59,340 bases of DNA from Methanolinea sp. (lineage in GTDB: Archaea; Halobacteriota; Methanomicrobia; Methanomicrobiales; Methanospirillaceae), in contig JADFCY010000011.1 of the NCBI GenBank assembly GCA_018263335.1, positions 1-59,340 of the forward strand, given 5' to 3'. Positions 1 to 59,340 of this stretch are shown in pieces. The notes beneath the pieces are model-generated. The model saw only the letters and a program-made list of their open reading frames with translations. It was not told the DNA's origin and did no database searches. How positions within the stretch are numbered: the first letter of the stretch is position 1; every line of letters starts with the position of its first letter. The translations under genes were made by a program, and so were the position numbers.

Positions 1-101
1 CACACGGCGAAGAAATGGGAACCGATAAATGAATAATCCACCCAGCTGCTAAAAATAATCAGGTGCAGCGACAACCACTCATTCCGGGAGAGGGACTGTC
101 C

Positions 102-2693
102 ATGGAACCGCACGCTGCCAGGAGCATGGAAGAGTCCGGGGAGATCGAATTCCATACCCGCACTCCTGATGAAGCATATGCGGTATTGCAGACTTCCGGA
201 GAAGGACTGGCACCGGACCAGGTACTTCAGCGGAGGGAACAATACGGCCCAAACGACATCTCCCGGGCCCGCAGGCGGCCGGTAATTCTCAGATTCCTGG
301 AGCACTTCAAAAACATTCTCGTACTCATCCTGCTCTTTGCGGCGATCATCTCGTTTTTTGTGGGAGACTTTGAATCGGCTGCCATCATCATCGTCATTGT
401 CATTGCTAGTGTGACCCTGAATTTTTACCAGGAGACAAAGGCCGGGAACGCGGCGGAACTGCTCAGGCAGAAGATCATCAGCCACGCGACCGTGGTCCGG
501 GAGGGCCGGCAGCAGGACGTCCCGATCACGGACCTCGTCCCGGGGGACATCATCCTCCTTTTTGCAGGCGATATCGTACCTGCAGATGCACTGCTCATCG
601 CAGAGCGGGACCTCTACGTCAACCAGTCGGCCCTGACCGGGGAGCCCTACCCCGTTGAAAAGAACGCAGTACTGTCATCGCCGGGCACACCGCTGACCGA
701 TGCGGCGAACTACGTGTTTCTCGGGACCTCGGTGGTCAGCGGGACCGCCACGGCCGTTGTTACCAGGACGGGAATGGAGACCGAGTTCGGCAGGGTTGCC
801 CAGACCCTGGTGGACCGGCCGGAAGAGACGGAGTTCGAACGGGGGCTGGCCCAGTTCAGCTTCCTGATGTCCCGGTTCATCTTTGCCCTGGTCATCTTCG
901 TGTTCTTCGTCAACGCGCTCTTCCGCCATGGGGTGCTGGAATCGCTGCTGTTTGCCGTCGCCCTTGCGGTGGGAATGACCCCCGAGCTCCTGCCGATGAT
1001 CCTCTCGCTCAACCTCTCGAAGGGGGCGGTCGCCATGTCGGAGAAGGGGGCGATCGTCAAGCACCCGGAATCCATCCAGAACTTCGGGAGCATGGACGTC
1101 CTCTGCACCGACAAGACCGGGACTCTCACCGAGAACCGCATCTCGCTCATCGAATACCTTGACCCCGAGGGAAAACCCAGCGACAAGGTCCTGTTCTATG
1201 CGTTCCTGAACAGTTACTTCCATTCCGGCATCCAAAACCCTCTCGACGAGGCAGTCATCGCCCACCACCCGCAGGAGCCCGGGGAGTTCCGGAAGATCGA
1301 TGAGATCCCCTTTGATTTCGTCAGGCGCCGCCTCTCCATTGCCGTCTGCCGGGGACCCGAGCGCCTCCTGATCTCCAAAGGGGCTCCGGAAGAGATCCTC
1401 CGCATCTGTTCGCGTATCGAGCGCGATGGCGTAAGAACTGCCATCACCGACCAGGACCGGGAGAAGGTCTCCCTGCTGTACCGGCAGAAGAGCACAGACG
1501 GGTTCAGGACGCTCGCCGTCTGTTACCGGGACCTTGGACCCGACCAGCTCCTCTTCAGCGTGGACGACGAACGGGACATGACCCTCATCGGCCTCGTCAC
1601 CTTCATCGATCCGCCGAAAGAGACCGCCCGGGAATCGATACGGCAGCTGGCGGAGTCCGGGATCGCGTTGAAGATCCTGACTGGGGACAACGAGCTCGTG
1701 ACCCAGAAAATCTCCTCCCTGATCGGCCTCGATGTGAAAGGGGTGCTCACCGGGGCAGAGATCGAGAAGATGGACCGCCAGACCCTCTCGCGGGTGGTGG
1801 AGGACGTCCCCCTTTTCTGCCGCATGACCCCGGTCCAGAAGAACCGTGTCATCGTTGCCCTCCGCCAGAACGGTCACGTGGTGGGATTCATGGGGGACGG
1901 CATCAACGATGCCCCTTCGCTCCGGGAAGCGGATGTCGGCATCTCGGTCCAGGGTGCTGTCGATATTGCCCGCGAGTCATCCGATATCATCCTCATCGAG
2001 CAGGACCTCCGGGTCCTGCATGACGGGGTGATCGAAGGGAGGAGGACCTTCGGAAACACGATGAAGTACCTCCTGATGGGCTCAAGCTCCAACTTCGGGA
2101 ATATGTTCAGCGTGGCAGGCGCCTCCCTGTTCCTCCCCTTCCTGCCCATGCTGCCGATCCAGATCCTGCTCAACAACCTCCTCTACGATCTCTCCGAGTC
2201 CACCATCCCGACCGACAATGTGGACAGGTCCTACGTGGATTCCCCCAAGAGATGGGACATGGACTTCATCAAGAAATTCATCCTGATCTTCGGCCCGATC
2301 AGCTCACTCTTCGATTTCCTCACCTTCTTCATCCTGCTGTTCATCTTCTCCGCCCAGGCCGCCCTATTCCAGACCGCATGGTTCATCGAATCGATCTGCA
2401 CCCAGACCCTGGTCATTTTCGTAATCCGTACCAAAGTTATTCCCTTTTACCGGAGTAAACCAAGCCGGTTCCTGATGGCGAGTACGTTCCTGGTCGTGTT
2501 CGTAGCCTGTATCCTCCCGTTTACGTCCCTCGGCAGTATCTTCGGGTTTGTCCACCCCCCGCTCTCGTTCTATGCGGTTCTTGCGGGCCTCGTGGCAGGT
2601 TACCTGGTCCTGGTAGAGGTCGCGAAGAGATGGTTCTACCACAGGTATTCAGCCCTGGTGGAGCGGAGAGCCGGGACACTTCGTTCAGGATAA
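102..2693 (+). CDS. mgtA: Magnesium-translocating P-type ATPase (MgtA type)
   Basis: ATP-driven Mg2+ (possibly Ni2+) import across the cell membrane. The protein has an N-terminal cation-ATPase domain, the actuator loop, and the phosphorylation motif DKTGTLTEN near residue 337. The P-domain hinge reads GDGINDAP, and the stretch following it (PSLREADVGISVQGAVDIARE) is characteristic of the IIIB/MgtA subfamily. The NNLLYDLSESTIPTDNVD region and about ten membrane segments also fit MgtA. The length of 863 residues is normal for the family. I chose the ATG at 102 because a GGGAGAGGG ribosome site lies 7 nt before it; a GTG at 63 in the same frame has no such site. It stands alone, and no magnesium regulator is visible nearby. 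The family assignment is firm; the exact ion is inferred from the family. Confidence 0.95.
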   Translation: MEPHAARSMEESGEIEFHTRTPDEAYAVLQTSGEGLAPDQVLQRREQYGPNDISRARRRPVILRFLEHFKNILVLILLFAAIISFFVGDFESAAIIIVIVIASVTLNFYQETKAGNAAELLRQKIISHATVVREGRQQDVPITDLVPGDIILLFAGDIVPADALLIAERDLYVNQSALTGEPYPVEKNAVLSSPGTPLTDAANYVFLGTSVVSGTATAVVTRTGMETEFGRVAQTLVDRPEETEFERGLAQFSFLMSRFIFALVIFVFFVNALFRHGVLESLLFAVALAVGMTPELLPMILSLNLSKGAVAMSEKGAIVKHPESIQNFGSMDVLCTDKTGTLTENRISLIEYLDPEGKPSDKVLFYAFLNSYFHSGIQNPLDEAVIAHHPQEPGEFRKIDEIPFDFVRRRLSIAVCRGPERLLISKGAPEEILRICSRIERDGVRTAITDQDREKVSLLYRQKSTDGFRTLAVCYRDLGPDQLLFSVDDERDMTLIGLVTFIDPPKETARESIRQLAESGIALKILTGDNELVTQKISSLIGLDVKGVLTGAEIEKMDRQTLSRVVEDVPLFCRMTPVQKNRVIVALRQNGHVVGFMGDGINDAPSLREADVGISVQGAVDIARESSDIILIEQDLRVLHDGVIEGRRTFGNTMKYLLMGSSSNFGNMFSVAGASLFLPFLPMLPIQILLNNLLYDLSESTIPTDNVDRSYVDSPKRWDMDFIKKFILIFGPISSLFDFLTFFILLFIFSAQAALFQTAWFIESICTQTLVIFVIRTKVIPFYRSKPSRFLMASTFLVVFVACILPFTSLGSIFGFVHPPLSFYAVLAGLVAGYLVLVEVAKRWFYHRYSALVERRAGTLRSG

Positions 2694-2833
2694 GTTCAGG
2701 AAAGGTTCGGGCCGTTGACTCATGACAGGCCGGCGCCTGGAGCAGCCGTATTCCTATTCTGAATCATTCCAGTCGGCCTTGAGCTCATGTTCGTACACGA
2801 GAATGCCGATGGAGATCCAGATCAATCCAAAGA

Positions 2834-3112
2834 TCATCCGGCCTGGAACACTTCGGCCGGGTGATCGCCCAGGGATTCACTACTGCCCTCATTGTTTCCG
2901 ATCCGTCCTGCAATGCCATGGCAGTTGCAAAAGATCTCTCACGGCTTGCATACCCGTGCGGGATCCCAGAGAGCATCCCTGTGATGAACCGAACACCCCA
3001 GGCAGCAGGAAGAAATTACAGAAAGGATCTGAAAGATGTGCATTTTACAAAGGTTCTTCACATTCCTGACGACCCCTGCATCCTTGAGCATGAGCCCTCT
3101 GTTTTACGGTGA
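2834..3112 (+). pseudogene. Remnant of a CooC/MinD-like nucleotide-binding ATPase (C-terminal part)
   Basis: Reading from 2834 gives SSGLEHFGRVIAQG, then TTALIVSDPSCNAMAVAKDLSRLA and IPESIPVMNRT. This matches the C-terminal half of CooC-type ATPases: EHFGRG, then a strand with a 'VSDPS' turn, then the 'V.NR/K' base-recognition strand. The N-terminal Walker A (deviant P-loop) half is absent upstream, where the preceding 140 nt in this frame give no related sequence. A GTG at 2861 could start an 83-residue product, but without the P-loop it should not bind ATP. I read it as a decayed fragment of a maturation ATPase of the CO dehydrogenase/nickel type. The match is made by eye. Confidence 0.5.
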
Positions 3113-3298
3113 TTAGGGAAGGGCCCCCGGGGGTAGGGGCAGTCAGGGAAATACTACGGACAATTCTTTCCTAATCCGTGCAAGACAAGGATAGTGGCCG
3201 CAACGGCCCGAGCGAGCGCCGGTTACCGAAGTGCATTAGCACGAGATCGAGCACCGCGAGTCACTGGGCGTCAGAGGATGTATGAGACACAGCGACGA

Positions 3299-3319
3299 GC
3301 ACGATGCGAAGCATGGTGC
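3299..3319 (+). other. Hairpin in purine-rich non-coding region
   Basis: The sequence GCACGATGC-GAA-GCATGGTGC folds into a nine-position stem with one G-G mismatch closed by a GAA triloop. It sits inside the purine-rich stretch at 3190-3520. Whether it is transcribed is unknown. Confidence 0.35.
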
Positions 3320-3619
3320 GAGGAGCGTGTGGGAGCAGCTGCCGGTGGAGGAGTGAAACGACGAAAACGGGAGCGTCATCATACACAGTCAACGAAGAAG
3401 AACAGGCTCATGGTGTGAGCGGAATGGAGCGGAGTGAGCACCGACCGGAGCGGAACGAAGTAAAATGGAGACGAGCACGATGGGACGTCATATCCCATGA
3501 AAATCCGAGAATGGAGAGCTTTGGAAAAGAGGCATAATCCCTCCTTGAGTGGATGGGAAAAATACCCTCATCTCATGATTATCAATTTTTTTCTTTTATG
3601 CGTCTGCATTAATGCTCTT

Positions 3620-4882
3620 TCAATGTATTAAAGCAGTATCCAAGAGCCATTTCCAGAGAGGCATGATTCGAACAACTCCTTTCATGCCAAACCACTCAAT
3701 TTGCTCTTCTCCTTCCTCTTCTCTGGTAAGGAGAAGAAGTCTGTCACATTTCAGATCGCGTCCTGCCTTCACCAGGGCTTTCATCTCTCGCTGCCGTGTA
3801 GCAGGGCTCTGTGCATCGACACATACCTGAATAAGTTCCGACACCTGCCGCTCACGTTGGATTACAAAATCGACTTCTTCCGCTTGAGAATTTTTCCAGT
3901 AAAATACCCTCAGATTATCCTGAAATTCCAGATACTTTAATGCGATTGCAACAAGATTCTCGTAAAGCTTCCCCTTATCACCAGATACTCTGAATCCCTT
4001 TGCAGTGATGAAACCGTTGTCAATACAATAGATTTTCTTGTGTGATGACAACTGCTCTTTTACCTTGAAAGAGAAACGTGGTACAGAAAAAAACAGGAAC
4101 GCTTCTTCAAGATAATGAAGATATTTTTTTACCGTCAGATCGCTTTTACAACCGGTTACTTTGGTTAATCGATGAACAGAATATTCTGACGCACTGTTCG
4201 AACAGAGGTAGGTCGCAAGATCCCCAAGCCCCTGTGGTGCTCTAACTTTGTATCTCCTGATAATATCCTTGAATATAATTGCATCAAAAAGTCTTGAAAG
4301 ATATTCTTTCCGGTTGATGTTCGTTACCAATGGCTCGGGATAACCACCGGTTTCCGAATAAAGATCCAGGTGTTCCCGATATTCGCTCTCGGTAAGTTCC
4401 TCTCCTATAAACCGGATATACTCTCGATAAGAAAACGGCAATATTGTTGTTAATGTGTGTCGGCCAGTAAGATGCGTTGCAAGATCTTTACTGAGCAGGT
4501 GGGCGTTGCTCCCGGTAATATAGAGATTGTACCCCTGCCTGGATAATCGATTAACAAATAGTTCCCATTCGGGGAGGTTCTGCACCTCATCAAGAAGCAG
4601 GGTGGATACGGTGCCATATACTGATTCAATCGCCGGGCTGATTTCTGATATTGTTTGACTACCTGTCAGCTGTTCATCATCGAAGTTTACATAGCCAAAT
4701 GGCTCTTTGTCAATCAGCCAATGGATGGTAAAAAATGATTTGCCTGCCCGTCTTGGACCTATAATCACCTTAATAAGTCTATTTTCTTCTCCGGGTAAAT
4801 TCGCGTCCCGTGAGACATACTTTTCCTTTTTCCGAAGCTCGAGCTCCCTTTTCTGCAATAGGATGGCATCACGAAGTGTCAT
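3620..4882 (-). CDS. AAA family ATPase with DUF4143 domain
   Basis: A 420-residue member of the AAA_14/DUF4143 family common in archaea and often scattered as accessory genes. Walker A is GPRRAGKS at residues 42-49, Walker B is LLLDEVQNL, and a sensor-like ITGSNAHLL follows. The C-terminal DUF4143 part contains FYWKNSQAEEVDFVI, a motif resembling the core of PD-(D/E)XK nucleases. The precise role is unknown. I chose the ATG at 4882 rather than the upstream one at 4924 because a TATA-like ATATATTAT sits 22-32 nt before it, which would make the transcript essentially leaderless. The longer start would place the promoter inside the coding region. A perfect inverted repeat lies just upstream. Confidence 0.85.
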   Translation of the reverse strand: MTLRDAILLQKRELELRKKEKYVSRDANLPGEENRLIKVIIGPRRAGKSFFTIHWLIDKEPFGYVNFDDEQLTGSQTISEISPAIESVYGTVSTLLLDEVQNLPEWELFVNRLSRQGYNLYITGSNAHLLSKDLATHLTGRHTLTTILPFSYREYIRFIGEELTESEYREHLDLYSETGGYPEPLVTNINRKEYLSRLFDAIIFKDIIRRYKVRAPQGLGDLATYLCSNSASEYSVHRLTKVTGCKSDLTVKKYLHYLEEAFLFFSVPRFSFKVKEQLSSHKKIYCIDNGFITAKGFRVSGDKGKLYENLVAIALKYLEFQDNLRVFYWKNSQAEEVDFVIQRERQVSELIQVCVDAQSPATRQREMKALVKAGRDLKCDRLLLLTREEEGEEQIEWFGMKGVVRIMPLWKWLLDTALIH

Positions 4883-4902
4883 AATTCTCAATGAGTTATT
4901 GT

Positions 4903-4914
4903 AGTATAATATAT
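4903..4914 (-). promoter_or_regulatory. TATA-like promoter of the DUF4143 ATPase gene
   Basis: Read on the minus strand this AT island gives AATATATTATAC, centred about 27 nt before the chosen ATG at 4882. That is the usual distance from an archaeal TATA box to the transcription start, implying a leaderless or nearly leaderless mRNA. It is flanked on the upstream side by the inverted repeat at 4915-4950. Confidence 0.5.
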
Positions 4915-4950
4915 TGTAATACAAAAAAATAGATAAAATTTTGTATTACA
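4915..4950. promoter_or_regulatory. Perfect 12-bp inverted repeat, candidate operator
   Basis: TGTAATACAAAA at 4915-4926 is repeated as its exact reverse complement TTTTGTATTACA at 4939-4950, with a 12-nt spacer. The repeat lies directly upstream of the TATA-like box of the DUF4143 ATPase gene. Twelve-base perfect arms separated by about one helical turn are what a dimeric regulator would need. No dedicated regulator gene is adjacent. Confidence 0.5.
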
Positions 4951-5004
4951 CTGAAAGAGTGCAAATTATATCTTAGGAACATATCGGTAAGTCATCAAAT
5001 AGAA

Positions 5005-5089
5005 TGCGAGGGATGGGATTCGAACCCACGAACACCTTCGTGACCGGATCTTAAGTCCGGCTCTTTTGGCCTGGCTTAGATACCCTCGC
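5005..5089 (-). tRNA. tRNA-Leu (anticodon UAA)
   Basis: On the minus strand the 5' end GCGAGGG (5089 downwards) pairs over seven bases with CCCTCGC at the 3' end, followed by discriminator A at 5005. The anticodon loop reads CTTAAGA inside a GGA...TCC stem, giving anticodon UAA for leucine. The long variable arm (GGTCACGAAGGTGTTCGT region) is typical of class II tRNA-Leu, and the T-arm carries the invariant GGTTCGAATCC core. No CCA is encoded after the discriminator and no intron is evident. Confidence 0.95.
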
Positions 5090-5366
5090 GCAGGAAAAGG
5101 TCCTATACAATGTATTCACGTGCAGGGATAAGATAGTCGATCACAATTGTGCGAAGGAATGGATGAAATCCAGGGGGGGATCCGGTGTCATCAATTTTTC
5201 AGGTCCGGGGGAAAGATTTCGCGTGAAATGTGAAGTCCGGCTCTTTTTCCCCTGTGCCCGGTTCCTTTCCGGCGGCGGGAACCTGCGGGCATCATGACCT
5301 GCCAGGACTGCGGGGAAGATTCCAGGGCAGCAGGTTGATTACCAAAAGACCCCTCACTTACCCGGT

Positions 5367-5936
5367 ATGGAACATATCAGTGCGGGAAAGAACGTCTTTG
5401 TCTACCCGATGCCGGTTGCGCTCCTTGGGTCTGTGGTGAATGGGAAGCCCAATTTCATGGCGCTCGGGTGGTTCTCCCGGGTCAACGCGAATCCCCCGCT
5501 GATCGGGTGCGGGGTAGGCAAGCACCATCATACGACGTTCGGGATCAGGGAGAGCCAGACTTTCAGCATCAACGTCCCGGATGCGTCGATGATCAGGGAG
5601 GTGGATTACTGCGGGCTTGTGTCGGGAAGGGACGTCGACAAGTCGGCGCTCTTCTCGGTCTTCTACGGGGAGACCGGGACCGCCCCGATGATCCGTGAAT
5701 GCCCCCTCTGCCTCGAATGCCGGCTGGTCGGTTCCATGGAGAATCCGACAAACGAATTCTTCGTGGGGGAGATCGTCGCGTCCTGGACACGCGAGCAGTT
5801 CATGACGGAAGGGAAACCGGATATCAAAAAGATCAATCCCCTCCTCCTGACCATGCCAGACAACCGGTACTGGACCGTCGGCGAAGAGGTCGGAGCGGCA
5901 TGGAGTGCGGGAAGAGACCTGGCCAGGGAGAAATAG
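5367..5936 (+). CDS. Flavin reductase-like (flavoredoxin family) protein
   Basis: A 189-residue FMN-binding split-barrel protein. The N-terminal part (VYPMPVALLGSVVNGKPNFMALGWFSRVNANPPLIGCGV) is the flavin-binding strand set of the flavin reductase/flavoredoxin family. The following HHTTFGIRESQTFSINVPDASM matches the conserved 'F.VN.P' region. Members bind FMN and pass electrons between ferredoxin or NAD(P)H and other partners in the cytoplasm of anaerobes. Substrate and partner cannot be read from the sequence. It is a single gene; the nearest downstream gene starts about 300 nt later. Confidence 0.85.
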   Translation: MEHISAGKNVFVYPMPVALLGSVVNGKPNFMALGWFSRVNANPPLIGCGVGKHHHTTFGIRESQTFSINVPDASMIREVDYCGLVSGRDVDKSALFSVFYGETGTAPMIRECPLCLECRLVGSMENPTNEFFVGEIVASWTREQFMTEGKPDIKKINPLLLTMPDNRYWTVGEEVGAAWSAGRDLAREK

Positions 5937-6232
5937 AGGCATTGGGTCCGCCCCCCCCCACGCATGTTGTGCGTTCCGGGATGCGCCAGGGTCCCGGTGA
6001 CCGGGGACCCCGGGGGACCCGGGGTCTCTCATAGGACCGTTCCCCCTGTCTCGTTCGCGCTCGCGGCAATCGGGGTGGCAGGGCCCCTCACGCGGGGGGA
6101 ATGGCGCGCCCGAAGTGCAGTGGGAGACCACGTGATAGTCCCGGTGTGCCGATCGTGCCGGCACCGATGTATCTTTTCATATGCCTTGACGTCAATTATA
6201 TCCAGCAAAACGGGACACTACAGGAGTTCCTC

Positions 6233-6601
6233 ATGAGCTGGCAGGATATCGCACTCACGTTCTTCATATTCCTTGCGGGGGTGCTGCTCATCCCGCAACT
6301 GCGGGACACGATGAACCATGGCGCCGTCGTCAATTTCTTCACCGCGAGCCTGACCAGCGTGCTGCTGTTCTGCATCAGCGGGATCTTTGCGTCGCTTGGC
6401 CTCTGGATATCCGTCATCGCCCAGTCGTTTGTCGGGGTCATCTGGCTGTTCCTTGCGTTCTTCTCCCTCCGAAACGTCCGGGACTCCCAGTTCCCCGACC
6501 AGTCCCTCTTCTTTGTGGCAAGGGACTTCTTCGGGGTCTGGGTGCTTGGCTCGGCGTTCATGGTCTCAAACTGCGCCCGGAGACTTTTCCGGAGGGACTG
6601 A
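6233..6601 (+). CDS. Small integral membrane protein, function unknown
   Basis: A 122-residue hydrophobic protein with about three membrane segments: IALTFFIFLAGVLLI near the N-terminus, a middle VLLFCISGIFASLGLWISVIAQSFV, and VIWLFLAFFSL. I chose the ATG at 6233 because it follows a CAGGAG ribosome site by 6 nt and the upstream extension has no protein-like character. I do not recognise a family. It is followed 120 nt later by the QueG-like gene on the same strand, but the spacing does not argue strongly for an operon. Confidence 0.65.
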   Translation: MSWQDIALTFFIFLAGVLLIPQLRDTMNHGAVVNFFTASLTSVLLFCISGIFASLGLWISVIAQSFVGVIWLFLAFFSLRNVRDSQFPDQSLFFVARDFFGVWVLGSAFMVSNCARRLFRRD

Positions 6602-6721
6602 GCGCAGGAGCCGGGGCGATGCAGGCTCCCGGCAGAGGCGGGCGGTTCCCCACCGTCCCCGGATGCAGGGGCCCCCTTCACAACATCCTAATACTGCCTG
6701 CACTCCACCCTCTCTTCACAC

Positions 6722-7408
6722 ATGAGCAGGTACTCGCTGACCGGAAACCTGAGGCATGCCGCGTTCCAGCACGGCGCAGACCTCTTCGGGGTGGCGGACG
6801 CATCGTGCTTCCTCTCCCCCGATTACCAGGGGAACCGCCCGCAGGAGATCATGCCGGGCGGCACCTCCGTCGTCGTGCTCGGCGTCTCGGTCCCCCGCGG
6901 GGCCTTCTCAACGCTCCCGAAGGGGAGAGGGGAGTACACGAACACCCTGATGGCCGGGACCGCGACGCTCCGGGTGATCGCTTTCTTCCTCGCACGGCAG
7001 ATCGAGCGCGAGGGATACCTTGCGACCATCGTCCCCACAGAGGGGAGCGAGTACGGGTACTGGTACGCGGACCGCGCCACCCTGAAGGCAGACCTCTCCC
7101 TCAAGTATGCCGCATACCACGCCGGGCTCGGCTCGTTTGGAAGAAACCACCTCCTGGTCCACCCGGACTACGGCGCCAGGGTCCGGATGACCGGCATCCT
7201 CACCGATGCGCCGCTCGAGGCAGGAGACCCGGGACCTGCCCCCTTCCTCCACCCGGCGTGCGAGAGTTGCGGAAAATGCGCGGATATCTGCCCTGCAAAG
7301 GCGCTCTCCCGGGACGGCACCCTCGACCGCGAGCGGTGCGCCGACTACATGTTCCGGGAACTCGGGGGCCTCCGGTGCGGGATGTGCATCAGGGTCTGCC
7401 CGCTCTGA
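6722..7408 (+). CDS. Epoxyqueuosine reductase (QueG)-like 4Fe-4S double-cluster protein
   Basis: A 228-residue protein with an N-terminal corrinoid-reductase-like domain resembling the QueG/reductive dehalogenase family (SVVVLGVSVP, then KYAAYHAGLGSFGRNHLLVHPDYGARVRM). A C-terminal ferredoxin-type domain follows. Cluster one is CESCGKCADIC with cysteines 180, 183, 186 and 190; cluster two uses C206, C219, C222 and C226, ending in a PL terminus. Bacterial QueG is longer and carries C-terminal repeats, and archaea generally make archaeosine rather than queuosine. The substrate is therefore probably something else. The fold assignment is good; the reaction is unknown. Confidence 0.8.
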   Translation: MSRYSLTGNLRHAAFQHGADLFGVADASCFLSPDYQGNRPQEIMPGGTSVVVLGVSVPRGAFSTLPKGRGEYTNTLMAGTATLRVIAFFLARQIEREGYLATIVPTEGSEYGYWYADRATLKADLSLKYAAYHAGLGSFGRNHLLVHPDYGARVRMTGILTDAPLEAGDPGPAPFLHPACESCGKCADICPAKALSRDGTLDRERCADYMFRELGGLRCGMCIRVCPL

Positions 7409-7432
7409 GAAGAGAGTTCACATTTTTCCCAC

Positions 7433-8026
7433 TCAGTGCTCGACGAGCTCTGCATCAATATAGCGGGGCTGCGCTCTCCTCTCCCTCCACCACCTGACCA
7501 GTGAGCCCGCAAGGGATACCACGCCTGCTGCCATGAGAAAGATGCCGACGAGGCGGACGACGAGTGACGCGGTAAAGGCAGCGTGGAAGAGGAAGAGGAG
7601 CCCGAGGACTGCGAGGAGGATGCCGCCGCCTGCCGAGAGCACCCGCCCGGCAACGGAGGCCCGCTGGAACACTGCGGTCCCGGCCATGCCAAGGCCGCCG
7701 ACGATGAGGAGGGCCGCTGCAATCACCGCCACAAAGCCGCCGAAAAGGCCAGGGTTAAGGAATGCCAGCACGCCGATCGCAAGCACAAGGACCCCGAGCA
7801 CGAGCAGGAGAGGGACCAGTGGACCGCCGCCCCGCGAGAAGAACGCGGCGCCTGCAAAGAAGAGGACCGCCACCACCACGGCGACGATCCCAAGGGAATA
7901 GACAAGGAGCCTGATCATGAGCGCAGGCTCAAGGAAGAGGAGCGCCCCGAAAAAGACCCCGAGCACCCCCATGGCAAAGAGATACGCCCACGAACGGTGA
8001 GCAGCCCCCATCCACACATCCACCAT
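7433..8026 (-). CDS. HdeD-like (DUF308) membrane protein
   Basis: A 197-residue protein made of about six membrane helices arranged as repeated hairpins, e.g. YLFAMGVLGVFFGALLFLEP, VLVLAIGVLAFLNPGLFGGF and LLAVLGLLFLF. The phrases 'G....GAllfleP' and 'AIGVLAFLNPG' recur in the HdeD/DUF308 family, linked to acid resistance in enterobacteria and of unknown role in archaea. The tail RRAQPRYIDAELVEH is soluble. The ATG at 8026 is used; an internal ATG at 8011 is possible. It converges with the QueG-like gene 24 nt away. Confidence 0.8.
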   Translation of the reverse strand: MVDVWMGAAHRSWAYLFAMGVLGVFFGALLFLEPALMIRLLVYSLGIVAVVVAVLFFAGAAFFSRGGGPLVPLLLVLGVLVLAIGVLAFLNPGLFGGFVAVIAAALLIVGGLGMAGTAVFQRASVAGRVLSAGGGILLAVLGLLFLFHAAFTASLVVRLVGIFLMAAGVVSLAGSLVRWWRERRAQPRYIDAELVEH

Positions 8027-8412
8027 CGGAGAAATGTATGCGTTCCACGCTCAAAAATGTGCGAGTCGTATCCGGCGAAGGGGGAGAGCCCCCGGGCCGG
8101 GGGTATCCTGCCTGGACACGGGGAAGGGTTCCTCCACCGCAGGGATGGGTGCGACCGGCTGGCACTCGTGCAGCCGGGGTTTTGGCCCCCTGGCCCGGTC
8201 CCGGGGTAAAAAAGCGGCGGGCCGTTGAATCACCACCGGTTTTTGCCTCGCCCTCCCCCGCACCGCCACCATCTTTCCCCCGGCAGGCTTCATGTATCCT
8301 GGTTCCGGAAGAGGAGCGCCCGTATATCCGGCCCGCTGCAGCATGCCGCGTGCGACAAACCCTTATCGTCTTTTGCAGTGCACCCTCTCCCAGGTATGGA
8401 GGCGGTCTGCCC
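8027..8412. other. Divergent intergenic region between HdeD-like and RMD1-like genes
   Basis: This spacer of 386 nt separates two divergent genes. A plus-strand open frame runs through most of it in phase with the downstream gene, but it lacks protein character (Pro/Arg/Gly-rich) and a ribosome site. GC-rich runs such as GCCCCCGGGCC near 8090 are present. I see no RNA gene. Confidence 0.5.
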
Positions 8413-9477
8413 ATGTATGCGATACGATTCTACCGGATATACGATATCGGGGACGAGATAGGGCTTCCCCTGCTGGAACGCGACCTCGCGGCGAGCATGC
8501 CCATCTCACGGTCCCAGTTCCACCGGGTCCGGCCCACCTCCATCACCATCAAGGAGCCTCCCCTCCTCGTGCGGCTCCAGGGTGCCCAGATCCGGACGCC
8601 GCGGGGAGACATGGCACTCGCAGCCGTCGCCAGGGTCTATGACTTCGGGGCGGTCAGCATCTGCCTCACCCTGGAGGAGATGGATGCGCCTGCCCGTGCG
8701 CTCGAGGAGGTGGCGCTCGCCTTTGCGGCACACGAGGGGCTCTCCCTGCACTTTGAGCGGGCGCTCGCAGATCTCATGGAGATCCTCAGACCCCATATCG
8801 GCGACCGTCCCGTGGACCCTGACTTCTATGACGAGTACACCATCTACCTTGCCGAACGGGAAGACCCGGCTCTCGACCAGGTGGCCATCCTTCTCGGGGA
8901 GAACGCAGGGTTCTCCCAGGCAGTCCGCGACGATACCCTCCGGCATACCTTCAGTTACTACCCGGAGGAGAAGGCCGTCCTCTCCTGGAACGGGGCCATC
9001 CTCTTCTCGCCGGACCCGCCCCTCGACCTGATAGAGCTGATCGAGTATGCTGCAGTCCAGGTGCTTGAGCTCCGGTTCTACGAGCGCGAACTCTCGCGCC
9101 AGATGGAGAGGATGTACGACGACATCGAGAACGCCGACCGGCAGTGGTGGATCTCGCGGTCCTTCCATTACAGGGCGCTGATGAAAGGGCTCATGAGCGA
9201 GCAGGCCGAGGTCTCGGAGGTTATCGAGGACGTCAACAACCTGATCAAGGTCACCGAGGACGTCTACTACGCACGGGTATATGCCGCCGCCCTCCAGGTG
9301 CTCCGGTCAGGCCAGTGGACCGACAGCGTGAACCGGAAGCTCGCGACCATCCGGGAGACCTACCGGATGCTCTCAGACGAGGTCAACATCCAGCACGCAC
9401 ACTTCCTCGAGTGGATCGTCATCCTCCTGATCGCATTCGAGATCGTCATCTTCCTCCTCCCCGTGGCAGGCCACTGA
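8413..9477 (+). CDS. RMD1/DUF155-like protein with C-terminal membrane anchor
   Basis: A 354-residue protein. The C-terminal third (MYDDIENADRQWWISRSFHYRALM through RMLSDEVNIQHAHFLEWIVILLIAFEIVIFLL) resembles the RMD1/sif2 (DUF155) family: a helical domain ending in an 'EW.I.LLI..E' membrane segment. The N-terminal part is a soluble alpha/beta region. The family is conserved from yeast mitochondria to prokaryotes with no settled biochemical role. I place the start at the ATG at 8413, which follows GGAGG by about 10 nt; the open frame extends upstream to 8038 but that part is low-complexity. A small gene follows 66 nt later. Confidence 0.75.
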   Translation: MYAIRFYRIYDIGDEIGLPLLERDLAASMPISRSQFHRVRPTSITIKEPPLLVRLQGAQIRTPRGDMALAAVARVYDFGAVSICLTLEEMDAPARALEEVALAFAAHEGLSLHFERALADLMEILRPHIGDRPVDPDFYDEYTIYLAEREDPALDQVAILLGENAGFSQAVRDDTLRHTFSYYPEEKAVLSWNGAILFSPDPPLDLIELIEYAAVQVLELRFYERELSRQMERMYDDIENADRQWWISRSFHYRALMKGLMSEQAEVSEVIEDVNNLIKVTEDVYYARVYAAALQVLRSGQWTDSVNRKLATIRETYRMLSDEVNIQHAHFLEWIVILLIAFEIVIFLLPVAGH

Positions 9478-9542
9478 GAAAGGGAGAGAGGGGCGTTCCC
9501 TCTTCACTGCATTTATGGGCTTTTGGCTCCCACTCTTCGCCC

Positions 9543-9839
9543 ATGGCAGTCCCCACCCGGTGCATCAACAGGCTGATGTCAGGGATCGTCCTCAAGGATA
9601 CGACAGTGGAGCAGGTGAACGCGTATGTCAGGGACACCTGCAGCGAGTGGTACAATGTTTTCCCAGGCTTTGAGTTCCGGGGCGTCAACCTCCTCCTCCC
9701 CTCCCCGATGGCAATGGGGTTCAAGAGAAAGAAGAAAAAGATCCTGGTCCCGTTTGTCAAGCCCTGCTACGGCCCGATCCTGGTCGAGGTGGATGCAATG
9801 GACGGGGATTTTGAAGACCTCGTCCAGCGGCTGGGCTGA
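9543..9839 (+). CDS. Conserved-looking small protein, function unknown
   Basis: A 98-residue soluble protein beginning MAVPTRCINRLMSGIVLKDTT. It has a basic patch GFKRKKKKILVPF in the middle and an acidic C-terminus (VEVDAMDGDFEDLVQRLG). The alternation of strands and the compact length suggest a real folded protein. The frame shows proper codon bias, with GC-rich third positions. I do not recognise the family. It may be co-transcribed with the RMD1-like gene 66 nt upstream. Confidence 0.6.
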   Translation: MAVPTRCINRLMSGIVLKDTTVEQVNAYVRDTCSEWYNVFPGFEFRGVNLLLPSPMAMGFKRKKKKILVPFVKPCYGPILVEVDAMDGDFEDLVQRLG

Positions 9840-10157
9840 CAGGCGAGGCCCAGAGGGATCCCTCTCTTTTGCGCATGATGACCCCGTCGACGGAGTACCT
9901 TGGATAGGCGCGCTCCCGTAACACACAGTGGGAGGAGTTCTCCTCCCCGTGAGAGCCACGGGGGCCGGCTGAACGTCCCCATCGCAGGCCCGATCGCTGC
10001 CTGCACCCAGGGGAACACCGCGCCCACACCCACTGACGCGTGGCTGGTCCCCCTCACGGTACCTCAGGCTTCCCTGCAGGGGTCCGGGCGGCACCCCGCC
10101 GATGGGAAGTCCAGGAGGGGATGGCTCTCCCGGGAAATGAGCGCCCCCGCACCGCAT
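9840..10157. other. Intergenic region with clustered hairpins
   Basis: No gene is supported here. Two adjacent stem-loops stand out: GGGAGGA-GTTC-TCCTCCC at 9930-9947 (7-bp perfect stem) and CCGTG-AGAGC-CACGG at 9947-9961. A weaker pairing of ACGGAG near 9890 with CTCCCGT near 9913-9919 lies just before them. They sit roughly 90-120 nt after the end of the small gene and could be part of an untranslated structured RNA. Confidence 0.4.
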
Positions 10158-10736
10158 TTACCCTGACGCCATCTTCTTCAGGATCCAGGCCATGTTCTCG
10201 CCGAGCGCCTGCATGGTGTTGAGGCCTTCGGCGTCGTTCTCCACCTCCCCGGGGTTCAGGCCGAGCCCGATGTTCCAGTAGATCGACCCCACCGTGTACA
10301 TCCCGCTGATGCCAAAGAAGTGGTTGATGGTGTCAAAGACGTGGATCCCGCCGGCCCTCCGTGCCGCGACGACCGCAGCCCCCACCTTCCGGGAGAAGAG
10401 CCCGCCGTTTGCCATCGCAACGAACCCTGCACGGTCGATGAGGGCCTTTGTCTCGGTCGAGACATCGGCAAAGTAGGTGGGCGATCCGATCAGGATGCCG
10501 TCGGCGGCGATCATCTTTTCGATGCACTCGTTGATCATGTCATCAGAAAAGACGCACCGCTGGTCCTGCTGGACAAAACACTTCCCGCAGGCCGTGCACC
10601 CGTGCACCTTCCCGCCCCCGATATGGACCAGTTCGGTCCTGATCCCTTCGTCTTCCAGGACACCGAGCACCTTTTTTAACAATACCTCGGTGTTCCCTCC
10701 CTTTCTCGGGCTCCCGTTGAACGCGACCACTCGCAT
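10158..10736 (-). CDS. Iron-sulfur flavoprotein / NADPH-dependent FMN reductase family
   Basis: A 192-residue flavodoxin-fold protein. The start MRVVAFNGSPRKGGNT is the FMN phosphate-binding loop of the family. It is followed by the cysteine motif CTACGKC (C47, C50, C53) seen in methanogen iron-sulfur flavoproteins, which bind one 4Fe-4S cluster plus FMN and act in electron transfer or oxygen defence. GILIGSPTYFADVSTETKALIDRAG is the second flavin-binding segment. I use the ATG at 10736; two in-frame ATGs lie just upstream (10742, 10766). It is divergent from the MATE gene. Confidence 0.9.
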   Translation of the reverse strand: MRVVAFNGSPRKGGNTEVLLKKVLGVLEDEGIRTELVHIGGGKVHGCTACGKCFVQQDQRCVFSDDMINECIEKMIAADGILIGSPTYFADVSTETKALIDRAGFVAMANGGLFSRKVGAAVVAARRAGGIHVFDTINHFFGISGMYTVGSIYWNIGLGLNPGEVENDAEGLNTMQALGENMAWILKKMASG

Positions 10737-10969
10737 GATCATCCGGTGGGGGCCGGACCATATCAATGTCGCGGGGGGGTGTCCCCGGAAAATTACGGGA
10801 TTCCCGGGTCACGCCACTCACGTTCAGAGAAAGACTTGCGGCAGCGATTCGTGGAAAGGTTCCGCTCTGCCCTCCACCGGCAGGTATTAGGGCACACGCA
10901 GCCAATTATTCCGAGTTTATTCTCACAATTGCGGCGGCCGGGCACCCCCGGCCACGCCCGCACACCCAG

Positions 10970-12421
10970 GTGATCTCCATCCAGACGAGCGATCCCTGCC
11001 CCCCGGACACGAGCGGTACCACCACTCCTGCTCACACAAACGTCGAAGAACACCGGCGAGCCATCACGAGGGGCGTCTCTCTTCTGACCGGGGACCCACG
11101 CGTCGCGATCCGGAAACTCTCGGGGCCGATGATCCTCGCGATGCTCCTCATGTCCCTCTACAACCTGGCAGACGCAGTCTGGGTGGCGGGCCTTGGCCCC
11201 GGCTCTCTTGCAGCAGTCGGGTTCATCACCCCCCTCTTCATGATCTTCATCGGGCTCGGAAACGGCCTCGGCGCAGGAGTCGCATCGGCGGTTGCACGGC
11301 ACATCGGGGCACAAAACAGGAAAGAGGCAGAGAATGCCGCGGTGCACGGGATCCTCATCGGCATGGCAATCGCGGCAGTCCTGACGCTGCCGCTCGTCAT
11401 CTTCGCAGAACCCATCGCCGCGCTCCTTGGTGCAGGCGAGGTCACGCCCATTGCCGCCGAGTATGGACGGATCATCTTTGCCGGGGCCGCCTTCATCCTC
11501 TTCAACACCATCGCCTACGCGATCCTCAGGGGCGAGGGGGACACGAAGAGGACCATGTATGCAATGGCCGCCTCGTCCATCCTCAACGTGATCCTCGACC
11601 CCCTCCTGATCTATGGGGCCGGGTGGGGGATCGCGGGGGCGGCGATCGCGACCGTCATCTCGATGGCGCTCGTCTCACTCGTGATCCTCTACTGGTTTGT
11701 GGGAAAGAAAGACACCTACCTCTCCATCTCCCCGCGTATCTTCGTCCCCGAGCGGGAGATCACCGGCGACATCCTGCGGGTAGGCCTCCCGGCGAGCGTC
11801 GAATTTCTCCTGATGTCAGTGCTCGGGGTGATCATCAACGCGGTCCTCGTCATGGTGGCCACCATCGACGCGGTGGCCGTGTACACCTCGGGATGGCGGC
11901 TCGTGATGTTTGCGGTCATCCCGGTCATCGCCATCAGCACAACACTCATATCCGTGATCGGCGCCGCATACGGGGCCAGGAACTTCGATCACCTGAAGGC
12001 CGCCCATGCCTATGCCATACGCCTGGGGACCGCAATTTCCGCCGGGATGGCAGTCGGCATCTTTTTATGTGCCCCGCAGATCGCGTTCCTCTTTGCGTAT
12101 ACCGAGAGCATGGCCTCCCTTGCCCCCCGGATCGCCCTCTTCATGCAGGCGATCACCATCCTCCTCGTGTTCATCCCGGCCGGGATGATGTCCCTCTCGG
12201 TCTTCCAGGGGACCGGACGCGGGATGGTATCGCTCCTCATCAACGTGTTCCGCATGCTCGCATTCGTCGTCGTATTTGTCTATATCTTCGGGATTTACCT
12301 CGGGTACGGGGAGGTGGGGGTCTGGGCAGGGATCATCCTTGGCAACATCATCGGGAGCGGGGTCGCCTACTTCTGGGCCCGGGCATACGTCTCGCGGCTG
12401 GTGGCGGTCGTCAAGGAGTAA
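10970..12421 (+). CDS. MATE family multidrug/cation antiporter
   Basis: A 483-residue transporter with twelve predicted membrane helices. The opening of the transporter domain, AIRKLSGPMILAMLLMSLYNLADAVWVAGLGPGSLAAVGF, is the canonical MATE N-lobe. The related half ILRVGLPASVEFLLMSVLGVIINAVLV begins the second lobe. Such proteins export cationic compounds using Na+ or H+ gradients. The GTG at 10970 gives a normal family length. The frame is open back to 10766, but that extension is not protein-like and would overlap the divergent flavoprotein promoter. No strong ribosome site is visible before 10970, so the start is uncertain by some 20-40 residues. Confidence 0.85.
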   Translation: MISIQTSDPCPPDTSGTTTPAHTNVEEHRRAITRGVSLLTGDPRVAIRKLSGPMILAMLLMSLYNLADAVWVAGLGPGSLAAVGFITPLFMIFIGLGNGLGAGVASAVARHIGAQNRKEAENAAVHGILIGMAIAAVLTLPLVIFAEPIAALLGAGEVTPIAAEYGRIIFAGAAFILFNTIAYAILRGEGDTKRTMYAMAASSILNVILDPLLIYGAGWGIAGAAIATVISMALVSLVILYWFVGKKDTYLSISPRIFVPEREITGDILRVGLPASVEFLLMSVLGVIINAVLVMVATIDAVAVYTSGWRLVMFAVIPVIAISTTLISVIGAAYGARNFDHLKAAHAYAIRLGTAISAGMAVGIFLCAPQIAFLFAYTESMASLAPRIALFMQAITILLVFIPAGMMSLSVFQGTGRGMVSLLINVFRMLAFVVVFVYIFGIYLGYGEVGVWAGIILGNIIGSGVAYFWARAYVSRLVAVVKE

Positions 12422-12449
12422 CATCCCCTTTTTTAAAAAGCGCGAAAAA

Positions 12450-12465
12450 CCCGCTTTTTTGCGGG
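12450..12465 (+). terminator. Hairpin terminator after the MATE gene
   Basis: CCCGC-TTTTTT-GCGGG forms a short stem with a T6 loop about 30 nt after the MATE stop codon, preceded by another T-run at 12429-12434. Archaeal termination relies mainly on T-tracts, so this is a plausible end of the MATE transcript. Confidence 0.45.
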
Positions 12466-12645
12466 AACCAGGACTGCAAAGAGCCCGGGCGCTCAACTCA
12501 AATTTATTGGCAATGAGAGGTGCAGGAAGATCGCGTCGCCCGTGCTTTCACGTGAAATCGCAGATTGCAATTCTCTTTCGGGAACCGGGGCGAACGAAGG
12601 AAAAAAACGTGGATACGGCCTCCGGGGGGAAAAAGGGATACCCAC

Positions 12646-13188
12646 TCAGTGCTTTGCCCAGAAGTACAGGGAGATCGCGATGATCGTCGCCGCAGTGCCG
12701 ATCCCGTACCCGAGGATATCGGCGGCGCCCGTCCATGTCAGCGCCTCGCCAAGGAAGAGGACGGCAAGCGCGATCACGACGAGGCCGAGCAGCTTGTCCT
12801 TCAGGTCGTCAAGGTCGCAGATCTTGAGCCAGCCGGGGAGCGGTGCCTTCGAGATGAAGAGCTCGTAGAAGCCAAGCGAGATGATGTAAAAGACCGTTGC
12901 CACCAGGAAGAGGTCGATGATCTCGATGGAGATTGCCATCACCTCCTTCATGGCCTCAAGTTCCATGGAGAAGTGGGTCACCGCATGGCCAAGACTTGCA
13001 ATCGTGACCAGAAAGCCGTAGATGAAGAGCGCGATAGCCAGGATGCCGGAGCCAAGTACCGCGAGGAGGAAGACAAGGCGGCTTACCCGCCGGACCACCA
13101 TGACCTTCCCGGATTCAGGGTACCCGCATTCATTCACGACAGGTGTGCTCGGTTCAGGAGATCTCCCCTTCTCTTCCACTCTGGTCAC
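12646..13188 (-). CDS. YqhA/UPF0114 family membrane protein
   Basis: A 180-residue protein with three to four membrane segments. The N-terminal helix LVFLLAVLGSGILAIALFIYGFLVTI, the central MEVMAISIEIIDLFLVATVFYIISLGFYELFI-like segment and the final LLGLVVIALAVLFLGEALTW match the UPF0114 (YqhA) family layout, including the conserved 'IDLFL.A.V..I...G.YELFI' run. Function is unknown in all members. The GTG start at 13188 is preceded by AGAGG. An ATG at 13101 would give a shorter form closer to the family's usual start. It is a single gene convergent with the MATE gene. Confidence 0.85.
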   Translation of the reverse strand: MTRVEEKGRSPEPSTPVVNECGYPESGKVMVVRRVSRLVFLLAVLGSGILAIALFIYGFLVTIASLGHAVTHFSMELEAMKEVMAISIEIIDLFLVATVFYIISLGFYELFISKAPLPGWLKICDLDDLKDKLLGLVVIALAVLFLGEALTWTGAADILGYGIGTAATIIAISLYFWAKH

Positions 13189-13356
13189 CTCTGCATCTCA
13201 TCAGATGAGTACATCTCACTCATGAAGGTACATAAAGCCAGTGGAACGCGGGAGGCTGTCCCGCTCCGTCCGGGACGGTAATTCGGCATATCCTGGCAGT
13301 GACCGGCGGGGCGTACTGCTCCATGAATGAGGAGAGGCGGAAATTCATACCCCCGC

Positions 13357-13839
13357 TCATACACACACGCGAAAGCCAAGACCCCGGAAGAAACCGATGA
13401 CCGCCCTGTCCCAGTCCTCGCCCTCCAGGCCGTCTGCAGACTCGCGGAACTCCTCCCACTTCCCGCGGAGACCCTCGTCCTCGAGGCAGAGGTACCGCCT
13501 CTCCATGACCCGGGCGACCCGCCGCCCCTCCCTGTCAAGGACCAGGACCCGCCAGCACTGGTACTCCCGGCAGACGTCGGGCCGGGTCTGGTGCACCGTG
13601 CAGAACGAGAGCCCGAGGGGTTGGTCCCTCCTGAGAAACGGGCAGGGGTTCTCCCACTCAGCGGGGATCAGAGACTCCGCAAAGAGCCGGCGAAGCGGCG
13701 GGGCCACCTCCACTTCCCGGGTGTCGCCGGTGTACTCGTTCCGGAAGAGGAAGCGGAACTCGTCGAGTTGGCGGATAATGGAGAATACCTGCCCCATGAC
13801 GCTGCAGCATTCCCCGCACTGCTGGCAGAAGTAGGCCAT
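13357..13839 (-). CDS. YkgJ family cysteine-cluster protein
   Basis: A 160-residue protein starting MAYFCQQCGECC, the CxxCGxCC signature of the YkgJ/UPF0153 family thought to bind iron-sulfur or zinc (C5, C8, C11, C12). Downstream the family cysteines recur in CPFLRR, FCTVHQTRPDVCREYQCW and YLCLED. The role is unknown. I set the start at the ATG at 13839, directly before the cysteine motif; the frame stays open upstream, but that extension overlaps the divergent PspC promoter and is Pro/Arg-rich. Confidence 0.85.
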   Translation of the reverse strand: MAYFCQQCGECCSVMGQVFSIIRQLDEFRFLFRNEYTGDTREVEVAPPLRRLFAESLIPAEWENPCPFLRRDQPLGLSFCTVHQTRPDVCREYQCWRVLVLDREGRRVARVMERRYLCLEDEGLRGKWEEFRESADGLEGEDWDRAVIGFFRGLGFRVCV

Positions 13840-13923
13840 GCAGGGGTACTGTTCGACCCGGTGGGATATGCAGGTTTGGGAGAGGGGGAAGGGTATTTCC
13901 CGGCGGGGAGCGGTATATTCTCC

Positions 13924-14142
13924 ATGAAACGGCTCATGCGGATGAAGGAAGGCAGGCTCCTCGGAGGAGTGTGCGGGGGGATAGGGAACTACTTCGACGT
14001 CGACCCGGTCGTCATCCGGATACTCTGGGTGGTCCTCACCCTGCTCTCGGTCGGGATCGGCGTGATCGTGTACATCGCGGCCTGGATCCTGATGCCAGAG
14101 GAGGGGGCAGGAGAAGCGGGGACCGCCACGCAGTCTCCGTGA
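13924..14142 (+). CDS. Small PspC-domain membrane protein
   Basis: A 72-residue protein with a textbook PspC domain: RLLGGVCGGIGNYFDVDPVVIRILWVVLTLLSVGIGVIVYIAAWILMPEE. In bacteria PspC senses envelope stress; stand-alone archaeal copies are of unknown role, presumably in the cell membrane. The ATG at 13924 follows an 84-nt divergent promoter region shared with the YkgJ gene. A run of ten T at 14209-14218 probably ends its transcript. Confidence 0.9.
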   Translation: MKRLMRMKEGRLLGGVCGGIGNYFDVDPVVIRILWVVLTLLSVGIGVIVYIAAWILMPEEGAGEAGTATQSP

Positions 14143-14208
14143 ACGCCCGGGATCGCACAGGCGACCGGAAGCTGTGGGATGGAAGGGGTCTCTTTCGTAT
14201 CCCCTCGC

Positions 14209-14218
14209 TTTTTTTTTT
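14209..14218 (+). terminator. T10 tract, probable terminator of the PspC gene
   Basis: An uninterrupted run of ten T on the plus strand, 66 nt after the PspC stop codon, fits the oligo-T termination signal of archaeal RNA polymerase. Confidence 0.45.
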
Positions 14219-14422
14219 GGTGGAGGAGGATGATTTGACGAAATTATCGGGATACCCATTGGAGAGTCGAACTTATTCAGTGACGCCCCTTCCGGGAACA
14301 GCCAGGGATGGTCCCTCCAGGATATGAAAGCGATAGCCCCCCCTCATTCTCCCAGGGGACGGATGAGGTGAGAATCCCACATCTCCTGTCATCATGGGCC
14401 ATCACATTCAGAAAAAGTGGCG

Positions 14423-14851
14423 CTATTCTTCTCCCTTCTTTTCGTCCCCTCCGGGAACGTCGATATCCGGTGCAAACGGCTTGATGTCGATGACCGGCGT
14501 GCCGTCAAGTGCGTCGAGGCCGCGGACCGAAAGGATGCGTCCCTCTATCCCGAGAAGGTCGACGACAGAGATCGAGACGGGGTTCGGGCGATCCGGCGAC
14601 CGGGTAGCAAACACCCCGTGCTCGACCGGGTTTTTCGGCGGCGTGACCCGGAGCCTCCCGCGGTCCGCACGGTCGAACCAGCAGAGGACAAAGAGGTGGG
14701 CCTTCTCCCCGACCCGGAAGAGCCCCTCCTCGTATGCAGGGTCGACCACGATCTCCGAGACCGTGTCCGAGAGCCTCCCCTGCCGGGGGGCATCCCCCCG
14801 CTCCCGGTAGGGGGACCGGACGTACCCGATGGGGTGGAGCTCGATCTTCAT
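14423..14851 (-). CDS. trmO: tRNA (N6-threonylcarbamoyladenosine(37)-N6)-methyltransferase TrmO
   Basis: A 142-residue TrmO/TsaA (YaeB-like) protein that methylates t6A37 of threonine tRNAs using S-adenosylmethionine. Diagnostic stretches are IGYVRSPYRERGDAPRQG, HLFVLCWFDRAD, GVFATRSPDRPNPVSISVVDLLGIEG and LDALDGTPVIDIKPF, in the family order. The length suits archaeal members. Its ATG overlaps the stop of the upstream FmdE-like gene in an ATGA (14848-14851), so the two are translationally coupled. Confidence 0.93.
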   Translation of the reverse strand: MKIELHPIGYVRSPYRERGDAPRQGRLSDTVSEIVVDPAYEEGLFRVGEKAHLFVLCWFDRADRGRLRVTPPKNPVEHGVFATRSPDRPNPVSISVVDLLGIEGRILSVRGLDALDGTPVIDIKPFAPDIDVPGGDEKKGEE

Positions 14852-15498
14852 GGGGAACGGCGCTCCCCGCCCTGCGCACGAGATTCGGCGCAGGGGATGC
14901 AGACCCGCGAGCCGTCGACCACGCGGGTCTTTGCGTCTGCGACAGGCTCCCCGCAGCAGGCGCAGGTGATCGTGGCAAAGATCCTCGCCTTCACCGGGGG
15001 CGGTGACGAGATCTCAGCGATCTGCAGCAGCGCGTCCTCCGGGACCGAGAGGAGGTGTGCCGTTGCCTCCTGCATCAGCGACCGGAACGCTCCCTCCTCC
15101 TCGTGTGAGGCGGTCCCCGAGAAGACTTTCTTCCGGAGGGCGTCCATTTCGGACCGCTCGCCCCTCTTCACCTCGCAGACACGCACGCGGATGGCCCGGT
15201 TCGTGTTGCGGGAGAAGAACGAGAAGACGTGCTTTCCGTAGTCGTGGATGATGAGGTTTCCCTTCCCCGCGGTGCAGCCGGTCACCACCTGGATGGCGTC
15301 GACCCCGCAGGCATCGGTCTCCGCGACGCAGACGAGCTCCTCGTCGTTGGGCCGCGCAACCCCGAGCCTCTTCATCGCGGCGGTCGCGACCCGGTACCCG
15401 GTCGCAAGACCGGGGCAGGCGTGGCCGTGGAACGCGACGCATTCTTCAAACGAGGGGAAATGTGAGTGGAAATGGGTTCCTTCCTGGTTCTCGCACAT
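14848..15498 (-). CDS. FmdE-like protein (formylmethanofuran dehydrogenase subunit E family) with zinc ribbon
   Basis: A 216-residue stand-alone FmdE-domain protein. FHGHACPGLATGYRVATAAMKRLG contains the metal-binding H24-x-H26-x-C28 signature of the family, and ACGVDAIQVVTGCTAGKGNLIIHDYGKHVFSF is the second conserved block. The C-terminus adds a four-cysteine zinc ribbon (CACC ... CIPC). FmdE co-purifies with the molybdenum formylmethanofuran dehydrogenase, but stand-alone versions like this one are not clearly part of it. I use the ATG at 15498, preceded by GGAG; an in-frame ATG at 15537 is possible. Its stop overlaps TrmO. Confidence 0.88.
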   Translation of the reverse strand: MCENQEGTHFHSHFPSFEECVAFHGHACPGLATGYRVATAAMKRLGVARPNDEELVCVAETDACGVDAIQVVTGCTAGKGNLIIHDYGKHVFSFFSRNTNRAIRVRVCEVKRGERSEMDALRKKVFSGTASHEEEGAFRSLMQEATAHLLSVPEDALLQIAEISSPPPVKARIFATITCACCGEPVADAKTRVVDGSRVCIPCAESRAQGGERRSP

Positions 15499-15689
15499 GG
15501 GTATCTCCGTGTATGGGTGGAATACAATATCAATCATTCACCAGTTCGCAGGCCTCTCCTGCAGGGACCACGCAGCGGACGCCGGCGAGCCTGCCAGTCT
15601 GCACCGGGTCCCCGGAGAATGGGACGATCACGCTCTTCTGCGACCGGGAGGACAGGACGAGAGGTGGGTTCGAAAAGTGTGGGGAGGAA

Positions 15690-18600
15690 TTACTGGCCCG
15701 CCGCATGCCGCTTCAGGTGCGAGACCTGCGCTTTCCAGGCCTTCATCTCATCAGGGGTGATGACCTCGACCGACCCCCCCTGGCGGTCGCCGGACGATAT
15801 GCCCATCTCGTCCTCGAGGTCCCCCTCGATCTGGAGGTAGACGGCCCGGAGCCCCTCGAGCACCTCCTCGTCCGCCTGCCACATCCCGCGTGCGTGGGCC
15901 TCGAGGAGCCTTCGCGCCATCTCCTCCATCGCAAAGACGTTGTGCTCCCTGAAGAACTCGCGGTTCTCTGCGTCCAGGAGGAAGGTTCGCGCGATGTCAT
16001 CAAAGATCCGATCATCGACCTCCCCCGTCGTCGCGTCCCACCCAAAGACTCTCCCGGCACGCTTCGAGAGCTCCGCGGCGCCCGCGTACCCGTGCTCCTT
16101 CAGGCCGTCGATGTACTGGGGGTTCAGCAGTTTTGTCCTGACCACGCGGCGGAGCTCCTCTGCGAGGGTGCGGACCTCCACCCTGGAAGTGTTCCGCGTG
16201 TCCCCGTAATAGGCCGACACCTCCCTTCCCGAGACCTCGCGGGCCGCGGCAGTCATCCCGCCATGCGAGCCGAAGTAGCAGCAGCACCCGAGGAGGTCGT
16301 ACTCGTCGGTCGCGGTCTTGTTGAAGGTCGCATCGACGGTCCGCAGCTGGGAGATCAGGTGTTCTGTTGACTTCTCCCCAAAGACACCCCTGCCGTAGGA
16401 GTAGCCGTTCCAGTAGATGAAGACGTTTGCAAGGTCGCTTTCATCATTCCAGGCCGAGGAATAGACCGCGAGGTTGACGCCCATCCCGTACGTCCCTCTG
16501 GGGGCGCCAAAGATCCGCGGGCCGGTCTCTTTGCCATCGGAGTGCTTGCGCAGGTAGTTCCACTCCGGCGGCTCGTCGAGGGCGGCAACCGCCCGGATCG
16601 CGTCGTCCAGGAACTCGATGCACCCAAAGAAGCAGTCCCGCAGAATGCCGCTCACCCTGACCGTGAGATCGATCCTCGGCCTCCCCAGACGCTCGAGCGG
16701 GATGATGCGGACACCTTTCAGCCTCCCGTGCTCCCGGACGGGCTCGGCGCCGATCAGGGCCAGGGCCTGTGCGCACTGCTCCCCGTCGGCCCACATGATG
16801 TCTGACGCCATCCAGAGGAGTGCCACGTTCTCGGGGTAGGTCCCGTGCTCCTCCCGGTACCGCTCGACAAGGACCTCTGCAAGGCGCGTCCCTACCTCCC
16901 AGGCCGCCTCGGTCGGGACCGACGACGGGTCAAGGGAATAGAAGTTCCTCCCAGTGGGGAGGATCTCCACCTTTCCGCGGGAGAGGAGGCCGGAAGGCCC
17001 GGGCGGGACGTAGCCTCCCCTCACCCCGTTGAGGAGGCTCCCGATCTCATCCGACCGATCGAGGGCGGATGATATCTCCCGGACTTCCCTTCGCAGGGAG
17101 GAGAGCCCCTCTTCGTCGGTTCTGACCAGGCGGTCCCCGAGCACCCCCCTTGCCGCCTCCGGGAGGTCCACTCCTTCCAGGACCGAAAAGACAAGCTCTT
17201 CCGAGAATCCGTCGAGCACCCGGAGGAGCGCCGTCTCTTTATCGGATATCTTCTCATCGAGCCCCATCATCCCGGCGATCAGCCGGTGGAGGTGCCCGTC
17301 GTGGTTCAGGACGGGCGCGATGAACCGTGCCCGCGTCCGACCGGAAGGGATGCGCCCAAAGACGTGCATCCCCTCCGGGATGCGGGTGCCGTAGATGCCA
17401 GAGATCAGCTTCTCCGCACCCTCGATCAGCCGGTCAAACGCGGCGGGGTCGTGGTGCGATGCCTGGTATCCCAGCTCGCGGTCGAGCCCTTCGCGCCTGA
17501 CGAGATCGGAGATCTGGTGCTGGAGGGCGTGGGCCCTCGCCCGGTCGGACCAGGAGAACTTGTGGTACTCGGCGATCTTCTCCTCGAGCTCCTTTAACAC
17601 CCCGTAGGGGCTGGTGGGGGCCATCACCGTCTGGAGGTGGTCGACGATGACTGCGCCGGCCCTCCGCTTCGCGATGGTGCCTTCGGAGGGGTTGTCGGAG
17701 TTGTAGAGGTAGAGCAGGGGGAGGTCGCCGAGGATTGCGTCAGGCAGGCACTCTCCCGAGGGCGCGGCTGACTTTCCCGGCAAAAACTCGAGGGTGCCAT
17801 GGGTCCCCACGTGGACGATGAGGTCTGCCCCAAAGACCCGCTCGAGGTAGCGGTAGACGGCAAGGTAGTGGTGGGGAGGCGGGACCTCCGGGTCATGGAG
17901 GATGCGGCAGACCTGCCCGTCGCAGCGGGAGCCGGCGCACCCCCTCTTTGGCTGGGTGCAGACGACGGCATTCCCATACGAGAGCCCGGGTATCACCATC
18001 CTGCCCTCGTAGAGCATCGCGGGCGGGACGCCGTCCCTTGCCTCTCCGGGGGGAGCCCCCCACGTCGCGACCATGCGGGCCTGCAGCGGCTCCGGGAGCT
18101 CGGAGAACCACCGCTCGTAGGTTTCTCTTCCGACCAGCCCGAGTGCCCCGCCGCGCTCGACGATGTCCTGGACCGTGGTCCACCGGAACTCGTTGATGGC
18201 ACGGCGGTCGAGGATCTCGCGGGCGAGGGCTTCCCCGCTCTCCGGGGGCTCGACGTCAAACCCCTCCCCTTTCATTCGCGCCATGATCTCGGCCACGCTC
18301 TGCAGGGCGTCAAGGTGCGCCGCAGCCCCGACGTTCGCCTCGACCGATGCGCAGGCGGAGCTGTTCAGGACAAACGCGACCCTCTTCTCTGCGGCGGGCT
18401 TCTCCTGGAGCCGGATGAGGGAGCCGATCCTCCTGACAAGGGTCCGGGTGCGTTCTTCGACCGGCAGGTGCCAGGCGTGTTCGGGACCAAGCGGCCCCTC
18501 CGCCATCGCGCTTGCAACCGGGATCATGCCGGTCATCCCGTACATCTCGGGGAGGACCACAGACCAGCCCAGTTCGATGCTCCCCATGCCGTCAAGGCTC

Positions 18601-19412
18601 TCCCTCCACTCCTGCTCGGTCCGGTAATACAGGACGAGCGGGTGGACGACCGGGACTCCCAGCGCCTCGAAGACCCTGGCGGGCTCCTCTGGGTCATGGG
18701 AGAGGGCGGAAGACTGGAGGCAGACGAGCGCGTCCACGCCCCAGAGGAACCCCCGGATCACATCGGTCGCGTCGCGAGCGCCCGCCTCGGCATCCCCGGC
18801 CCCGACCGAGAAGACCGCGATCGTGTTGTATTCGCGCTCGCATTCCCTGATGAGGGCGTCGATTGCCTGGAGGTCCCCGTTTGCCCAGTAGATCCGGTAG
18901 AAGAGGATCCCGATGGTATGCGGCTTCTCCTTCCCCCGCCACTGCCAGTATTCGTCAGCGGTGGCAAATGCGCCTGGCGCGTCCGGGTGGTACACTCCCT
19001 CCCAGAGGTGGAGCGAGGGCATCTCCCATGTCTCCGGCTGCGAGAGGACCCTCCCCCGTATGAACCGCAGCAGGTTGTGCATGTTGTCTGCCCCGCCGTA
19101 GGTGAAGTAGGCGTTCACCGTCGCGGTGACAGAGAGCGGGACGGTTGAGAGGGTCCAGAAGGAGTGGTCGTGGCCGAACGATACGACGGGGACACCTTCT
19201 GGGAGCGCGGGGATGAGGGTGTCCCAGTAGGCGTCGTTTGTCGGGTGGAGGAGGATGACGTCAGAGTCTCCCAGTTCGCGGATGCAGGAGTCCAGGTAAT
19301 CGGGGTCCCTTATGCGATACGTGGGATACGCACGGAGCGAGACCCCTGTCTCGCCGGCGGCAGTCGAGAGCATCGGGATCTCGCTCCCCCAGACAATCGC
19401 AGTCAGGCGCAT
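15690..19412 (-). CDS. cobN: CobN-type cobaltochelatase / metal chelatase large subunit
   Basis: A 1240-residue CobN/ChlH-superfamily protein that inserts a metal into a tetrapyrrole, powered by an AAA/VWA partner. Signature regions include HVGTHGTLEFLPGKSAAPSGECLPDAILGDLPLLYLYNSDNPSEG in the middle, GGTYVPPGP-like GGYVPPGPSG, and the C-terminal blocks RVSGILRDCFFGCIEFLDDAIRAVA and SAWNDESDLANVFIYWNGYSYGRGVFGEKS. The length is normal. It is the last gene of a five-gene operon, starting 3 nt after the stop of the ABC ATPase. The likely partner, a fused ChlI-ChlD, lies at 47639-49690. The metal and substrate are not certain, because methanogens normally load cobalt with small CbiX-type enzymes. 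Confidence 0.92.
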   Translation of the reverse strand: MRLTAIVWGSEIPMLSTAAGETGVSLRAYPTYRIRDPDYLDSCIRELGDSDVILLHPTNDAYWDTLIPALPEGVPVVSFGHDHSFWTLSTVPLSVTATVNAYFTYGGADNMHNLLRFIRGRVLSQPETWEMPSLHLWEGVYHPDAPGAFATADEYWQWRGKEKPHTIGILFYRIYWANGDLQAIDALIRECEREYNTIAVFSVGAGDAEAGARDATDVIRGFLWGVDALVCLQSSALSHDPEEPARVFEALGVPVVHPLVLYYRTEQEWRESLDGMGSIELGWSVVLPEMYGMTGMIPVASAMAEGPLGPEHAWHLPVEERTRTLVRRIGSLIRLQEKPAAEKRVAFVLNSSACASVEANVGAAAHLDALQSVAEIMARMKGEGFDVEPPESGEALAREILDRRAINEFRWTTVQDIVERGGALGLVGRETYERWFSELPEPLQARMVATWGAPPGEARDGVPPAMLYEGRMVIPGLSYGNAVVCTQPKRGCAGSRCDGQVCRILHDPEVPPPHHYLAVYRYLERVFGADLIVHVGTHGTLEFLPGKSAAPSGECLPDAILGDLPLLYLYNSDNPSEGTIAKRRAGAVIVDHLQTVMAPTSPYGVLKELEEKIAEYHKFSWSDRARAHALQHQISDLVRREGLDRELGYQASHHDPAAFDRLIEGAEKLISGIYGTRIPEGMHVFGRIPSGRTRARFIAPVLNHDGHLHRLIAGMMGLDEKISDKETALLRVLDGFSEELVFSVLEGVDLPEAARGVLGDRLVRTDEEGLSSLRREVREISSALDRSDEIGSLLNGVRGGYVPPGPSGLLSRGKVEILPTGRNFYSLDPSSVPTEAAWEVGTRLAEVLVERYREEHGTYPENVALLWMASDIMWADGEQCAQALALIGAEPVREHGRLKGVRIIPLERLGRPRIDLTVRVSGILRDCFFGCIEFLDDAIRAVAALDEPPEWNYLRKHSDGKETGPRIFGAPRGTYGMGVNLAVYSSAWNDESDLANVFIYWNGYSYGRGVFGEKSTEHLISQLRTVDATFNKTATDEYDLLGCCCYFGSHGGMTAAAREVSGREVSAYYGDTRNTSRVEVRTLAEELRRVVRTKLLNPQYIDGLKEHGYAGAAELSKRAGRVFGWDATTGEVDDRIFDDIARTFLLDAENREFFREHNVFAMEEMARRLLEAHARGMWQADEEVLEGLRAVYLQIEGDLEDEMGISSGDRQGGSVEVITPDEMKAWKAQVSHLKRHAAGQ

Positions 19413-19415
19413 GGG

Positions 19416-20189
19416 TCACTCGCTCCCGACGGGCTCCAGGGGGACGATCAGGGGATACCCGTCCTCCCTGCCCACCCGTGCGGACACCCCGTATACGGTG
19501 CGTATCAGGTCCTCGGTGAGGATCCCGGAGGGGGGGCCATGGCCCGCGACCCTGCCGTTGTGGAGGACCACCACCCGGTCGCAGTACCGGCCCGCAAGGT
19601 TCAGGTCGTGGATTGCCATCAGGCCCCCGATCCCCTTCTGGTTCACCACCGAGCGGATGATCTGCATGACCTCGAGCTGGTGGCGGATGTCAAGCGCGCT
19701 GGTCGGCTCATCCAGGAGGAGGAGGGATGGGTCCTGGACCAGGGCGCGGGCGATCACCACCTTCTGGCGCTCCCCGCCGCTGATCTTGGTCACCTTCCGG
19801 AACGCGAGGTGGGAGATCTTCAGGCGCTCGAGCGCCGCGCTGACCATCCCGATGTCGGACTCCCCCACTCCCCAGCGGACGTGGGGCCTCCTCCCCATCA
19901 GGACCGACTCAAAGACCGTCATGGCCATCCCGACAGAGAGGGCCTGGGGGACGTAGGCAAAGAGCCTCGCCCGTTCAGTGTTCCCCATACGGGCGACGTC
20001 ATGGCCCCCGAAGCGGACCGATCCCCCTGGTACGAGGATGCGGTTAATGCACTTGATCAGGGTGGTCTTGCCGCAGCCGTTCGGGCCGAGGACTCCCACG
20101 AGTTCTCCCTCTCCCACTTCGAGATCGATTCCCGAGAGGACACGCTGGTCCTCGTAGGAGAAGGAGAGGTCCGCAACTTCGAGCTTCAC
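19416..20189 (-). CDS. Metal/corrinoid ABC importer, ATP-binding subunit
   Basis: A 257-residue FecE/BtuD-type ATPase. Walker A is GPNGCGKT at residues 35-42, the signature ISGGERQKVVIARAL, and Walker B LLLLDEPTSALDIRHQ. It energises the permease encoded immediately upstream; the permease stop overlaps this gene's start by 4 nt. The GTG at 20189 is preceded by GGAGGAG. The open frame continues far upstream on this strand, but only as a shadow of the permease gene. Together with CobN it suggests uptake of iron-siderophore-like, corrinoid or other metal chelates. Confidence 0.93.
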   Translation of the reverse strand: MKLEVADLSFSYEDQRVLSGIDLEVGEGELVGVLGPNGCGKTTLIKCINRILVPGGSVRFGGHDVARMGNTERARLFAYVPQALSVGMAMTVFESVLMGRRPHVRWGVGESDIGMVSAALERLKISHLAFRKVTKISGGERQKVVIARALVQDPSLLLLDEPTSALDIRHQLEVMQIIRSVVNQKGIGGLMAIHDLNLAGRYCDRVVVLHNGRVAGHGPPSGILTEDLIRTVYGVSARVGREDGYPLIVPLEPVGSE

Positions 20190-21247
20190 CAGTACTCCTC
20201 CCTGCGCCGCATGAAGAGGTAGAGGAAGAACGGGATGCCGATGAACGCCGTCATGATCCCGACCGGGATGATCTGGGGTGCGAGGATGGTCCGGGCAAGG
20301 CTGTCTGCCCCGAGGAGGATGAGGGCGCCGACAAAGCCCGATGCCACGACCAGGTAGCGGTGGTCCCCTCCGATGGCAAGCCGCGTGATGTGCGGGGAGA
20401 CAAGCCCGATGAACCCGATGGTCCCGGTGAAACAGATGATGGAGGCCGTGATAAGCGATGCGACCATCATGTGGAGGGTCCGGGTCTGCTCGACCTTCAC
20501 CCCAAGGCTCTGTGCCACCTGGTCGCCCATGCCGAGCGCGTTGAGGTCCCACGCACGCCAGACAAGGAGGGGCGTGGCAACGCCGACGACGACAGTGACC
20601 AGGGCAAGTTTCTCCCACGACGTGTTCTGGAGGCTCCCGAACATCCAGAAGACCACGGCCTGGAGCTGCTCGGTGGTGCCGGTGTACTGCAGGAACGAGG
20701 TCATGGCGCCGAAGAGGTACATGAGGATGATCCCCGCGAGCACCATGCTCTCGGCCGAGACCCCGCGGTACCGGGAGAGGCCGTAGATCGCGATCGCGGC
20801 AAGTGCGCTCATGGAGAACGCACTGACCACAAGCGAGATCTCGCCGGAGAGCGCGGCGGGGACAAAGATGATGGCGATCGCCGCCCCGAACGTCGCCGCG
20901 GACGCGATGCCGAGGGTAAACGGGCTCGCGAGGGGGTTTCGGAGCACCCCTTGCATTATCGCCCCCGCAACCGCGAGCCCGAATCCCGCCACAACGGCGA
21001 AGAGGACACGGTGGAGGCGGAGGTCCCAGACGATGGTGTATGCGAGGGGGTCGGCAGAGAACGTCCCCGGGAATATCCCGGCCAGCACCGCCGACAACAC
21101 CTCCCCGAACGTGAGCCCCGCGGAGCCGATGATGGTCGATCCCACGGCGAGCAGGAAGATGAGGAACGAGAGGACTGCGACAAAGAGGAGCCTCTTTCCC
21201 TGCATGCGCAGGTACTGCCCGGCGATCCTCTCTCTCTCGTCCTCCAT
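20186..21247 (-). CDS. Metal/corrinoid ABC importer, FecCD-family permease
   Basis: A 353-residue membrane protein of the FecCD/BtuC family with nine to ten helices. Landmarks are GSTIIGSAGLTFGEVLSAVL, LRLHRVLFAVVAGFGLAVAGAIMQGVLRNPLASPFTLGIASAATFGAA, and TGTIGFIGLVSPHITRLAIGGDHRYLV, all standard for the family. It forms the membrane channel with the ATPase and binding protein. I take the ATG at 21247; a GTG at 21265 overlapping the previous stop is also possible. Overlaps on both sides show tight translational coupling. Confidence 0.93.
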   Translation of the reverse strand: MEDERERIAGQYLRMQGKRLLFVAVLSFLIFLLAVGSTIIGSAGLTFGEVLSAVLAGIFPGTFSADPLAYTIVWDLRLHRVLFAVVAGFGLAVAGAIMQGVLRNPLASPFTLGIASAATFGAAIAIIFVPAALSGEISLVVSAFSMSALAAIAIYGLSRYRGVSAESMVLAGIILMYLFGAMTSFLQYTGTTEQLQAVVFWMFGSLQNTSWEKLALVTVVVGVATPLLVWRAWDLNALGMGDQVAQSLGVKVEQTRTLHMMVASLITASIICFTGTIGFIGLVSPHITRLAIGGDHRYLVVASGFVGALILLGADSLARTILAPQIIPVGIMTAFIGIPFFLYLFMRRREEYW

Positions 21248-21261
21248 GCCTCTGTATCTCC

Positions 21262-22470
21262 TCACGTGGCCGGGAATACGAAGCGGTCAGGGCGTGCGAG
21301 GCCGGGGTCGAGGCCCTGGAACTCCTGCAGGTAGGTGCGGTGCAGCGATTCAGGGTCAAGGTCCTCTGCCCCGTCAGGGTGGAACCATTTCGCCATGTAG
21401 GTCACTCCGATCAGGTACTGGGGCCCCCCCACGATCGCGTTGTGGAGGACGTAGACCCTCCCGTCCCGGACCGCAGGGGTGCTGCTCCAGCCGGCCCTCC
21501 CGATGAGGGCATCCCTCACCTCGGCAAACCGGGTGCTGTTCTCCCCGGAATACCCCCCGAAGACGTACTTCCCTGAACCCGCGAGCTTGATTACGACCCC
21601 GGGCTTTCGTGCGAGGATCGACTCCGGGTCGATCTCGGGGTACTCGGCAGGGTTGTCGCGGAAGATGTTTGCGCCCCCGGCCATCGTCACCTTGTCATGG
21701 TAGCCCGAGCCCCTGGCCACGGTCTTGAAGTCGTTCCAGGTCTCGAAGTAGACCTCCGGGGGTGCGGAAGACGAGGCTGCCGCGTCAACTTTTTTGAGGG
21801 CATCCGTATAGAACCCGGCGAGGCGGGCGCCTTTCTCTTCCGCACCGAAAATCTCGGCGAGCCGGGCTGCGTCATCGAGATAGGTCTCAGGACGGTAGCA
21901 GTCAATCCGGAAGACCGGGAGATCGGGCCTTGAGAGCGTGACCCTCCGCTCGATCTCGTCGCATTCTGCCCTGCTCACCGATGCATACAGGAAGAGCGCG
22001 TCAGGGCGCATGGCGAGCATCTTCTCGTAATCAGGCGCCCAGATCGACCCGACCGAGGGATGGCCTGCGTACTCGGGGAAAAATTCCGGTTTCTGGGCGA
22101 TGAACTTGTCCACGGCCGCGATCCTCTCCCTCGTGACCCCGAGCGACCGCATCGTCTCCAGGGTCTCGCTGTTCATCACGATGATCCGGCGGAGGGGGCG
22201 GGTGAGGGTGAGGCTCTTCCCCGACGAATCGGTCACGGTCCTGGCAGTGCCGCCCCAGTGGACGTATATCCATGCGGCGTCGCGGAGGTCCGTGAGCGGG
22301 GTGCCCGGTGCCGTGGTGCCGGATGAAAGACGGGCGAGGATGGAGGACGCGAGTTCCTCCCTTGCGATGACCCCGTTTCCGTCAAGGTCGCCGGGGAGGG
22401 CGGCATCTGCCATCACGAGGGGGCTGAGGACGAGGATGGCCGCAATGACACAGGGAACCATCCTGTTCAT
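21262..22470 (-). CDS. Metal/corrinoid ABC importer, substrate-binding protein with EF-hand-like segment
   Basis: A 402-residue secreted or anchored binding protein. A signal peptide (MVPCVIAAILVLSPLVMADA) is followed by a calcium-loop-like segment, GDLDGNGVIAREELASSIL, resembling half a dockerin or an EF-hand. Next comes the periplasmic-binding-protein domain of the FecB/BtuF class (RRIIVMNSETLETMRSLGVTRERIAAVDKF onward). The binding domain captures ferric, cobalt or corrinoid ligands outside the cell. The ATG at 22470 overlaps the stop of the preceding surface-protein gene (ATGA). The EF-hand-like insertion before the ligand domain is unusual outside methanogens. Confidence 0.88.
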   Translation of the reverse strand: MNRMVPCVIAAILVLSPLVMADAALPGDLDGNGVIAREELASSILARLSSGTTAPGTPLTDLRDAAWIYVHWGGTARTVTDSSGKSLTLTRPLRRIIVMNSETLETMRSLGVTRERIAAVDKFIAQKPEFFPEYAGHPSVGSIWAPDYEKMLAMRPDALFLYASVSRAECDEIERRVTLSRPDLPVFRIDCYRPETYLDDAARLAEIFGAEEKGARLAGFYTDALKKVDAAASSSAPPEVYFETWNDFKTVARGSGYHDKVTMAGGANIFRDNPAEYPEIDPESILARKPGVVIKLAGSGKYVFGGYSGENSTRFAEVRDALIGRAGWSSTPAVRDGRVYVLHNAIVGGPQYLIGVTYMAKWFHPDGAEDLDPESLHRTYLQEFQGLDPGLARPDRFVFPAT

Positions 22471-22991
22471 CGCCTCATCCCCCCCTTTCCCCGGCATCTC
22501 GCCGCACACGCCATTCCAGCCATCGTCCCTGCAAGGAGGAGGAGGAGTGAGGGCGCTGCCTTCGGTGTCCCGGCCGTGAGAGGGGCTGCCGAGGGGACCT
22601 GGGGACTCTCTGTGCCATCCGCGTGACCCGCCACCGTCCCTCCCTCGTCAAGGACGAAGTCCGTCCACGTCCCCCGGATCGCCCCCGTGGGGTCCTCTGG
22701 TGCACGCACGACGTAGGTGATCTCGGGTTCGCCGATCACCGCAAGGAAGAGCGTCGTCCCATCGACCCTGTACTGGCCGGCGGGAAGGGAGACCTCCCGC
22801 ACCTCTGTCCCGGGGGGGAGGACTTCGGTGATCCCTGCGACCCTCTCGCCTGCAATTGTCAGCACGACGCGGTACGTGGACTGTTCTGCAGGCTCGACCG
22901 ACCGTTCGACCACCCCGGCGAACGCTCCCTGTACCACGACGGCGAAGAGGAGCAGGAGGATGGTCCCTGCGATGAGGTGCCCTCTCATCAT
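22467..22991 (-). CDS. Small surface protein heading the metal-import/CobN operon
   Basis: A 174-residue protein with a signal peptide (HLIAGTILLLLFAVVVQGAFA), an extracellular beta-rich domain (STYRVVLTIAGERVAGITEVLPPGTEVREVSLPAGQYRVDGTTLFLAVIGEPEITYVVRAP), a Pro/Thr/Ala-rich linker, and a C-terminal membrane helix with a basic tail (LLLLLAGTMAGMACAARCRGKGG). This layout is that of a wall-tethered envelope protein. I do not recognise the domain by name. The 4-nt overlap with the binding-protein gene suggests it works with the importer, perhaps as an outer ligand-capturing or docking component. Confidence 0.7.
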   Translation of the reverse strand: MMRGHLIAGTILLLLFAVVVQGAFAGVVERSVEPAEQSTYRVVLTIAGERVAGITEVLPPGTEVREVSLPAGQYRVDGTTLFLAVIGEPEITYVVRAPEDPTGAIRGTWTDFVLDEGGTVAGHADGTESPQVPSAAPLTAGTPKAAPSLLLLLAGTMAGMACAARCRGKGGMRR

Positions 22992-23019
22992 ATGGATAGT
23001 CCTTTGGATGTGATACAAT

Positions 23020-23035
23020 AAATAATAATGGTTAT
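23020..23035 (-). promoter_or_regulatory. Promoter region of the importer/CobN operon
   Basis: On the minus strand the AT island (TTATTATTTATTG-like) lies about 30-45 nt before the ATG at 22991, a reasonable place for a TATA box. It faces a second AT-rich promoter serving the divergent ABC exporter. Confidence 0.4.
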
Positions 23036-23078
23036 AATCCCTCAGTATATGGATAAAAAAATAGCAGTTCATCATACG

Positions 23079-23095
23079 ATACTAAAAAAAAGTAT
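23079..23095. promoter_or_regulatory. Inverted repeat between divergent operons
   Basis: ATACT-AAAAAAA-AGTAT is a perfect 5-bp inverted repeat around an A7 spacer, located in the divergent promoter region between the importer/CobN operon and the ABC exporter. It could be an operator, but it is short and AT-rich. Confidence 0.3.
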
Positions 23096-23241
23096 TACCA
23101 TGTGATAAATAAACTCCTCATTCCTGGATGGAGTCCCTTCTCCATTGGAGGAGACGATCCCTCTTCCTTTCTGTCGGAAGTGCTATCAGCACCGGCACAA
23201 GAGAGGTACTCTGGGAATATCCGGGGGACACGCACGACCAC

Positions 23242-24198
23242 ATGATCCCGATTCAGACATCCGGCCTGACGAAATACTACGGGTCACTCTGCGCAGTGGA
23301 CCACCTGGACCTCTCGATCGGAAACGAGATATTCGCCCTGCTCGGCCCGAACGGGTCCGGGAAGACCACGACGGTGCTGATGCTCACGACGCTGCTGTTG
23401 CCGACTGAAGGGTCCGCCACTGTCTGCGGCCACGATATCAGGGAAGAGCCACAAGAGGTGCGAAGGCTCATCAGCTACGTCCCCCAGGACATGGCAGTCG
23501 ACATCAAGCTCACGGGAAGGGAGAACGTCGCCCTCTTCGCGAAACTGTACGGGATTGCGCGGCGCGACGAGACCATCGACCGGGTGCTCGAGATGATGGA
23601 CCTTGCGGGAAGGGCCGACGACCTTGTCCGGACCTACTCGGGAGGGATGCGCAGGAGGCTCGAACTTGCGCAGGCACTCGTCCACGAGCCAAAGGTCCTC
23701 TTCCTGGACGAGCCCACCATCGGCCTCGACGTCGCGGCACGAAAGAAGATCTGGGAGCACATCCGGATGCTCAAGTCCCGGGGGATGACCATCTTTGTCA
23801 CCACCCACTACATGGACGAGGCAGACCATTCCTGCGACCGTGTCGCCATCCTCGACCACGGCCGGGTGGCGGCAGTCGACTCGCCCGCCCACCTGAAAGG
23901 GATGCTCGGAAAAGACCTCATCAGCGCGAGGGTGAGCGGGGGGTTTTCCGGCACTCTTCCTGCAGGGATCGAGCGCCTGGGTGAGAAGGAGAACGGCGAG
24001 TTCGTATTCTCATCCGACCATGCATCCGAGAAGGTGCCGGTCCTCTTCCGCTGGCTCGAGGAGCACGGCGCCGTCATCCACTCCCTCTCGGTGCGGGAGC
24101 CCACGCTCGACGACGTCTTCCTCGCCCTCGTCGGCGCAAAAGACGACGTGACGGGATTCGACGACCACAGGTTCAGGACGATGCTCCGGAGGAGATGA
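23242..24198 (+). CDS. ABC exporter, ATP-binding subunit (DrrA/NodI type)
   Basis: A 318-residue ATPase of the ABC-2 export class. Walker A GPNGSGKT is at residues 35-42, the signature YSGGMRRRLELAQAL, and Walker B VLFLDEPTIGLDVAARKKIWEHI, then the conserved TTHYMDEADHSCDRVAILDHG. The C-terminal 80 residues form the DrrA-type regulatory extension ending PTLDDVFLALVG. I use the ATG at 23242; an open upstream extension to 23128 is not convincing. It overlaps the permease gene by 4 nt. The substrate (drug, lipid or polysaccharide) is unknown. Confidence 0.92.
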   Translation: MIPIQTSGLTKYYGSLCAVDHLDLSIGNEIFALLGPNGSGKTTTVLMLTTLLLPTEGSATVCGHDIREEPQEVRRLISYVPQDMAVDIKLTGRENVALFAKLYGIARRDETIDRVLEMMDLAGRADDLVRTYSGGMRRRLELAQALVHEPKVLFLDEPTIGLDVAARKKIWEHIRMLKSRGMTIFVTTHYMDEADHSCDRVAILDHGRVAAVDSPAHLKGMLGKDLISARVSGGFSGTLPAGIERLGEKENGEFVFSSDHASEKVPVLFRWLEEHGAVIHSLSVREPTLDDVFLALVGAKDDVTGFDDHRFRTMLRRR

Positions 24199-24923
24199 TG
24201 AAGGACATCCTCCCCTACTTCGAGCGGGACATGCTCCGATGGGTGCGGGGGAAAATCTCGGTCATCTCGGCGCTTGTCATGCCTGCCGCCTGGCTCATCT
24301 TCGTCGGCCTTGCGCTCCCGACCACGTTCACCGAGAACTACATCGACTTCATCACGCCCGGGATCCTTGTCCTGACGATGCTTGGCGCCTCTCTCCAGGG
24401 AGGCTCCCTCCTGATCTTTGACAAGATCCTCGGGTTCCTGAACAAGTTCCTCGCGCTCCCCTCCTCGCGGGAGAGCATCCTCTACGGGAAGATCCTCTTC
24501 ATCACGACCCGGGGGCTGATCCAGGCGACCGTGATCCTCTTCCTCGCCCTCCTCCTCGGAGCAACGTTCCTCTCGCCCGGAAGCCTCGTCCTGACCTACG
24601 GCATCCTGGCCCTCTTCGGCGTGCTCCTCTCCGCGTTCTCGACGACGGTTGCGCTCTATCTCTCCGACCACGATGCCTATGCCGCCTTCAATGCCATGGT
24701 GAGCATGCCGCTCTTCTTCACGAGCAGCGCACTGATGCCGTATGCCGTCATGCCCGCATGGCTCGCACCCCTCGCATACTGGAACCCCGTGAGCTATGCG
24801 ATCGACGCGATACGGGCGCTCCAGGAGGGGGTCCTTGCCTGGCCACGGATTGGGGCGCTTGTCCTCCTCGCGGTGATCGTCGTGGGGATCAGCGTCCGGC
24901 AGTTCCGGAAGGTCACGCTCTGA
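24195..24923 (+). CDS. ABC exporter, ABC-2 type permease
   Basis: A 242-residue membrane protein with six helices typical of the DrrB/ABC-2 family. Features include the amphipathic start KDILPYFERDMLRWVRGKISV, the ENYIDFITPGILVLTMLGASLQGGS region, and the late PLFFTSSALMPYAVMPAWLAPLAYWNPVSYAIDAIRAL motif, which is diagnostic for this permease family. It pairs with the ATPase that overlaps it by 4 nt. AT-rich DNA with a T6 run at 25028-25033 follows about 100 nt later. Confidence 0.92.
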   Translation: MMKDILPYFERDMLRWVRGKISVISALVMPAAWLIFVGLALPTTFTENYIDFITPGILVLTMLGASLQGGSLLIFDKILGFLNKFLALPSSRESILYGKILFITTRGLIQATVILFLALLLGATFLSPGSLVLTYGILALFGVLLSAFSTTVALYLSDHDAYAAFNAMVSMPLFFTSSALMPYAVMPAWLAPLAYWNPVSYAIDAIRALQEGVLAWPRIGALVLLAVIVVGISVRQFRKVTL

Positions 24924-25952
24924 AAAGGTATGTCCGTGGGACGCAACCTTTCCAACCGGGGCAGCGATCAGGATGCCTCCCCATCATCTCACATTCGTGC
25001 TATTTAGTATTACAAAAATAAAAAAATTTTTTACATACCCCTTCCTATCACTCTCTGGCAGGATCAGCCATGTGATCTGCTGCCCCAGGGACCCCGGGAC
25101 CCTCGAACCCGTGGGATCTCTCGCACACATCGCCTCATGGAAAGAGCAGCCCGAATAAAGAGAGAAGGGCAGAGAACCGACCGTACATCACCCAGAAGAG
25201 GAATTCCACACACGATACCAGCAACGAGACCGGGACGTATCCGGGCAGGGAGTGGCCCCGGGGACAGTGGGAAAAAGACCTGGGGACCCCACACTCCCGA
25301 AGCCTACGGTCCCCCCCGCTGGTTTTCGCAATCCCCGTATAGAAGAGCATCCTTCATCCACTCCGCCTGCCATGTCCCGCAGGCCGAAAGACTGGCGAAG
25401 CCAACGCAGGAAGGCGACCGTCATGGGATGCACACAGGGGATATGGGAAGTGTGAAAAGACCCTCCCGGGATCAATGCGAACACTCGCTCTATTGCCGCT
25501 ATTGTCCCCTCACTCTGTGGGGGCCCGGGAAACTGGCCCCCTTATTGCGGCTTGCCCGATGGGAAGAGCGCACTTTCTACAAGAGTTCACTCTTCAGCCG
25601 GGTTAATTGACCTCCCGAGAAAAGAGGCTCACTTGGACCACTCCATGGGTTGAGTCCCCTCCCCCGGTACCCTGCCGGCGGAAGTCCCCCATACACCCCC
25701 AGCACACGCTCCGTCTCCCTGTTTCTTCTCATGCCTTCATTGCCGCCCCCTCTCACATGTGCACGGGCGAGGATCTTCCTCTCCGGCCTGCCTGGAATGG
25801 ACCATGAGTCGGTATGTGAAAGAACTGAAATGAAGTGCGAAGAGATGCGGCGAATGAAAATGACCACCGCAAAAAATATTCCTCACTGTCTTTCCTGCCG
25901 GCCCTCACCGCCTCGGAAACTACACATGCCTCCATGAGGAGAGATATTCAGG
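24924..25952. other. 1-kb gene-poor stretch
   Basis: Between the ABC permease and the MntA remnant I find no supported gene. An AT-rich run at 25000-25035 contains GTATTACAAAA, echoing the inverted-repeat arm at 4939-4950. The remainder is GC-rich with mixed short frames on both strands, rich in Gly/Pro/Arg/Ser, which look like chance. A GGACCCTCGAACCCGTGGG word near 25090 resembles part of a tRNA T-arm, but no other tRNA arm can be built around it. Confidence 0.5.
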
Positions 25953-26247
25953 ATGAAGACCCGTGAGGAAGTGCTCGCCGCATTGAGACTGCTTCGGGAC
26001 GATCTGATGACTCGTTATTTTGTAAAAAAAAATCGGAGTATTCGGATCGGTATCCCGGGGTGACGAGAGAGAGGGGAGTGATATTGACATCCTGGTATCT
26101 TTTTCAAAACCTGTCGGATTTTTTCTTTTCCTTGAATTAGAGGAGTTTTTGAGTGCTGCACTTGGTGCAAGGGGAGACCTTGTCACCCCCGATGCCCTGA
26201 AACCTGCGTTCTCCCGCCAGATCTTATCCGAGGTGGTATATGCCTGA
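25953..26247 (+). pseudogene. mntA: MntA-type nucleotidyltransferase antitoxin, frameshifted
   Basis: Starting at ATG 25953 the frame reads MKTREEVLAALRLLRDDLMTRYFVKK and then runs through nine A (26024-26032). Dropping one A restores IGVFGSVSRGDEREGSDIDILVSF, an exact GSx10DxD minimal nucleotidyltransferase motif, and continues to a stop at 26245-26247. MntA-type proteins AMPylate and silence the HEPN toxin encoded next to them. As written, the product stops after about 37 residues. The shift may be a real mutation, a slippage site or a sequencing error in the homopolymer. The gene overlaps the HepT-like gene by 8 nt, the usual arrangement. Confidence 0.8.
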
Positions 26248-26607
26248 CAGAGTCCGCGAGGACAGGGTCTCTTTCGTGGACGATATCGTGATTGCTGTTG
26301 ACAGGACTCTTGATTTTACGTCTGGTATGACTCGGGCGGGTTCGAAACTGATCTGAAAACGCAGGACGCAGTCATCCGGAACCTTGAGGTACCTGGTGAA
26401 GCAGTGAAAAATCTTCCGGCATCATTCAAGGAAGCGCACCCCGAAATTCCCTGGACAATGATGGCGAAAATGAGGGACAAATTGATCCATCATTATTTTG
26501 GGGTGAGCATTGATATCACATGGACTACGGCTCGAGAGGATATCCCCTCCATACGCCCGGCCCTCATTGACTTGCAAAGGGAATTGAAAGAACGGAAAGT
26601 TTCTTGA
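26240..26607 (+). pseudogene. hepT: HepT-type HEPN toxin (DUF86), frameshifted
   Basis: The frame from ATG 26240 gives MPDRVREDRVSFVDDIVIAVDRTLDFTSGMTRAG and then stops at 26353-26355. Adding one G to the GGG at 26338-26340 restores FETDLKTQDAVIRNLEVPGEAVKNLP, followed by PWTMMAKMRDKLIHHYFGVSIDITWTTAREDIP to the stop at 26607. RDKLIHHY is the intact RX4HXY HEPN ribonuclease motif whose tyrosine is the AMPylation target of MntA. Both genes of the pair therefore carry one single-base shift at a homopolymer while keeping their catalytic motifs. Confidence 0.8.
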
Positions 26608-27083
26608 TATTCATCAGGGGAGTCGCCATTACCCAGGGTTTTTTTCGCAGAATACAATGGGTTACAATGCACATGCTGACCTGAAGCTCCTTTTTCCTGC
26701 ATAATTCAAAGTCAACGGGATTAATACGCAAATGAGGTAAGATCGCAGGAATACTGGCAGAATAGAATTACTGCCTCTCATCGGTTGCATAAATCTTGAG
26801 CGCACCGATTAAAAAAGAAGATCACACTCTCCTTATACATGGGAAAGAAATAGTTCCCGCCGGATGAAATGTACTGGGATATTCGTGTGGGAAAAATTCT
26901 TTCTGGATTATCCGTTCTCATCCCAAAATTTGCTTTCGCACTCACAAGATCACCCCACAAAATATTTGGCAATCTGCATCTTTACAGCAAATCCTTTGAG
27001 TAAACGGGAACATTCCTCTAATACGAAACCGGAAGGATTTGCACGCGCTGAAAACAAAATGTGGGGGGCTCTCTAAAAAAATC
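26608..27083. other. AT-rich intergenic region after the MntA-HepT pair
   Basis: This region of 476 nt separates the HepT remnant from the end of the large PEGA protein gene on the other strand. Short frames on both strands lack protein character. I see no RNA gene; an A7 run at 27075-27081 acts as the minus-strand terminator listed next. Confidence 0.5.
27075..27081 (-). terminator. T7 terminator of the surface-protein operon
   Basis: On the minus strand the stop codon TGA (27086-27084) is followed after two bases by seven T. This is a plausible oligo-T terminator for the five-gene surface/ABC operon. Confidence 0.45.
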
Positions 27084-30000
27084 TCACCGTTTGCTTGGAG
27101 GAAGGAGCGAGAGATTGACAGTCCTCCCGGGGAGGACGACTGCCTCAAAGTCCCGCTCCGCATCCTCCCAGCGCACCCTTCCACTGACCGTCCCAATCGC
27201 CAGGTAGTCGAATGTGGCAGGGGTAATCCTTCCGGTATCCCTGTTAAAGAATGAGATCTTCGCGCCAGGGGGATCGCTCTCTATCGTGAGGTTCCCTGAA
27301 TGGTACGGACTCATGGCGAGCGTGATGCGCATGTCGACTGGTTCATTCTGGTAGTCGACGAGAGTAACCACCTGCGAGGAGGGGTAGTAGCCGGGGAGGA
27401 GGAGGTCGACGCGGTGCTGCCCTGGCGAGAGGTTCCCTATGAGTGCAGGGGTCAGTTTCCCGGTATTGAACCCATCGACGAGGATCTGGGCTCCCTGTGG
27501 TGTCGAGCTCACCTCGATCCCCGCAAGGCCTTCGGCGGTATTCTCGACAAAGACCTCTGATCCATCCGCGATCCGTGCGATGATGGTCTTTGAATGCCAG
27601 GCTCCGTCAGAGAACACTGTCACGAAAGGCGAGATCCCCTCCACAGTCACGACGGAAGGGATCCTGAGGACGGGGGCCCTCCCATTGACGGTGAACTGGG
27701 CGCCGGGCCATCCGGTTGAGTTGATGAAAAGGCGGCGTGTCGTCGTTGCACCGCTCGAGAACTCGGCGGTCGCGATCTCGCCGGGTGTGACCCAGACCTG
27801 CCTGCTCTCGGGAGTGAAGGTGAATGACTCCATCTCGAGCTTGATGCTGTGCATCCCCCCTTTCAGCCAGTTTGCCACAAACGGCGTCTTTGCAGGCACC
27901 TTCCTCCCGTCGATGAAGATGTCTGCCCCACGCGGGTAGGAATCGATGAAGATTCCGCCGGTGACTGCCTTCTCCTGCGAGCGCTGCGGGGAGGACGGTG
28001 CCGCATCACCCTCTCCTGGAAGGGTGGCCCCTTCACTGGAACTCTCCTCGAGACCGGGGGGATCCACGGAATTCCCCTCTCCGTCCCCGAAAACCGGCCC
28101 GGGCTCAAGAAAGAGGGGGTCTCTCCCGTCCGCCCTTATACTCTCCTCTCCGATTGCGAGGTCCTCCCTGGTCACGGGTATTCCTGCCGATGCCGCGTCA
28201 GGAGAGGGAGACCGGTGGATCCCAAAGAGGTCAAATACCCTCGCAAAGAGCCATTCTACGATATTTCCCGGGAAACTGGTCTCTTTCGCTGGGGGAATGT
28301 GGTGCCCCGTGGGGCGAAGCGGTGTTTCCTCCGGTGCAGTCTGCGTCTCCTGCACCGTGCCTCCCGTGAGGGAGACTGCCGGCCGGGTGGCCCCCGGCGC
28401 ATGGGTGGCTCCAGGCACCGGTGCAACTGCATCCCCGGCAACAACGGGCACTCCCCGGGTCAGCACCAGGATGGCGTTCCGGTTCTCCATGTAGTCGCCT
28501 GCTCCCGCAACCGGGAGGCTTGCGATCTCAAGCCGGTTCCTGGACCGCTCGAGCCAGGGGAGGACATCGAGCGCAGCGACGCTGACACCGGATGACCCTC
28601 CGGTGAGCGGGTTGTAGTACTCGCCGTCGTTGAAAGTGGCAACGTGCTGGTCACCTCCCTCGCCGGACGCCGCAGTGCTGACCAGGAAGAGGGTCGCATC
28701 GCCTATTCCCTCCTTCTCCACGTTCCCGGCGAACTCTGCCCTGGTGCGGGCATCCTCAGCAGTCGTCCCAAAGCGCGGGTCTGCAAAGACGATGTCCGAT
28801 CCCTCGCAGATCCAGTACATGATCTCGGGGGCAGCAGGGTCTTTCTGCAGGACAATGAGCATGACGCCGTACGCGGCAAATTCGCGGCCACTCCCGCCGC
28901 TGTTCACGACTGTCACCTCGCCCCTGTCGCCCGGGGTTATCACCCCTTTGAGGTCGTAGGCGAAGGTCTGGACCGGGTAGTCATAGACCCCCTCGCCCTT
29001 CCTGTCGGTGTAGGTGGCATCCGCCTTCAGCAGTTTCCCGTTCCACGAGACCTCCGGTGAGGCGGGTACCCCTTCTCTTTTCATCGTGTCGTGGCTCCAC
29101 GTGGTGTAGAGGTACAGGCGCGAGAGGACGATCTCTCTTCCTCCCGGCACGGCATCCGGCAGTGCATATACATGCTTCCGGCCGGACGGGATCATCCCCG
29201 TGTAATCGCTTGCGACCGTCGAGAAGAACGTGCCGTTCAGCGTCCCCTGCCGATACAGCGCGAGGGCCGACCCGCGGTACCCGGAGAGCCCCGTCCCGCT
29301 GACCGTCGAGTCTCCACCTGACGATGACCCTCCGCGCCCCCCGGCCCCCAGGGCCTCATCGATCGAGACCGTCTGCCCGTCGATGACTTCCACCGTCTCC
29401 TTCCACTCCTGGTAGCCCGACAGCCTCATCGTCACCTCCCGGTACCCGGCAGGGACATCCGGGATCACGCAGGGGGTGAGTGCGGCCTGCTTCACCCCGT
29501 CGATCAGGACCTCGGCTCCGGGCGGGTCGGTGGCGACCGAGAGGGTCCCCTTGCCCTGCTGGAGGGTGAAGTGGACAGTCGAGGTCACCCCTGTCTGGAC
29601 AGTCACCTGCTGCGGGCCCGGGTCCCGGTACCCCTCCTTCTCCACCGTGACGATGTGGTACCCCTGCGGGACCTCCGAAAGCGTGGTGTTGGTCACCGCT
29701 TCCTGCTCCTCGCCGTCGAGGTAGATCGTCGCTCCCGGGGGTGTTGAGGTGACCTTCAGGCTGCCGGCGTCGCTGCCGGGGTACCGGACGGCAAGGGTTG
29801 CCAGCATGATCTTGAAGTACCTCCCCACATTGTCATAGGTGAGGTCCGAGTCCCTCCCCTTTCGGATGCTGTCGGTCACGTCATGCCGGTCGATGCCCGC
29901 ATATCCGCCCTGCGGCTTTCCGGCCGAGAGCCCGTCGCGGTTGAACTCGTACTCCGCGTTCTCGCTTGCGAGGTGGACCACCGTGAGGTCGGCACGCTCC

Positions 30001-30686
30001 CACTCGTCATCGAGCGAAGAGGTCGAAAACGAGGTCTCCCCCACGTAGGTCTCCCCGAGCATCTCCTCGGTCCGCTCGCTGTCCTCGTCGATGCCCTGGT
30101 TGACCCAGTAGACCACCCGGTCCCGGTCGCCGTCGTCGTATGCCACGACCAGGACGATGGCCTTGACCCGGCCGTCGAAGGTGCCGGTGTAGCCGGCAGG
30201 GCGGCTCGTCTTGACCCTTGCCAGGACGTTTTTCTCCTGGATGTGGCTTTTCACGTCGTACCACATCAGGTAGTCGCTCGTCACGCGGGTGGTATGGTCA
30301 TTGAGCCGCACCGGCCCGGTGCCTCCCTCGCCGGGGAACGTGTAGGGGACGTTGAGGAGCTCGGTGGCAAGGGTGGTGGCTCCCCTCCCCCCGTTGAAGG
30401 TGACCTCTGCCTGTGCCTGGTAGTTGTTCTGCATGTGGCCGCAATAGACGACGACGTAGAGGCGTGCCCACTGGACCGCGGTATAGGCGGGCAGCGAGAA
30501 CGAGGCGCTCGCGTCAGTCGACATCGGGAACCCGGCGTCGACGAAGAGCCCGCCCGAGACCTGGCCATCCCTGACGGTCTCGAGGGGGATGCCGCCGAGG
30601 TAGGGGTCGGCGCAGGCAGGCGCGATGAACGATGCGGCCAGGAGCAGCGCAAGGATGGAAAACAGCGTGGAGTGTTTTGTCTGCAT
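27084..30686 (-). CDS. Large secreted DUF3344/PEGA surface protein
   Basis: A 1200-residue exported protein. The signal peptide ends at PACA around residue 26. A DUF3344 domain spans about 27-300 (LGGIPLETVRDGQVSGGLFVDAG ... WARLYVVVYCGHMQNNYQ ... VAYDDGDRDRVVYWVNQG). Two PEGA repeats follow at about 308-445 (TSTPPGATIYLDGEEQ, ATDPPGAEVLIDGVKQ), then a second DUF3344-like unit. Beyond a Thr/Pro-rich linker lie more PEGA-type repeats (IDSYPRGADIFIDGRKV, SSTPQGAQILVDGFNTG, ESDPPGAKISFFNRDTG). There is no C-terminal anchor, so it is secreted or held non-covalently. It is the last gene of the operon, 3 nt after the ABC permease. Confidence 0.88.
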   Translation of the reverse strand: MQTKHSTLFSILALLLAASFIAPACADPYLGGIPLETVRDGQVSGGLFVDAGFPMSTDASASFSLPAYTAVQWARLYVVVYCGHMQNNYQAQAEVTFNGGRGATTLATELLNVPYTFPGEGGTGPVRLNDHTTRVTSDYLMWYDVKSHIQEKNVLARVKTSRPAGYTGTFDGRVKAIVLVVAYDDGDRDRVVYWVNQGIDEDSERTEEMLGETYVGETSFSTSSLDDEWERADLTVVHLASENAEYEFNRDGLSAGKPQGGYAGIDRHDVTDSIRKGRDSDLTYDNVGRYFKIMLATLAVRYPGSDAGSLKVTSTPPGATIYLDGEEQEAVTNTTLSEVPQGYHIVTVEKEGYRDPGPQQVTVQTGVTSTVHFTLQQGKGTLSVATDPPGAEVLIDGVKQAALTPCVIPDVPAGYREVTMRLSGYQEWKETVEVIDGQTVSIDEALGAGGRGGSSSGGDSTVSGTGLSGYRGSALALYRQGTLNGTFFSTVASDYTGMIPSGRKHVYALPDAVPGGREIVLSRLYLYTTWSHDTMKREGVPASPEVSWNGKLLKADATYTDRKGEGVYDYPVQTFAYDLKGVITPGDRGEVTVVNSGGSGREFAAYGVMLIVLQKDPAAPEIMYWICEGSDIVFADPRFGTTAEDARTRAEFAGNVEKEGIGDATLFLVSTAASGEGGDQHVATFNDGEYYNPLTGGSSGVSVAALDVLPWLERSRNRLEIASLPVAGAGDYMENRNAILVLTRGVPVVAGDAVAPVPGATHAPGATRPAVSLTGGTVQETQTAPEETPLRPTGHHIPPAKETSFPGNIVEWLFARVFDLFGIHRSPSPDAASAGIPVTREDLAIGEESIRADGRDPLFLEPGPVFGDGEGNSVDPPGLEESSSEGATLPGEGDAAPSSPQRSQEKAVTGGIFIDSYPRGADIFIDGRKVPAKTPFVANWLKGGMHSIKLEMESFTFTPESRQVWVTPGEIATAEFSSGATTTRRLFINSTGWPGAQFTVNGRAPVLRIPSVVTVEGISPFVTVFSDGAWHSKTIIARIADGSEVFVENTAEGLAGIEVSSTPQGAQILVDGFNTGKLTPALIGNLSPGQHRVDLLLPGYYPSSQVVTLVDYQNEPVDMRITLAMSPYHSGNLTIESDPPGAKISFFNRDTGRITPATFDYLAIGTVSGRVRWEDAERDFEAVVLPGRTVNLSLLPPSKR

Positions 30687-30689
30687 GAT

Positions 30690-31910
30690 CTACCTCCCTG
30701 ACCTGATCGCCTCGACGGGGTTCAGCCGCGATGCCTTCCAGGCAGGATAGAGCCCCGCGAGGAGCGAGAGGACGACGGCGAGCAGGAGGCCGGCGGCGAG
30801 CAGCGGCCAGGTCACGAGCGCGATCTCGGAATCGAGGAGCCCGGCAAATGCGTCCCCAAAGCGCGACGCAAGGAACGGCCCCCCAAGCACGTTGAGGACC
30901 GCGGCAAAGAGCACGCCGAGCAGGTCGCCGCCCACCCCGCCGATGACTCCGAGCACTGCGCACTCGGCGAGGATCATCTCCATCACGTCCCCTTCCGAGG
31001 CGCCGACCGCCATGGCAATCCCGATCTCGCGGGTCCGCTCGTACACCGAAGTGATCATGGTGCTCGCGATCATGAGGCCCCCGACGAGGAGCGAGAGGCC
31101 TGCGAAGATGCCGAGGAATATGACCACCATGTCCATCATGCGGTTCACCGCCTCGATCTGCTCGAACGAGCCCCGGGGGGAGAGCCCGATGCCCCGCACC
31201 CCCTCGGCAACCGAGAAGACCCGGTCCGGCCCCTCAGCCCTGATGAGGATACCGCTGTACCCCCCGTCGCCCTCGCCGAGCCGGACCGCGAGGTCAAGGT
31301 CCATCAGGAGCAACTGGTCGTACGCGTCTCCCCGCTCCTCCATGACCCCGACCGGGACGACCGTGGTCTCCTCGTCGACAGGCCTCCCCTGGGCATCGTA
31401 GGAGCGCCTGATGATGACAAGGGGGTCTCCGATGCGGACACCCTCGTAGCGCTGGAGCTTCTCGCCAAGGGCCGCCCCGAACACCACCTCGTTTGAGCCG
31501 GGCGAGAAGCCGGACCCCCTGAGATAGGCGGGGTGAAGCACCCCTTCGAGCCCATCAGCCGGGACTCCTATTACCTGGACGTACGTCTGGCCCCTGGTGG
31601 CAAACGTCCCCCTCACCACCGGCGCCGATGCCGCCACCCCAGGCAGGTTGGCCGCGGCTGCCGCCCGCGTGGGGGTGACGAGCTGGAGGACGTTTCCCTC
31701 CACTCCGGGCAGCGCCTCGATCAGCGTGAGGTCTGACTGGGTGCGGATGGCGTCCACGGCCTGGGTGCGGATGCCCTCCCCGAGCGCGACAGTCCCGACG
31801 AGCGCGGCGACCCCGATCGCGATGCCCGCAACGGTGAGGATGACGCGAAATTTCCTCCGGAAGAGCTGGCGGACGGCGAGCTGGAAGAACTCTGCCAGCC
31901 GGGAGTTCAT
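30690..31910 (-). CDS. MacB/FtsX-family ABC transporter permease
   Basis: A 406-residue protein with the four-helix MacB/LolE topology. An N-terminal helix (FRVILTVAGIAIGVAALVGTVALGEGI) is followed by a large extracellular MacB_PCD domain (about residues 45-260), then the FtsX domain (FAGLSLLVGGLMIASTMITSVYERTREIGIAMAVGASEGDVMEMILAE) and the C-terminal LAGLYPAWKASRLNPVEAIRSGR. Such permeases act as mechanotransmitters moving proteins or lipids outside the membrane rather than transporting through it. It overlaps the ATPase gene by 4 nt and sits between surface-protein genes. Confidence 0.92.
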   Translation of the reverse strand: MNSRLAEFFQLAVRQLFRRKFRVILTVAGIAIGVAALVGTVALGEGIRTQAVDAIRTQSDLTLIEALPGVEGNVLQLVTPTRAAAAANLPGVAASAPVVRGTFATRGQTYVQVIGVPADGLEGVLHPAYLRGSGFSPGSNEVVFGAALGEKLQRYEGVRIGDPLVIIRRSYDAQGRPVDEETTVVPVGVMEERGDAYDQLLLMDLDLAVRLGEGDGGYSGILIRAEGPDRVFSVAEGVRGIGLSPRGSFEQIEAVNRMMDMVVIFLGIFAGLSLLVGGLMIASTMITSVYERTREIGIAMAVGASEGDVMEMILAECAVLGVIGGVGGDLLGVLFAAVLNVLGGPFLASRFGDAFAGLLDSEIALVTWPLLAAGLLLAVVLSLLAGLYPAWKASRLNPVEAIRSGR

Positions 31911-32575
31911 GCGACCACCCTCCCGTCACGCATCTCGACCGTGCGGTCGGCGTAGGACGCAAGCTCCCGCTCGTGCGTCACGACAAGGAGCGTCACCCGC
32001 CGTTCCCGGTTCAGCCGCTGCAGGAGCGAGAAGATCCCCTCGCTCGTGGCGGAGTCGAGGTTTCCGGTCGGCTCGTCCGCGAGGACCAGGGGAGAGTCAG
32101 CCACGAGCGCACGGGCGATTGCCACCCGCTGCTGCTCGCCCCCGGAGAGCTGGCCAGGGTAGTGGGACGCCCGCCCGTCGAGGCCCACCATCGCGAGGAG
32201 GGCATTTGCCTTCTCCTGCCGCTCGGCCGGGGGCCGGTAGTTGAAGAGGAGGGGGTACTCGACGTTCTCCCTCGCGGTGAGCGAGGGGATGAGGTTGAAC
32301 TGCTGGAAGACGAACCCGACCATCTCCCTCCGGAACGAGATGAGGGCTCTCCGGTCGGAGAAGTCGAGCGGCGTACCGTTGACTGCGACCGATCCCCCGG
32401 TCGGGGAATCAAGGCCCCCGACGATGTTGAGGAGGGTGCTCTTCCCGCTCCCGCTCCTCCCGATGATGGAGACGAACTCCCCCCGCTCGATCCGGAGGTC
32501 GACTCCCTCGAGCGCCCGGACGCCGCCCGGATAGTGGCGGGAGAGCGCCCGTGCCTCGAGTATCGGGCTCGTCAT
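31907..32575 (-). CDS. MacB/LolD-type ABC transporter ATPase
   Basis: A 222-residue ATPase. Walker A is GRSGSGKS at residues 39-46, the signature is LSGGEQQRVAIARALVADSPLVLADEPTGNLDS, and the switch region VTHERELASYADRTVEMRDGRVV ends the protein. These are the marks of the LolD/MacB class. It drives the adjacent permease and overlaps neighbours on both sides by 4 nt. The context says its work is linked to the DUF3344 surface proteins encoded in the same operon. Confidence 0.94.
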   Translation of the reverse strand: MTSPILEARALSRHYPGGVRALEGVDLRIERGEFVSIIGRSGSGKSTLLNIVGGLDSPTGGSVAVNGTPLDFSDRRALISFRREMVGFVFQQFNLIPSLTARENVEYPLLFNYRPPAERQEKANALLAMVGLDGRASHYPGQLSGGEQQRVAIARALVADSPLVLADEPTGNLDSATSEGIFSLLQRLNRERRVTLLVVTHERELASYADRTVEMRDGRVVA

Positions 32576-33555
32576 GCCTCCTCCCGGTACTCGACTCTCA
32601 ACACCGCGTTGCAGAGCTGGAAGTAGTCGCCGTTGTCCCTGACCTCGATGAAGTTGTCGGAGTAGCGGAGGAACGGCCGGATCTCGCGGGAGGCGATCCC
32701 GATCTGGCGGCTCTCGTCCGCGGTGAAGACATCGGTCCAGGTCTTACCCTGGTAATGGGGGAAGAGGACCCGGAGGACCGGCTCAACGAGCGGCGGGAGG
32801 CTTCCGCTTCCGGGCGTGTTCAGGAGGAGCTGGTTCATCTCCGGGATCTCCTCGCGGGCAAACCCCGCGGATGGTGCGACGAGGAGGAGGCGTGCCGACT
32901 TCACCCGGGGCAGGTCGACCCTGCCAGGAAACTCCACCCGGGTAGTGGCAAGCTCTTTCGGGATGCCGTAACTGCGGTAGAGGAGGTCTGCCCCCTCGGC
33001 GACCCAGATGGAGGATTCGGGGGCACCGCCGTCTTCGTACACGTTGAGAAGGGACGTCCCCTGGACGATGAACGTGCTCCCGTCATCCGCGGTGTTGTTG
33101 ACAATGACAGTGACCCGGTCGCCGGAATGGCCGGGGAGGAGGTAGCTGTCCATCCCCGAGAAGTAGTCGTTCTTGCTCGCAAACCCCTTGCTGTCAGCGT
33201 ACCGTGCAGCCCGCTCGAGGAGGGGGCCGTCCGGGCCGCCGAGCCTTGCCTCCATTGTCGGGTAGGACGCGGCCTGGTCGATCCTGCTCCACGTCCAGTA
33301 TACGTATATCCGCTCGAACCGGGCCTCTGCACCAGGAGGAAGTTCTTTCTGGAAGGAGGCCACGTACCCGGAACCGGGGGTGAGGGTCCCGCTGTACCCG
33401 CCGTCCCCGAGGGTGAAGTAAAACGATCCCGAAAGAGTGTCTGAAAAGACCCCCTGGAGGGGGCGGTCGCCTGCGTAACTTGCCGCGACCGGTGCGGCAC
33501 AGACGATGAGGATGGCCGCGACCAGGGGGCCTGTACGTTCGCTACGGGAAGTCAT
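32572..33555 (-). CDS. Secreted DUF3344-like surface protein
   Basis: A 327-residue exported protein with a signal peptide (GPLVAAILIVCAAPVAASYA). The rest is one DUF3344-like unit: FSDTLSGSFYFTLGDGGYSGTLTPG, ARFERIYVYWTWSRIDQAASYPTMEARLGG, SGDRVTVIVNNTADDGSTFIVQGTSLLNVYE, then SSIWVAEGADLLYRSYGIPKELATTRVEFPG. There is no anchor. The ATG at 33555 overlaps the end of the upstream gene by 14 nt and its stop overlaps the ATPase start by 4 nt. That makes it a core member of the exporter operon and a candidate substrate or accessory protein of the MacB-like machine. Confidence 0.8.
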   Translation of the reverse strand: MTSRSERTGPLVAAILIVCAAPVAASYAGDRPLQGVFSDTLSGSFYFTLGDGGYSGTLTPGSGYVASFQKELPPGAEARFERIYVYWTWSRIDQAASYPTMEARLGGPDGPLLERAARYADSKGFASKNDYFSGMDSYLLPGHSGDRVTVIVNNTADDGSTFIVQGTSLLNVYEDGGAPESSIWVAEGADLLYRSYGIPKELATTRVEFPGRVDLPRVKSARLLLVAPSAGFAREEIPEMNQLLLNTPGSGSLPPLVEPVLRVLFPHYQGKTWTDVFTADESRQIGIASREIRPFLRYSDNFIEVRDNGDYFQLCNAVLRVEYREEA

Positions 33556-35323
33556 ACCTCGCGTCTGCCCGGTTGTTCCCTTTCTCCCGCTCAATGATCG
33601 CGCCTTTCTCGTCCGCGATCACCGAGACCGCGTGGGGACCCGGCGTCGTGTGGAGGGTGACCTGCTCGCGGACGACGCCTCCTGCGGAGAGGCCCGGCAC
33701 CGAGAGCCGGGTGACACGCTCCCCGTCAAGCAGGACCGTCACCTCGAATGCCGGGGCGTCGCTCCCGCCAAGGTTCCTGACCTCGACAGGGAGGGAATAG
33801 GCGATGACCTGGGCGCTGCCTGCCGCATGCGCGACGGGGACCGCGAAGGCCGCGAGGACGATTCCCGCGGCAAGGAGGAGGGCGAAGTTCCGCGACCGCC
33901 CCGTGTACAGCCACCATCCCAGCACCGGCGCCCCCGCGAGCGCGGCGACCGGGAACGGGGTGGTCGCCTGCGGGGGTGCAGAGGCATCCTGCCGGGCAGG
34001 CTGGCCGATCGAGACCGCGAGGTCGACCGGGGTTTCGACCTTCACGGTCTTCTCGGCCCGGCCGGAAGATGCTCCTGCGGCCGCCGCGTCCACCGCGATT
34101 GCATGGGTCCCCTCCACCGCGGTCCACGGGAGCGTCACTTCCGCCCAGCCGCTCGCCGGCAGCGTGACCTCCCGGCTCCCTGCCGGGACCCCGTCCACCG
34201 AGAGAGTGACCGAGACCGCCCCTGCCGGTGCAGCCCCCGTGCTCCTCACCACCGCGGTGACCTCCGCCTGTTCGCCCGCGTACGCGTTCCTGACCTCGAG
34301 CGAGTCGACGCCAAGCGACGCGGACGATGCAGGTCCCGCCCTGGTCACCGCGAAGATCGCAAGGCAGGGGTGGATATAGTCCTCGCCCTCGGGCGTTGCG
34401 CCGGTGGTGGTGATGTTCCCGTCACCGTCAAGGTCGCGCCCCCGCTCAAAGACGAGCACATTGTCCCGGCGGAGAACTCCTGTGACGTCGAACGACTCCA
34501 TGTCCACGTACCGGCTCTCGAACCCCGCTCCGACGGTCGCATCAAACGACTGCTCGTTCCCGATGTCCTTTGCCCCCGGGAGGTACGTCCCCATTTTCGG
34601 GGCGACCCCGAGGTCAGCACCGTTGAAGAGGACGTAGTCGGGCTGGCCCCGGTTTGTTGCGACCAGGAGGACCGAGAGTTCCGCCTTCTTCACCCCGTCG
34701 GTCGGCATCCCGCCGATCGAAACTTCCACCCTGTCCCTCCGGGTCGGGTTCGTCCCGGACCACCCTTCGCCATGGAGGTTCTCGTTTCCTTCAAGGACGA
34801 CATATCGCGTCGCGTCCCCGCCGTCCTTCTCCACCGCCGCGACCACCATCACGGCATAAACCCGGCCGTCGATCCTGCTCCCGGCCTCCCCCTTGCTCGT
34901 CGAGGCGCTGACCGTGTTCTCGCCGGGGCCGAGCAGGCCGGTTGCGTCCTGTGCAATCCAGTACACCCCGTGGCCGCTGCAGTAGACCCCTTCGTTCCTG
35001 TCGTCTTGGCCGTAGAGAGTGATCCGGTCCGTCGGCTTCCCGTTCACCGTGAACTGTGCCCAACCCGAATACTTCTCGGTCCCGCCCCACACCCCGCAGT
35101 AGATCCTCGCCCACTTCGGGGCACGGTCAAGCGTGATCGTGCATTCCATCGGGGGGTTTGTCAGCCCGTAATTCCCGGCAGTGACCACCTCGCCGGCCAC
35201 TTCCCCCTGCGCAGCCGGGCGAAGCGCAAGGCCCTCGAAGTCGTAGAGCGCCGTGCAGGGGATGGCGAGCACGAGGAGACTGAGAAGAATGCAGAGGCGT
35301 AGTGGAGGCCGGGCGTTGTGCAT
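33542..35323 (-). CDS. DUF3344/CARDB membrane surface protein (apparent fusion)
   Basis: A 593-residue protein. The signal peptide (LCILLSLLVLAIPCTA) is followed by a DUF3344 domain (KWARIYCGVWGGTEKYSGWAQFTVNGKP ... FDVTGVLRRDNVLVFERGRDLDGDGN). A CARDB-like domain (LGVDSLEVRNAYAGEQAEVTAVVRSTG) comes next. Then come a Pro-rich linker, a membrane helix with basic tail (FPVAALAGAPVLGWWLYTGRSR) and at once a second hydrophobic stretch shaped like a signal peptide (FALLLAAGIVLAAFAVPVAHAAG). A second CARDB domain ends the protein. It reads like two exported proteins joined. It is the first gene of the operon; the ATG at 35323 is taken because it directly precedes the signal peptide. Confidence 0.82.
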   Translation of the reverse strand: MHNARPPLRLCILLSLLVLAIPCTALYDFEGLALRPAAQGEVAGEVVTAGNYGLTNPPMECTITLDRAPKWARIYCGVWGGTEKYSGWAQFTVNGKPTDRITLYGQDDRNEGVYCSGHGVYWIAQDATGLLGPGENTVSASTSKGEAGSRIDGRVYAVMVVAAVEKDGGDATRYVVLEGNENLHGEGWSGTNPTRRDRVEVSIGGMPTDGVKKAELSVLLVATNRGQPDYVLFNGADLGVAPKMGTYLPGAKDIGNEQSFDATVGAGFESRYVDMESFDVTGVLRRDNVLVFERGRDLDGDGNITTTGATPEGEDYIHPCLAIFAVTRAGPASSASLGVDSLEVRNAYAGEQAEVTAVVRSTGAAPAGAVSVTLSVDGVPAGSREVTLPASGWAEVTLPWTAVEGTHAIAVDAAAAGASSGRAEKTVKVETPVDLAVSIGQPARQDASAPPQATTPFPVAALAGAPVLGWWLYTGRSRNFALLLAAGIVLAAFAVPVAHAAGSAQVIAYSLPVEVRNLGGSDAPAFEVTVLLDGERVTRLSVPGLSAGGVVREQVTLHTTPGPHAVSVIADEKGAIIEREKGNNRADARYDFP

Positions 35324-35741
35324 ATAGAGATACTTACTGTGAAATTGTATTAACGTTGTGATTTCAATGCTATTTTTTTTATTCACACTGAAAATTTACA
35401 GTAAATATATGAAAATAATAAAAATATTGCTTACTAAAAATGAAATTTGAAGAGTTCTATTTTTTTATGATATTTGGTATATTGGAATTGAAATTCTAGG
35501 AATTGAGATTGAAATTCTAAAAAAGAAAATTGCAATTTTTTCAGTGAATGAAGAGATCCGCAAGAAATAGTATGATTTTTTGCTTTTTTAAATTTCAAGA
35601 GTAAAGAATTGAATTTATAATTTTATTAATATTTTGTACAATTAGTGTTACAAAATTAAAAATAAATCATAATATTTATTTAAGAAAGAGTTGCAGGTAG
35701 AGGTATTCCTGCGGAATGCCACCCGCGGATGGAGTACTGAT
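35324..35741. promoter_or_regulatory. AT-rich divergent promoter region between two surface-protein operons
   Basis: This stretch of about 420 nt is far more AT-rich than its surroundings and separates the minus-strand exporter operon from the plus-strand PKD/WxL-like operon. The word ATTGAAATTCTA occurs twice, at 35487-35498 and 35508-35519, exactly 21 nt (two helical turns) apart, and the related ATTTCAAT appears inverted near 35363. TATA-like runs lie about 30 nt before the likely start of each operon. TTTTGTACAATTAGTGTTACAAAA near 35634-35657 is a near-palindrome related to the arm at 4939-4950. No gene is seen. Confidence 0.5.
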
Positions 35742-37571
35742 ATGAAGACTCTGACTATTCTGGGCATTGTTGCCCTGATGATGCTCCTGGTACTTCCGGG
35801 AGCGGTAATGGCTGCGGACGTGACGGTGTCTGGGAGCATTCTGCCAGATGCGCCAGTTGCTGCGTTTAGCGCATCGCCGATTTTTGGCGCGCAAACGTTA
35901 ACCGTATTCTTTACCGATTCATCAACACCTGCTGATCACATTGATGAATGGACATGGGAGTACCGGGTGACTGGAACAGACACCTGGATCGCCTTTGATG
36001 AATCCACCGAAAAACACCCCACACAGGATTTTGATGCCGGTTACTATGACATCCGGCTCACGGTCACGAACGCTGCTGGCAGCAATACTGAGACCAAGCT
36101 GAAATACATCCGCGTCTCGCCCGGACCGCTTCCACTGGAGACGGTAAAGAGCGGGACGGTGTCCGGCGACCTGTATTTCGGTGCGTTCCAGCCAACCCCA
36201 TTCAATAACCAGCCCCAGAACACAGGTGTAACACAGGAAGCAGAATTCCCATTCGCTCCCTCGGGATACACCTCGATTGAATGGGCACGGTTCTACACGA
36301 TGGTGTATGTCGCAGGACAGGATGAGCGCGAGTGTGTAGTGACTGTATCATTTGACAAAGATGGCGACGGCAACTACGAGACCGTCCTTGAAGACGCAGT
36401 GACGCTCAATACGGCAACAGGCGGGAGTAACGGAAACGTCTGGTGGCAGGGTGACCACATCAACCGGGTCTACTCTGACTACGTGATGTTCTACGATGTA
36501 AAGGACTTAATCTCCAGTGGAACGGTCAAGGCAAAAGTGCAGACTGTGCCCGGTGCATCTAACATGGACGGCCGGATCAAGTACCTCGCGCTGGTTGTCG
36601 CATACAACGACGGCGACAGCGATGAGGTGAAGTACTGGGTCAACGATGGGCACCACTGGGTTGCATCGATGGCAACAGGACAGACCGGGTATGCCACCCA
36701 AACTTTAAGTGCTGGCTTCACCGATGCTGAACTCAAGGTACTGCACACATCAAGTACCGATGCGAAGTATACCTTCAACGGCGCTTCGTTAATTGGTGCA
36801 AACCCGGTCGCCCCGGTTAATTATTTCGGTTTGAACTCTTGGAATATCAAAGATGACATTACCATTGGCAGTCCAAGCACGCTGTCGTACTACAAGGATA
36901 CCACGTATTCCTACAAGACAACAATCGCCCCGTTAAAGGCCATCTACACCGCCCCTACCGCTGATTTCGAAGCGGACAAGACAAATGTGGTCATTGGTGA
37001 GACTGTCACTTTCACCGACGCATCGACTGGATTGGTGACCAGCTGGGCGTGGGACTTTGATAACGACGGAACGGCGGACAGCAACGAACAGAATCCAAGC
37101 TGGACCTACAACACTGCCGGTAAAAAGACCGTGAAACTCACCGTCAGCGGCCCGCTAGGCGACAACTCCCTGACGAAGACTGATTACATCACCGTCGGCG
37201 ATGCAAGTATCGAAGTCACCGTGAGCCAGCCAACCATCAACTTCGGCACCATGGCGGCAGGTCAGACCAAGACCGGCAGCACAACGGTTTCCGTCGATGT
37301 CACGTACGGCACGGACTGGTATGTGACCGCAACGGCCAACAACGGCGGGTATATGGTGTCCGGTGGGACTCCGCTTACCAACCTGTTCCAGCTCTCGAAG
37401 ACCGATGGGAACGGCTATCAGAATATGGATGTTGCCTTCAGCAACTTCCTGACCGGAGACGCAGGCGTTGATGGCAGCGGCCCGGCATACGTCAGGCAAT
37501 TAATAGATGCCCTTGACGGACCCGGCTCGTACAGCATCACGCTGACCTTCACTGGCGGATTTGAGATCTGA
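35742..37571 (+). CDS. Secreted PKD-DUF3344-PKD protein with WxL-like C-terminal domain
   Basis: A 609-residue exported protein. The signal peptide (TILGIVALMMLLVLPGAVMA) precedes a PKD-type domain (PVAAFSASPIFGAQTLTVFFTDSS). A DUF3344 domain follows (LPLETVKSGTVSGDLYFGAF ... WARFYTMVYVAGQDE ... VVAYNDGDSDEVKYWVNDGHHW), then a second PKD (PTADFEADKTNVVIGETVTFTDASTGLVTSWAWDFDNDGT). The last 120 residues (IEVTVSQPTINFGTMAAG ... DWYVTATANNGGYMVSGGTPLTNLFQL ... GPGSYSITLTFTGGFEI) form a beta domain reminiscent of bacterial WxL domains. There is no anchor. The ATG at 35742 follows a GGAG site. It is probably in one operon with the next gene 90 nt downstream. Confidence 0.85.
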   Translation: MKTLTILGIVALMMLLVLPGAVMAADVTVSGSILPDAPVAAFSASPIFGAQTLTVFFTDSSTPADHIDEWTWEYRVTGTDTWIAFDESTEKHPTQDFDAGYYDIRLTVTNAAGSNTETKLKYIRVSPGPLPLETVKSGTVSGDLYFGAFQPTPFNNQPQNTGVTQEAEFPFAPSGYTSIEWARFYTMVYVAGQDERECVVTVSFDKDGDGNYETVLEDAVTLNTATGGSNGNVWWQGDHINRVYSDYVMFYDVKDLISSGTVKAKVQTVPGASNMDGRIKYLALVVAYNDGDSDEVKYWVNDGHHWVASMATGQTGYATQTLSAGFTDAELKVLHTSSTDAKYTFNGASLIGANPVAPVNYFGLNSWNIKDDITIGSPSTLSYYKDTTYSYKTTIAPLKAIYTAPTADFEADKTNVVIGETVTFTDASTGLVTSWAWDFDNDGTADSNEQNPSWTYNTAGKKTVKLTVSGPLGDNSLTKTDYITVGDASIEVTVSQPTINFGTMAAGQTKTGSTTVSVDVTYGTDWYVTATANNGGYMVSGGTPLTNLFQLSKTDGNGYQNMDVAFSNFLTGDAGVDGSGPAYVRQLIDALDGPGSYSITLTFTGGFEI

Positions 37572-37661
37572 ACAAATGGATGAGATGAATTTCCACCACA
37601 TCTTTTTCCAGCAATCCCGGAAAACCGCAACAGTATACTATCGAACGGAGCTTTGCTACCT

Positions 37662-38621
37662 ATGAACCAGAATACCCTTGCCCGTATCAGTTTCCTTATG
37701 CTCACACTTCTCTTCGCCGCAATCCTGCTCCACGCGCCTGCCTTCGCTCTTAAAGTCGATGGGGCACGAATCGCATTCGATGTGGAACCGGGAAAAACCT
37801 ACACATCCCCCATCGGGATCTCCATCAAACCCGAGGAATCCGGCGGGACGTTTGCCATCGATGTGATGGGATTCGGGCAGTCACCAGCCGACGGAACCGC
37901 CATCTCCCTTGAGGCAGAGGTGGATAAGAGTCCCTATAGTGCACGGCCGTTCATCACTATCGACGGGCCAACTGTTACCCTTGAGTCGGGTGGCCGGGCC
38001 GATGTCACGGCAACAATCACTGTCCCGGCAGACGCGAAGGATGGTGGCCGATACGCAATAATCCTTGTACATCCGGCTGCTTCAGCTTCTGGTGCGCCGG
38101 CGGCATTCGCCACGGCAGTGGCGATCCCTGTGATCCTCACTGTGAAAGGGGGGTCCATCAAAGAAACCGGTGAAATCCTGGCACTGGAGCCGTCTGTTGT
38201 CGGATCGGAAACACCATTCGACGTGGTCATGACCTTCAGGAATTCCGGGAACTACCACTACTCCGGTGCGAAAAACAGTATCACCATCACCGAAACAAGC
38301 GGCAAGGTAGTAGCGACCGGGGTAACAGCCCCCTTCAGCCGTGCAATTGTTCCCGGGAATTCGGTGGAGCTTTCCTGTACGATTGAAAATGGTCTTCCGC
38401 AAGGAACGTATCAGATGATATCCCGGGTGGAGAAGCAGGATGGGAAGCTCCTTGCCGAGAAGACAGTGATGCTTCAGGTCGGGAACCCATCCACAGCCCA
38501 GGTAACCCCAGTTGCTCCCAGCAAGGGCTTCCTACCTGGATTCGGGGCAACCCTGGCCATCATAGGAATTGCCTGTGCCTTTTTCGGAGCGCTCCGGAAG
38601 AGGAAGGGAGGAGAAGGATGA
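37662..38621 (+). CDS. DUF916-like surface protein with PGF-CTERM-type anchor
   Basis: A 319-residue exported protein. The signal peptide (ISFLMLTLLFAAILLHAPAFA) is followed by two immunoglobulin-like beta domains. The first (KVDGARIAFDVEPGKTYTSPIGISIKPEESGGTFAIDVMGFG ... GGRADVTATITVPADAKDGGRYAIILV) resembles the N-terminal domain of WxL-interacting proteins (DUF916). The second (EPSVVGSETPFDVVMTFRNSGNYHYSGAKNSITITE) is like their second domain. The C-terminus GFLPGFGATLAIIGIACAFFGALRKRKGG has the Pro-Gly-Phe, helix and basic tail of PGF-CTERM proteins processed by archaeosortase. The ATG at 37662 follows GGAG. It sits between the two WxL-like proteins, as a binding partner would. Confidence 0.75.
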   Translation: MNQNTLARISFLMLTLLFAAILLHAPAFALKVDGARIAFDVEPGKTYTSPIGISIKPEESGGTFAIDVMGFGQSPADGTAISLEAEVDKSPYSARPFITIDGPTVTLESGGRADVTATITVPADAKDGGRYAIILVHPAASASGAPAAFATAVAIPVILTVKGGSIKETGEILALEPSVVGSETPFDVVMTFRNSGNYHYSGAKNSITITETSGKVVATGVTAPFSRAIVPGNSVELSCTIENGLPQGTYQMISRVEKQDGKLLAEKTVMLQVGNPSTAQVTPVAPSKGFLPGFGATLAIIGIACAFFGALRKRKGGEG

Positions 38622-38667
38622 TGGGATGATGAAGAAGGCGTACCGAAACCGGAATCACCATCCTCCC

Positions 38668-38678
38668 TTCTTTTTTTC
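38668..38678 (+). terminator. T-rich tract after the PGF-CTERM gene
   Basis: A pyrimidine tract ending in seven T lies about 50 nt after the stop at 38621 and could terminate or attenuate the transcript before the next gene. Confidence 0.3.
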
Positions 38679-38782
38679 CCGGAGGTGGCAGGAGAACCTG
38701 CCTGCTGCCGCCGGCACGATGAGTATGCGCTCTTTTCGGGAAGAATACCTGTGCTGTCACGAAAAATCACGAGGATAAACCT

Positions 38783-40696
38783 ATGAAACGATTGATGAAA
38801 AACCGAAAATGGAAAATAGTAATCTCAATTCTCTTTCTTCTGGTTTTATCAGGGATTAGTGCTGCATTGCCCGATCTCACGGTTACTACAATTTCCGTGA
38901 ATCCTAGTACTAATTATCTGTTCGCTCATGAACCAAACACCATCCGGGCTACAATCAGTAATAATGGTGATCAACCTGCAATTAATTTCAACATTGCACT
39001 TGAGGTGGGGTCATATACAGAAACCAAGAGGCGAACCACTAATCTCAATGCAGGTTCTTCAACCACCATTACTTTTAACAGCTATTCCCCATCGGTAACC
39101 GGACCTGTCACCATTCGGGTGACAGTTGATTCTTCTGGCGAAATAGAAGAATCAGATGAAGAAAACAATGTCCTTGAGAGCATTCAAACCGTCTACTACA
39201 ATGGGTATAAGGGTAAGCGCTGGACGGATGGAAGTGACATCAATACGACGGCCGGACCTTATGAGGGATGCATCAACACCACTTACTCCCCCGGAAACAG
39301 TGTTTACAGCGGTGCCGGTTGGATGGCGAAGACTTGGAGCTGGACATCCTCTGATCTCCTGATCCCTGCTGAGGCCACCATTGTTGACGCCCGCCTCTAC
39401 CAGGGCTACACCTGGGGCGATAACCCTCTCTGGACCATGACCTTCAACACGCAGACCGTAACGCCAATCGCGACCTACACCGACCGGAAGGGCTGGGGGG
39501 GGTATGATGTCCCGCAGGGGCTCGTCGTCTATAACGTTATCGATGAGTTCGATCCGGCTGGCAACAGCATGACCATTACCCCGGAACCGGGGAACAATGT
39601 CGCAATCTACGGCGCTTACCTCGTCGTGGTATATGAACATGCAAGCGAAAAGCAGCGAAAGATCTGGATCAATGATGAGATGGATATTCTTCAAGCCAAC
39701 ACAAATTGGTATATCTCCAGTGAGGAAGCAACTGCCTATGCCAACTTTAAAGGTGTGAGCACGGACAACCTCGCGAGCGCGAAGGCCATTGCCATCCTGC
39801 AAAGTGCCGACGAGACTGGGAAAAGCAAGTTTTTCTTCAACGCTCAGGAATATACTGGCTTCTGGCTGGACTATAACAGCACGCCGCAGATCGGGTTCTC
39901 GGTCTACGATGTGACCTCTGCGCTCTTAAGCGGTGACAACGTCGCACGGCTCCAGAGCTATGACTCAGGTTCCGGAAACGGGGACAACATGTACGCCACG
40001 AATGTAATACTCATTGTTGAGAAAGAGGATGTAATTCCACCCCCTGTCACTGATTTCTCTGCAGATGACACGACACCTGATATCGGGCAAACAGTGATTT
40101 TCACCGATCTATCCACAAACACCCCGAACAGCTGGGTGTGGACCATAGATGGAACAGCAGGGACAGACTATATGTACGTCGATTCGACATCTTCAACATC
40201 ACAGAACCCGCATGTCCGTTTCCTGAAAGCCGGGAACTATAACGTGACGCTGGTTGCCACCAACGATGGTGGGAGCGATGACGAGTTCAAGGAAAACTAC
40301 ATTATTGTGACCGCTGCACCCGTGCCCACCATTGAGATAAGCTTGGGCAACTCCGGATTGTATCTCGATAACATGGTACCCGGTCAGGATGCAACGGCAT
40401 CGACCACGGTCAACGTAGTCGCAAGTAACGGCAATTCCTGGTCGGTTTCTGCTTCAGACGGAAAGACCCCGAACAAGGGTTACATGGTCAGCGGGAATAC
40501 CCCACTGATAAACCCAATCCAGTTGGGAAAGGATGGATCCGGCTACCAGACACTCTATTCGGGACCTGTAACCTTCTGGTCAGACACTTCGATGGGCACC
40601 TTCTCAGCCACGGCAAACATGAAGCAGCCGGTCTCTTCGAGCGATCTGGTTGGCGACTACGAGATTACCATCACCTTCACGGGGTCGATCGCATGA
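38783..40696 (+). CDS. Secreted CARDB-DUF3344-PKD protein with WxL-like C-terminal domain
   Basis: A 637-residue exported protein. The signal peptide is IVISILFLLVLSGISAA. The CARDB domain (LPDLTVTTISVNPSTNYLFAHEPNTIRATISNNG ... EESDEENN) covers residues 28-130. DUF3344 starts at about 138 (YNGYKGKRWTDGSDINTTAGPYEG) and runs to about 415, including KIWINDEMDIL and YTGFWLDYNSTPQIGFSVYDVT. A PKD-like domain covers about 421-510. The last 120 residues (TIEISLGNSGLYLDNMVPGQDA ... SWSVSASDGKTPNKGYMVSGNTPLINPIQL ... GDYEITITFTGSIA) match the WxL-like end of the protein at 35742. Its 3' end overlaps the next gene by 4 nt. Codon use is more AT-rich than in the minus-strand operon. Confidence 0.87.
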   Translation: MKRLMKNRKWKIVISILFLLVLSGISAALPDLTVTTISVNPSTNYLFAHEPNTIRATISNNGDQPAINFNIALEVGSYTETKRRTTNLNAGSSTTITFNSYSPSVTGPVTIRVTVDSSGEIEESDEENNVLESIQTVYYNGYKGKRWTDGSDINTTAGPYEGCINTTYSPGNSVYSGAGWMAKTWSWTSSDLLIPAEATIVDARLYQGYTWGDNPLWTMTFNTQTVTPIATYTDRKGWGGYDVPQGLVVYNVIDEFDPAGNSMTITPEPGNNVAIYGAYLVVVYEHASEKQRKIWINDEMDILQANTNWYISSEEATAYANFKGVSTDNLASAKAIAILQSADETGKSKFFFNAQEYTGFWLDYNSTPQIGFSVYDVTSALLSGDNVARLQSYDSGSGNGDNMYATNVILIVEKEDVIPPPVTDFSADDTTPDIGQTVIFTDLSTNTPNSWVWTIDGTAGTDYMYVDSTSSTSQNPHVRFLKAGNYNVTLVATNDGGSDDEFKENYIIVTAAPVPTIEISLGNSGLYLDNMVPGQDATASTTVNVVASNGNSWSVSASDGKTPNKGYMVSGNTPLINPIQLGKDGSGYQTLYSGPVTFWSDTSMGTFSATANMKQPVSSSDLVGDYEITITFTGSIA

Positions 40697-41874
40697 GGGC
40701 AGAGCACCGATCAGGGAGTGTCTTCATTCTCCTCGCTTTCCTGGTAGCCCTGGCCCTCCTCGCTGTCCCCGGGACCGCAGGGAACTCGGTCACGATCAGT
40801 GGTGAAATCCACGCCGCTCCTGCCCCGGTAGCCGCATTCTCAGGCTCGCCTCTCTTTGGCTCCGCCCCGCTCACAGTGGCCTTCAGCGACCAATCGACGG
40901 GGTCTATCACATCGTGGGCATGGGACTTCGACAATAACGGTGTTGTTAACAGCAACATACCGAACCCGAGCTACACCTATGCAACGGTCGGTACCTACAC
41001 CGTGAAGCTCACGGTCACCGGGCCGGGCGGAAGCGATGATGAGGTCAAACCGAATTACATCACGGTGACTGCCCCCGTCAAACCGGTCGCCGCCTTCTCC
41101 GCCACACCAACCTCCGGGTATGTGCCGTTGACCGTCCAGTTCACCGACCAATCCCGCAATAACCCGACTTCCTGGAAGTGGGAGTACAGGAAACCCTCGG
41201 GCAGCTGGACCCAGTTCTCGACCGCGAAAGACCCGGCATTCACCTTCACCGAAACCGGCACGTACAGCATCCGTTTCACGGCAGCAAACGCCGCGGGAAG
41301 CAACACCCTTACGAAGAACAACTTCATTACCGTCGTCACTCCTCCAAAACCGGTGGCCGAGTTCACGGCGACGCCGACATCCGGCAATGCACCGCTCTTT
41401 GTCCAGTTCACCGACCAGTCAAGCAACAACCCGACTTCCTGGAAGTGGGAGTACAGAAAAGGAACGGGCGGCTGGACACAGTTTTCAACCGAGCAGCACC
41501 CATCTTACACCTTTACTGCGATCGGCACCTATGGCATCCGACTCACAGTGGCGAATGCCGCGGGGAGTCACGCCCAGACCAGGGCGCAGTATATCACCGT
41601 CACTCCGCTGCGAAAACCCATTGCACTGTTCTCGCAGGACAAGGTCGCAGGAAGAGTTCCTCTGACTGTGAGCTTCACGGACCGCTCACTCTTCAATCCA
41701 ACCGAGTATCTCTGGACATTTGGTGACGGAACGACATCGGAAGAGAAGAGCCCAGTCCACACCTATACCCGGACCGGGATTTTCACGGTGCAACTCAAGG
41801 CTTCAAATGCAGCTGGCAGCGATACCGCGAGGAGAATGGTCATTGTCATGAATGCCCCGTGGTGGTTCCAATGA
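40693..41874 (+). CDS. Secreted protein of four PKD domains
   Basis: A 393-residue exported protein. The signal peptide (VFILLAFLVALALLAVPGTAG) is followed by four tandem PKD domains beginning at PVAAFSGSPLFGSAPL, PVAAFSATPTSGYVPL, PVAEFTATPTSGNAPL and PIALFSQDKVAGRVPL. Domains two and three are a recent duplication: the 29 bases at 41161-41189 recur at 41428-41456, exactly 89 codons later. PKD domains are beta-sandwich spacers or adhesion modules on archaeal surface proteins. No anchor is present. The start overlaps the preceding stop in ATGA, so it is coupled to the WxL-like protein gene. Confidence 0.9.
   Translation: MRAEHRSGSVFILLAFLVALALLAVPGTAGNSVTISGEIHAAPAPVAAFSGSPLFGSAPLTVAFSDQSTGSITSWAWDFDNNGVVNSNIPNPSYTYATVGTYTVKLTVTGPGGSDDEVKPNYITVTAPVKPVAAFSATPTSGYVPLTVQFTDQSRNNPTSWKWEYRKPSGSWTQFSTAKDPAFTFTETGTYSIRFTAANAAGSNTLTKNNFITVVTPPKPVAEFTATPTSGNAPLFVQFTDQSSNNPTSWKWEYRKGTGGWTQFSTEQHPSYTFTAIGTYGIRLTVANAAGSHAQTRAQYITVTPLRKPIALFSQDKVAGRVPLTVSFTDRSLFNPTEYLWTFGDGTTSEEKSPVHTYTRTGIFTVQLKASNAAGSDTARRMVIVMNAPWWFQ
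41161..41456 (+). repeat. Direct repeat marking a PKD domain duplication
   Basis: The same 29 bases (AACCCGACTTCCTGGAAGTG followed by GGAGTACAG) occur at 41161-41189 and 41428-41456. The 267-nt period equals 89 codons, one PKD unit, and neighbouring sequence is also closely similar (GTCCAGTTCACCGACCA before each copy). Confidence 0.85.
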
Positions 41875-42309
41875 GGGAAGGTTCCCTCTCAAATGGGGTC
41901 CTGCGCAATTCTTTTCTCCTGGAGAATATGGGGGGCAATTTGAATATTTTCTAATACTTTTTAGTGATTGTGCCCTATCACATTTCACCGACTCTCCTGC
42001 ATTCATTGAAATTGTATCAGTAGAGGGCTATGAAAATAATAGCATAAAATTATACAAAAAATCTGGATATTCACATAAAAGAAAATATCGATTGAAATTT
42101 TTATTTAGAGTCTCCATTATTTCAAAAACACGCACATATCGTCGGTTGCTGTTTACCCTTCGATTTGAAAGCAGTCAATCTTTTACTCTCGGCACTTATC
42201 CCTTATCTTCGGATTTATTAGGACTATTAAGGTTCTTACTGAGTACGCTGTTAATTATTAATACTAGTGTATGAAATAATCAGATGTTCATTCAAAAGGT
42301 GGCAGTATA
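41875..42309. other. AT-rich intergenic region before the 1546-residue protein
   Basis: No intact gene is supported. A possible GNAT fragment lies at about 41985-42110 (separate entry). TATA-like runs such as TTAATTATTAATAC at 42250-42263 sit roughly 45-60 nt before the ATG at 42310 and may be its promoter, with GGTGG as ribosome site just before the start. Confidence 0.45.
41985..42110 (+). pseudogene. Possible remnant of a GNAT acetyltransferase C-terminus
   Basis: In one frame the DNA reads SPAFIEIVSVEGYENNSIKLYKKSGYSHKRKYR. The pattern 'V...N..ai.LYkk.Gy' is the hallmark of the last strand-helix of GNAT acetyltransferases. Sequence on both sides in the same frame has no GNAT character and there is no acetyl-CoA loop upstream. 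I read it as a short relic, though chance similarity cannot be excluded. Confidence 0.35.
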
Positions 42310-45300
42310 ATGACTGGAAAGTGTACACTCTCTCCCCCATATGTGAGACATCTCACACTCATACTCGTTTTCACCCTCTTCCTCGTCCCCTGCATCTCCG
42401 CAGACGGGTACGTGGGTGGGATCCCGCTGGCCACGGTGCAATCCGGGACTGTCTCAGGCGGGCTCTATGTGGATGCGGAGCTCCCCTCGTGGGGATCGAC
42501 AGATGTCACCAAGACATTTGCATCCATCCCTTCTGTCGATGATATCGCGTGGGCCCGGCTCTATGTCTCGGTTTACTCCGGGAACATGCAGAACAACTAC
42601 CGGGGGACGGCGACCGTCTCGTTCGACGGGGCCGGTGACGGAACGTCGTGGATAGTGGTCGGTGCAGAGACACTCGACACTCCCGGAGGCTATACCTACC
42701 CTGGAGAGGGAGGGACAGGACCGATCACCGTGAACGACCACTGCAACCGGGTGACGAGCGACTACCTGATGTGGTACAACGTCACGCCACTCATCATTTC
42801 AGAGACACCGAAGGCCAGGGTGGTCACCGGAAAGACCGATGGAAGTTTCGACGGCCGGATCAAGATGATCACCCTCGTGGTCGCGTATAACGATGGCGAC
42901 AGCGACGAGGTGTACTACTGGGTGAACCAGGGGCACGACGTGGACTCGTATTTGGCGGATGATGCAGGGATGCCGTACACCGGCCAGACTCTCTTTGACC
43001 TCTCATCTCTCTCGGGGAACGTCGCGCAGGCGACCCTGACCGTCAACCACCTGGCAAGCACCGACGGGACGTACGCATGGAACGGCGACCCGATCCCGAC
43101 CGATCCCTCCGGCGGGAACTCCCAGGGGGCATTCTTCGGGTACAACATCTGGGACCTCACGTCCGCCGTGATACCTGGCGAGTCAAACGACCTTACGTAT
43201 AACCGGACCGGCCAGTTCTACAAGATCCCGCTCGCCACTCTCGCGGTGAAGAAGTCATCCACGCCGCCCGGAGACCTCGAGGTCACGCTCGTGAACCCGG
43301 TGACCGGGAATGTCTTTGCAAAAGAGCCAAACACCGTCCGCATCACGGTCAGGAACAACGGCGCAAGCCCGTCATCCCCGACAGAAGTACGCCTCACCTC
43401 CTCGGACGGGTTTGACGGCCGCGGCAGCGTCCCCTCCATCGCTGCCGGGCAGACGACAATCGTCTCCGTGACCGATACCACCGTGCGAAACCTCTCCGGG
43501 GGCTCGGTGACCTATACTGCCACGGTCGACCCGGATAACCTGATTCCCGAGACAAACGAAGGGAACAACGAGAAGAGCAGCACCTCAAAGACGGTCCTCT
43601 ATAACGGTTACAAGGGAGCCCGCTACTGGGAAGGAAAGAGCGACGTGCTCACCACCCGGACATTCGACCTTTTGGGCGGCCTCCTCTTCTCCCCGGGGGA
43701 CAGCACCTACAGGGCCGGCGGCGTCGGCGGGTCTGGGTGGTCATCCTACACGGTGACCTGGACCGGGTCTGACCTCCCTCTCCCCGCAGGCGCAACGGTC
43801 CGGGAAGCGAGGCTGTACGTGCCCTACACCTGGGACGATTCGCAGCAGGTCCCTGATCACTTCCACCTTGCCTTCAACGGGAACCAGATGGCACCCGACG
43901 CGCTCTATACCGACCAGAGCAACTTCGGGGGCTATGCAAACCACCGGTACGGGCTGCTTGCCTACAACGTGACGCAATGGTTCAACCCGGCAGGAAACAC
44001 CGCCCTGCTCACGAAGGACAACGTGAATACGAACCTCGCGATGTACGGCCTGACCCTTGCAGTCGTCTACGAGGACCCCTCCTCGACAAGGAAGCAGGTG
44101 TTCCTGAACGAGGGCTTCGACATCCTCGGCGCAGACGAGACCCAGTACGGCACCACGCCTGGAGAGGCAACCGCCTACCTCCCGTTCTCAGGGATGACGA
44201 CCTCCCCGGGAGACGCCGCCCATGCCTCCCTGACCACCTTCGTCCCGTCAGGAAACGGTCCTGAAGGCGACCTCCTCTGGAATGAGGTGACCATCGGGAC
44301 CAATGTCTGGGACTACGGCCCGTCAACGGGAACGCAGGTTGCCGTCGACACCCGGGACGTGAAGAGCTCGCTGCTCGCATCCGGAAACGAGGCGGGCATC
44401 CGGAGCACCGCCACGGGGGCGACCCCCCTGATGGCGGCCTCCCATGCCTTCCTGGTCGTCGAGTATTCTGGGACCGGACCCGTCGCGGACTTCGCCGCGA
44501 ATGTGACCTTTGGACCCGCTCCCCTCACGGTTGGATTCACCGACCAGTCATCGGGCACAATCACCGCGTATGCCTGGGACTTCCAGGACGACGGGACCAT
44601 TGACAGCACCGAGAAGGACCCGGTGTACACCTATCCCTCCCAGGGCACCTATACCGTCAACCTCACGGTCACCGGGCCGGCCGGGTCCGCAAGCGAGGTC
44701 AAGGCAGGTTTCATCACCGTGACCGGGCCTTCCCACCCTGACCTCGTGATCACCCAGCTCTCCACCAATTCAAACGAGCTCTTTGCCCATGAGTCGAACA
44801 CCATCAACGCCACGGTGAGGAACAACGGCACGGCTTCCGCAGGGCCGTTCACTGTCCGGATCGATGCGTCGGGTGCGGTGTACGATGTCGCCATCCCGGG
44901 CCTTGACCCGGGCGCCCAGCAGGAAGTCCAGGTAACCGACACGACCCTCCGGACCATGGGCGATTCCGTCACCATCACCGCGACCGCAGACCCTTACAGC
45001 GCAGTCGCAGAGTCCGACGAGTCCAACAATGCCCTCTCTCTCACAAAGACTGTCGCAAACAACGGGTACAAGGGGAAGCGCTGGACTGGCGGGTCAGACC
45101 TTGAGACCGTCGCGGTATACGAAGGCCGGTACGATGTCGTATACTCACCCGGCGACTCCGCGTACCGGAGTGCAAAATGGCTCTCTGCGACCGTCAACTG
45201 GACCCCTGCAGACCTGCCAGTCCCGGCCGGTGCGACCATCCTCGACGCCCGGCTCTACCAGCCGTATTCCTACAACAAGATGGGCACTGACCCCGCATTT

Positions 45301-46950
45301 TTTGCATCGTTCAATGGTGTGGGCGTATCACCCGTCGCGACCTACAGGGACATCAAGGGGTACGAGCCCTACAACTACCCCTACGGACTCTACGCCTACG
45401 ATGTGACAGGCCTCTTTGATGCGGAAGGGAATACGCTTGTCCTGACCCCGGAGGGGACCCCGGGGACCACGAATGACTACGCACTCTTTGGTGCATACCT
45501 GGTGGTCATCTACGGCGACCGCGGAACAACGGAGAAGCGGATCTGGATCAACGAAGAGTTCGACATGCTCTATGCCGGGTCCGCCCGGTCGGTGACCTCT
45601 GAAGAAGCAACCGCGTATGCGGTCTTTGCAGGGGTCGATACGACCGATATGGCAAGCGCAGAGGCAGTCGCGGTCCTCGCAAGCGCCGGGGACGCGGGGA
45701 AGAGCAGGTTCTTCTTCAATGAGGACGAGTATACCGGTTTCTGGGCAGACTACCTCGCAACCCCGCAGATAGGGTTCTCGGTCTATGACGTGTCCGGGGC
45801 CATCGCAAGCGGCGAGAACGTCGCCCGCCTCCAGAGCTACGACTCGGGGTCCGGCGGGGACAACATGTATGCCATGACCACCATCCTGGTCTTGGAAAAG
45901 GCAGAGCCCGGCGTCACTGCCAACTTCAACGCGACTCCGCGCTCGGGCACCGTCCCGCTCACAGTCCAGTTCACCGATGAATCAACCGGGACGATTACCT
46001 CGCGGACCTGGGACTTCGGCGATGGGAATACCAGTGTTGGCCTGAACCCGTCGCATACGTACACCCTGCCCGGCACCTACACCGTGAACCTGACCGTCTC
46101 GGGTCCGGGAGGATCGGACAGCGAAGTCAAGGCCAACTACATCACGGTGACCGCCCCACCCGTTCCACCGGTCGCCCGGTTTACCGCCAACCCCACCTCC
46201 GGCACCGCTCCCCTGGCAGTCCAGTTCACCGACCAGTCGACAGGATCGATAGCCGAAAGGGTCTGGGAGTTCCGCCCCGAGCGAGGGGTGTGGACCCAGT
46301 TCTCGACCTCCTCCAACCCCTCGTATACGTTCGCTGATGCCGCGACTTACGACATCAGGCTTACCGTCCGCGGACCAGGAGGGGAATCAACTGAGGAGAA
46401 GATTGCCTACATCTCTGTCCTTTCGCCGGGAGGCCTCCGTGCCGACTTCTCGGCAAGCCCCACTTCGGGATTCTCCCCGCTCTCCGTCATGTTCACTGAC
46501 CAGTCCACGGGGACCGTCACCCTGCGGACCTGGGACTTCAACAACGACGGCCGCTGGGACAGCATTGCCAGGAACCCCACGTACAGGTTCTGGAACCCCG
46601 GTGTCTACACCGTGAGGCTCGCGGTGAGCGGCCCCGACGGGTCCGATCAGACAGTCAAACATGACTACATCACCGTGACCGTGCTGCCAAAGCCCCCGGT
46701 GGCACGGTTCACGCAGGACACGAAGGTCGGCAATGCACCTCTCACGGTCCGGTTCACCGACCTCTCGACAGGAACCCCTGAGTCATACCTCTGGACCTTT
46801 GGCGACGGCGGGACCTCGACAGAACCAAGCCCCGTCCATACCTACCAGGCGCCGGGGCTGTACAGGGTCACTCTTTGGGTGGAGAATGAGGGCGGGGCCT
46901 CCACCGCGACAGGGTATGCCTACGTGATCCGGCCATTCAGGCCATCCTGA
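42310..46950 (+). CDS. Giant secreted DUF3344/CARDB/PKD surface protein
   Basis: A 1546-residue exported protein. The signal peptide is LTLILVFTLFLVPCISA. DUF3344 copy one (GYVGGIPLATVQSGTVSGGLYVDAELP ... WARLYVSVYSGNMQNNY) runs to about residue 315. A CARDB domain follows, then DUF3344 copy two (YNGYKGARYWEGKSDVLTT) to about 715. After a PKD domain near 722 come a second CARDB near 808 (LFAHESNTINATVRNNG) and DUF3344 copy three from about 920 (YKGKRWTGGSDLETVAVYEG). Four PKD domains follow, starting near 1202, 1286, 1376 and 1461. There is no anchor. Copy three is strikingly like the protein at 38783. A T10 tract follows the stop directly. Confidence 0.9.
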   Translation: MTGKCTLSPPYVRHLTLILVFTLFLVPCISADGYVGGIPLATVQSGTVSGGLYVDAELPSWGSTDVTKTFASIPSVDDIAWARLYVSVYSGNMQNNYRGTATVSFDGAGDGTSWIVVGAETLDTPGGYTYPGEGGTGPITVNDHCNRVTSDYLMWYNVTPLIISETPKARVVTGKTDGSFDGRIKMITLVVAYNDGDSDEVYYWVNQGHDVDSYLADDAGMPYTGQTLFDLSSLSGNVAQATLTVNHLASTDGTYAWNGDPIPTDPSGGNSQGAFFGYNIWDLTSAVIPGESNDLTYNRTGQFYKIPLATLAVKKSSTPPGDLEVTLVNPVTGNVFAKEPNTVRITVRNNGASPSSPTEVRLTSSDGFDGRGSVPSIAAGQTTIVSVTDTTVRNLSGGSVTYTATVDPDNLIPETNEGNNEKSSTSKTVLYNGYKGARYWEGKSDVLTTRTFDLLGGLLFSPGDSTYRAGGVGGSGWSSYTVTWTGSDLPLPAGATVREARLYVPYTWDDSQQVPDHFHLAFNGNQMAPDALYTDQSNFGGYANHRYGLLAYNVTQWFNPAGNTALLTKDNVNTNLAMYGLTLAVVYEDPSSTRKQVFLNEGFDILGADETQYGTTPGEATAYLPFSGMTTSPGDAAHASLTTFVPSGNGPEGDLLWNEVTIGTNVWDYGPSTGTQVAVDTRDVKSSLLASGNEAGIRSTATGATPLMAASHAFLVVEYSGTGPVADFAANVTFGPAPLTVGFTDQSSGTITAYAWDFQDDGTIDSTEKDPVYTYPSQGTYTVNLTVTGPAGSASEVKAGFITVTGPSHPDLVITQLSTNSNELFAHESNTINATVRNNGTASAGPFTVRIDASGAVYDVAIPGLDPGAQQEVQVTDTTLRTMGDSVTITATADPYSAVAESDESNNALSLTKTVANNGYKGKRWTGGSDLETVAVYEGRYDVVYSPGDSAYRSAKWLSATVNWTPADLPVPAGATILDARLYQPYSYNKMGTDPAFFASFNGVGVSPVATYRDIKGYEPYNYPYGLYAYDVTGLFDAEGNTLVLTPEGTPGTTNDYALFGAYLVVIYGDRGTTEKRIWINEEFDMLYAGSARSVTSEEATAYAVFAGVDTTDMASAEAVAVLASAGDAGKSRFFFNEDEYTGFWADYLATPQIGFSVYDVSGAIASGENVARLQSYDSGSGGDNMYAMTTILVLEKAEPGVTANFNATPRSGTVPLTVQFTDESTGTITSRTWDFGDGNTSVGLNPSHTYTLPGTYTVNLTVSGPGGSDSEVKANYITVTAPPVPPVARFTANPTSGTAPLAVQFTDQSTGSIAERVWEFRPERGVWTQFSTSSNPSYTFADAATYDIRLTVRGPGGESTEEKIAYISVLSPGGLRADFSASPTSGFSPLSVMFTDQSTGTVTLRTWDFNNDGRWDSIARNPTYRFWNPGVYTVRLAVSGPDGSDQTVKHDYITVTVLPKPPVARFTQDTKVGNAPLTVRFTDLSTGTPESYLWTFGDGGTSTEPSPVHTYQAPGLYRVTLWVENEGGASTATGYAYVIRPFRPS

Positions 46951-46952
46951 TC

Positions 46953-46962
46953 TTTTTTTTTT
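46953..46962 (+). terminator. T10 terminator of the giant surface-protein gene
   Basis: Ten consecutive T begin two bases after the stop codon at 46950, a strong archaeal-type termination signal. Confidence 0.6.
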
Positions 46963-47638
46963 CGCACCACCCGCCTCGCGTGAAGGCCGGGCCCCGTCAG
47001 GAGTCTTCTATTCGCATTCCCTGTCGGTTGGCAGCAGCCAGGGAGATAAAATTAGGAATAAATATTACTAAAATAAAAATTTTTAATACCAATGCCGAAG
47101 GGTATTGATCTGGCAGAGATCCTCTGAGGGTCTGCTGTCACCGGTACTGCAACACCGGTTGCGTGGGTCCCGGCATACAGGCCCACGGAAGTATCACACT
47201 CTCAAGAGAGCCATGATCACCTGGGGCAGCACACTTCCGACTTTCCCTCGAATATATCATGGGACGGGCGGCATGCGATATACCGGACAAGAGGAGGAGA
47301 GTATATTCCGAATTGTTGACCGGTCCCCAAATCCCCTATTTCTTCCGGAACGCGATGCCAGGAGAATGCATCCACCCAAAAAAGGACAATATCCTCCCAC
47401 ACTGGATGGGAGGAGGCGAAATGCCGGGACATTGCTGCGCCGTGACCATGGAAACAGGGTGACCTGAATGCCGTTCATTGTGCCGGTCTTCAGGGTCTCT
47501 CACCGCACCAGGTTCAGGCTGCGGCAGGTCGAATGCGGCGAATGGGGGGATTGTGGCACCGTGTACCTGTCCCGCAATCAGGAGAGGATGGCTGGCTCCG
47601 TCCCAAGATACCAGTGAGTCAATACCTGTTCCTTCCAA
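46963..47638. other. Intergenic region with AT-rich promoter-like block and tandem hairpins
   Basis: No protein gene is supported between the giant surface protein and the ChlI-ChlD gene. An AT-rich block (47045-47092) containing AAAATAAAAATTTTTAATAC is followed directly by three short hairpins (47113-47187, separate entry). The rest, to 47638, has short Pro/Arg/Gly-rich frames on both strands that look like chance. Confidence 0.45.
47113..47187 (+). ncRNA. Candidate structured RNA of three tandem hairpins
   Basis: Three stem-loops lie end to end. First, GCAGA at 47113-47117 pairs with TCTGC at 47131-47135, with extra inner pairs. Second, ACCGGT at 47140-47145 pairs with ACCGGT at 47154-47159 around an 8-nt loop. 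Third, CGTGGG at 47162-47167 pairs with CCCACG at 47182-47187. An AT-rich, promoter-like block sits just upstream. No known RNA family is recognised, and the strand is assumed from the position of the AT block. Confidence 0.3.
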
Positions 47639-49690
47639 TCAGGATGAAGAAAAGACCCTCGCAAATTCGTTTCGGGCAATATCCCCGAGAATGCCTGCTT
47701 TCAGGTCGCTGACTGAATAATACCTGCCGCCGGACTCTTCTGCGATCTCCCTGCAGTAGCCAAGCTGCATCTTCAAGAATGCGGACCCCGTCTCTTCCGT
47801 ATCGATGATCACCGTGTGCACCCCCCGGGAGCGGAGTTCCTGGGCAGCGCTGCGGATCTCGGCCCTGATGTCCCCACCCCTGGAGACGTTGGCACGGCCG
47901 TCAGAGATGAGCACCAGCACGGGTACCGCCTCGCCATTCTTCCGCTGCTCGCGGTCAAGCACCTCGATGGCCTTCCAGATGCCCTCCACAAGGGGAGTCT
48001 TTCCGCCGGTGGGAAGGTCTGCGAGGCTCTTTTTGGCGAGGTCAACGCTGTGGGAGAGCGGCAGCAGCACTTCTGCCCTGTCCCCCCGGAACGCCACCAT
48101 GCCAATCCGGTCCCGCTGCTGGTAGGAGTCAAGGAGAAGCGAGAGGATGGCGCCTTTCGCCGCCTCCATCCGCTTCATGGCACCCATCGAGCCGCTCGCG
48201 TCCACTAAAAAGACGCAGGATGCCGAGACCTTCCCCACCCTGACCTTCTCCCGGATGTCATCCTCCCTGATAGAGACCGCGAGCGCCCCCCGGGGTCTGG
48301 CCGCCTGGCAGGGTGCGGCCGCCCTGATCGTGGCATCGAGGGCAAGGTCCATTGTCCCGGTCGGCATCCGTGAAGTGATGGGGGTGCCGTTCTTCCCAGA
48401 GGAGTAGGTCTCGATCCGCCTTCCGTTCAGCCGCTTCCTCTGCTCCCGGTCCCGGTCTCTTGATGGGAACACCCTGCGGGTGTCAATAGGGTCGCCGATG
48501 CCAAAGACCGTCTCGCGGGCGGGGCTCTCCTTCTTCTGTGGCGGCTGTCCCTTCCCCTCGTCTCCTTTTTCCGGGGGAATGGGGGAGGGCGGTTCCTCCT
48601 GCTGCGAGGGAGGATCCCGATCAGAGGGCTCTCTCTCCTCCTGCTGCTGCTCGGCGTTCTTCATGGCGGAGTCAAGCCGGTCAGGGTCAAGTCTCAGCTC
48701 CTCGAAGGGCTTCCGGCGCATCCGGTGGGGGAGTGCAAGCTCCATCGCCTCCCGGACATCGGCGAGCGTGACCTCGCATCTCCCGTCAAGGGCAGCGAGG
48801 GTCCGCGCCGTCCTCGCGACGGCGATCTCTGCCCTGTGGGTCTTCACCCCGAGCTCCACGCAGGCATTCACGATTGCCCGGAGGATCTCCTCAGGGATAC
48901 TGACGCCGGGCAGCAGCTCTCTCGCACGTATGATCATATGCCGGAGCGCATCCTGCGCTGCCTCGAACCCCTGGGAGAACCCCGCAGGGTCGATATCAAA
49001 TGCCTCTGCGTTCCGGACGATCTCCATCCGCATCTCCGGGTCATCCAGTGCCTCAACCGCCACCTGGAGACCGAACCGGTCCAGCAGTTGCGGACGGATC
49101 TCCCCTTCCTCGGGGTTCATCGTCCCGATGAGGATGAACCGGGCCGGGTGCGAGAACGAGATGCCCTCACGCTCCACCACGTTCACGCCAAGCGCGGCAG
49201 AGTCGAGGAGCACATCGGCGATGTGGTCGTCAAGGAGGTTCACCTCGTCAATATAAAGGATGCCGCGGTTCACAGCGGCGAGAATTCCCGGCTCGATCGC
49301 CTTTGTCCCCTCCTTGATAGCCCGCTCGATGTCGATGGTCCCGACCAGGCGGTCCTCGGTGACCCCAAGCGGGAGGTCGACCACCTTGACCCTCCTCGTG
49401 GTGTGTTCCAGGGGAAGACCGTGTGCAACCTTCCCGGCACAGTGCTCGCACATCTCCCGGGTATCACGGGGGTTGCACTGGAACGGGCAGCCCTTCACCA
49501 CGTCAATTTCCGGCAGGAGCTCGGCGAGTGCCCTCACCGCGGTCGACTTTGCGGTCCCCTTCTCACCGCGGATCAGCACTCCCCCGATCCGGGGGTTGAC
49601 CGCGTTCAGGAGGAGCGCCTTCTTCATCTTCTCCTGGCCGACGATGGCAGTGAAGGGGAGGATGGTACGGCGTGGTGAAAAGGTAGTCAT
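47639..49690 (-). CDS. Fused ChlI-ChlD type chelatase ATPase (AAA + VWA), likely partner of CobN
   Basis: A 683-residue protein. The AAA domain of ChlI/BchI type has Walker A GEKGTAKS at residues 42-49, Walker [22 protein letters not shown], and the ChlI-specific [40 protein letters not shown] Pro/Glu/Lys-rich linker follows, then a VWA domain with the MIDAS motif DASGSMGAM near residue 497. Four cysteines (C68, C72, C81, C84) sit in an insert after Walker A and could bind zinc or a cluster. It is expected to hydrolyse ATP for metal insertion by CobN, encoded 28 kb away. An AT-rich promoter precedes the ATG. Confidence 0.92.
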
Positions 49691-49762
49691 ACAGTAATTA
49701 ATTAAGATATCTTATACTACAAAATTGTATTTTTGTTGTAAAAGATATGCCTGTTATACAGA

Positions 49763-50317
49763 ATGGTAGGAGGACGTAAATCACTGGCCCTTGGGATATT
49801 CCACGGGCATGGGGATAACATATCTGCGAGAGAGACGGATCGCCGGGGAGTGTCCCTTGCCCGGGACCTCCGCGACCCGTGGCCTGACGGGACGTACGAC
49901 GCCATCGTCACCTCCCTCTGCCTGCATCACGTCCCGCCCGGTGACCGGTATTCAGTCGCACAGAGGGCAGCCCGGGCACTCAATCCCGCAGGCCGGTTCA
50001 TCTGCGGGGACATCTACCGGGCGGCAACTGACTGGGAAGAGGCATTGCTGACAGAATCCTGGGTAAGGGCCATGAAACGTGAAGGCGCACCGGTCGATGT
50101 GATTGAAGGAATGATCAGGCAGCGGGCAGAACGGAGGCCTCATCTCTCAACGGTTGCAGAATTTCGGAGATCCATTATCGATGCAGGGTTCACACGGTCG
50201 TATGTCCCCTTCACATCCGGGTTCGTCGGCCTTGTGGTGGGTGAGGCACAGGGTCCGCTCTCAACCAGAAACGAGGAAAAGGCCCCTGCCCGCCCGGTTG
50301 CCCGTGATGGGGCGTGA
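49763..50317 (+). pseudogene. N-terminally truncated SAM-dependent methyltransferase
   Basis: The 184-residue frame contains DLRDPWPDGTYDAIVTSLCLHHVPPGDRYSVAQRAARALNPAGRFICGDIY. This is the motif II/III region of class I methyltransferases of the UbiE/Methyltransf_25 type, followed by a helical C-terminus ending SYVPFTSGFVGLVVGEAQG. The glycine-rich SAM-binding motif I that should come first is missing; upstream lies the divergent promoter of the ChlI-ChlD gene. As it stands the product could not bind SAM in the usual way, so I call it a truncated relic, though a short expressed protein remains possible. Confidence 0.55.
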
Positions 50318-50611
50318 ATGTGCAGACCCTGAGATATGCCGCATGTGTATCACACACAATATAGCCTCTTTTCATGGAGATAATTGGCGATACGCCCCAA
50401 TATTCACCAAGTATTCCGCTCCCGCTCCACTTCCATTGTTGTGATTATCTTAAATTTTCATCATAATATTTAATACCTAAAAAAATATTCATATGATCAG
50501 GGTGAGCGGATCCTTCCCAGGAACCCGGGTCACCTCTTCCGTATGCCTTGGGGAAAAGGATTCCCCGCATTGGCGTGATGATGTTACTCATCCGGTAAAG
50601 GAGCTTGATTG

Positions 50612-50911
50612 ATGGAGAAGAAGACACCTGCAAAGGAAGCAAAAAAGACCGTTGAGACAGCCAAGAAAAAGTCCAGTGTACCAGAGAAGACCACCACTCC
50701 TCCCCAGAACCCTGCACGCACACCAGTTGTCAAGGAGACCCCGGCACCTGTTGCAAAGGCGAAAACAGCAGCAGGAGCACCGGCGAAGGCGACTGCAAAA
50801 CCCTCACCCGCGAAAGATGTGAAGACCACTGCCGCAAAACCGGTCAGGAAGTCGGGAAAGACTGCCGAAAAGGCGCCAATAAAGGCTCCGGCGAAGCCTG
50901 CAAAGAAATAA
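50612..50911 (+). CDS. Histone H1-like Lys/Ala/Pro-rich small basic protein
   Basis: A 99-residue protein with 24 Lys, 21 Ala and 15 Pro and no aromatic, leucine, histidine or cysteine residues. It is made of irregular PAK/AKP/KxxP units such as KTPAKEAKK, PVAKAKTAAG and KAPAKPAKK. The composition matches the C-terminal tails of eukaryotic H1 and bacterial H1-like proteins, which bind DNA without a fixed fold. A good ribosome site (AAAGGAG, 7-10 nt before the ATG at 50612) and an AT-rich promoter at 50455-50480 support expression. DNA or RNA compaction is inferred only from composition. Confidence 0.75.
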   Translation: MEKKTPAKEAKKTVETAKKKSSVPEKTTTPPQNPARTPVVKETPAPVAKAKTAAGAPAKATAKPSPAKDVKTTAAKPVRKSGKTAEKAPIKAPAKPAKK

Positions 50912-51497
50912 CCCTTTTTCACTTCTCTGGGAATGCCTTTCAGTGCAGGTAATATCAAACATCCTTTCTATCTGCACGCATACGCCAGATATCGCGACTC
51001 TTCTTTTCAGAGGGGGACTCCTTTGCGGATATTTTTCTCTTTTTTATTCAGGGCTCTCTCCAACCCTGTCGAGTCAGGACTGAGGAGCCTCATGCATTTT
51101 GCGGGGCCTGTCTGCCCTCCAGGCCCGGGTATGCGATTGGTCGCCGCCGCTCCAGATGGTGCCACGAAGGTTCCACCAATCCATCCATGAAGCGACACGG
51201 CGGCCGCAGTTGGTTCCTTCGGAAAGACCCGGAGCGTGTTCGGAACTTTCATTTGAATCGGAAAAGACGGCGGCATTTCAGGAACTGAACTTCCGTGTAG
51301 AAAGGAGCCTTGATGGAGACATTCCACACAACACCGAAGGGGCTATTAAAGAGACCCATGACCACCCGACCCGGGTCAAGGGAACACAGGTTCGGTGGGG
51401 ATCTGAGAATGGCTCCCCCTGGTGCAGGCATTTCCTGGGACACTTCCGGAGGAGCGAATCCGGAGAGCACTCCTGGGGGACAAAAGCGCCTCCTGCA
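50912..51497. other. Intergenic region between the H1-like gene and the sensor kinase
   Basis: No gene is supported. A T5 run right after the H1-like stop and a T-rich tract at 51031-51052 could terminate that transcript. The second half is GC-rich with frames on both strands that are only continuations around the kinase gene's 3' end. Confidence 0.5.
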
Positions 51498-54400
51498 TCA
51501 GGGGCCCCGCACGCATCCCTCCCCTCTCCACATCCCTTTCGGAACCAGGACCTCGAACCGGGCCCCCACCCCCGCGATCCCAGTCTCCCTGATCCCCATT
51601 CCCGTGATGGAGAGGATCTCGCGGGAGAGGAAGAGCCCAAGGCCGGTCCCCTTCCCATACCCCTTCTCGAATATCTTCTCCTTCTGATCTTCCGGGATAC
51701 CCACTCCGTCATCTTGGAACGAGATGACAAGGGAGTCACCGGTAATGCGGCACGAAGCGTGGACCCGGCTGATCTTCCCCCCGTACCTGACGGCATTGTC
51801 AAGGAGGGCATAGAAGACCTTCTCAAGCAGCGGATCGGCAAAGACCTCGAACTCGCAGTCTTCTGCGTGGAACGTGACATTCCCCATATCGATCTGGTCA
51901 GTGGCCTTCCGGAGGGTTGCGGCAAGGTGCTGCCAGGAAGGCTCCTTTACCCCAAGGTCCTGGTAGTCCCGCGTGAAGTCGAGGATCTGCTGGATAGCCT
52001 CTACCGCCCGCTTCTGGCGGTCGAGGCATCCTGCGATCTTGTCGCCCCCGATATATTCGTGTGCAAGCGAGATATGCCCCGCAAGGACCGAGAGCTTGTT
52101 CGAGATGTCGTGGCGGGTGATGCTGTTGAGGAGGTTGAGCTTCCGGTTTGCCTGGACAAGTGCCTTCTGTATCCGCTTTTTCTCGGATATGTCGCGGAAT
52201 ATGACGAGGAACGCATCTTCTCCGTCCCTCTTTGTCGCGGTTCCAATCACCTCCACGTCGATCACGTTCCCGGAGAGCGTGATGAACTTCTCCTCGATGG
52301 GGGGCATGACCGCGGCAGGGTCCTCCCTCATCCTGGCGATGCGCATGACAACATCGTCGCGTGAGTCGGGATGGACGAAGTCAAGCGTCTTCTTTCCAAG
52401 AATCTCGGCCCTGTCTGAGGCACCCATGAGTGTGACTGCCACATCGTTTGCATAGACGATCCGCCCTTCCCTGTGGATGACCATGGCATCAAACGAGTGT
52501 TCGATAAGCCTTCGGTAACGCTTCTCGCTCTCGACAAGCTCTTCCTGGTGCCGGCTCAGGTCTTCAAGCATCTGGCGAAGCTCCTCTTCTGTCGCGGCAA
52601 TCTGCTCGTATGAGGCGACGAGCTCGTCATGCTCACGCACAAGCTCCCTCTGTACGCGTTTTTCCTCGGTGATATCGGTGAGCATGGCAAACGAACCGCG
52701 GAATACTCCGTCGTCATCGAGGATCGGGGTAGCAGAGACGTACATAATCCGGGACTCCCCGTTTCGGGTGATAAAAGTCCGTTCATAACTCCCGGGGAGC
52801 CCCTGCTTCCTCTCCTCCAATATCGAGCGCTGGACGCCCCTCTCTTCTTCTGCCATGAAGGAATCAATGGGCCGGCCCATCATCTCTTCGGGGGAATATC
52901 CGAGGATTCCGGCCAGGCGGCGGTTCACGTACGTGGTGTTGAAGTGCTCGTCCATCGCCCAGATGCCTTCCTGCGCAGTATCGACGATCCGGCGGTATTT
53001 CTCCTCGCTTCTTCGGATCTCTTCCTGGGCCGCCAGTCGCTCGGTCAGGTCTGTTGCAATACTCAGCAGCACCTTCCTCCCCTGCCATTCCATCATCAGG
53101 GTGTTGACGTGCAGCGGGATTCGGGTCCCGTCTTTCCTGAAGTGCTGCACATCGAAATCGCCCTCCCCGGTCCGGATCAACCGTTCGATCCTCGCCTGTA
53201 TCAGCGCCTCGCTCTCCGGGACATCGAGATCGTGGAGGTTTTGGGAGAGGAACTCATCCCGCGTGTACCCGTGGAGGTCAAGCGTCCTCTGGTTGACATA
53301 GAGGAAATTTCCCTCGAGGTCATGTACCGTGATGGAGGCAGGTGCACTGTCGAGGAGCTTGGCCTGGATGCGCAGGTAGTCTTCGGCTTTTTTCCGATCA
53401 GAGATGTCCCGGATGATCCCTCGCGTCCCCTCCACCCTCCCTTCTTTTATGACGGAGGAGGGTTTCAGTTCCATGAAGAACGTGCTGCCGTCGTTCCTGA
53501 CTGCCTCGATCTCGAGCGGAGCATCAGGAAACTGCCCGGTCCTGATACACTCAAGGAAGATGGGCAATACCCGTTTACGTTCTGCTGGTGCGACGAACAC
53601 CGAGAAGTGAACCCCGCACATCTCATCCGGCGAAGAGAATCCACACATCTCCGCGAGCGTCCGGTTCGCAAAGGTGAGCACGCCATCACGGTCTGTCATG
53701 AAGAACCCGTCACGGATCTCGTCGACGAGGGTCCGGTACTTCTCCTCGCTTGAGGCGAGCGCCTCCTGTGCCGCGAGCTTGTCTGTAATGTCCCTTGCAA
53801 TTGCATAGATGAGGGTGCCGACCGGAAACGACCTCCACTCTATCCACCGGTAGCCGCCGTCCTTTGTCCGGTAGCGGTTCACGAAACTGGGAATGATCTC
53901 TCCCCGGCCGAGCTGTGCCACCGCATCACGCGTGCTGGCCCTGTCGTCAGGGTGGACGAATTCCATGAACGACCTTCCCACAAGTTCGTCCAGGGGATAT
54001 CCAAGTGCCCTCTCCCATTCCGGGTTCAGCTTCCGGAAAAATCCGTCAGTGTCAGCGATGCAGAGCAGGTCGATTGCATTCTGGAAGAAGAGGTCGAGTT
54101 CGCGGGTCTTCTCCCTGATCTCTGTCTCTGCAACCACCCGTTCCGTGATGTCCCGGATCGCTTCTATCGCACCCGCCAGGTTGCCTTCCTCGTCGTAGAG
54201 GCGGCATGCCTTCCCCCAGTAGTGAACCGTCTTTCCGTCTGGTTTCCTGACAGTGGTCTCTGCAGTCAGGAATGTGCCGTTCCTCTGCGTGAAATGGTAA
54301 TGCGCTCTCTCAAAATCCGGGTCAGGGGAGAAGACGAGATCGATAAGCATGGGGCGCGGCGTCCCATAGAAGGCTCTCGAATAGACAGGGTTACCCCTGC

Positions 54401-54947
54401 CCAGGACCGCGATGGCAGGAGTGCCTGTCATCTCCTCCATTGCCCGGTTCCACGCGATCACGGATCCTTCACGGTCGATCGCGAAGGTGGCGTCGGGAAG
54501 GAAGTCGATGATATCGGCGAGTCGCTTCTTTGATTTGATGAGCGACTGCTCGGCCCGCCGCTTCCCAATTGCCTGGCGTACCTTGTGGGCGAGTTCTGCG
54601 AACTGGACCTTTGGGTCTCCCCCCTTCTGGAGATAGAAATCCGCGCCTGCGTTGAGGGCATCGATCACCACCTCCTCCCTCCCCTTGCCGGTGAAGATGA
54701 CAAACGGTATCCTGCTCCCCCGCGACCGGAGCGACTTGAGGAACTCGATTCCGTCCATGCCGGGCATCTGGTAATCAGAGATGATGGCGTCAAATACGGC
54801 ATCTCCGAGAACCTCAAGTGCGGCAAGCGCAGAGTCGGCGCAGTCTACTGAAAAATCCCCTGTACGCTCTAAAAAGATCTTTCCCAGGTCCAGGAGATCC
54901 TGGTCATCATCCACATACAATACAGTATAGGGACGATCAGGGACCAT
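51498..54947 (-). CDS. Hybrid sensor histidine kinase: REC, six PAS domains, kinase core
   Basis: An 1149-residue cytoplasmic signalling protein with no membrane segment. A receiver domain covers residues 8-125 with acidic pocket D13-D15, phosphoacceptor D58 (ISDYQMPGMDG), T86 and K108. Six PAS domains follow, beginning at LADIIDFLPDATFAIDREG, LDLFFQNAIDLLCIADTDG, KYRTLVDEIRDGFFMTDRDG, AKLLDSAPASITVHDLEG, KYRRIVDTAQEGIWAMDEH and RYRRLIEHSFDAMVIHREG. A coiled coil (VQRELVREHDELVASYEQIAATEEEL) precedes the last. The H-box SITRHDISNKLSVLAGH has its histidine near residue 946. The HATPase part shows LLDNAVRYGG, DDGVGIP and GKGTGLGLFLSREIL. Input signals are unknown; no output regulator is adjacent. 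Confidence 0.93.
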   Translation of the reverse strand: MVPDRPYTVLYVDDDQDLLDLGKIFLERTGDFSVDCADSALAALEVLGDAVFDAIISDYQMPGMDGIEFLKSLRSRGSRIPFVIFTGKGREEVVIDALNAGADFYLQKGGDPKVQFAELAHKVRQAIGKRRAEQSLIKSKKRLADIIDFLPDATFAIDREGSVIAWNRAMEEMTGTPAIAVLGRGNPVYSRAFYGTPRPMLIDLVFSPDPDFERAHYHFTQRNGTFLTAETTVRKPDGKTVHYWGKACRLYDEEGNLAGAIEAIRDITERVVAETEIREKTRELDLFFQNAIDLLCIADTDGFFRKLNPEWERALGYPLDELVGRSFMEFVHPDDRASTRDAVAQLGRGEIIPSFVNRYRTKDGGYRWIEWRSFPVGTLIYAIARDITDKLAAQEALASSEEKYRTLVDEIRDGFFMTDRDGVLTFANRTLAEMCGFSSPDEMCGVHFSVFVAPAERKRVLPIFLECIRTGQFPDAPLEIEAVRNDGSTFFMELKPSSVIKEGRVEGTRGIIRDISDRKKAEDYLRIQAKLLDSAPASITVHDLEGNFLYVNQRTLDLHGYTRDEFLSQNLHDLDVPESEALIQARIERLIRTGEGDFDVQHFRKDGTRIPLHVNTLMMEWQGRKVLLSIATDLTERLAAQEEIRRSEEKYRRIVDTAQEGIWAMDEHFNTTYVNRRLAGILGYSPEEMMGRPIDSFMAEEERGVQRSILEERKQGLPGSYERTFITRNGESRIMYVSATPILDDDGVFRGSFAMLTDITEEKRVQRELVREHDELVASYEQIAATEEELRQMLEDLSRHQEELVESEKRYRRLIEHSFDAMVIHREGRIVYANDVAVTLMGASDRAEILGKKTLDFVHPDSRDDVVMRIARMREDPAAVMPPIEEKFITLSGNVIDVEVIGTATKRDGEDAFLVIFRDISEKKRIQKALVQANRKLNLLNSITRHDISNKLSVLAGHISLAHEYIGGDKIAGCLDRQKRAVEAIQQILDFTRDYQDLGVKEPSWQHLAATLRKATDQIDMGNVTFHAEDCEFEVFADPLLEKVFYALLDNAVRYGGKISRVHASCRITGDSLVISFQDDGVGIPEDQKEKIFEKGYGKGTGLGLFLSREILSITGMGIRETGIAGVGARFEVLVPKGMWRGEGCVRGP

Positions 54948-55064
54948 AGCAAGAAATCTCCTTTCCTGGTAATGAACACTTTGGAAATACGATCAATGAG
55001 TGTATCCTGCGCCAGGGAGCCAATCGTCCTTCATGGAAGACTCCCCCCGCAGAGCAGAGGTTGT

Positions 55065-55988
55065 ATGTATGAGGACTTTCCTACACTGTACCGCATGACA
55101 ACGCTGCGGGGATATGCCGACCTGCTCAGGCTCCATTTCTTCTTTGCCTGGCCGATCCTCTTCTGCTCGGGCTACTTCCTTGCCGCAGCGGTGTATGGCA
55201 CATTCTCCCTCGTCGACCTGGCAAGGGTTGCCGTCATCGGGTTCCTCGGGTTCGAGGGCGGGCTCGTCCTGAACGATTATATCGATCGCGAATACGACAA
55301 GAGAGACACAGAGTTCGGGAGGCTCACCCGGTACTGGAGGATCTTTGGGACACGCCCCATCCCGGCAGGGCTCGTCTCCCCACGAAGCGCCCTCCTCCTC
55401 TTTCTCCTTCTCGCAATATCCACCCTCATCGTGATCGCCACTCTCCCCTATCCCCATTCACTCTATGTGGCGCTCATCATGCTCTATTGCTACGGCGCAG
55501 AGGCATTCTACCAGGTGAAGAAGCGCCGCCAGTCTCTTCCCGTCGCGCAGCTCCTGGGGAGGACAGACTTTGCCCTCTTCCCTGTCGCCGGGTACCTCTG
55601 CACAGGGTTTCCCGATATCCCTGCCCTCCTCTACTTCCTCTTCTTCTACCCGTTCGCCATGGCACACCTTGGCGTAAACGACCTCGCAGATATCGAGAAC
55701 GACCGTGCCCGGGGGATGCAGACCGTCCCTGTCCTCTACGGGATGCGGGGGACCGCCTGGTGGATTGCCGGGTTCTTCATACTCCACGTCGTTTTTGCCT
55801 TCATCTTTGTCAGCGTGCTCGATCCTGTCGCGGCCGCAGGGGTGGTCTTTGGGCTTGCACTCCTCGCGCTTGCCGTAGTCCACCTGGCCCGGCAGCCGAC
55901 CGCTGAGGGGGGGATGAAGGTCCTCCCGCTCTTTCACCTGGCAATGCTCATGTATGCAGGCTCTATAATCGTGGGAGCATTGCTCTGA
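55065..55988 (+). CDS. UbiA-family prenyltransferase
   Basis: A 307-residue membrane protein with eight to nine helices. The two aspartate-rich motifs that bind Mg2+-diphosphate are present: NDYIDREYDKRD (residues 70-81) and NDLADIENDRARG (205-216). The family transfers isoprenyl chains to aromatic or glycerol-phosphate acceptors. In archaea the best known member makes digeranylgeranylglyceryl phosphate lipids. This copy could instead serve another acceptor. I use the ATG at 55065, preceded by AGAGG; the frame is open to 54972, and an ATG at 55095 is also possible. It is divergent from the sensor kinase. Confidence 0.85.
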   Translation: MYEDFPTLYRMTTLRGYADLLRLHFFFAWPILFCSGYFLAAAVYGTFSLVDLARVAVIGFLGFEGGLVLNDYIDREYDKRDTEFGRLTRYWRIFGTRPIPAGLVSPRSALLLFLLLAISTLIVIATLPYPHSLYVALIMLYCYGAEAFYQVKKRRQSLPVAQLLGRTDFALFPVAGYLCTGFPDIPALLYFLFFYPFAMAHLGVNDLADIENDRARGMQTVPVLYGMRGTAWWIAGFFILHVVFAFIFVSVLDPVAAAGVVFGLALLALAVVHLARQPTAEGGMKVLPLFHLAMLMYAGSIIVGALL

Positions 55989-56400
55989 TCAATGGAGCGG
56001 TGGGAACCGAATAGGGGGACAGGTGGACTCCCTCGCCCTTGCGTATTGTCTCCGGGAAAAGACCACGATTCAGAATGGAGCGATATCACGCAAAAATTAT
56101 CCTTCCCAGGAATGATGACACCAGCATCCTTCACGCACCTGACCTAAAGAGGAGTGACCGTTTCCCGGACCATTGCCAACTCCATACCTTTTTTAGAGCG
56201 GGTGGAATGGGAAGGAGGAGGCTCGCCGCTCATCTCTTCAAAATTGCCCGGCGGACCTGGATGCGACCCGGCGCTGCCCCACAGGCCCGCAGCGACGCAT
56301 GTGACACTTCCGCCAAACCTGTGACGCGGCACCCTCATTATATTTGGCGGAATGAGAGGGGAGGAATGGCAGGTTTATCACTCCCGGGGACCCACGTCTG
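55989..56400. other. Intergenic region
   Basis: About 410 nt with no supported gene or RNA. A short A-rich stretch (GCAAAAATTATCC near 56092) and a TATTATATTTGGCGG box near 56335-56350 are present. The latter lies about 55 nt before the next ATG and may be its promoter. Confidence 0.45.
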
Positions 56401-56721
56401 ATGAGAATGCCAGACAGTGCGCAGTTGATCAGGGCAGCAGGACTCGAAGGCTGGGTGCTTTCGGGGAGGACGTACCCCCACCCCCTCCCCGAGGGGGTCC
56501 GGGACTACTACTGCTACACGCGGGACGGGGGGCACTCCCTCCTCGTCGTGCTCGGAAACGAGTACCGCCACGGCGAGCCTCCCGAGCGGTTCATCGTCCC
56601 GGCTCCGGTGAAGATGGTACTCAGGCATGGTTTTCGCCGGAAGGACGGGTATCTCTGGTCCGACCTCCCGTATGCAAAGGAGATTGGCCTGCAGGTGAAA
56701 GACGAGGATATCGAGTTTTAA
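56401..56721 (+). CDS. Conserved-looking 106-residue protein, function unknown
   Basis: A soluble protein (MRMPDSAQLIRAAGLEGWVLSGRTYPHPLPEGVRDYYCYTRD ...). It has several aromatic and glycine positions typical of a folded alpha/beta domain (LLVVLGNEYRHGEPPERFIVPAPVKMVLRHGFRRKDGYLWSDL). Codon bias and a defined C-terminus (KDEDIEF) support it as real. I do not recognise the family. An alternative ATG lies two codons later. A CCCC-...-GGGG hairpin with T6 loop directly after the stop may end the transcript. Confidence 0.65.
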   Translation: MRMPDSAQLIRAAGLEGWVLSGRTYPHPLPEGVRDYYCYTRDGGHSLLVVLGNEYRHGEPPERFIVPAPVKMVLRHGFRRKDGYLWSDLPYAKEIGLQVKDEDIEF

Positions 56722-56730
56722 CAAAACCCC

Positions 56731-56746
56731 GCACTTTTTTGGGGCG
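56731..56746 (+). terminator. Hairpin/T-tract after the 106-residue protein gene
   Basis: CCCC, a short spacer ending in six T, and GGGG form a small stem about 10 nt after the stop at 56721. It is a plausible terminator. Confidence 0.35.
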
Positions 56747-56886
56747 CGAGATCTCCCCCTTTTGGCAGGGCAGGTGAACCCCGCAGCTCTCCCTCGTAAT
56801 TGTTCACCAGCAGGCCGCAAGTAACCCGCTCTGGTCCAGAGCAACCTTCTTATGTTCCCCGGGCCATCTTCAGCACAGGGGGGTCT

Positions 56887-57606
56887 ATGATGTACTCGGG
56901 TGAGCAACCAATCGAAGTCATTCCTCTCAGGCTTGGCCTGACCTCACGGGCATACCTGGTCAGGCAGCACGGCGTGGCCCTGGTCGATACGGGCATTCCG
57001 GGGCGGGAGGGTGCCATCGTCGCGAGGATGAAGGAATCCGGGGTATCCCCTGATGACATCAGGCTCATCCTCCTCACGCACGGCCATGCAGACCACGCAG
57101 GATCCGCCCGGGCTCTCAGGGACCTCTCGGGGGCGCCCGTGGCCGTGCACAGGGAGGATGCGCACATGGTCCGATCCGGGCGGCAGGGTGCACTCAATCC
57201 CATCGGAACCGCGGGGTATGTCCTCGGGGCCGTGTACGGCAGGAAGGGCAGCGCTCACTTTCCTCCCCTCGAGCCCGATATCATCCTCGGGGATTCGTTT
57301 TCGCTCAATGAATACGGGATCCGGGGCGAGGTCATTCACACCCCCGGGCATACTGCCGGGTCCGTCTCCCTCCTGCTCGGAAACGGGGACGCAATCGTTG
57401 GGGACCTCGTCTTCCCGACGATTCCGAGCGGACGGCCGGGGCTCCCGTTCTTTGCCGACGACCCGGATGAGGTGCGGGCAAGCATAGGGAAAGTGCTCGC
57501 GTTCCAGTGTGGGACGATCTATCCCGGACACGGAGGACCGTTCTCTGCAGCCCATCTCCGCCGGTGTTTTCCGGGGGATCACATGAAGTCACCCGGACAG
57601 GGGTGA
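56887..57606 (+). CDS. MBL-fold metallo-hydrolase
   Basis: A 239-residue metallo-beta-lactamase-fold hydrolase. The metal-binding motif THGHADHAG supplies H65, H67, D69 and H70. Later ligands lie in HTPGHTAGSVSLLL, GDLVF and the terminal YPGHGGPF. The domain order is that of glyoxalase II-like thiolester hydrolases, but the substrate cannot be named. The tandem ATG at 56887/56890 follows a G-rich site; the extension to 56800 is not protein-like. It is a single gene. Confidence 0.9.
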   Translation: MMYSGEQPIEVIPLRLGLTSRAYLVRQHGVALVDTGIPGREGAIVARMKESGVSPDDIRLILLTHGHADHAGSARALRDLSGAPVAVHREDAHMVRSGRQGALNPIGTAGYVLGAVYGRKGSAHFPPLEPDIILGDSFSLNEYGIRGEVIHTPGHTAGSVSLLLGNGDAIVGDLVFPTIPSGRPGLPFFADDPDEVRASIGKVLAFQCGTIYPGHGGPFSAAHLRRCFPGDHMKSPGQG

Positions 57607-57727
57607 TGCGGGAGTTCCTGCTCCTCAGGGACGGTCCATGCCGGGACGGGACCCTGGCATGGGGCCGAAGAAATCGAATATCTTTTGGGCGCTGATTACA
57701 GATCACTCCTGAAAGGAGAGACTCCGC

Positions 57728-59215
57728 ATGACTCATTTGAGACCGTTTCACTCCCTGGCCCTGGCAGGTGCACTCCTTCTTATCTCCTGCCTCATTGCAG
57801 GATGCACTGCCCCTGTAAAGTCCCCGGCCGGCATGGAAGCCACTCCCCGCTGTGCGTCAGAAGAGATCGTCTTTTTGACCGAGGAGATCTACCCATTGAG
57901 CTACACCGGCACCAAGGGAACGCCCGAAGGACAGTCTGTCCAGGTGATCCAGGAACTCTCCCGTCGCCTAAACTGCAGCAGCAGGATCGAGATACGTGTG
58001 TGGAGCGACGCGTACGAGACTGCACTCGCGACACCCGGCTATGCGCTCTTTCCCACCGCAAGGACCCCTGAACGTGAGAGAGAGTTCGCCTGGGCAGGCC
58101 CTATTGCCACATTTGACTACGTGCTCTATGCCACAAAGGACTCAGGGATAGCGCTCCAGAGCCTCGAGGCCGCCCGCAACGCCGGGACAATCGCGGTGGT
58201 TGAGAGAGATGCCCGCCATGACTTCCTCATCGGGAACCAATTCACGAATATCAGGGCGTATTCGACCGACGCAGAATGCCTCGACGCCCTCTTGAACGGC
58301 TCCGTATCCCTCTGGGTTGGATCTTCCGCAACCACCCCGGAGACCCTGCGAAGGAAGGGTATCCCTGAATCTGCACTGGTCCCCGTGTACTCGCTGCTCA
58401 GGATAGAGCCCTTCATCGCGTTCAACCGGGAGACAGCCCCGGCGACGGTCAGGGCATACCAGGACACACTCGATGCCATGAAGGCGGACGGGACATTCGC
58501 CCGCATCACCGGGAGCAGCACCCATGTGCCCCCTTCACCTGCAGGTGCCGGGGATCGGGCCGCCCTCGCCTCTCAAACCCTGCTCCCTGCGTTCTCTGCG
58601 CTCGTCGGGACCCGGATCCATGGCATCTCTGCTGCCATGGAGACCCTTGCAATCACCGGTGAACGGGAGAGCGGGGACTGGGATCAGATCCGCCCGCTCC
58701 TTGTCAGGCTCGAGGCCGAGTATCCCGAGGCCCGGTTCTGGTACGCGAGGCCTGACGGCTCCTACTATACGACAGTCGACAACCTGACGAGCGCGAACAT
58801 CAGGGACCGCTCCTATTTCCCTGGCGTGCTCGCGGGGAAGACCTCGATCGGGACCATCGTCGTGAGCAAATCGACCGGCAAGTACACCGCGATTGTCGCG
58901 GTCCCGGTGCGTGCAGAGGGAAGGGTGATCGGCATCCTGGGTACGTCGGTCTACTGCGATTCGCTTGAGGAGGCGATCTTCCGCGACTTTATGCCCCCCG
59001 AAGGGTATTATGCGTTCGCAGTGGACAGCGAAGGGATGCCGGTCATAGACTCCCTGCCCCAGAGGATCTTCTCGCTCGATGAGAGTGCCAGGCCACAGGT
59101 GGTGGGAATGCAGGAAGGGCAGGTGAGGTACCGCGACGAAGGCGCCCTGCATGAGGCAGTCTTCATGACAGAAGATGTGACCGGCTGGAAGGTCGCTATC
59201 GGGTGGAGGGCCTGA
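57728..59215 (+). CDS. Lipoprotein with solute-binding (SBP family 3) and Cache domains
   Basis: A 495-residue exported protein. The signal peptide ends in a lipobox (LIAGC, cysteine 26), so it is probably lipid-anchored outside the membrane. Residues 40-260 form a type 3 solute-binding domain (EEIYPLSYTGTKGTPEGQSVQVIQELSRRLN ... VWSDAYETALATPGYALFPTARTPERE). Residues 285-495 resemble a Cache sensory domain (YPEARFWYARPDGSYYTTVDNLTSANIRDRSYFPGVLAGKTSIGTIVVSKSTGKYTAIVAVPVRAEGRVIGILGTSV). There is no kinase, HAMP or other cytoplasmic output, which is odd for such sensory domains. The ATG follows AAAGGAG closely. Confidence 0.85.
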   Translation: MTHLRPFHSLALAGALLLISCLIAGCTAPVKSPAGMEATPRCASEEIVFLTEEIYPLSYTGTKGTPEGQSVQVIQELSRRLNCSSRIEIRVWSDAYETALATPGYALFPTARTPEREREFAWAGPIATFDYVLYATKDSGIALQSLEAARNAGTIAVVERDARHDFLIGNQFTNIRAYSTDAECLDALLNGSVSLWVGSSATTPETLRRKGIPESALVPVYSLLRIEPFIAFNRETAPATVRAYQDTLDAMKADGTFARITGSSTHVPPSPAGAGDRAALASQTLLPAFSALVGTRIHGISAAMETLAITGERESGDWDQIRPLLVRLEAEYPEARFWYARPDGSYYTTVDNLTSANIRDRSYFPGVLAGKTSIGTIVVSKSTGKYTAIVAVPVRAEGRVIGILGTSVYCDSLEEAIFRDFMPPEGYYAFAVDSEGMPVIDSLPQRIFSLDESARPQVVGMQEGQVRYRDEGALHEAVFMTEDVTGWKVAIGWRA

Positions 59216-59269
59216 CGGGGCCGGCACGACTGCCGGGTACGGTCTCCCTCGTCCCGCATCTTCCAGGGA

Positions 59270-59289
59270 AAAAACCCCGGCTTTTTTTA
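59270..59289 (+). terminator. Terminator-like hairpin/T-tract
   Basis: AAAACCCCGGC followed by seven T, about 60 nt after the lipoprotein stop codon, fits an oligo-T terminator. The remaining 50 nt of the window hold nothing I can assign. Confidence 0.4.
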
Positions 59290-59340
59290 AGGCCTCTCCT
59301 CTCCCAGCGCCTCGCTACTTCGCATCTGGTAGAGTGCGAT

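Follow-up and report, generated by a model that had tools for sequence, protein, structure and literature searches.

A cassette of five genes, in which a type VII ABC pair is embedded among genes for surface proteins with the DUF3344 domain, recurs in Halobacteriota, and its surroundings repeatedly hold genes of cobalt and corrin metabolism. The explanation that we prefer, and to which we give about even weight for and against, is that the cassette forms the envelope part of a locus that acquires and metallates a corrin-type or other cobalt/nickel chelate. Corrinoids and nickel tetrapyrroles have a central place in methanogenesis and in the anaerobic oxidation of methane, and to our knowledge little is known of how archaea take them up through the S-layer.

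The window, that is, the whole stretch of DNA that was analysed (59,340 nucleotides of Methanolinea sp., contig JADFCY010000011.1), contains the following features.

15690..19412, minus strand: CobN/BchH-type chelatase large subunit, HxGTHG motif present
19416..20198, minus strand: BtuD/FecE-like ATPase
20186..21265, minus strand: FecCD/BtuC-like permease
21262..22509, minus strand: Peripla_BP_2 substrate-binding protein (BtuF/FecB-like)
22467..23075, minus strand: small protein, hydrophobic segments at N-terminus and C-terminus
23128..24923, plus strand: DrrA/DrrB-like ABC-2 pair (23128-24198, 24195-24923)
27084..30686, minus strand: L1200, 1200 aa, two DUF3344 and four PEGA domains, sole hydrophobic segment N-terminal
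30690..31910, minus strand: permease, MacB_PCD and FtsX (type VII ABC)
31907..32575, minus strand: ABC ATPase, LolD/MacB-like, motifs intact
32572..33555, minus strand: S327, 327 aa, secreted, one DUF3344 domain, predicted double jelly-roll
33542..35323, minus strand: C593, 593 aa, surface protein (DUF3344, CARDB, hydrophobic hairpin, CARDB)
35691..37571, plus strand: divergent operon, DUF3344 and PKD protein
37653..38621, plus strand: divergent operon, membrane protein with a C-terminal helix, weak PGF-CTERM match
38783..40696, plus strand: divergent operon, CARDB, DUF3344 and PKD protein
40693..41874, plus strand: divergent operon, PKD repeats
42310..46950, plus strand: divergent operon, three DUF3344, five PKD and two CARDB domains
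47639..49690, minus strand: ChlI/ChlD-like AAA and VWA chelatase motor subunit

The cassette comprises C593, S327, the ATPase, the permease and L1200, all on the minus strand. Its junctions were confirmed to the base, with overlaps of 14, 4 and 4 nt followed by a 3-nt gap, exactly as the first-pass annotation of this DNA had described them, and the ATG starts lie at 35323 (C593, the open frame of which opens at 35386), 33555, 32575, 31910 and 30686. All five proteins scored far over the Pfam cut-offs. DUF3344 (PF11824) exceeded its cut-off in three of the five, C593 having DUF3344 and two CARDB domains, S327 DUF3344 and the ATPase ABC_tran, and nine of the ten DUF3344 matches of the 2.03 Mb genome fall in the window. 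The same annotation had regarded the secreted proteins as a set without C-terminal anchors. S327 and L1200 carry an N-terminal hydrophobic segment and no other, but C593 is not anchorless: a central hydrophobic stretch (residues 477-504), which is aligned in orthologues and belongs to a probable membrane hairpin, sits between its two CARDB domains.

The ATPase has the Walker A (GRSGSGKS), signature (LSGGE), Walker B (LVLADEP) and H-loop (VTH) motifs, and in the permease a MacB_PCD extracytoplasmic domain follows the first helix, with the FtsX helices C-terminal, which places the pair in the type VII ABC class (MacB/LolCDE/FtsEX superfamily). The fold modelled for the permease likewise matches MacB, LolC/E and YtrF. 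With MacAB, LolCDE, FtsEX, YbbAP and YtrEF the pair shares a permease that combines MacB_PCD with FtsX, and a LolD/MacB-like ATPase as a separate protein; in contrast, however, the archaeal cassette is without MacA or TolC, and the constant partners of its ABC pair are a trio of DUF3344 proteins. The pair does not classify as a MacAB efflux pump, since the permease reached only 76 bits against a MacB equivalog cut-off of 966 and no MacA adaptor was found among the neighbouring cassette genes, which by Pfam encode DUF3344 proteins. Nor does it classify as a LolCDE lipoprotein release system, the permease having scored 86.9 of 362 bits with the lolCE model and the ATPase 231 of 308 bits with LolD. 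As a rule, type VII ABC systems work on extracytoplasmic partners by mechanotransmission (PMC5985334, PMC12646458).

Within Halobacteriota, 59 loci yielded orthologues of the permease (~37-94% identity), which stood well apart from other MacB-type permeases (380-600 bits as against at most 140), identity in the family being at least 46% for orthologues and ~30% for other permeases. The order C593-S327-ATPase-permease was found intact at 46 of the 59 loci, the others being mostly rearranged or ending at contig edges. Since the same gene order recurs at so many loci, the linkage of the cassette is not due to chance. DUF3344 genes adjoin the permease orthologue at every judgeable locus except L145, a lone ABC pair; an ABC pair without DUF3344 genes in most relatives, which the first-pass annotation had named as evidence against its proposal, was therefore not what we found, and the data support an ABC-DUF3344 module that is dedicated. 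Of the dedicated release, assembly or display system then proposed, the dedication of the ABC pair to DUF3344 proteins stood, through the score gap and the adjacency, whereas the release, assembly or display job was not supported.

In the window the cassette is flanked on one side by an importer and a CobN-type chelatase and on the other by a ChlI/ChlD-type motor subunit. The Peripla_BP_2 protein, the FecCD permease and a fitting ATPase (open frame reaching 21359, ABC domain in the last 260 codons) lie in one gene run and constitute a BtuFCD/FecBCD-type importer, for which BtuC and corrinoid-ATPase models ranked top, though under the equivalog cut-off. The gene for the small protein at 22467..23075 comes before the binding-protein gene at many loci. 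CobN, the sole CobN-type chelatase of the genome, makes up a Class I (CobN/ChlH) chelatase with the motor subunit; it scored under the NCBIfam equivalog cut-offs. In a comparison of the three types it gave 576 bits for CobN, 469 for ChlH and 351 for HmuS, and we rejected its identification as an HmuS heme dechelatase on this ranking. We also rejected a connection between the plus-strand proteins and the WxL system, the WxLIP match being under the cut-off. An Rfam scan of the window for riboswitches returned only a tRNA.

Partners of the same kind were found at other loci. Of the 35 loci whose flanks both extend for at least 6 kb, 26 have a gene of the importer, chelatase or cobalamin kind within 11 kb of the cassette; the other nine hold none in that range, and in two of them (L160, L161) CobN is found within ~26 kb. 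No CobN is close by in Methanosarcina G416, G457 and G459. Among closed or near-closed genomes, the permease has CobN no more than 30 kb away in 9 of 14, where 0.55 would be expected (p 2.5e-10), and FecCD near it in 9 of 16, where the expectation is 1.5 (p 2.7e-6), related genomes being counted as independent in both; the closeness of these genes to the cassette is non-random. In Methanoregula a Peripla_BP_2 gene stands within the cassette, between the permease and L1200, and at one locus (L079) CbiM/CbiQ/ABC genes lie behind it. In Methanosarcina-type loci and family f30 the cassette is interleaved with genes for an ECF T protein (CbiQ), an ATPase in which A1 and A2 are fused, and an S-like protein, the last only weakly like PF09819 and with no relation in PDB or NCBIfam that names a substrate. 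Three permease clades pair with three partner sets, so the importer was swapped and the module retained.

At some loci of Methanomicrobiales the module is joined to cbi or cobS genes, and in family f10 to cbiM and genes of cobalamin synthesis. The run of genes that leads into the cassette in the same direction consists of cbiM, cbiL, cbiF, cbiG, cbiHC and cbiD in f10 (L148) and of cbiH, cbiD, CobN and cbiA at L162; cobS adjoins the cassette at L171 and L097. As an alternative the cbiA-like genes were considered as cfbB of F430 synthesis; NCBIfam favoured CobB/CbiA, with CfbB under its cut-off, although this is not decisive. A metabolic link of the module to cobalt-corrin genes is well supported. 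Published observations point the same way: Methanothermobacter CobN1 and NikR1 increase under nickel limitation only (PMC12350162), and on Methanoperedens plasmids DUF3344 genes lie near NikR, CbiMNQO and ECF genes (PMC9674854). That plasmid region resembles the present loci in that DUF3344 genes adjoin cobalt/nickel ECF transporters; it differs in that a MacB-type pair is not described there and the DUF3344 proteins are called likely cell-surface proteins only (PMC9674854).

DUF3344 had no sequence relative of known function: a PDB search with the S327 profile gave no significant match, and no Pfam or PDB sequence match joined S327/DUF3344 to DUF4465 or BtuH. S327 was modelled as two jelly-rolls, and the matches listed in the fold search (Z as high as 12 with the N-terminal and ~9 with the C-terminal half) were generic jelly-roll, CBM-like and PNGase F-like, without functional hint. 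DUF4465/BtuH and, by its model, DUF3344 are both jelly-rolls; no specific structural match was seen among those listed, and the absence of BtuJ/BtuH structures from them says nothing either way. In Bacteroides cobamide loci (BtuB-BtuG, BtuH, BtuJ/DUF4465), signal-bearing surface proteins, some of them jelly-rolls, are likewise encoded next to btu importer genes and bind B12 (PMC10404256, PMC8941943, PMC13398666). These loci, in contrast, belong to bacteria, act at the outer membrane and are driven by TonB; their proteins showed no similarity to DUF3344 in sequence, and B12 binding, a feature of the Bacteroides proteins, would be a prediction for DUF3344. The hmu operon of Bacteroidota (HmuY, HmuR, CobN-like HmuS, HmuTUV) also brings together, at a single locus, a surface protein that binds the ligand, a CobN-type protein and an energised machine in the envelope (PMC12583661). 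There, however, the CobN-type protein is HmuS, to which the window protein is less near than to CobN and ChlH, and the ChlI/ChlD-type partner is absent; the archaeal locus has no TonB parts.

In the earlier view the ABC pair is a dedicated release, assembly or display machine, and the DUF3344 proteins are adhesins or have a structural role at the surface. In favour of it, the pair is tightly co-translated with two DUF3344 proteins that are secreted, the order is conserved, and many further DUF3344-PKD-CARDB surface proteins adjoin the cassette; among fibrillar adhesins, a survey also recovered a DUF3344 cluster, leaving its function ambiguous (PMC9210967). We nevertheless hold this view to be rather unlikely. 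It leaves unexplained why importers, CobN/ChlID and genes of cobalamin synthesis recur, and DUF3344 genes occur without the ABC pair, as in G254 (L164) and genus g15 (L086, L087), so the pair is not required for their export as a class. The N-terminal signal-like segments of DUF3344 proteins favour export by the general secretory route. Since importers, chelatases and cobalamin-synthesis genes travel with the module, ligand acquisition is indicated rather than release or display.

Somewhat less probable still is a role in export, as with MacAB or the heme extruder HrtBA: the pair would expel a toxic tetrapyrrole, a metallophore or a precursor of corrin, DUF3344 proteins would serve it as adaptors or acceptors, and BtuFCD or ECF would return the loaded form. 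The permease does belong to the export-type MacB/LolCE/YtrF superfamily, with HrtB among its structural matches, and the DrrAB-type exporter is likewise conserved adjoining several cassettes; yet the HrtB match was much weaker than those of MacB, LolCE and YtrF, and the window holds neither a MacA-like adaptor nor metallophore synthesis genes. It is improbable that the neighbours form only a shared genomic island or regulon and that the module has an unrelated surface role such as glycan binding: although the S327 fold matches are CBM-like jelly-rolls and some loci (L072, L078, L156, L157) have no metal or tetrapyrrole partner close by, three separate clades repeatedly show, in varied orientations, differing partners that belong to one metabolic theme, a pattern for which shared ancestry of one island does not account.

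In the acquisition reading, DUF3344 proteins at the cell surface would bind or pass on the ligand, a putative corrinoid or Co/Ni chelate. The MacB-type pair would not be an importer; by analogy with FtsEX and LolCDE and their extracytoplasmic partners, it may use cytoplasmic ATP to move the extracellular DUF3344 proteins for loading, release or opening. Import of the ligand would fall to the neighbouring BtuFCD-type (Methanomicrobiales) or ECF (Methanosarcina-type) importer, and its processing to CobN with ChlI/ChlD. The jelly-roll model of S327, taken by analogy with the B12-binding jelly-roll proteins encoded beside btu genes in Bacteroides (PMC13398666, PMC8941943), favours this reading. 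It is weakened by the lack of a DUF3344 sequence relative with known function and the generic, carbohydrate-module-like structural matches of the domain, by the nine of 35 loci without a partner within 11 kb and the three Methanosarcina genomes without a nearby CobN, by the counting of related genomes as independent, by the weak PF09819 likeness of the S-like protein and by the sub-cut-off scores of the window CobN.

More speculatively, and on balance doubtful as yet, class II methanogens and ANME-type archaea may possess an ATP-driven counterpart of TonB-dependent cobamide surface uptake, in which DUF3344 proteins at the S-layer would capture corrinoids (or Ni/Co tetrapyrroles) and the MacB-type pair, instead of TonB, would power the hand-over to exchangeable BtuFCD or ECF importers. 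The conserved locus, with its surface trio, type VII ABC pair, exchangeable importer and chelatase, in line with cbi genes in some genomes, offers one testable setting. If the proposal is true, DUF3344 would be the first family of corrinoid-binding surface proteins in archaea.

The five minus-strand genes of the cassette were found to be joined by overlaps of 14, 4 and 4 nt and then a 3-nt gap, and these junctions, together with the ATG starts listed here, bore out the gene structure proposed in the first-pass annotation. Nine of the ten DUF3344 matches in the genome fall inside the window.

Start 35323, minus: C593, with the domain order DUF3344-CARDB-hydrophobic hairpin-CARDB
Start 33555, minus: S327, one DUF3344 domain
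Start 32575, minus: ATPase
Start 31910, minus: permease
Start 30686, minus: L1200, two DUF3344 and four PEGA domains
35691-46950, plus: divergent operon upstream of the cassette, with five further DUF3344 domains across three proteins, and PKD and CARDB domains

A 322-aa protein with a C-terminal helix (37653-38621, plus) weakly resembles WxL-interacting proteins (WxLIP, E 0.13; E 0.011 for an orthologue), while the adjoining DUF3344-PKD proteins (35691-40696, plus) carry similar C-terminal beta-rich domains of roughly 110 aa; together they are possibly a surface protein/membrane-anchor pair.

Comparison across genomes showed the link between DUF3344 and the ABC pair to be a dedicated one. DUF3344 is present in 33 of the 108 genomes of the GTDB family, in which permease orthologues (at least 46% identity) were found in 17 genomes plus one partial, with a drop to 30% for the next match; S327 has an orthologue (40% identity or more) in these genomes as well, barring those where a contig end cuts it off. 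A genome-collection scan returned orthologues from Methanoregulaceae, Methanomicrobiaceae (Methanoculleus, Methanofollis, Methanogenium), Methanocalculus and one MAG labelled Methanocella, and when 44 genomes with DUF3344 from the order and phylum were searched by profile, 27 had orthologues, scoring 380-600 bits versus at most 140 bits for other MacB-type permeases. The run C593-S327-ATPase-permease is unbroken at 46 of 59 loci compared, and at 34 a relative of L1200 comes after the intact run.

Contig ends account for the incomplete cassettes L071, L081, L085, L110 and L158, and L120 is a copy with a broken ORF. At the Methanosarcina-type loci L147 and L149-L153 the permease is separated from the ATPase, yet adjoins other DUF3344 genes. 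The sole lone pair of the cassette clade seen, L145 (9104-11247), lies amid housekeeping genes with no DUF3344 gene nearby. DUF3344 also occurs without the ABC pair, in G254 (L164) and genus g15 (L086, L087). At L164 (1-19901), BtuFCD-CobN-ChlID adjoin DUF3344 proteins and the MacB-type pair is absent. Genome G146 carries two cassettes in tandem (L172, 2577-16486), with a single ATPase gene between both permeases' gene sets, and G341 also has two (L161, L162). A DUF2117 protein gene adjoins the permease in five Methanosarcina-type loci (L149 15840-17015 and relatives).

The permease model (pLDDT 86) matched MacB, LolC/E and YtrF, and HrtB more weakly, in agreement with sequence profiles. The protein belongs to the type VII ABC permeases, whose known members act not as importers but by moving extracytoplasmic partners or extracting lipophilic molecules (PMC5985334, PMC12646458). 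An AlphaFold2 model of S327 (340-aa form, mean pLDDT 76) shows two side-by-side jelly-rolls, with generic structural matches (GH86 C-terminal sandwich, CBM35, PNGase F, BcsB).

The cassette is flanked in the window by the following genes, which include the genome's only CobN.

22509-15690, minus: Peripla_BP_2 protein, FecCD/BtuC-like permease, BtuD-like ATPase and CobN-type chelatase, downstream of the cassette on the same strand
22467-23075, minus: small protein, hydrophobic segment at both ends, no Pfam match
23128-24923: DrrAB-type ABC-2 pair, between the cassette and the binding-protein/importer/CobN genes
47639-49690: ChlI/ChlD-like AAA-VWA protein

At many cassette loci the small-protein gene lies immediately ahead of that for the binding protein. 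Read by eye, 25950-26620, between cassette and DrrAB pair, partly resembles a broken nucleotidyltransferase/HEPN-type gene pair.

Importers, chelatases and cobalamin genes were shown to recur near the module, at least one lying within 11 kb of the cassette at 26 of the 35 loci whose flanking sequence reaches 6 kb or more on both sides. BtuFCD-CobN and/or ChlID stand beside cassettes in several genera, in either orientation, upstream or downstream. In Methanoregula a Peripla_BP_2 gene sits within the cassette, between permease and L1200, and at L079 of this genus CbiM, an ABC ATPase and CbiQ come after it. In Methanosarcina-type genomes and f30, the cassette is interspersed with ECF importer genes, which encode a CbiQ-like T component, a double ATPase fusion and an S-like protein that has an extracellular domain; in g15 the same ECF genes accompany DUF3344 genes, the ABC pair being absent. 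Co-directional cbiM, cbiL, cbiF, cbiG, a cbiH-cbiC fusion and cbiD lead into the cassette at L148 (family f10), as do cbiH, cbiD, CobN and cbiA at L162; cbiA occurs at L168 and L169, and cobS at L171 and L097. In genomes that are closed or nearly so, the distance from the permease is at most 30 kb for CobN in 9 of 14 (0.55 expected, p 2.5e-10) and for FecCD in 9 of 16 (1.5 expected, p 2.7e-6); these p-values overstate the nearness because related genomes are not independent. The permease tree has three supported groups matching three partner sets, and thus the surface module has been retained through at least one exchange of its partner importer.

The first-pass annotation had suggested that the ABC pair serves release, assembly or surface display of DUF3344 proteins; genomic context gives no support to display. 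Instead, the DUF3344 proteins may bind or relay a corrinoid or Co/Ni chelate and would be cycled by the ABC pair, with import by BtuFCD or ECF and metal insertion or exchange by CobN with ChlI/ChlD. Nickel is an alternative to cobalt, since Methanothermobacter CobN1 and NikR1 are up only under nickel limitation (PMC12350162) and NikR adjoins DUF3344 genes on Methanoperedens plasmids (PMC9674854). For the corrinoid or metal-chelate role, the nearest functional analogy, an analogy and not membership, is with Bacteroides cobamide loci, where B12 is bound by jelly-roll surface proteins encoded beside btu genes (PMC13398666, PMC8941943, PMC10404256). The module is built from known families, and the functional link proposed here would be new for DUF3344 and archaeal CobN proteins.
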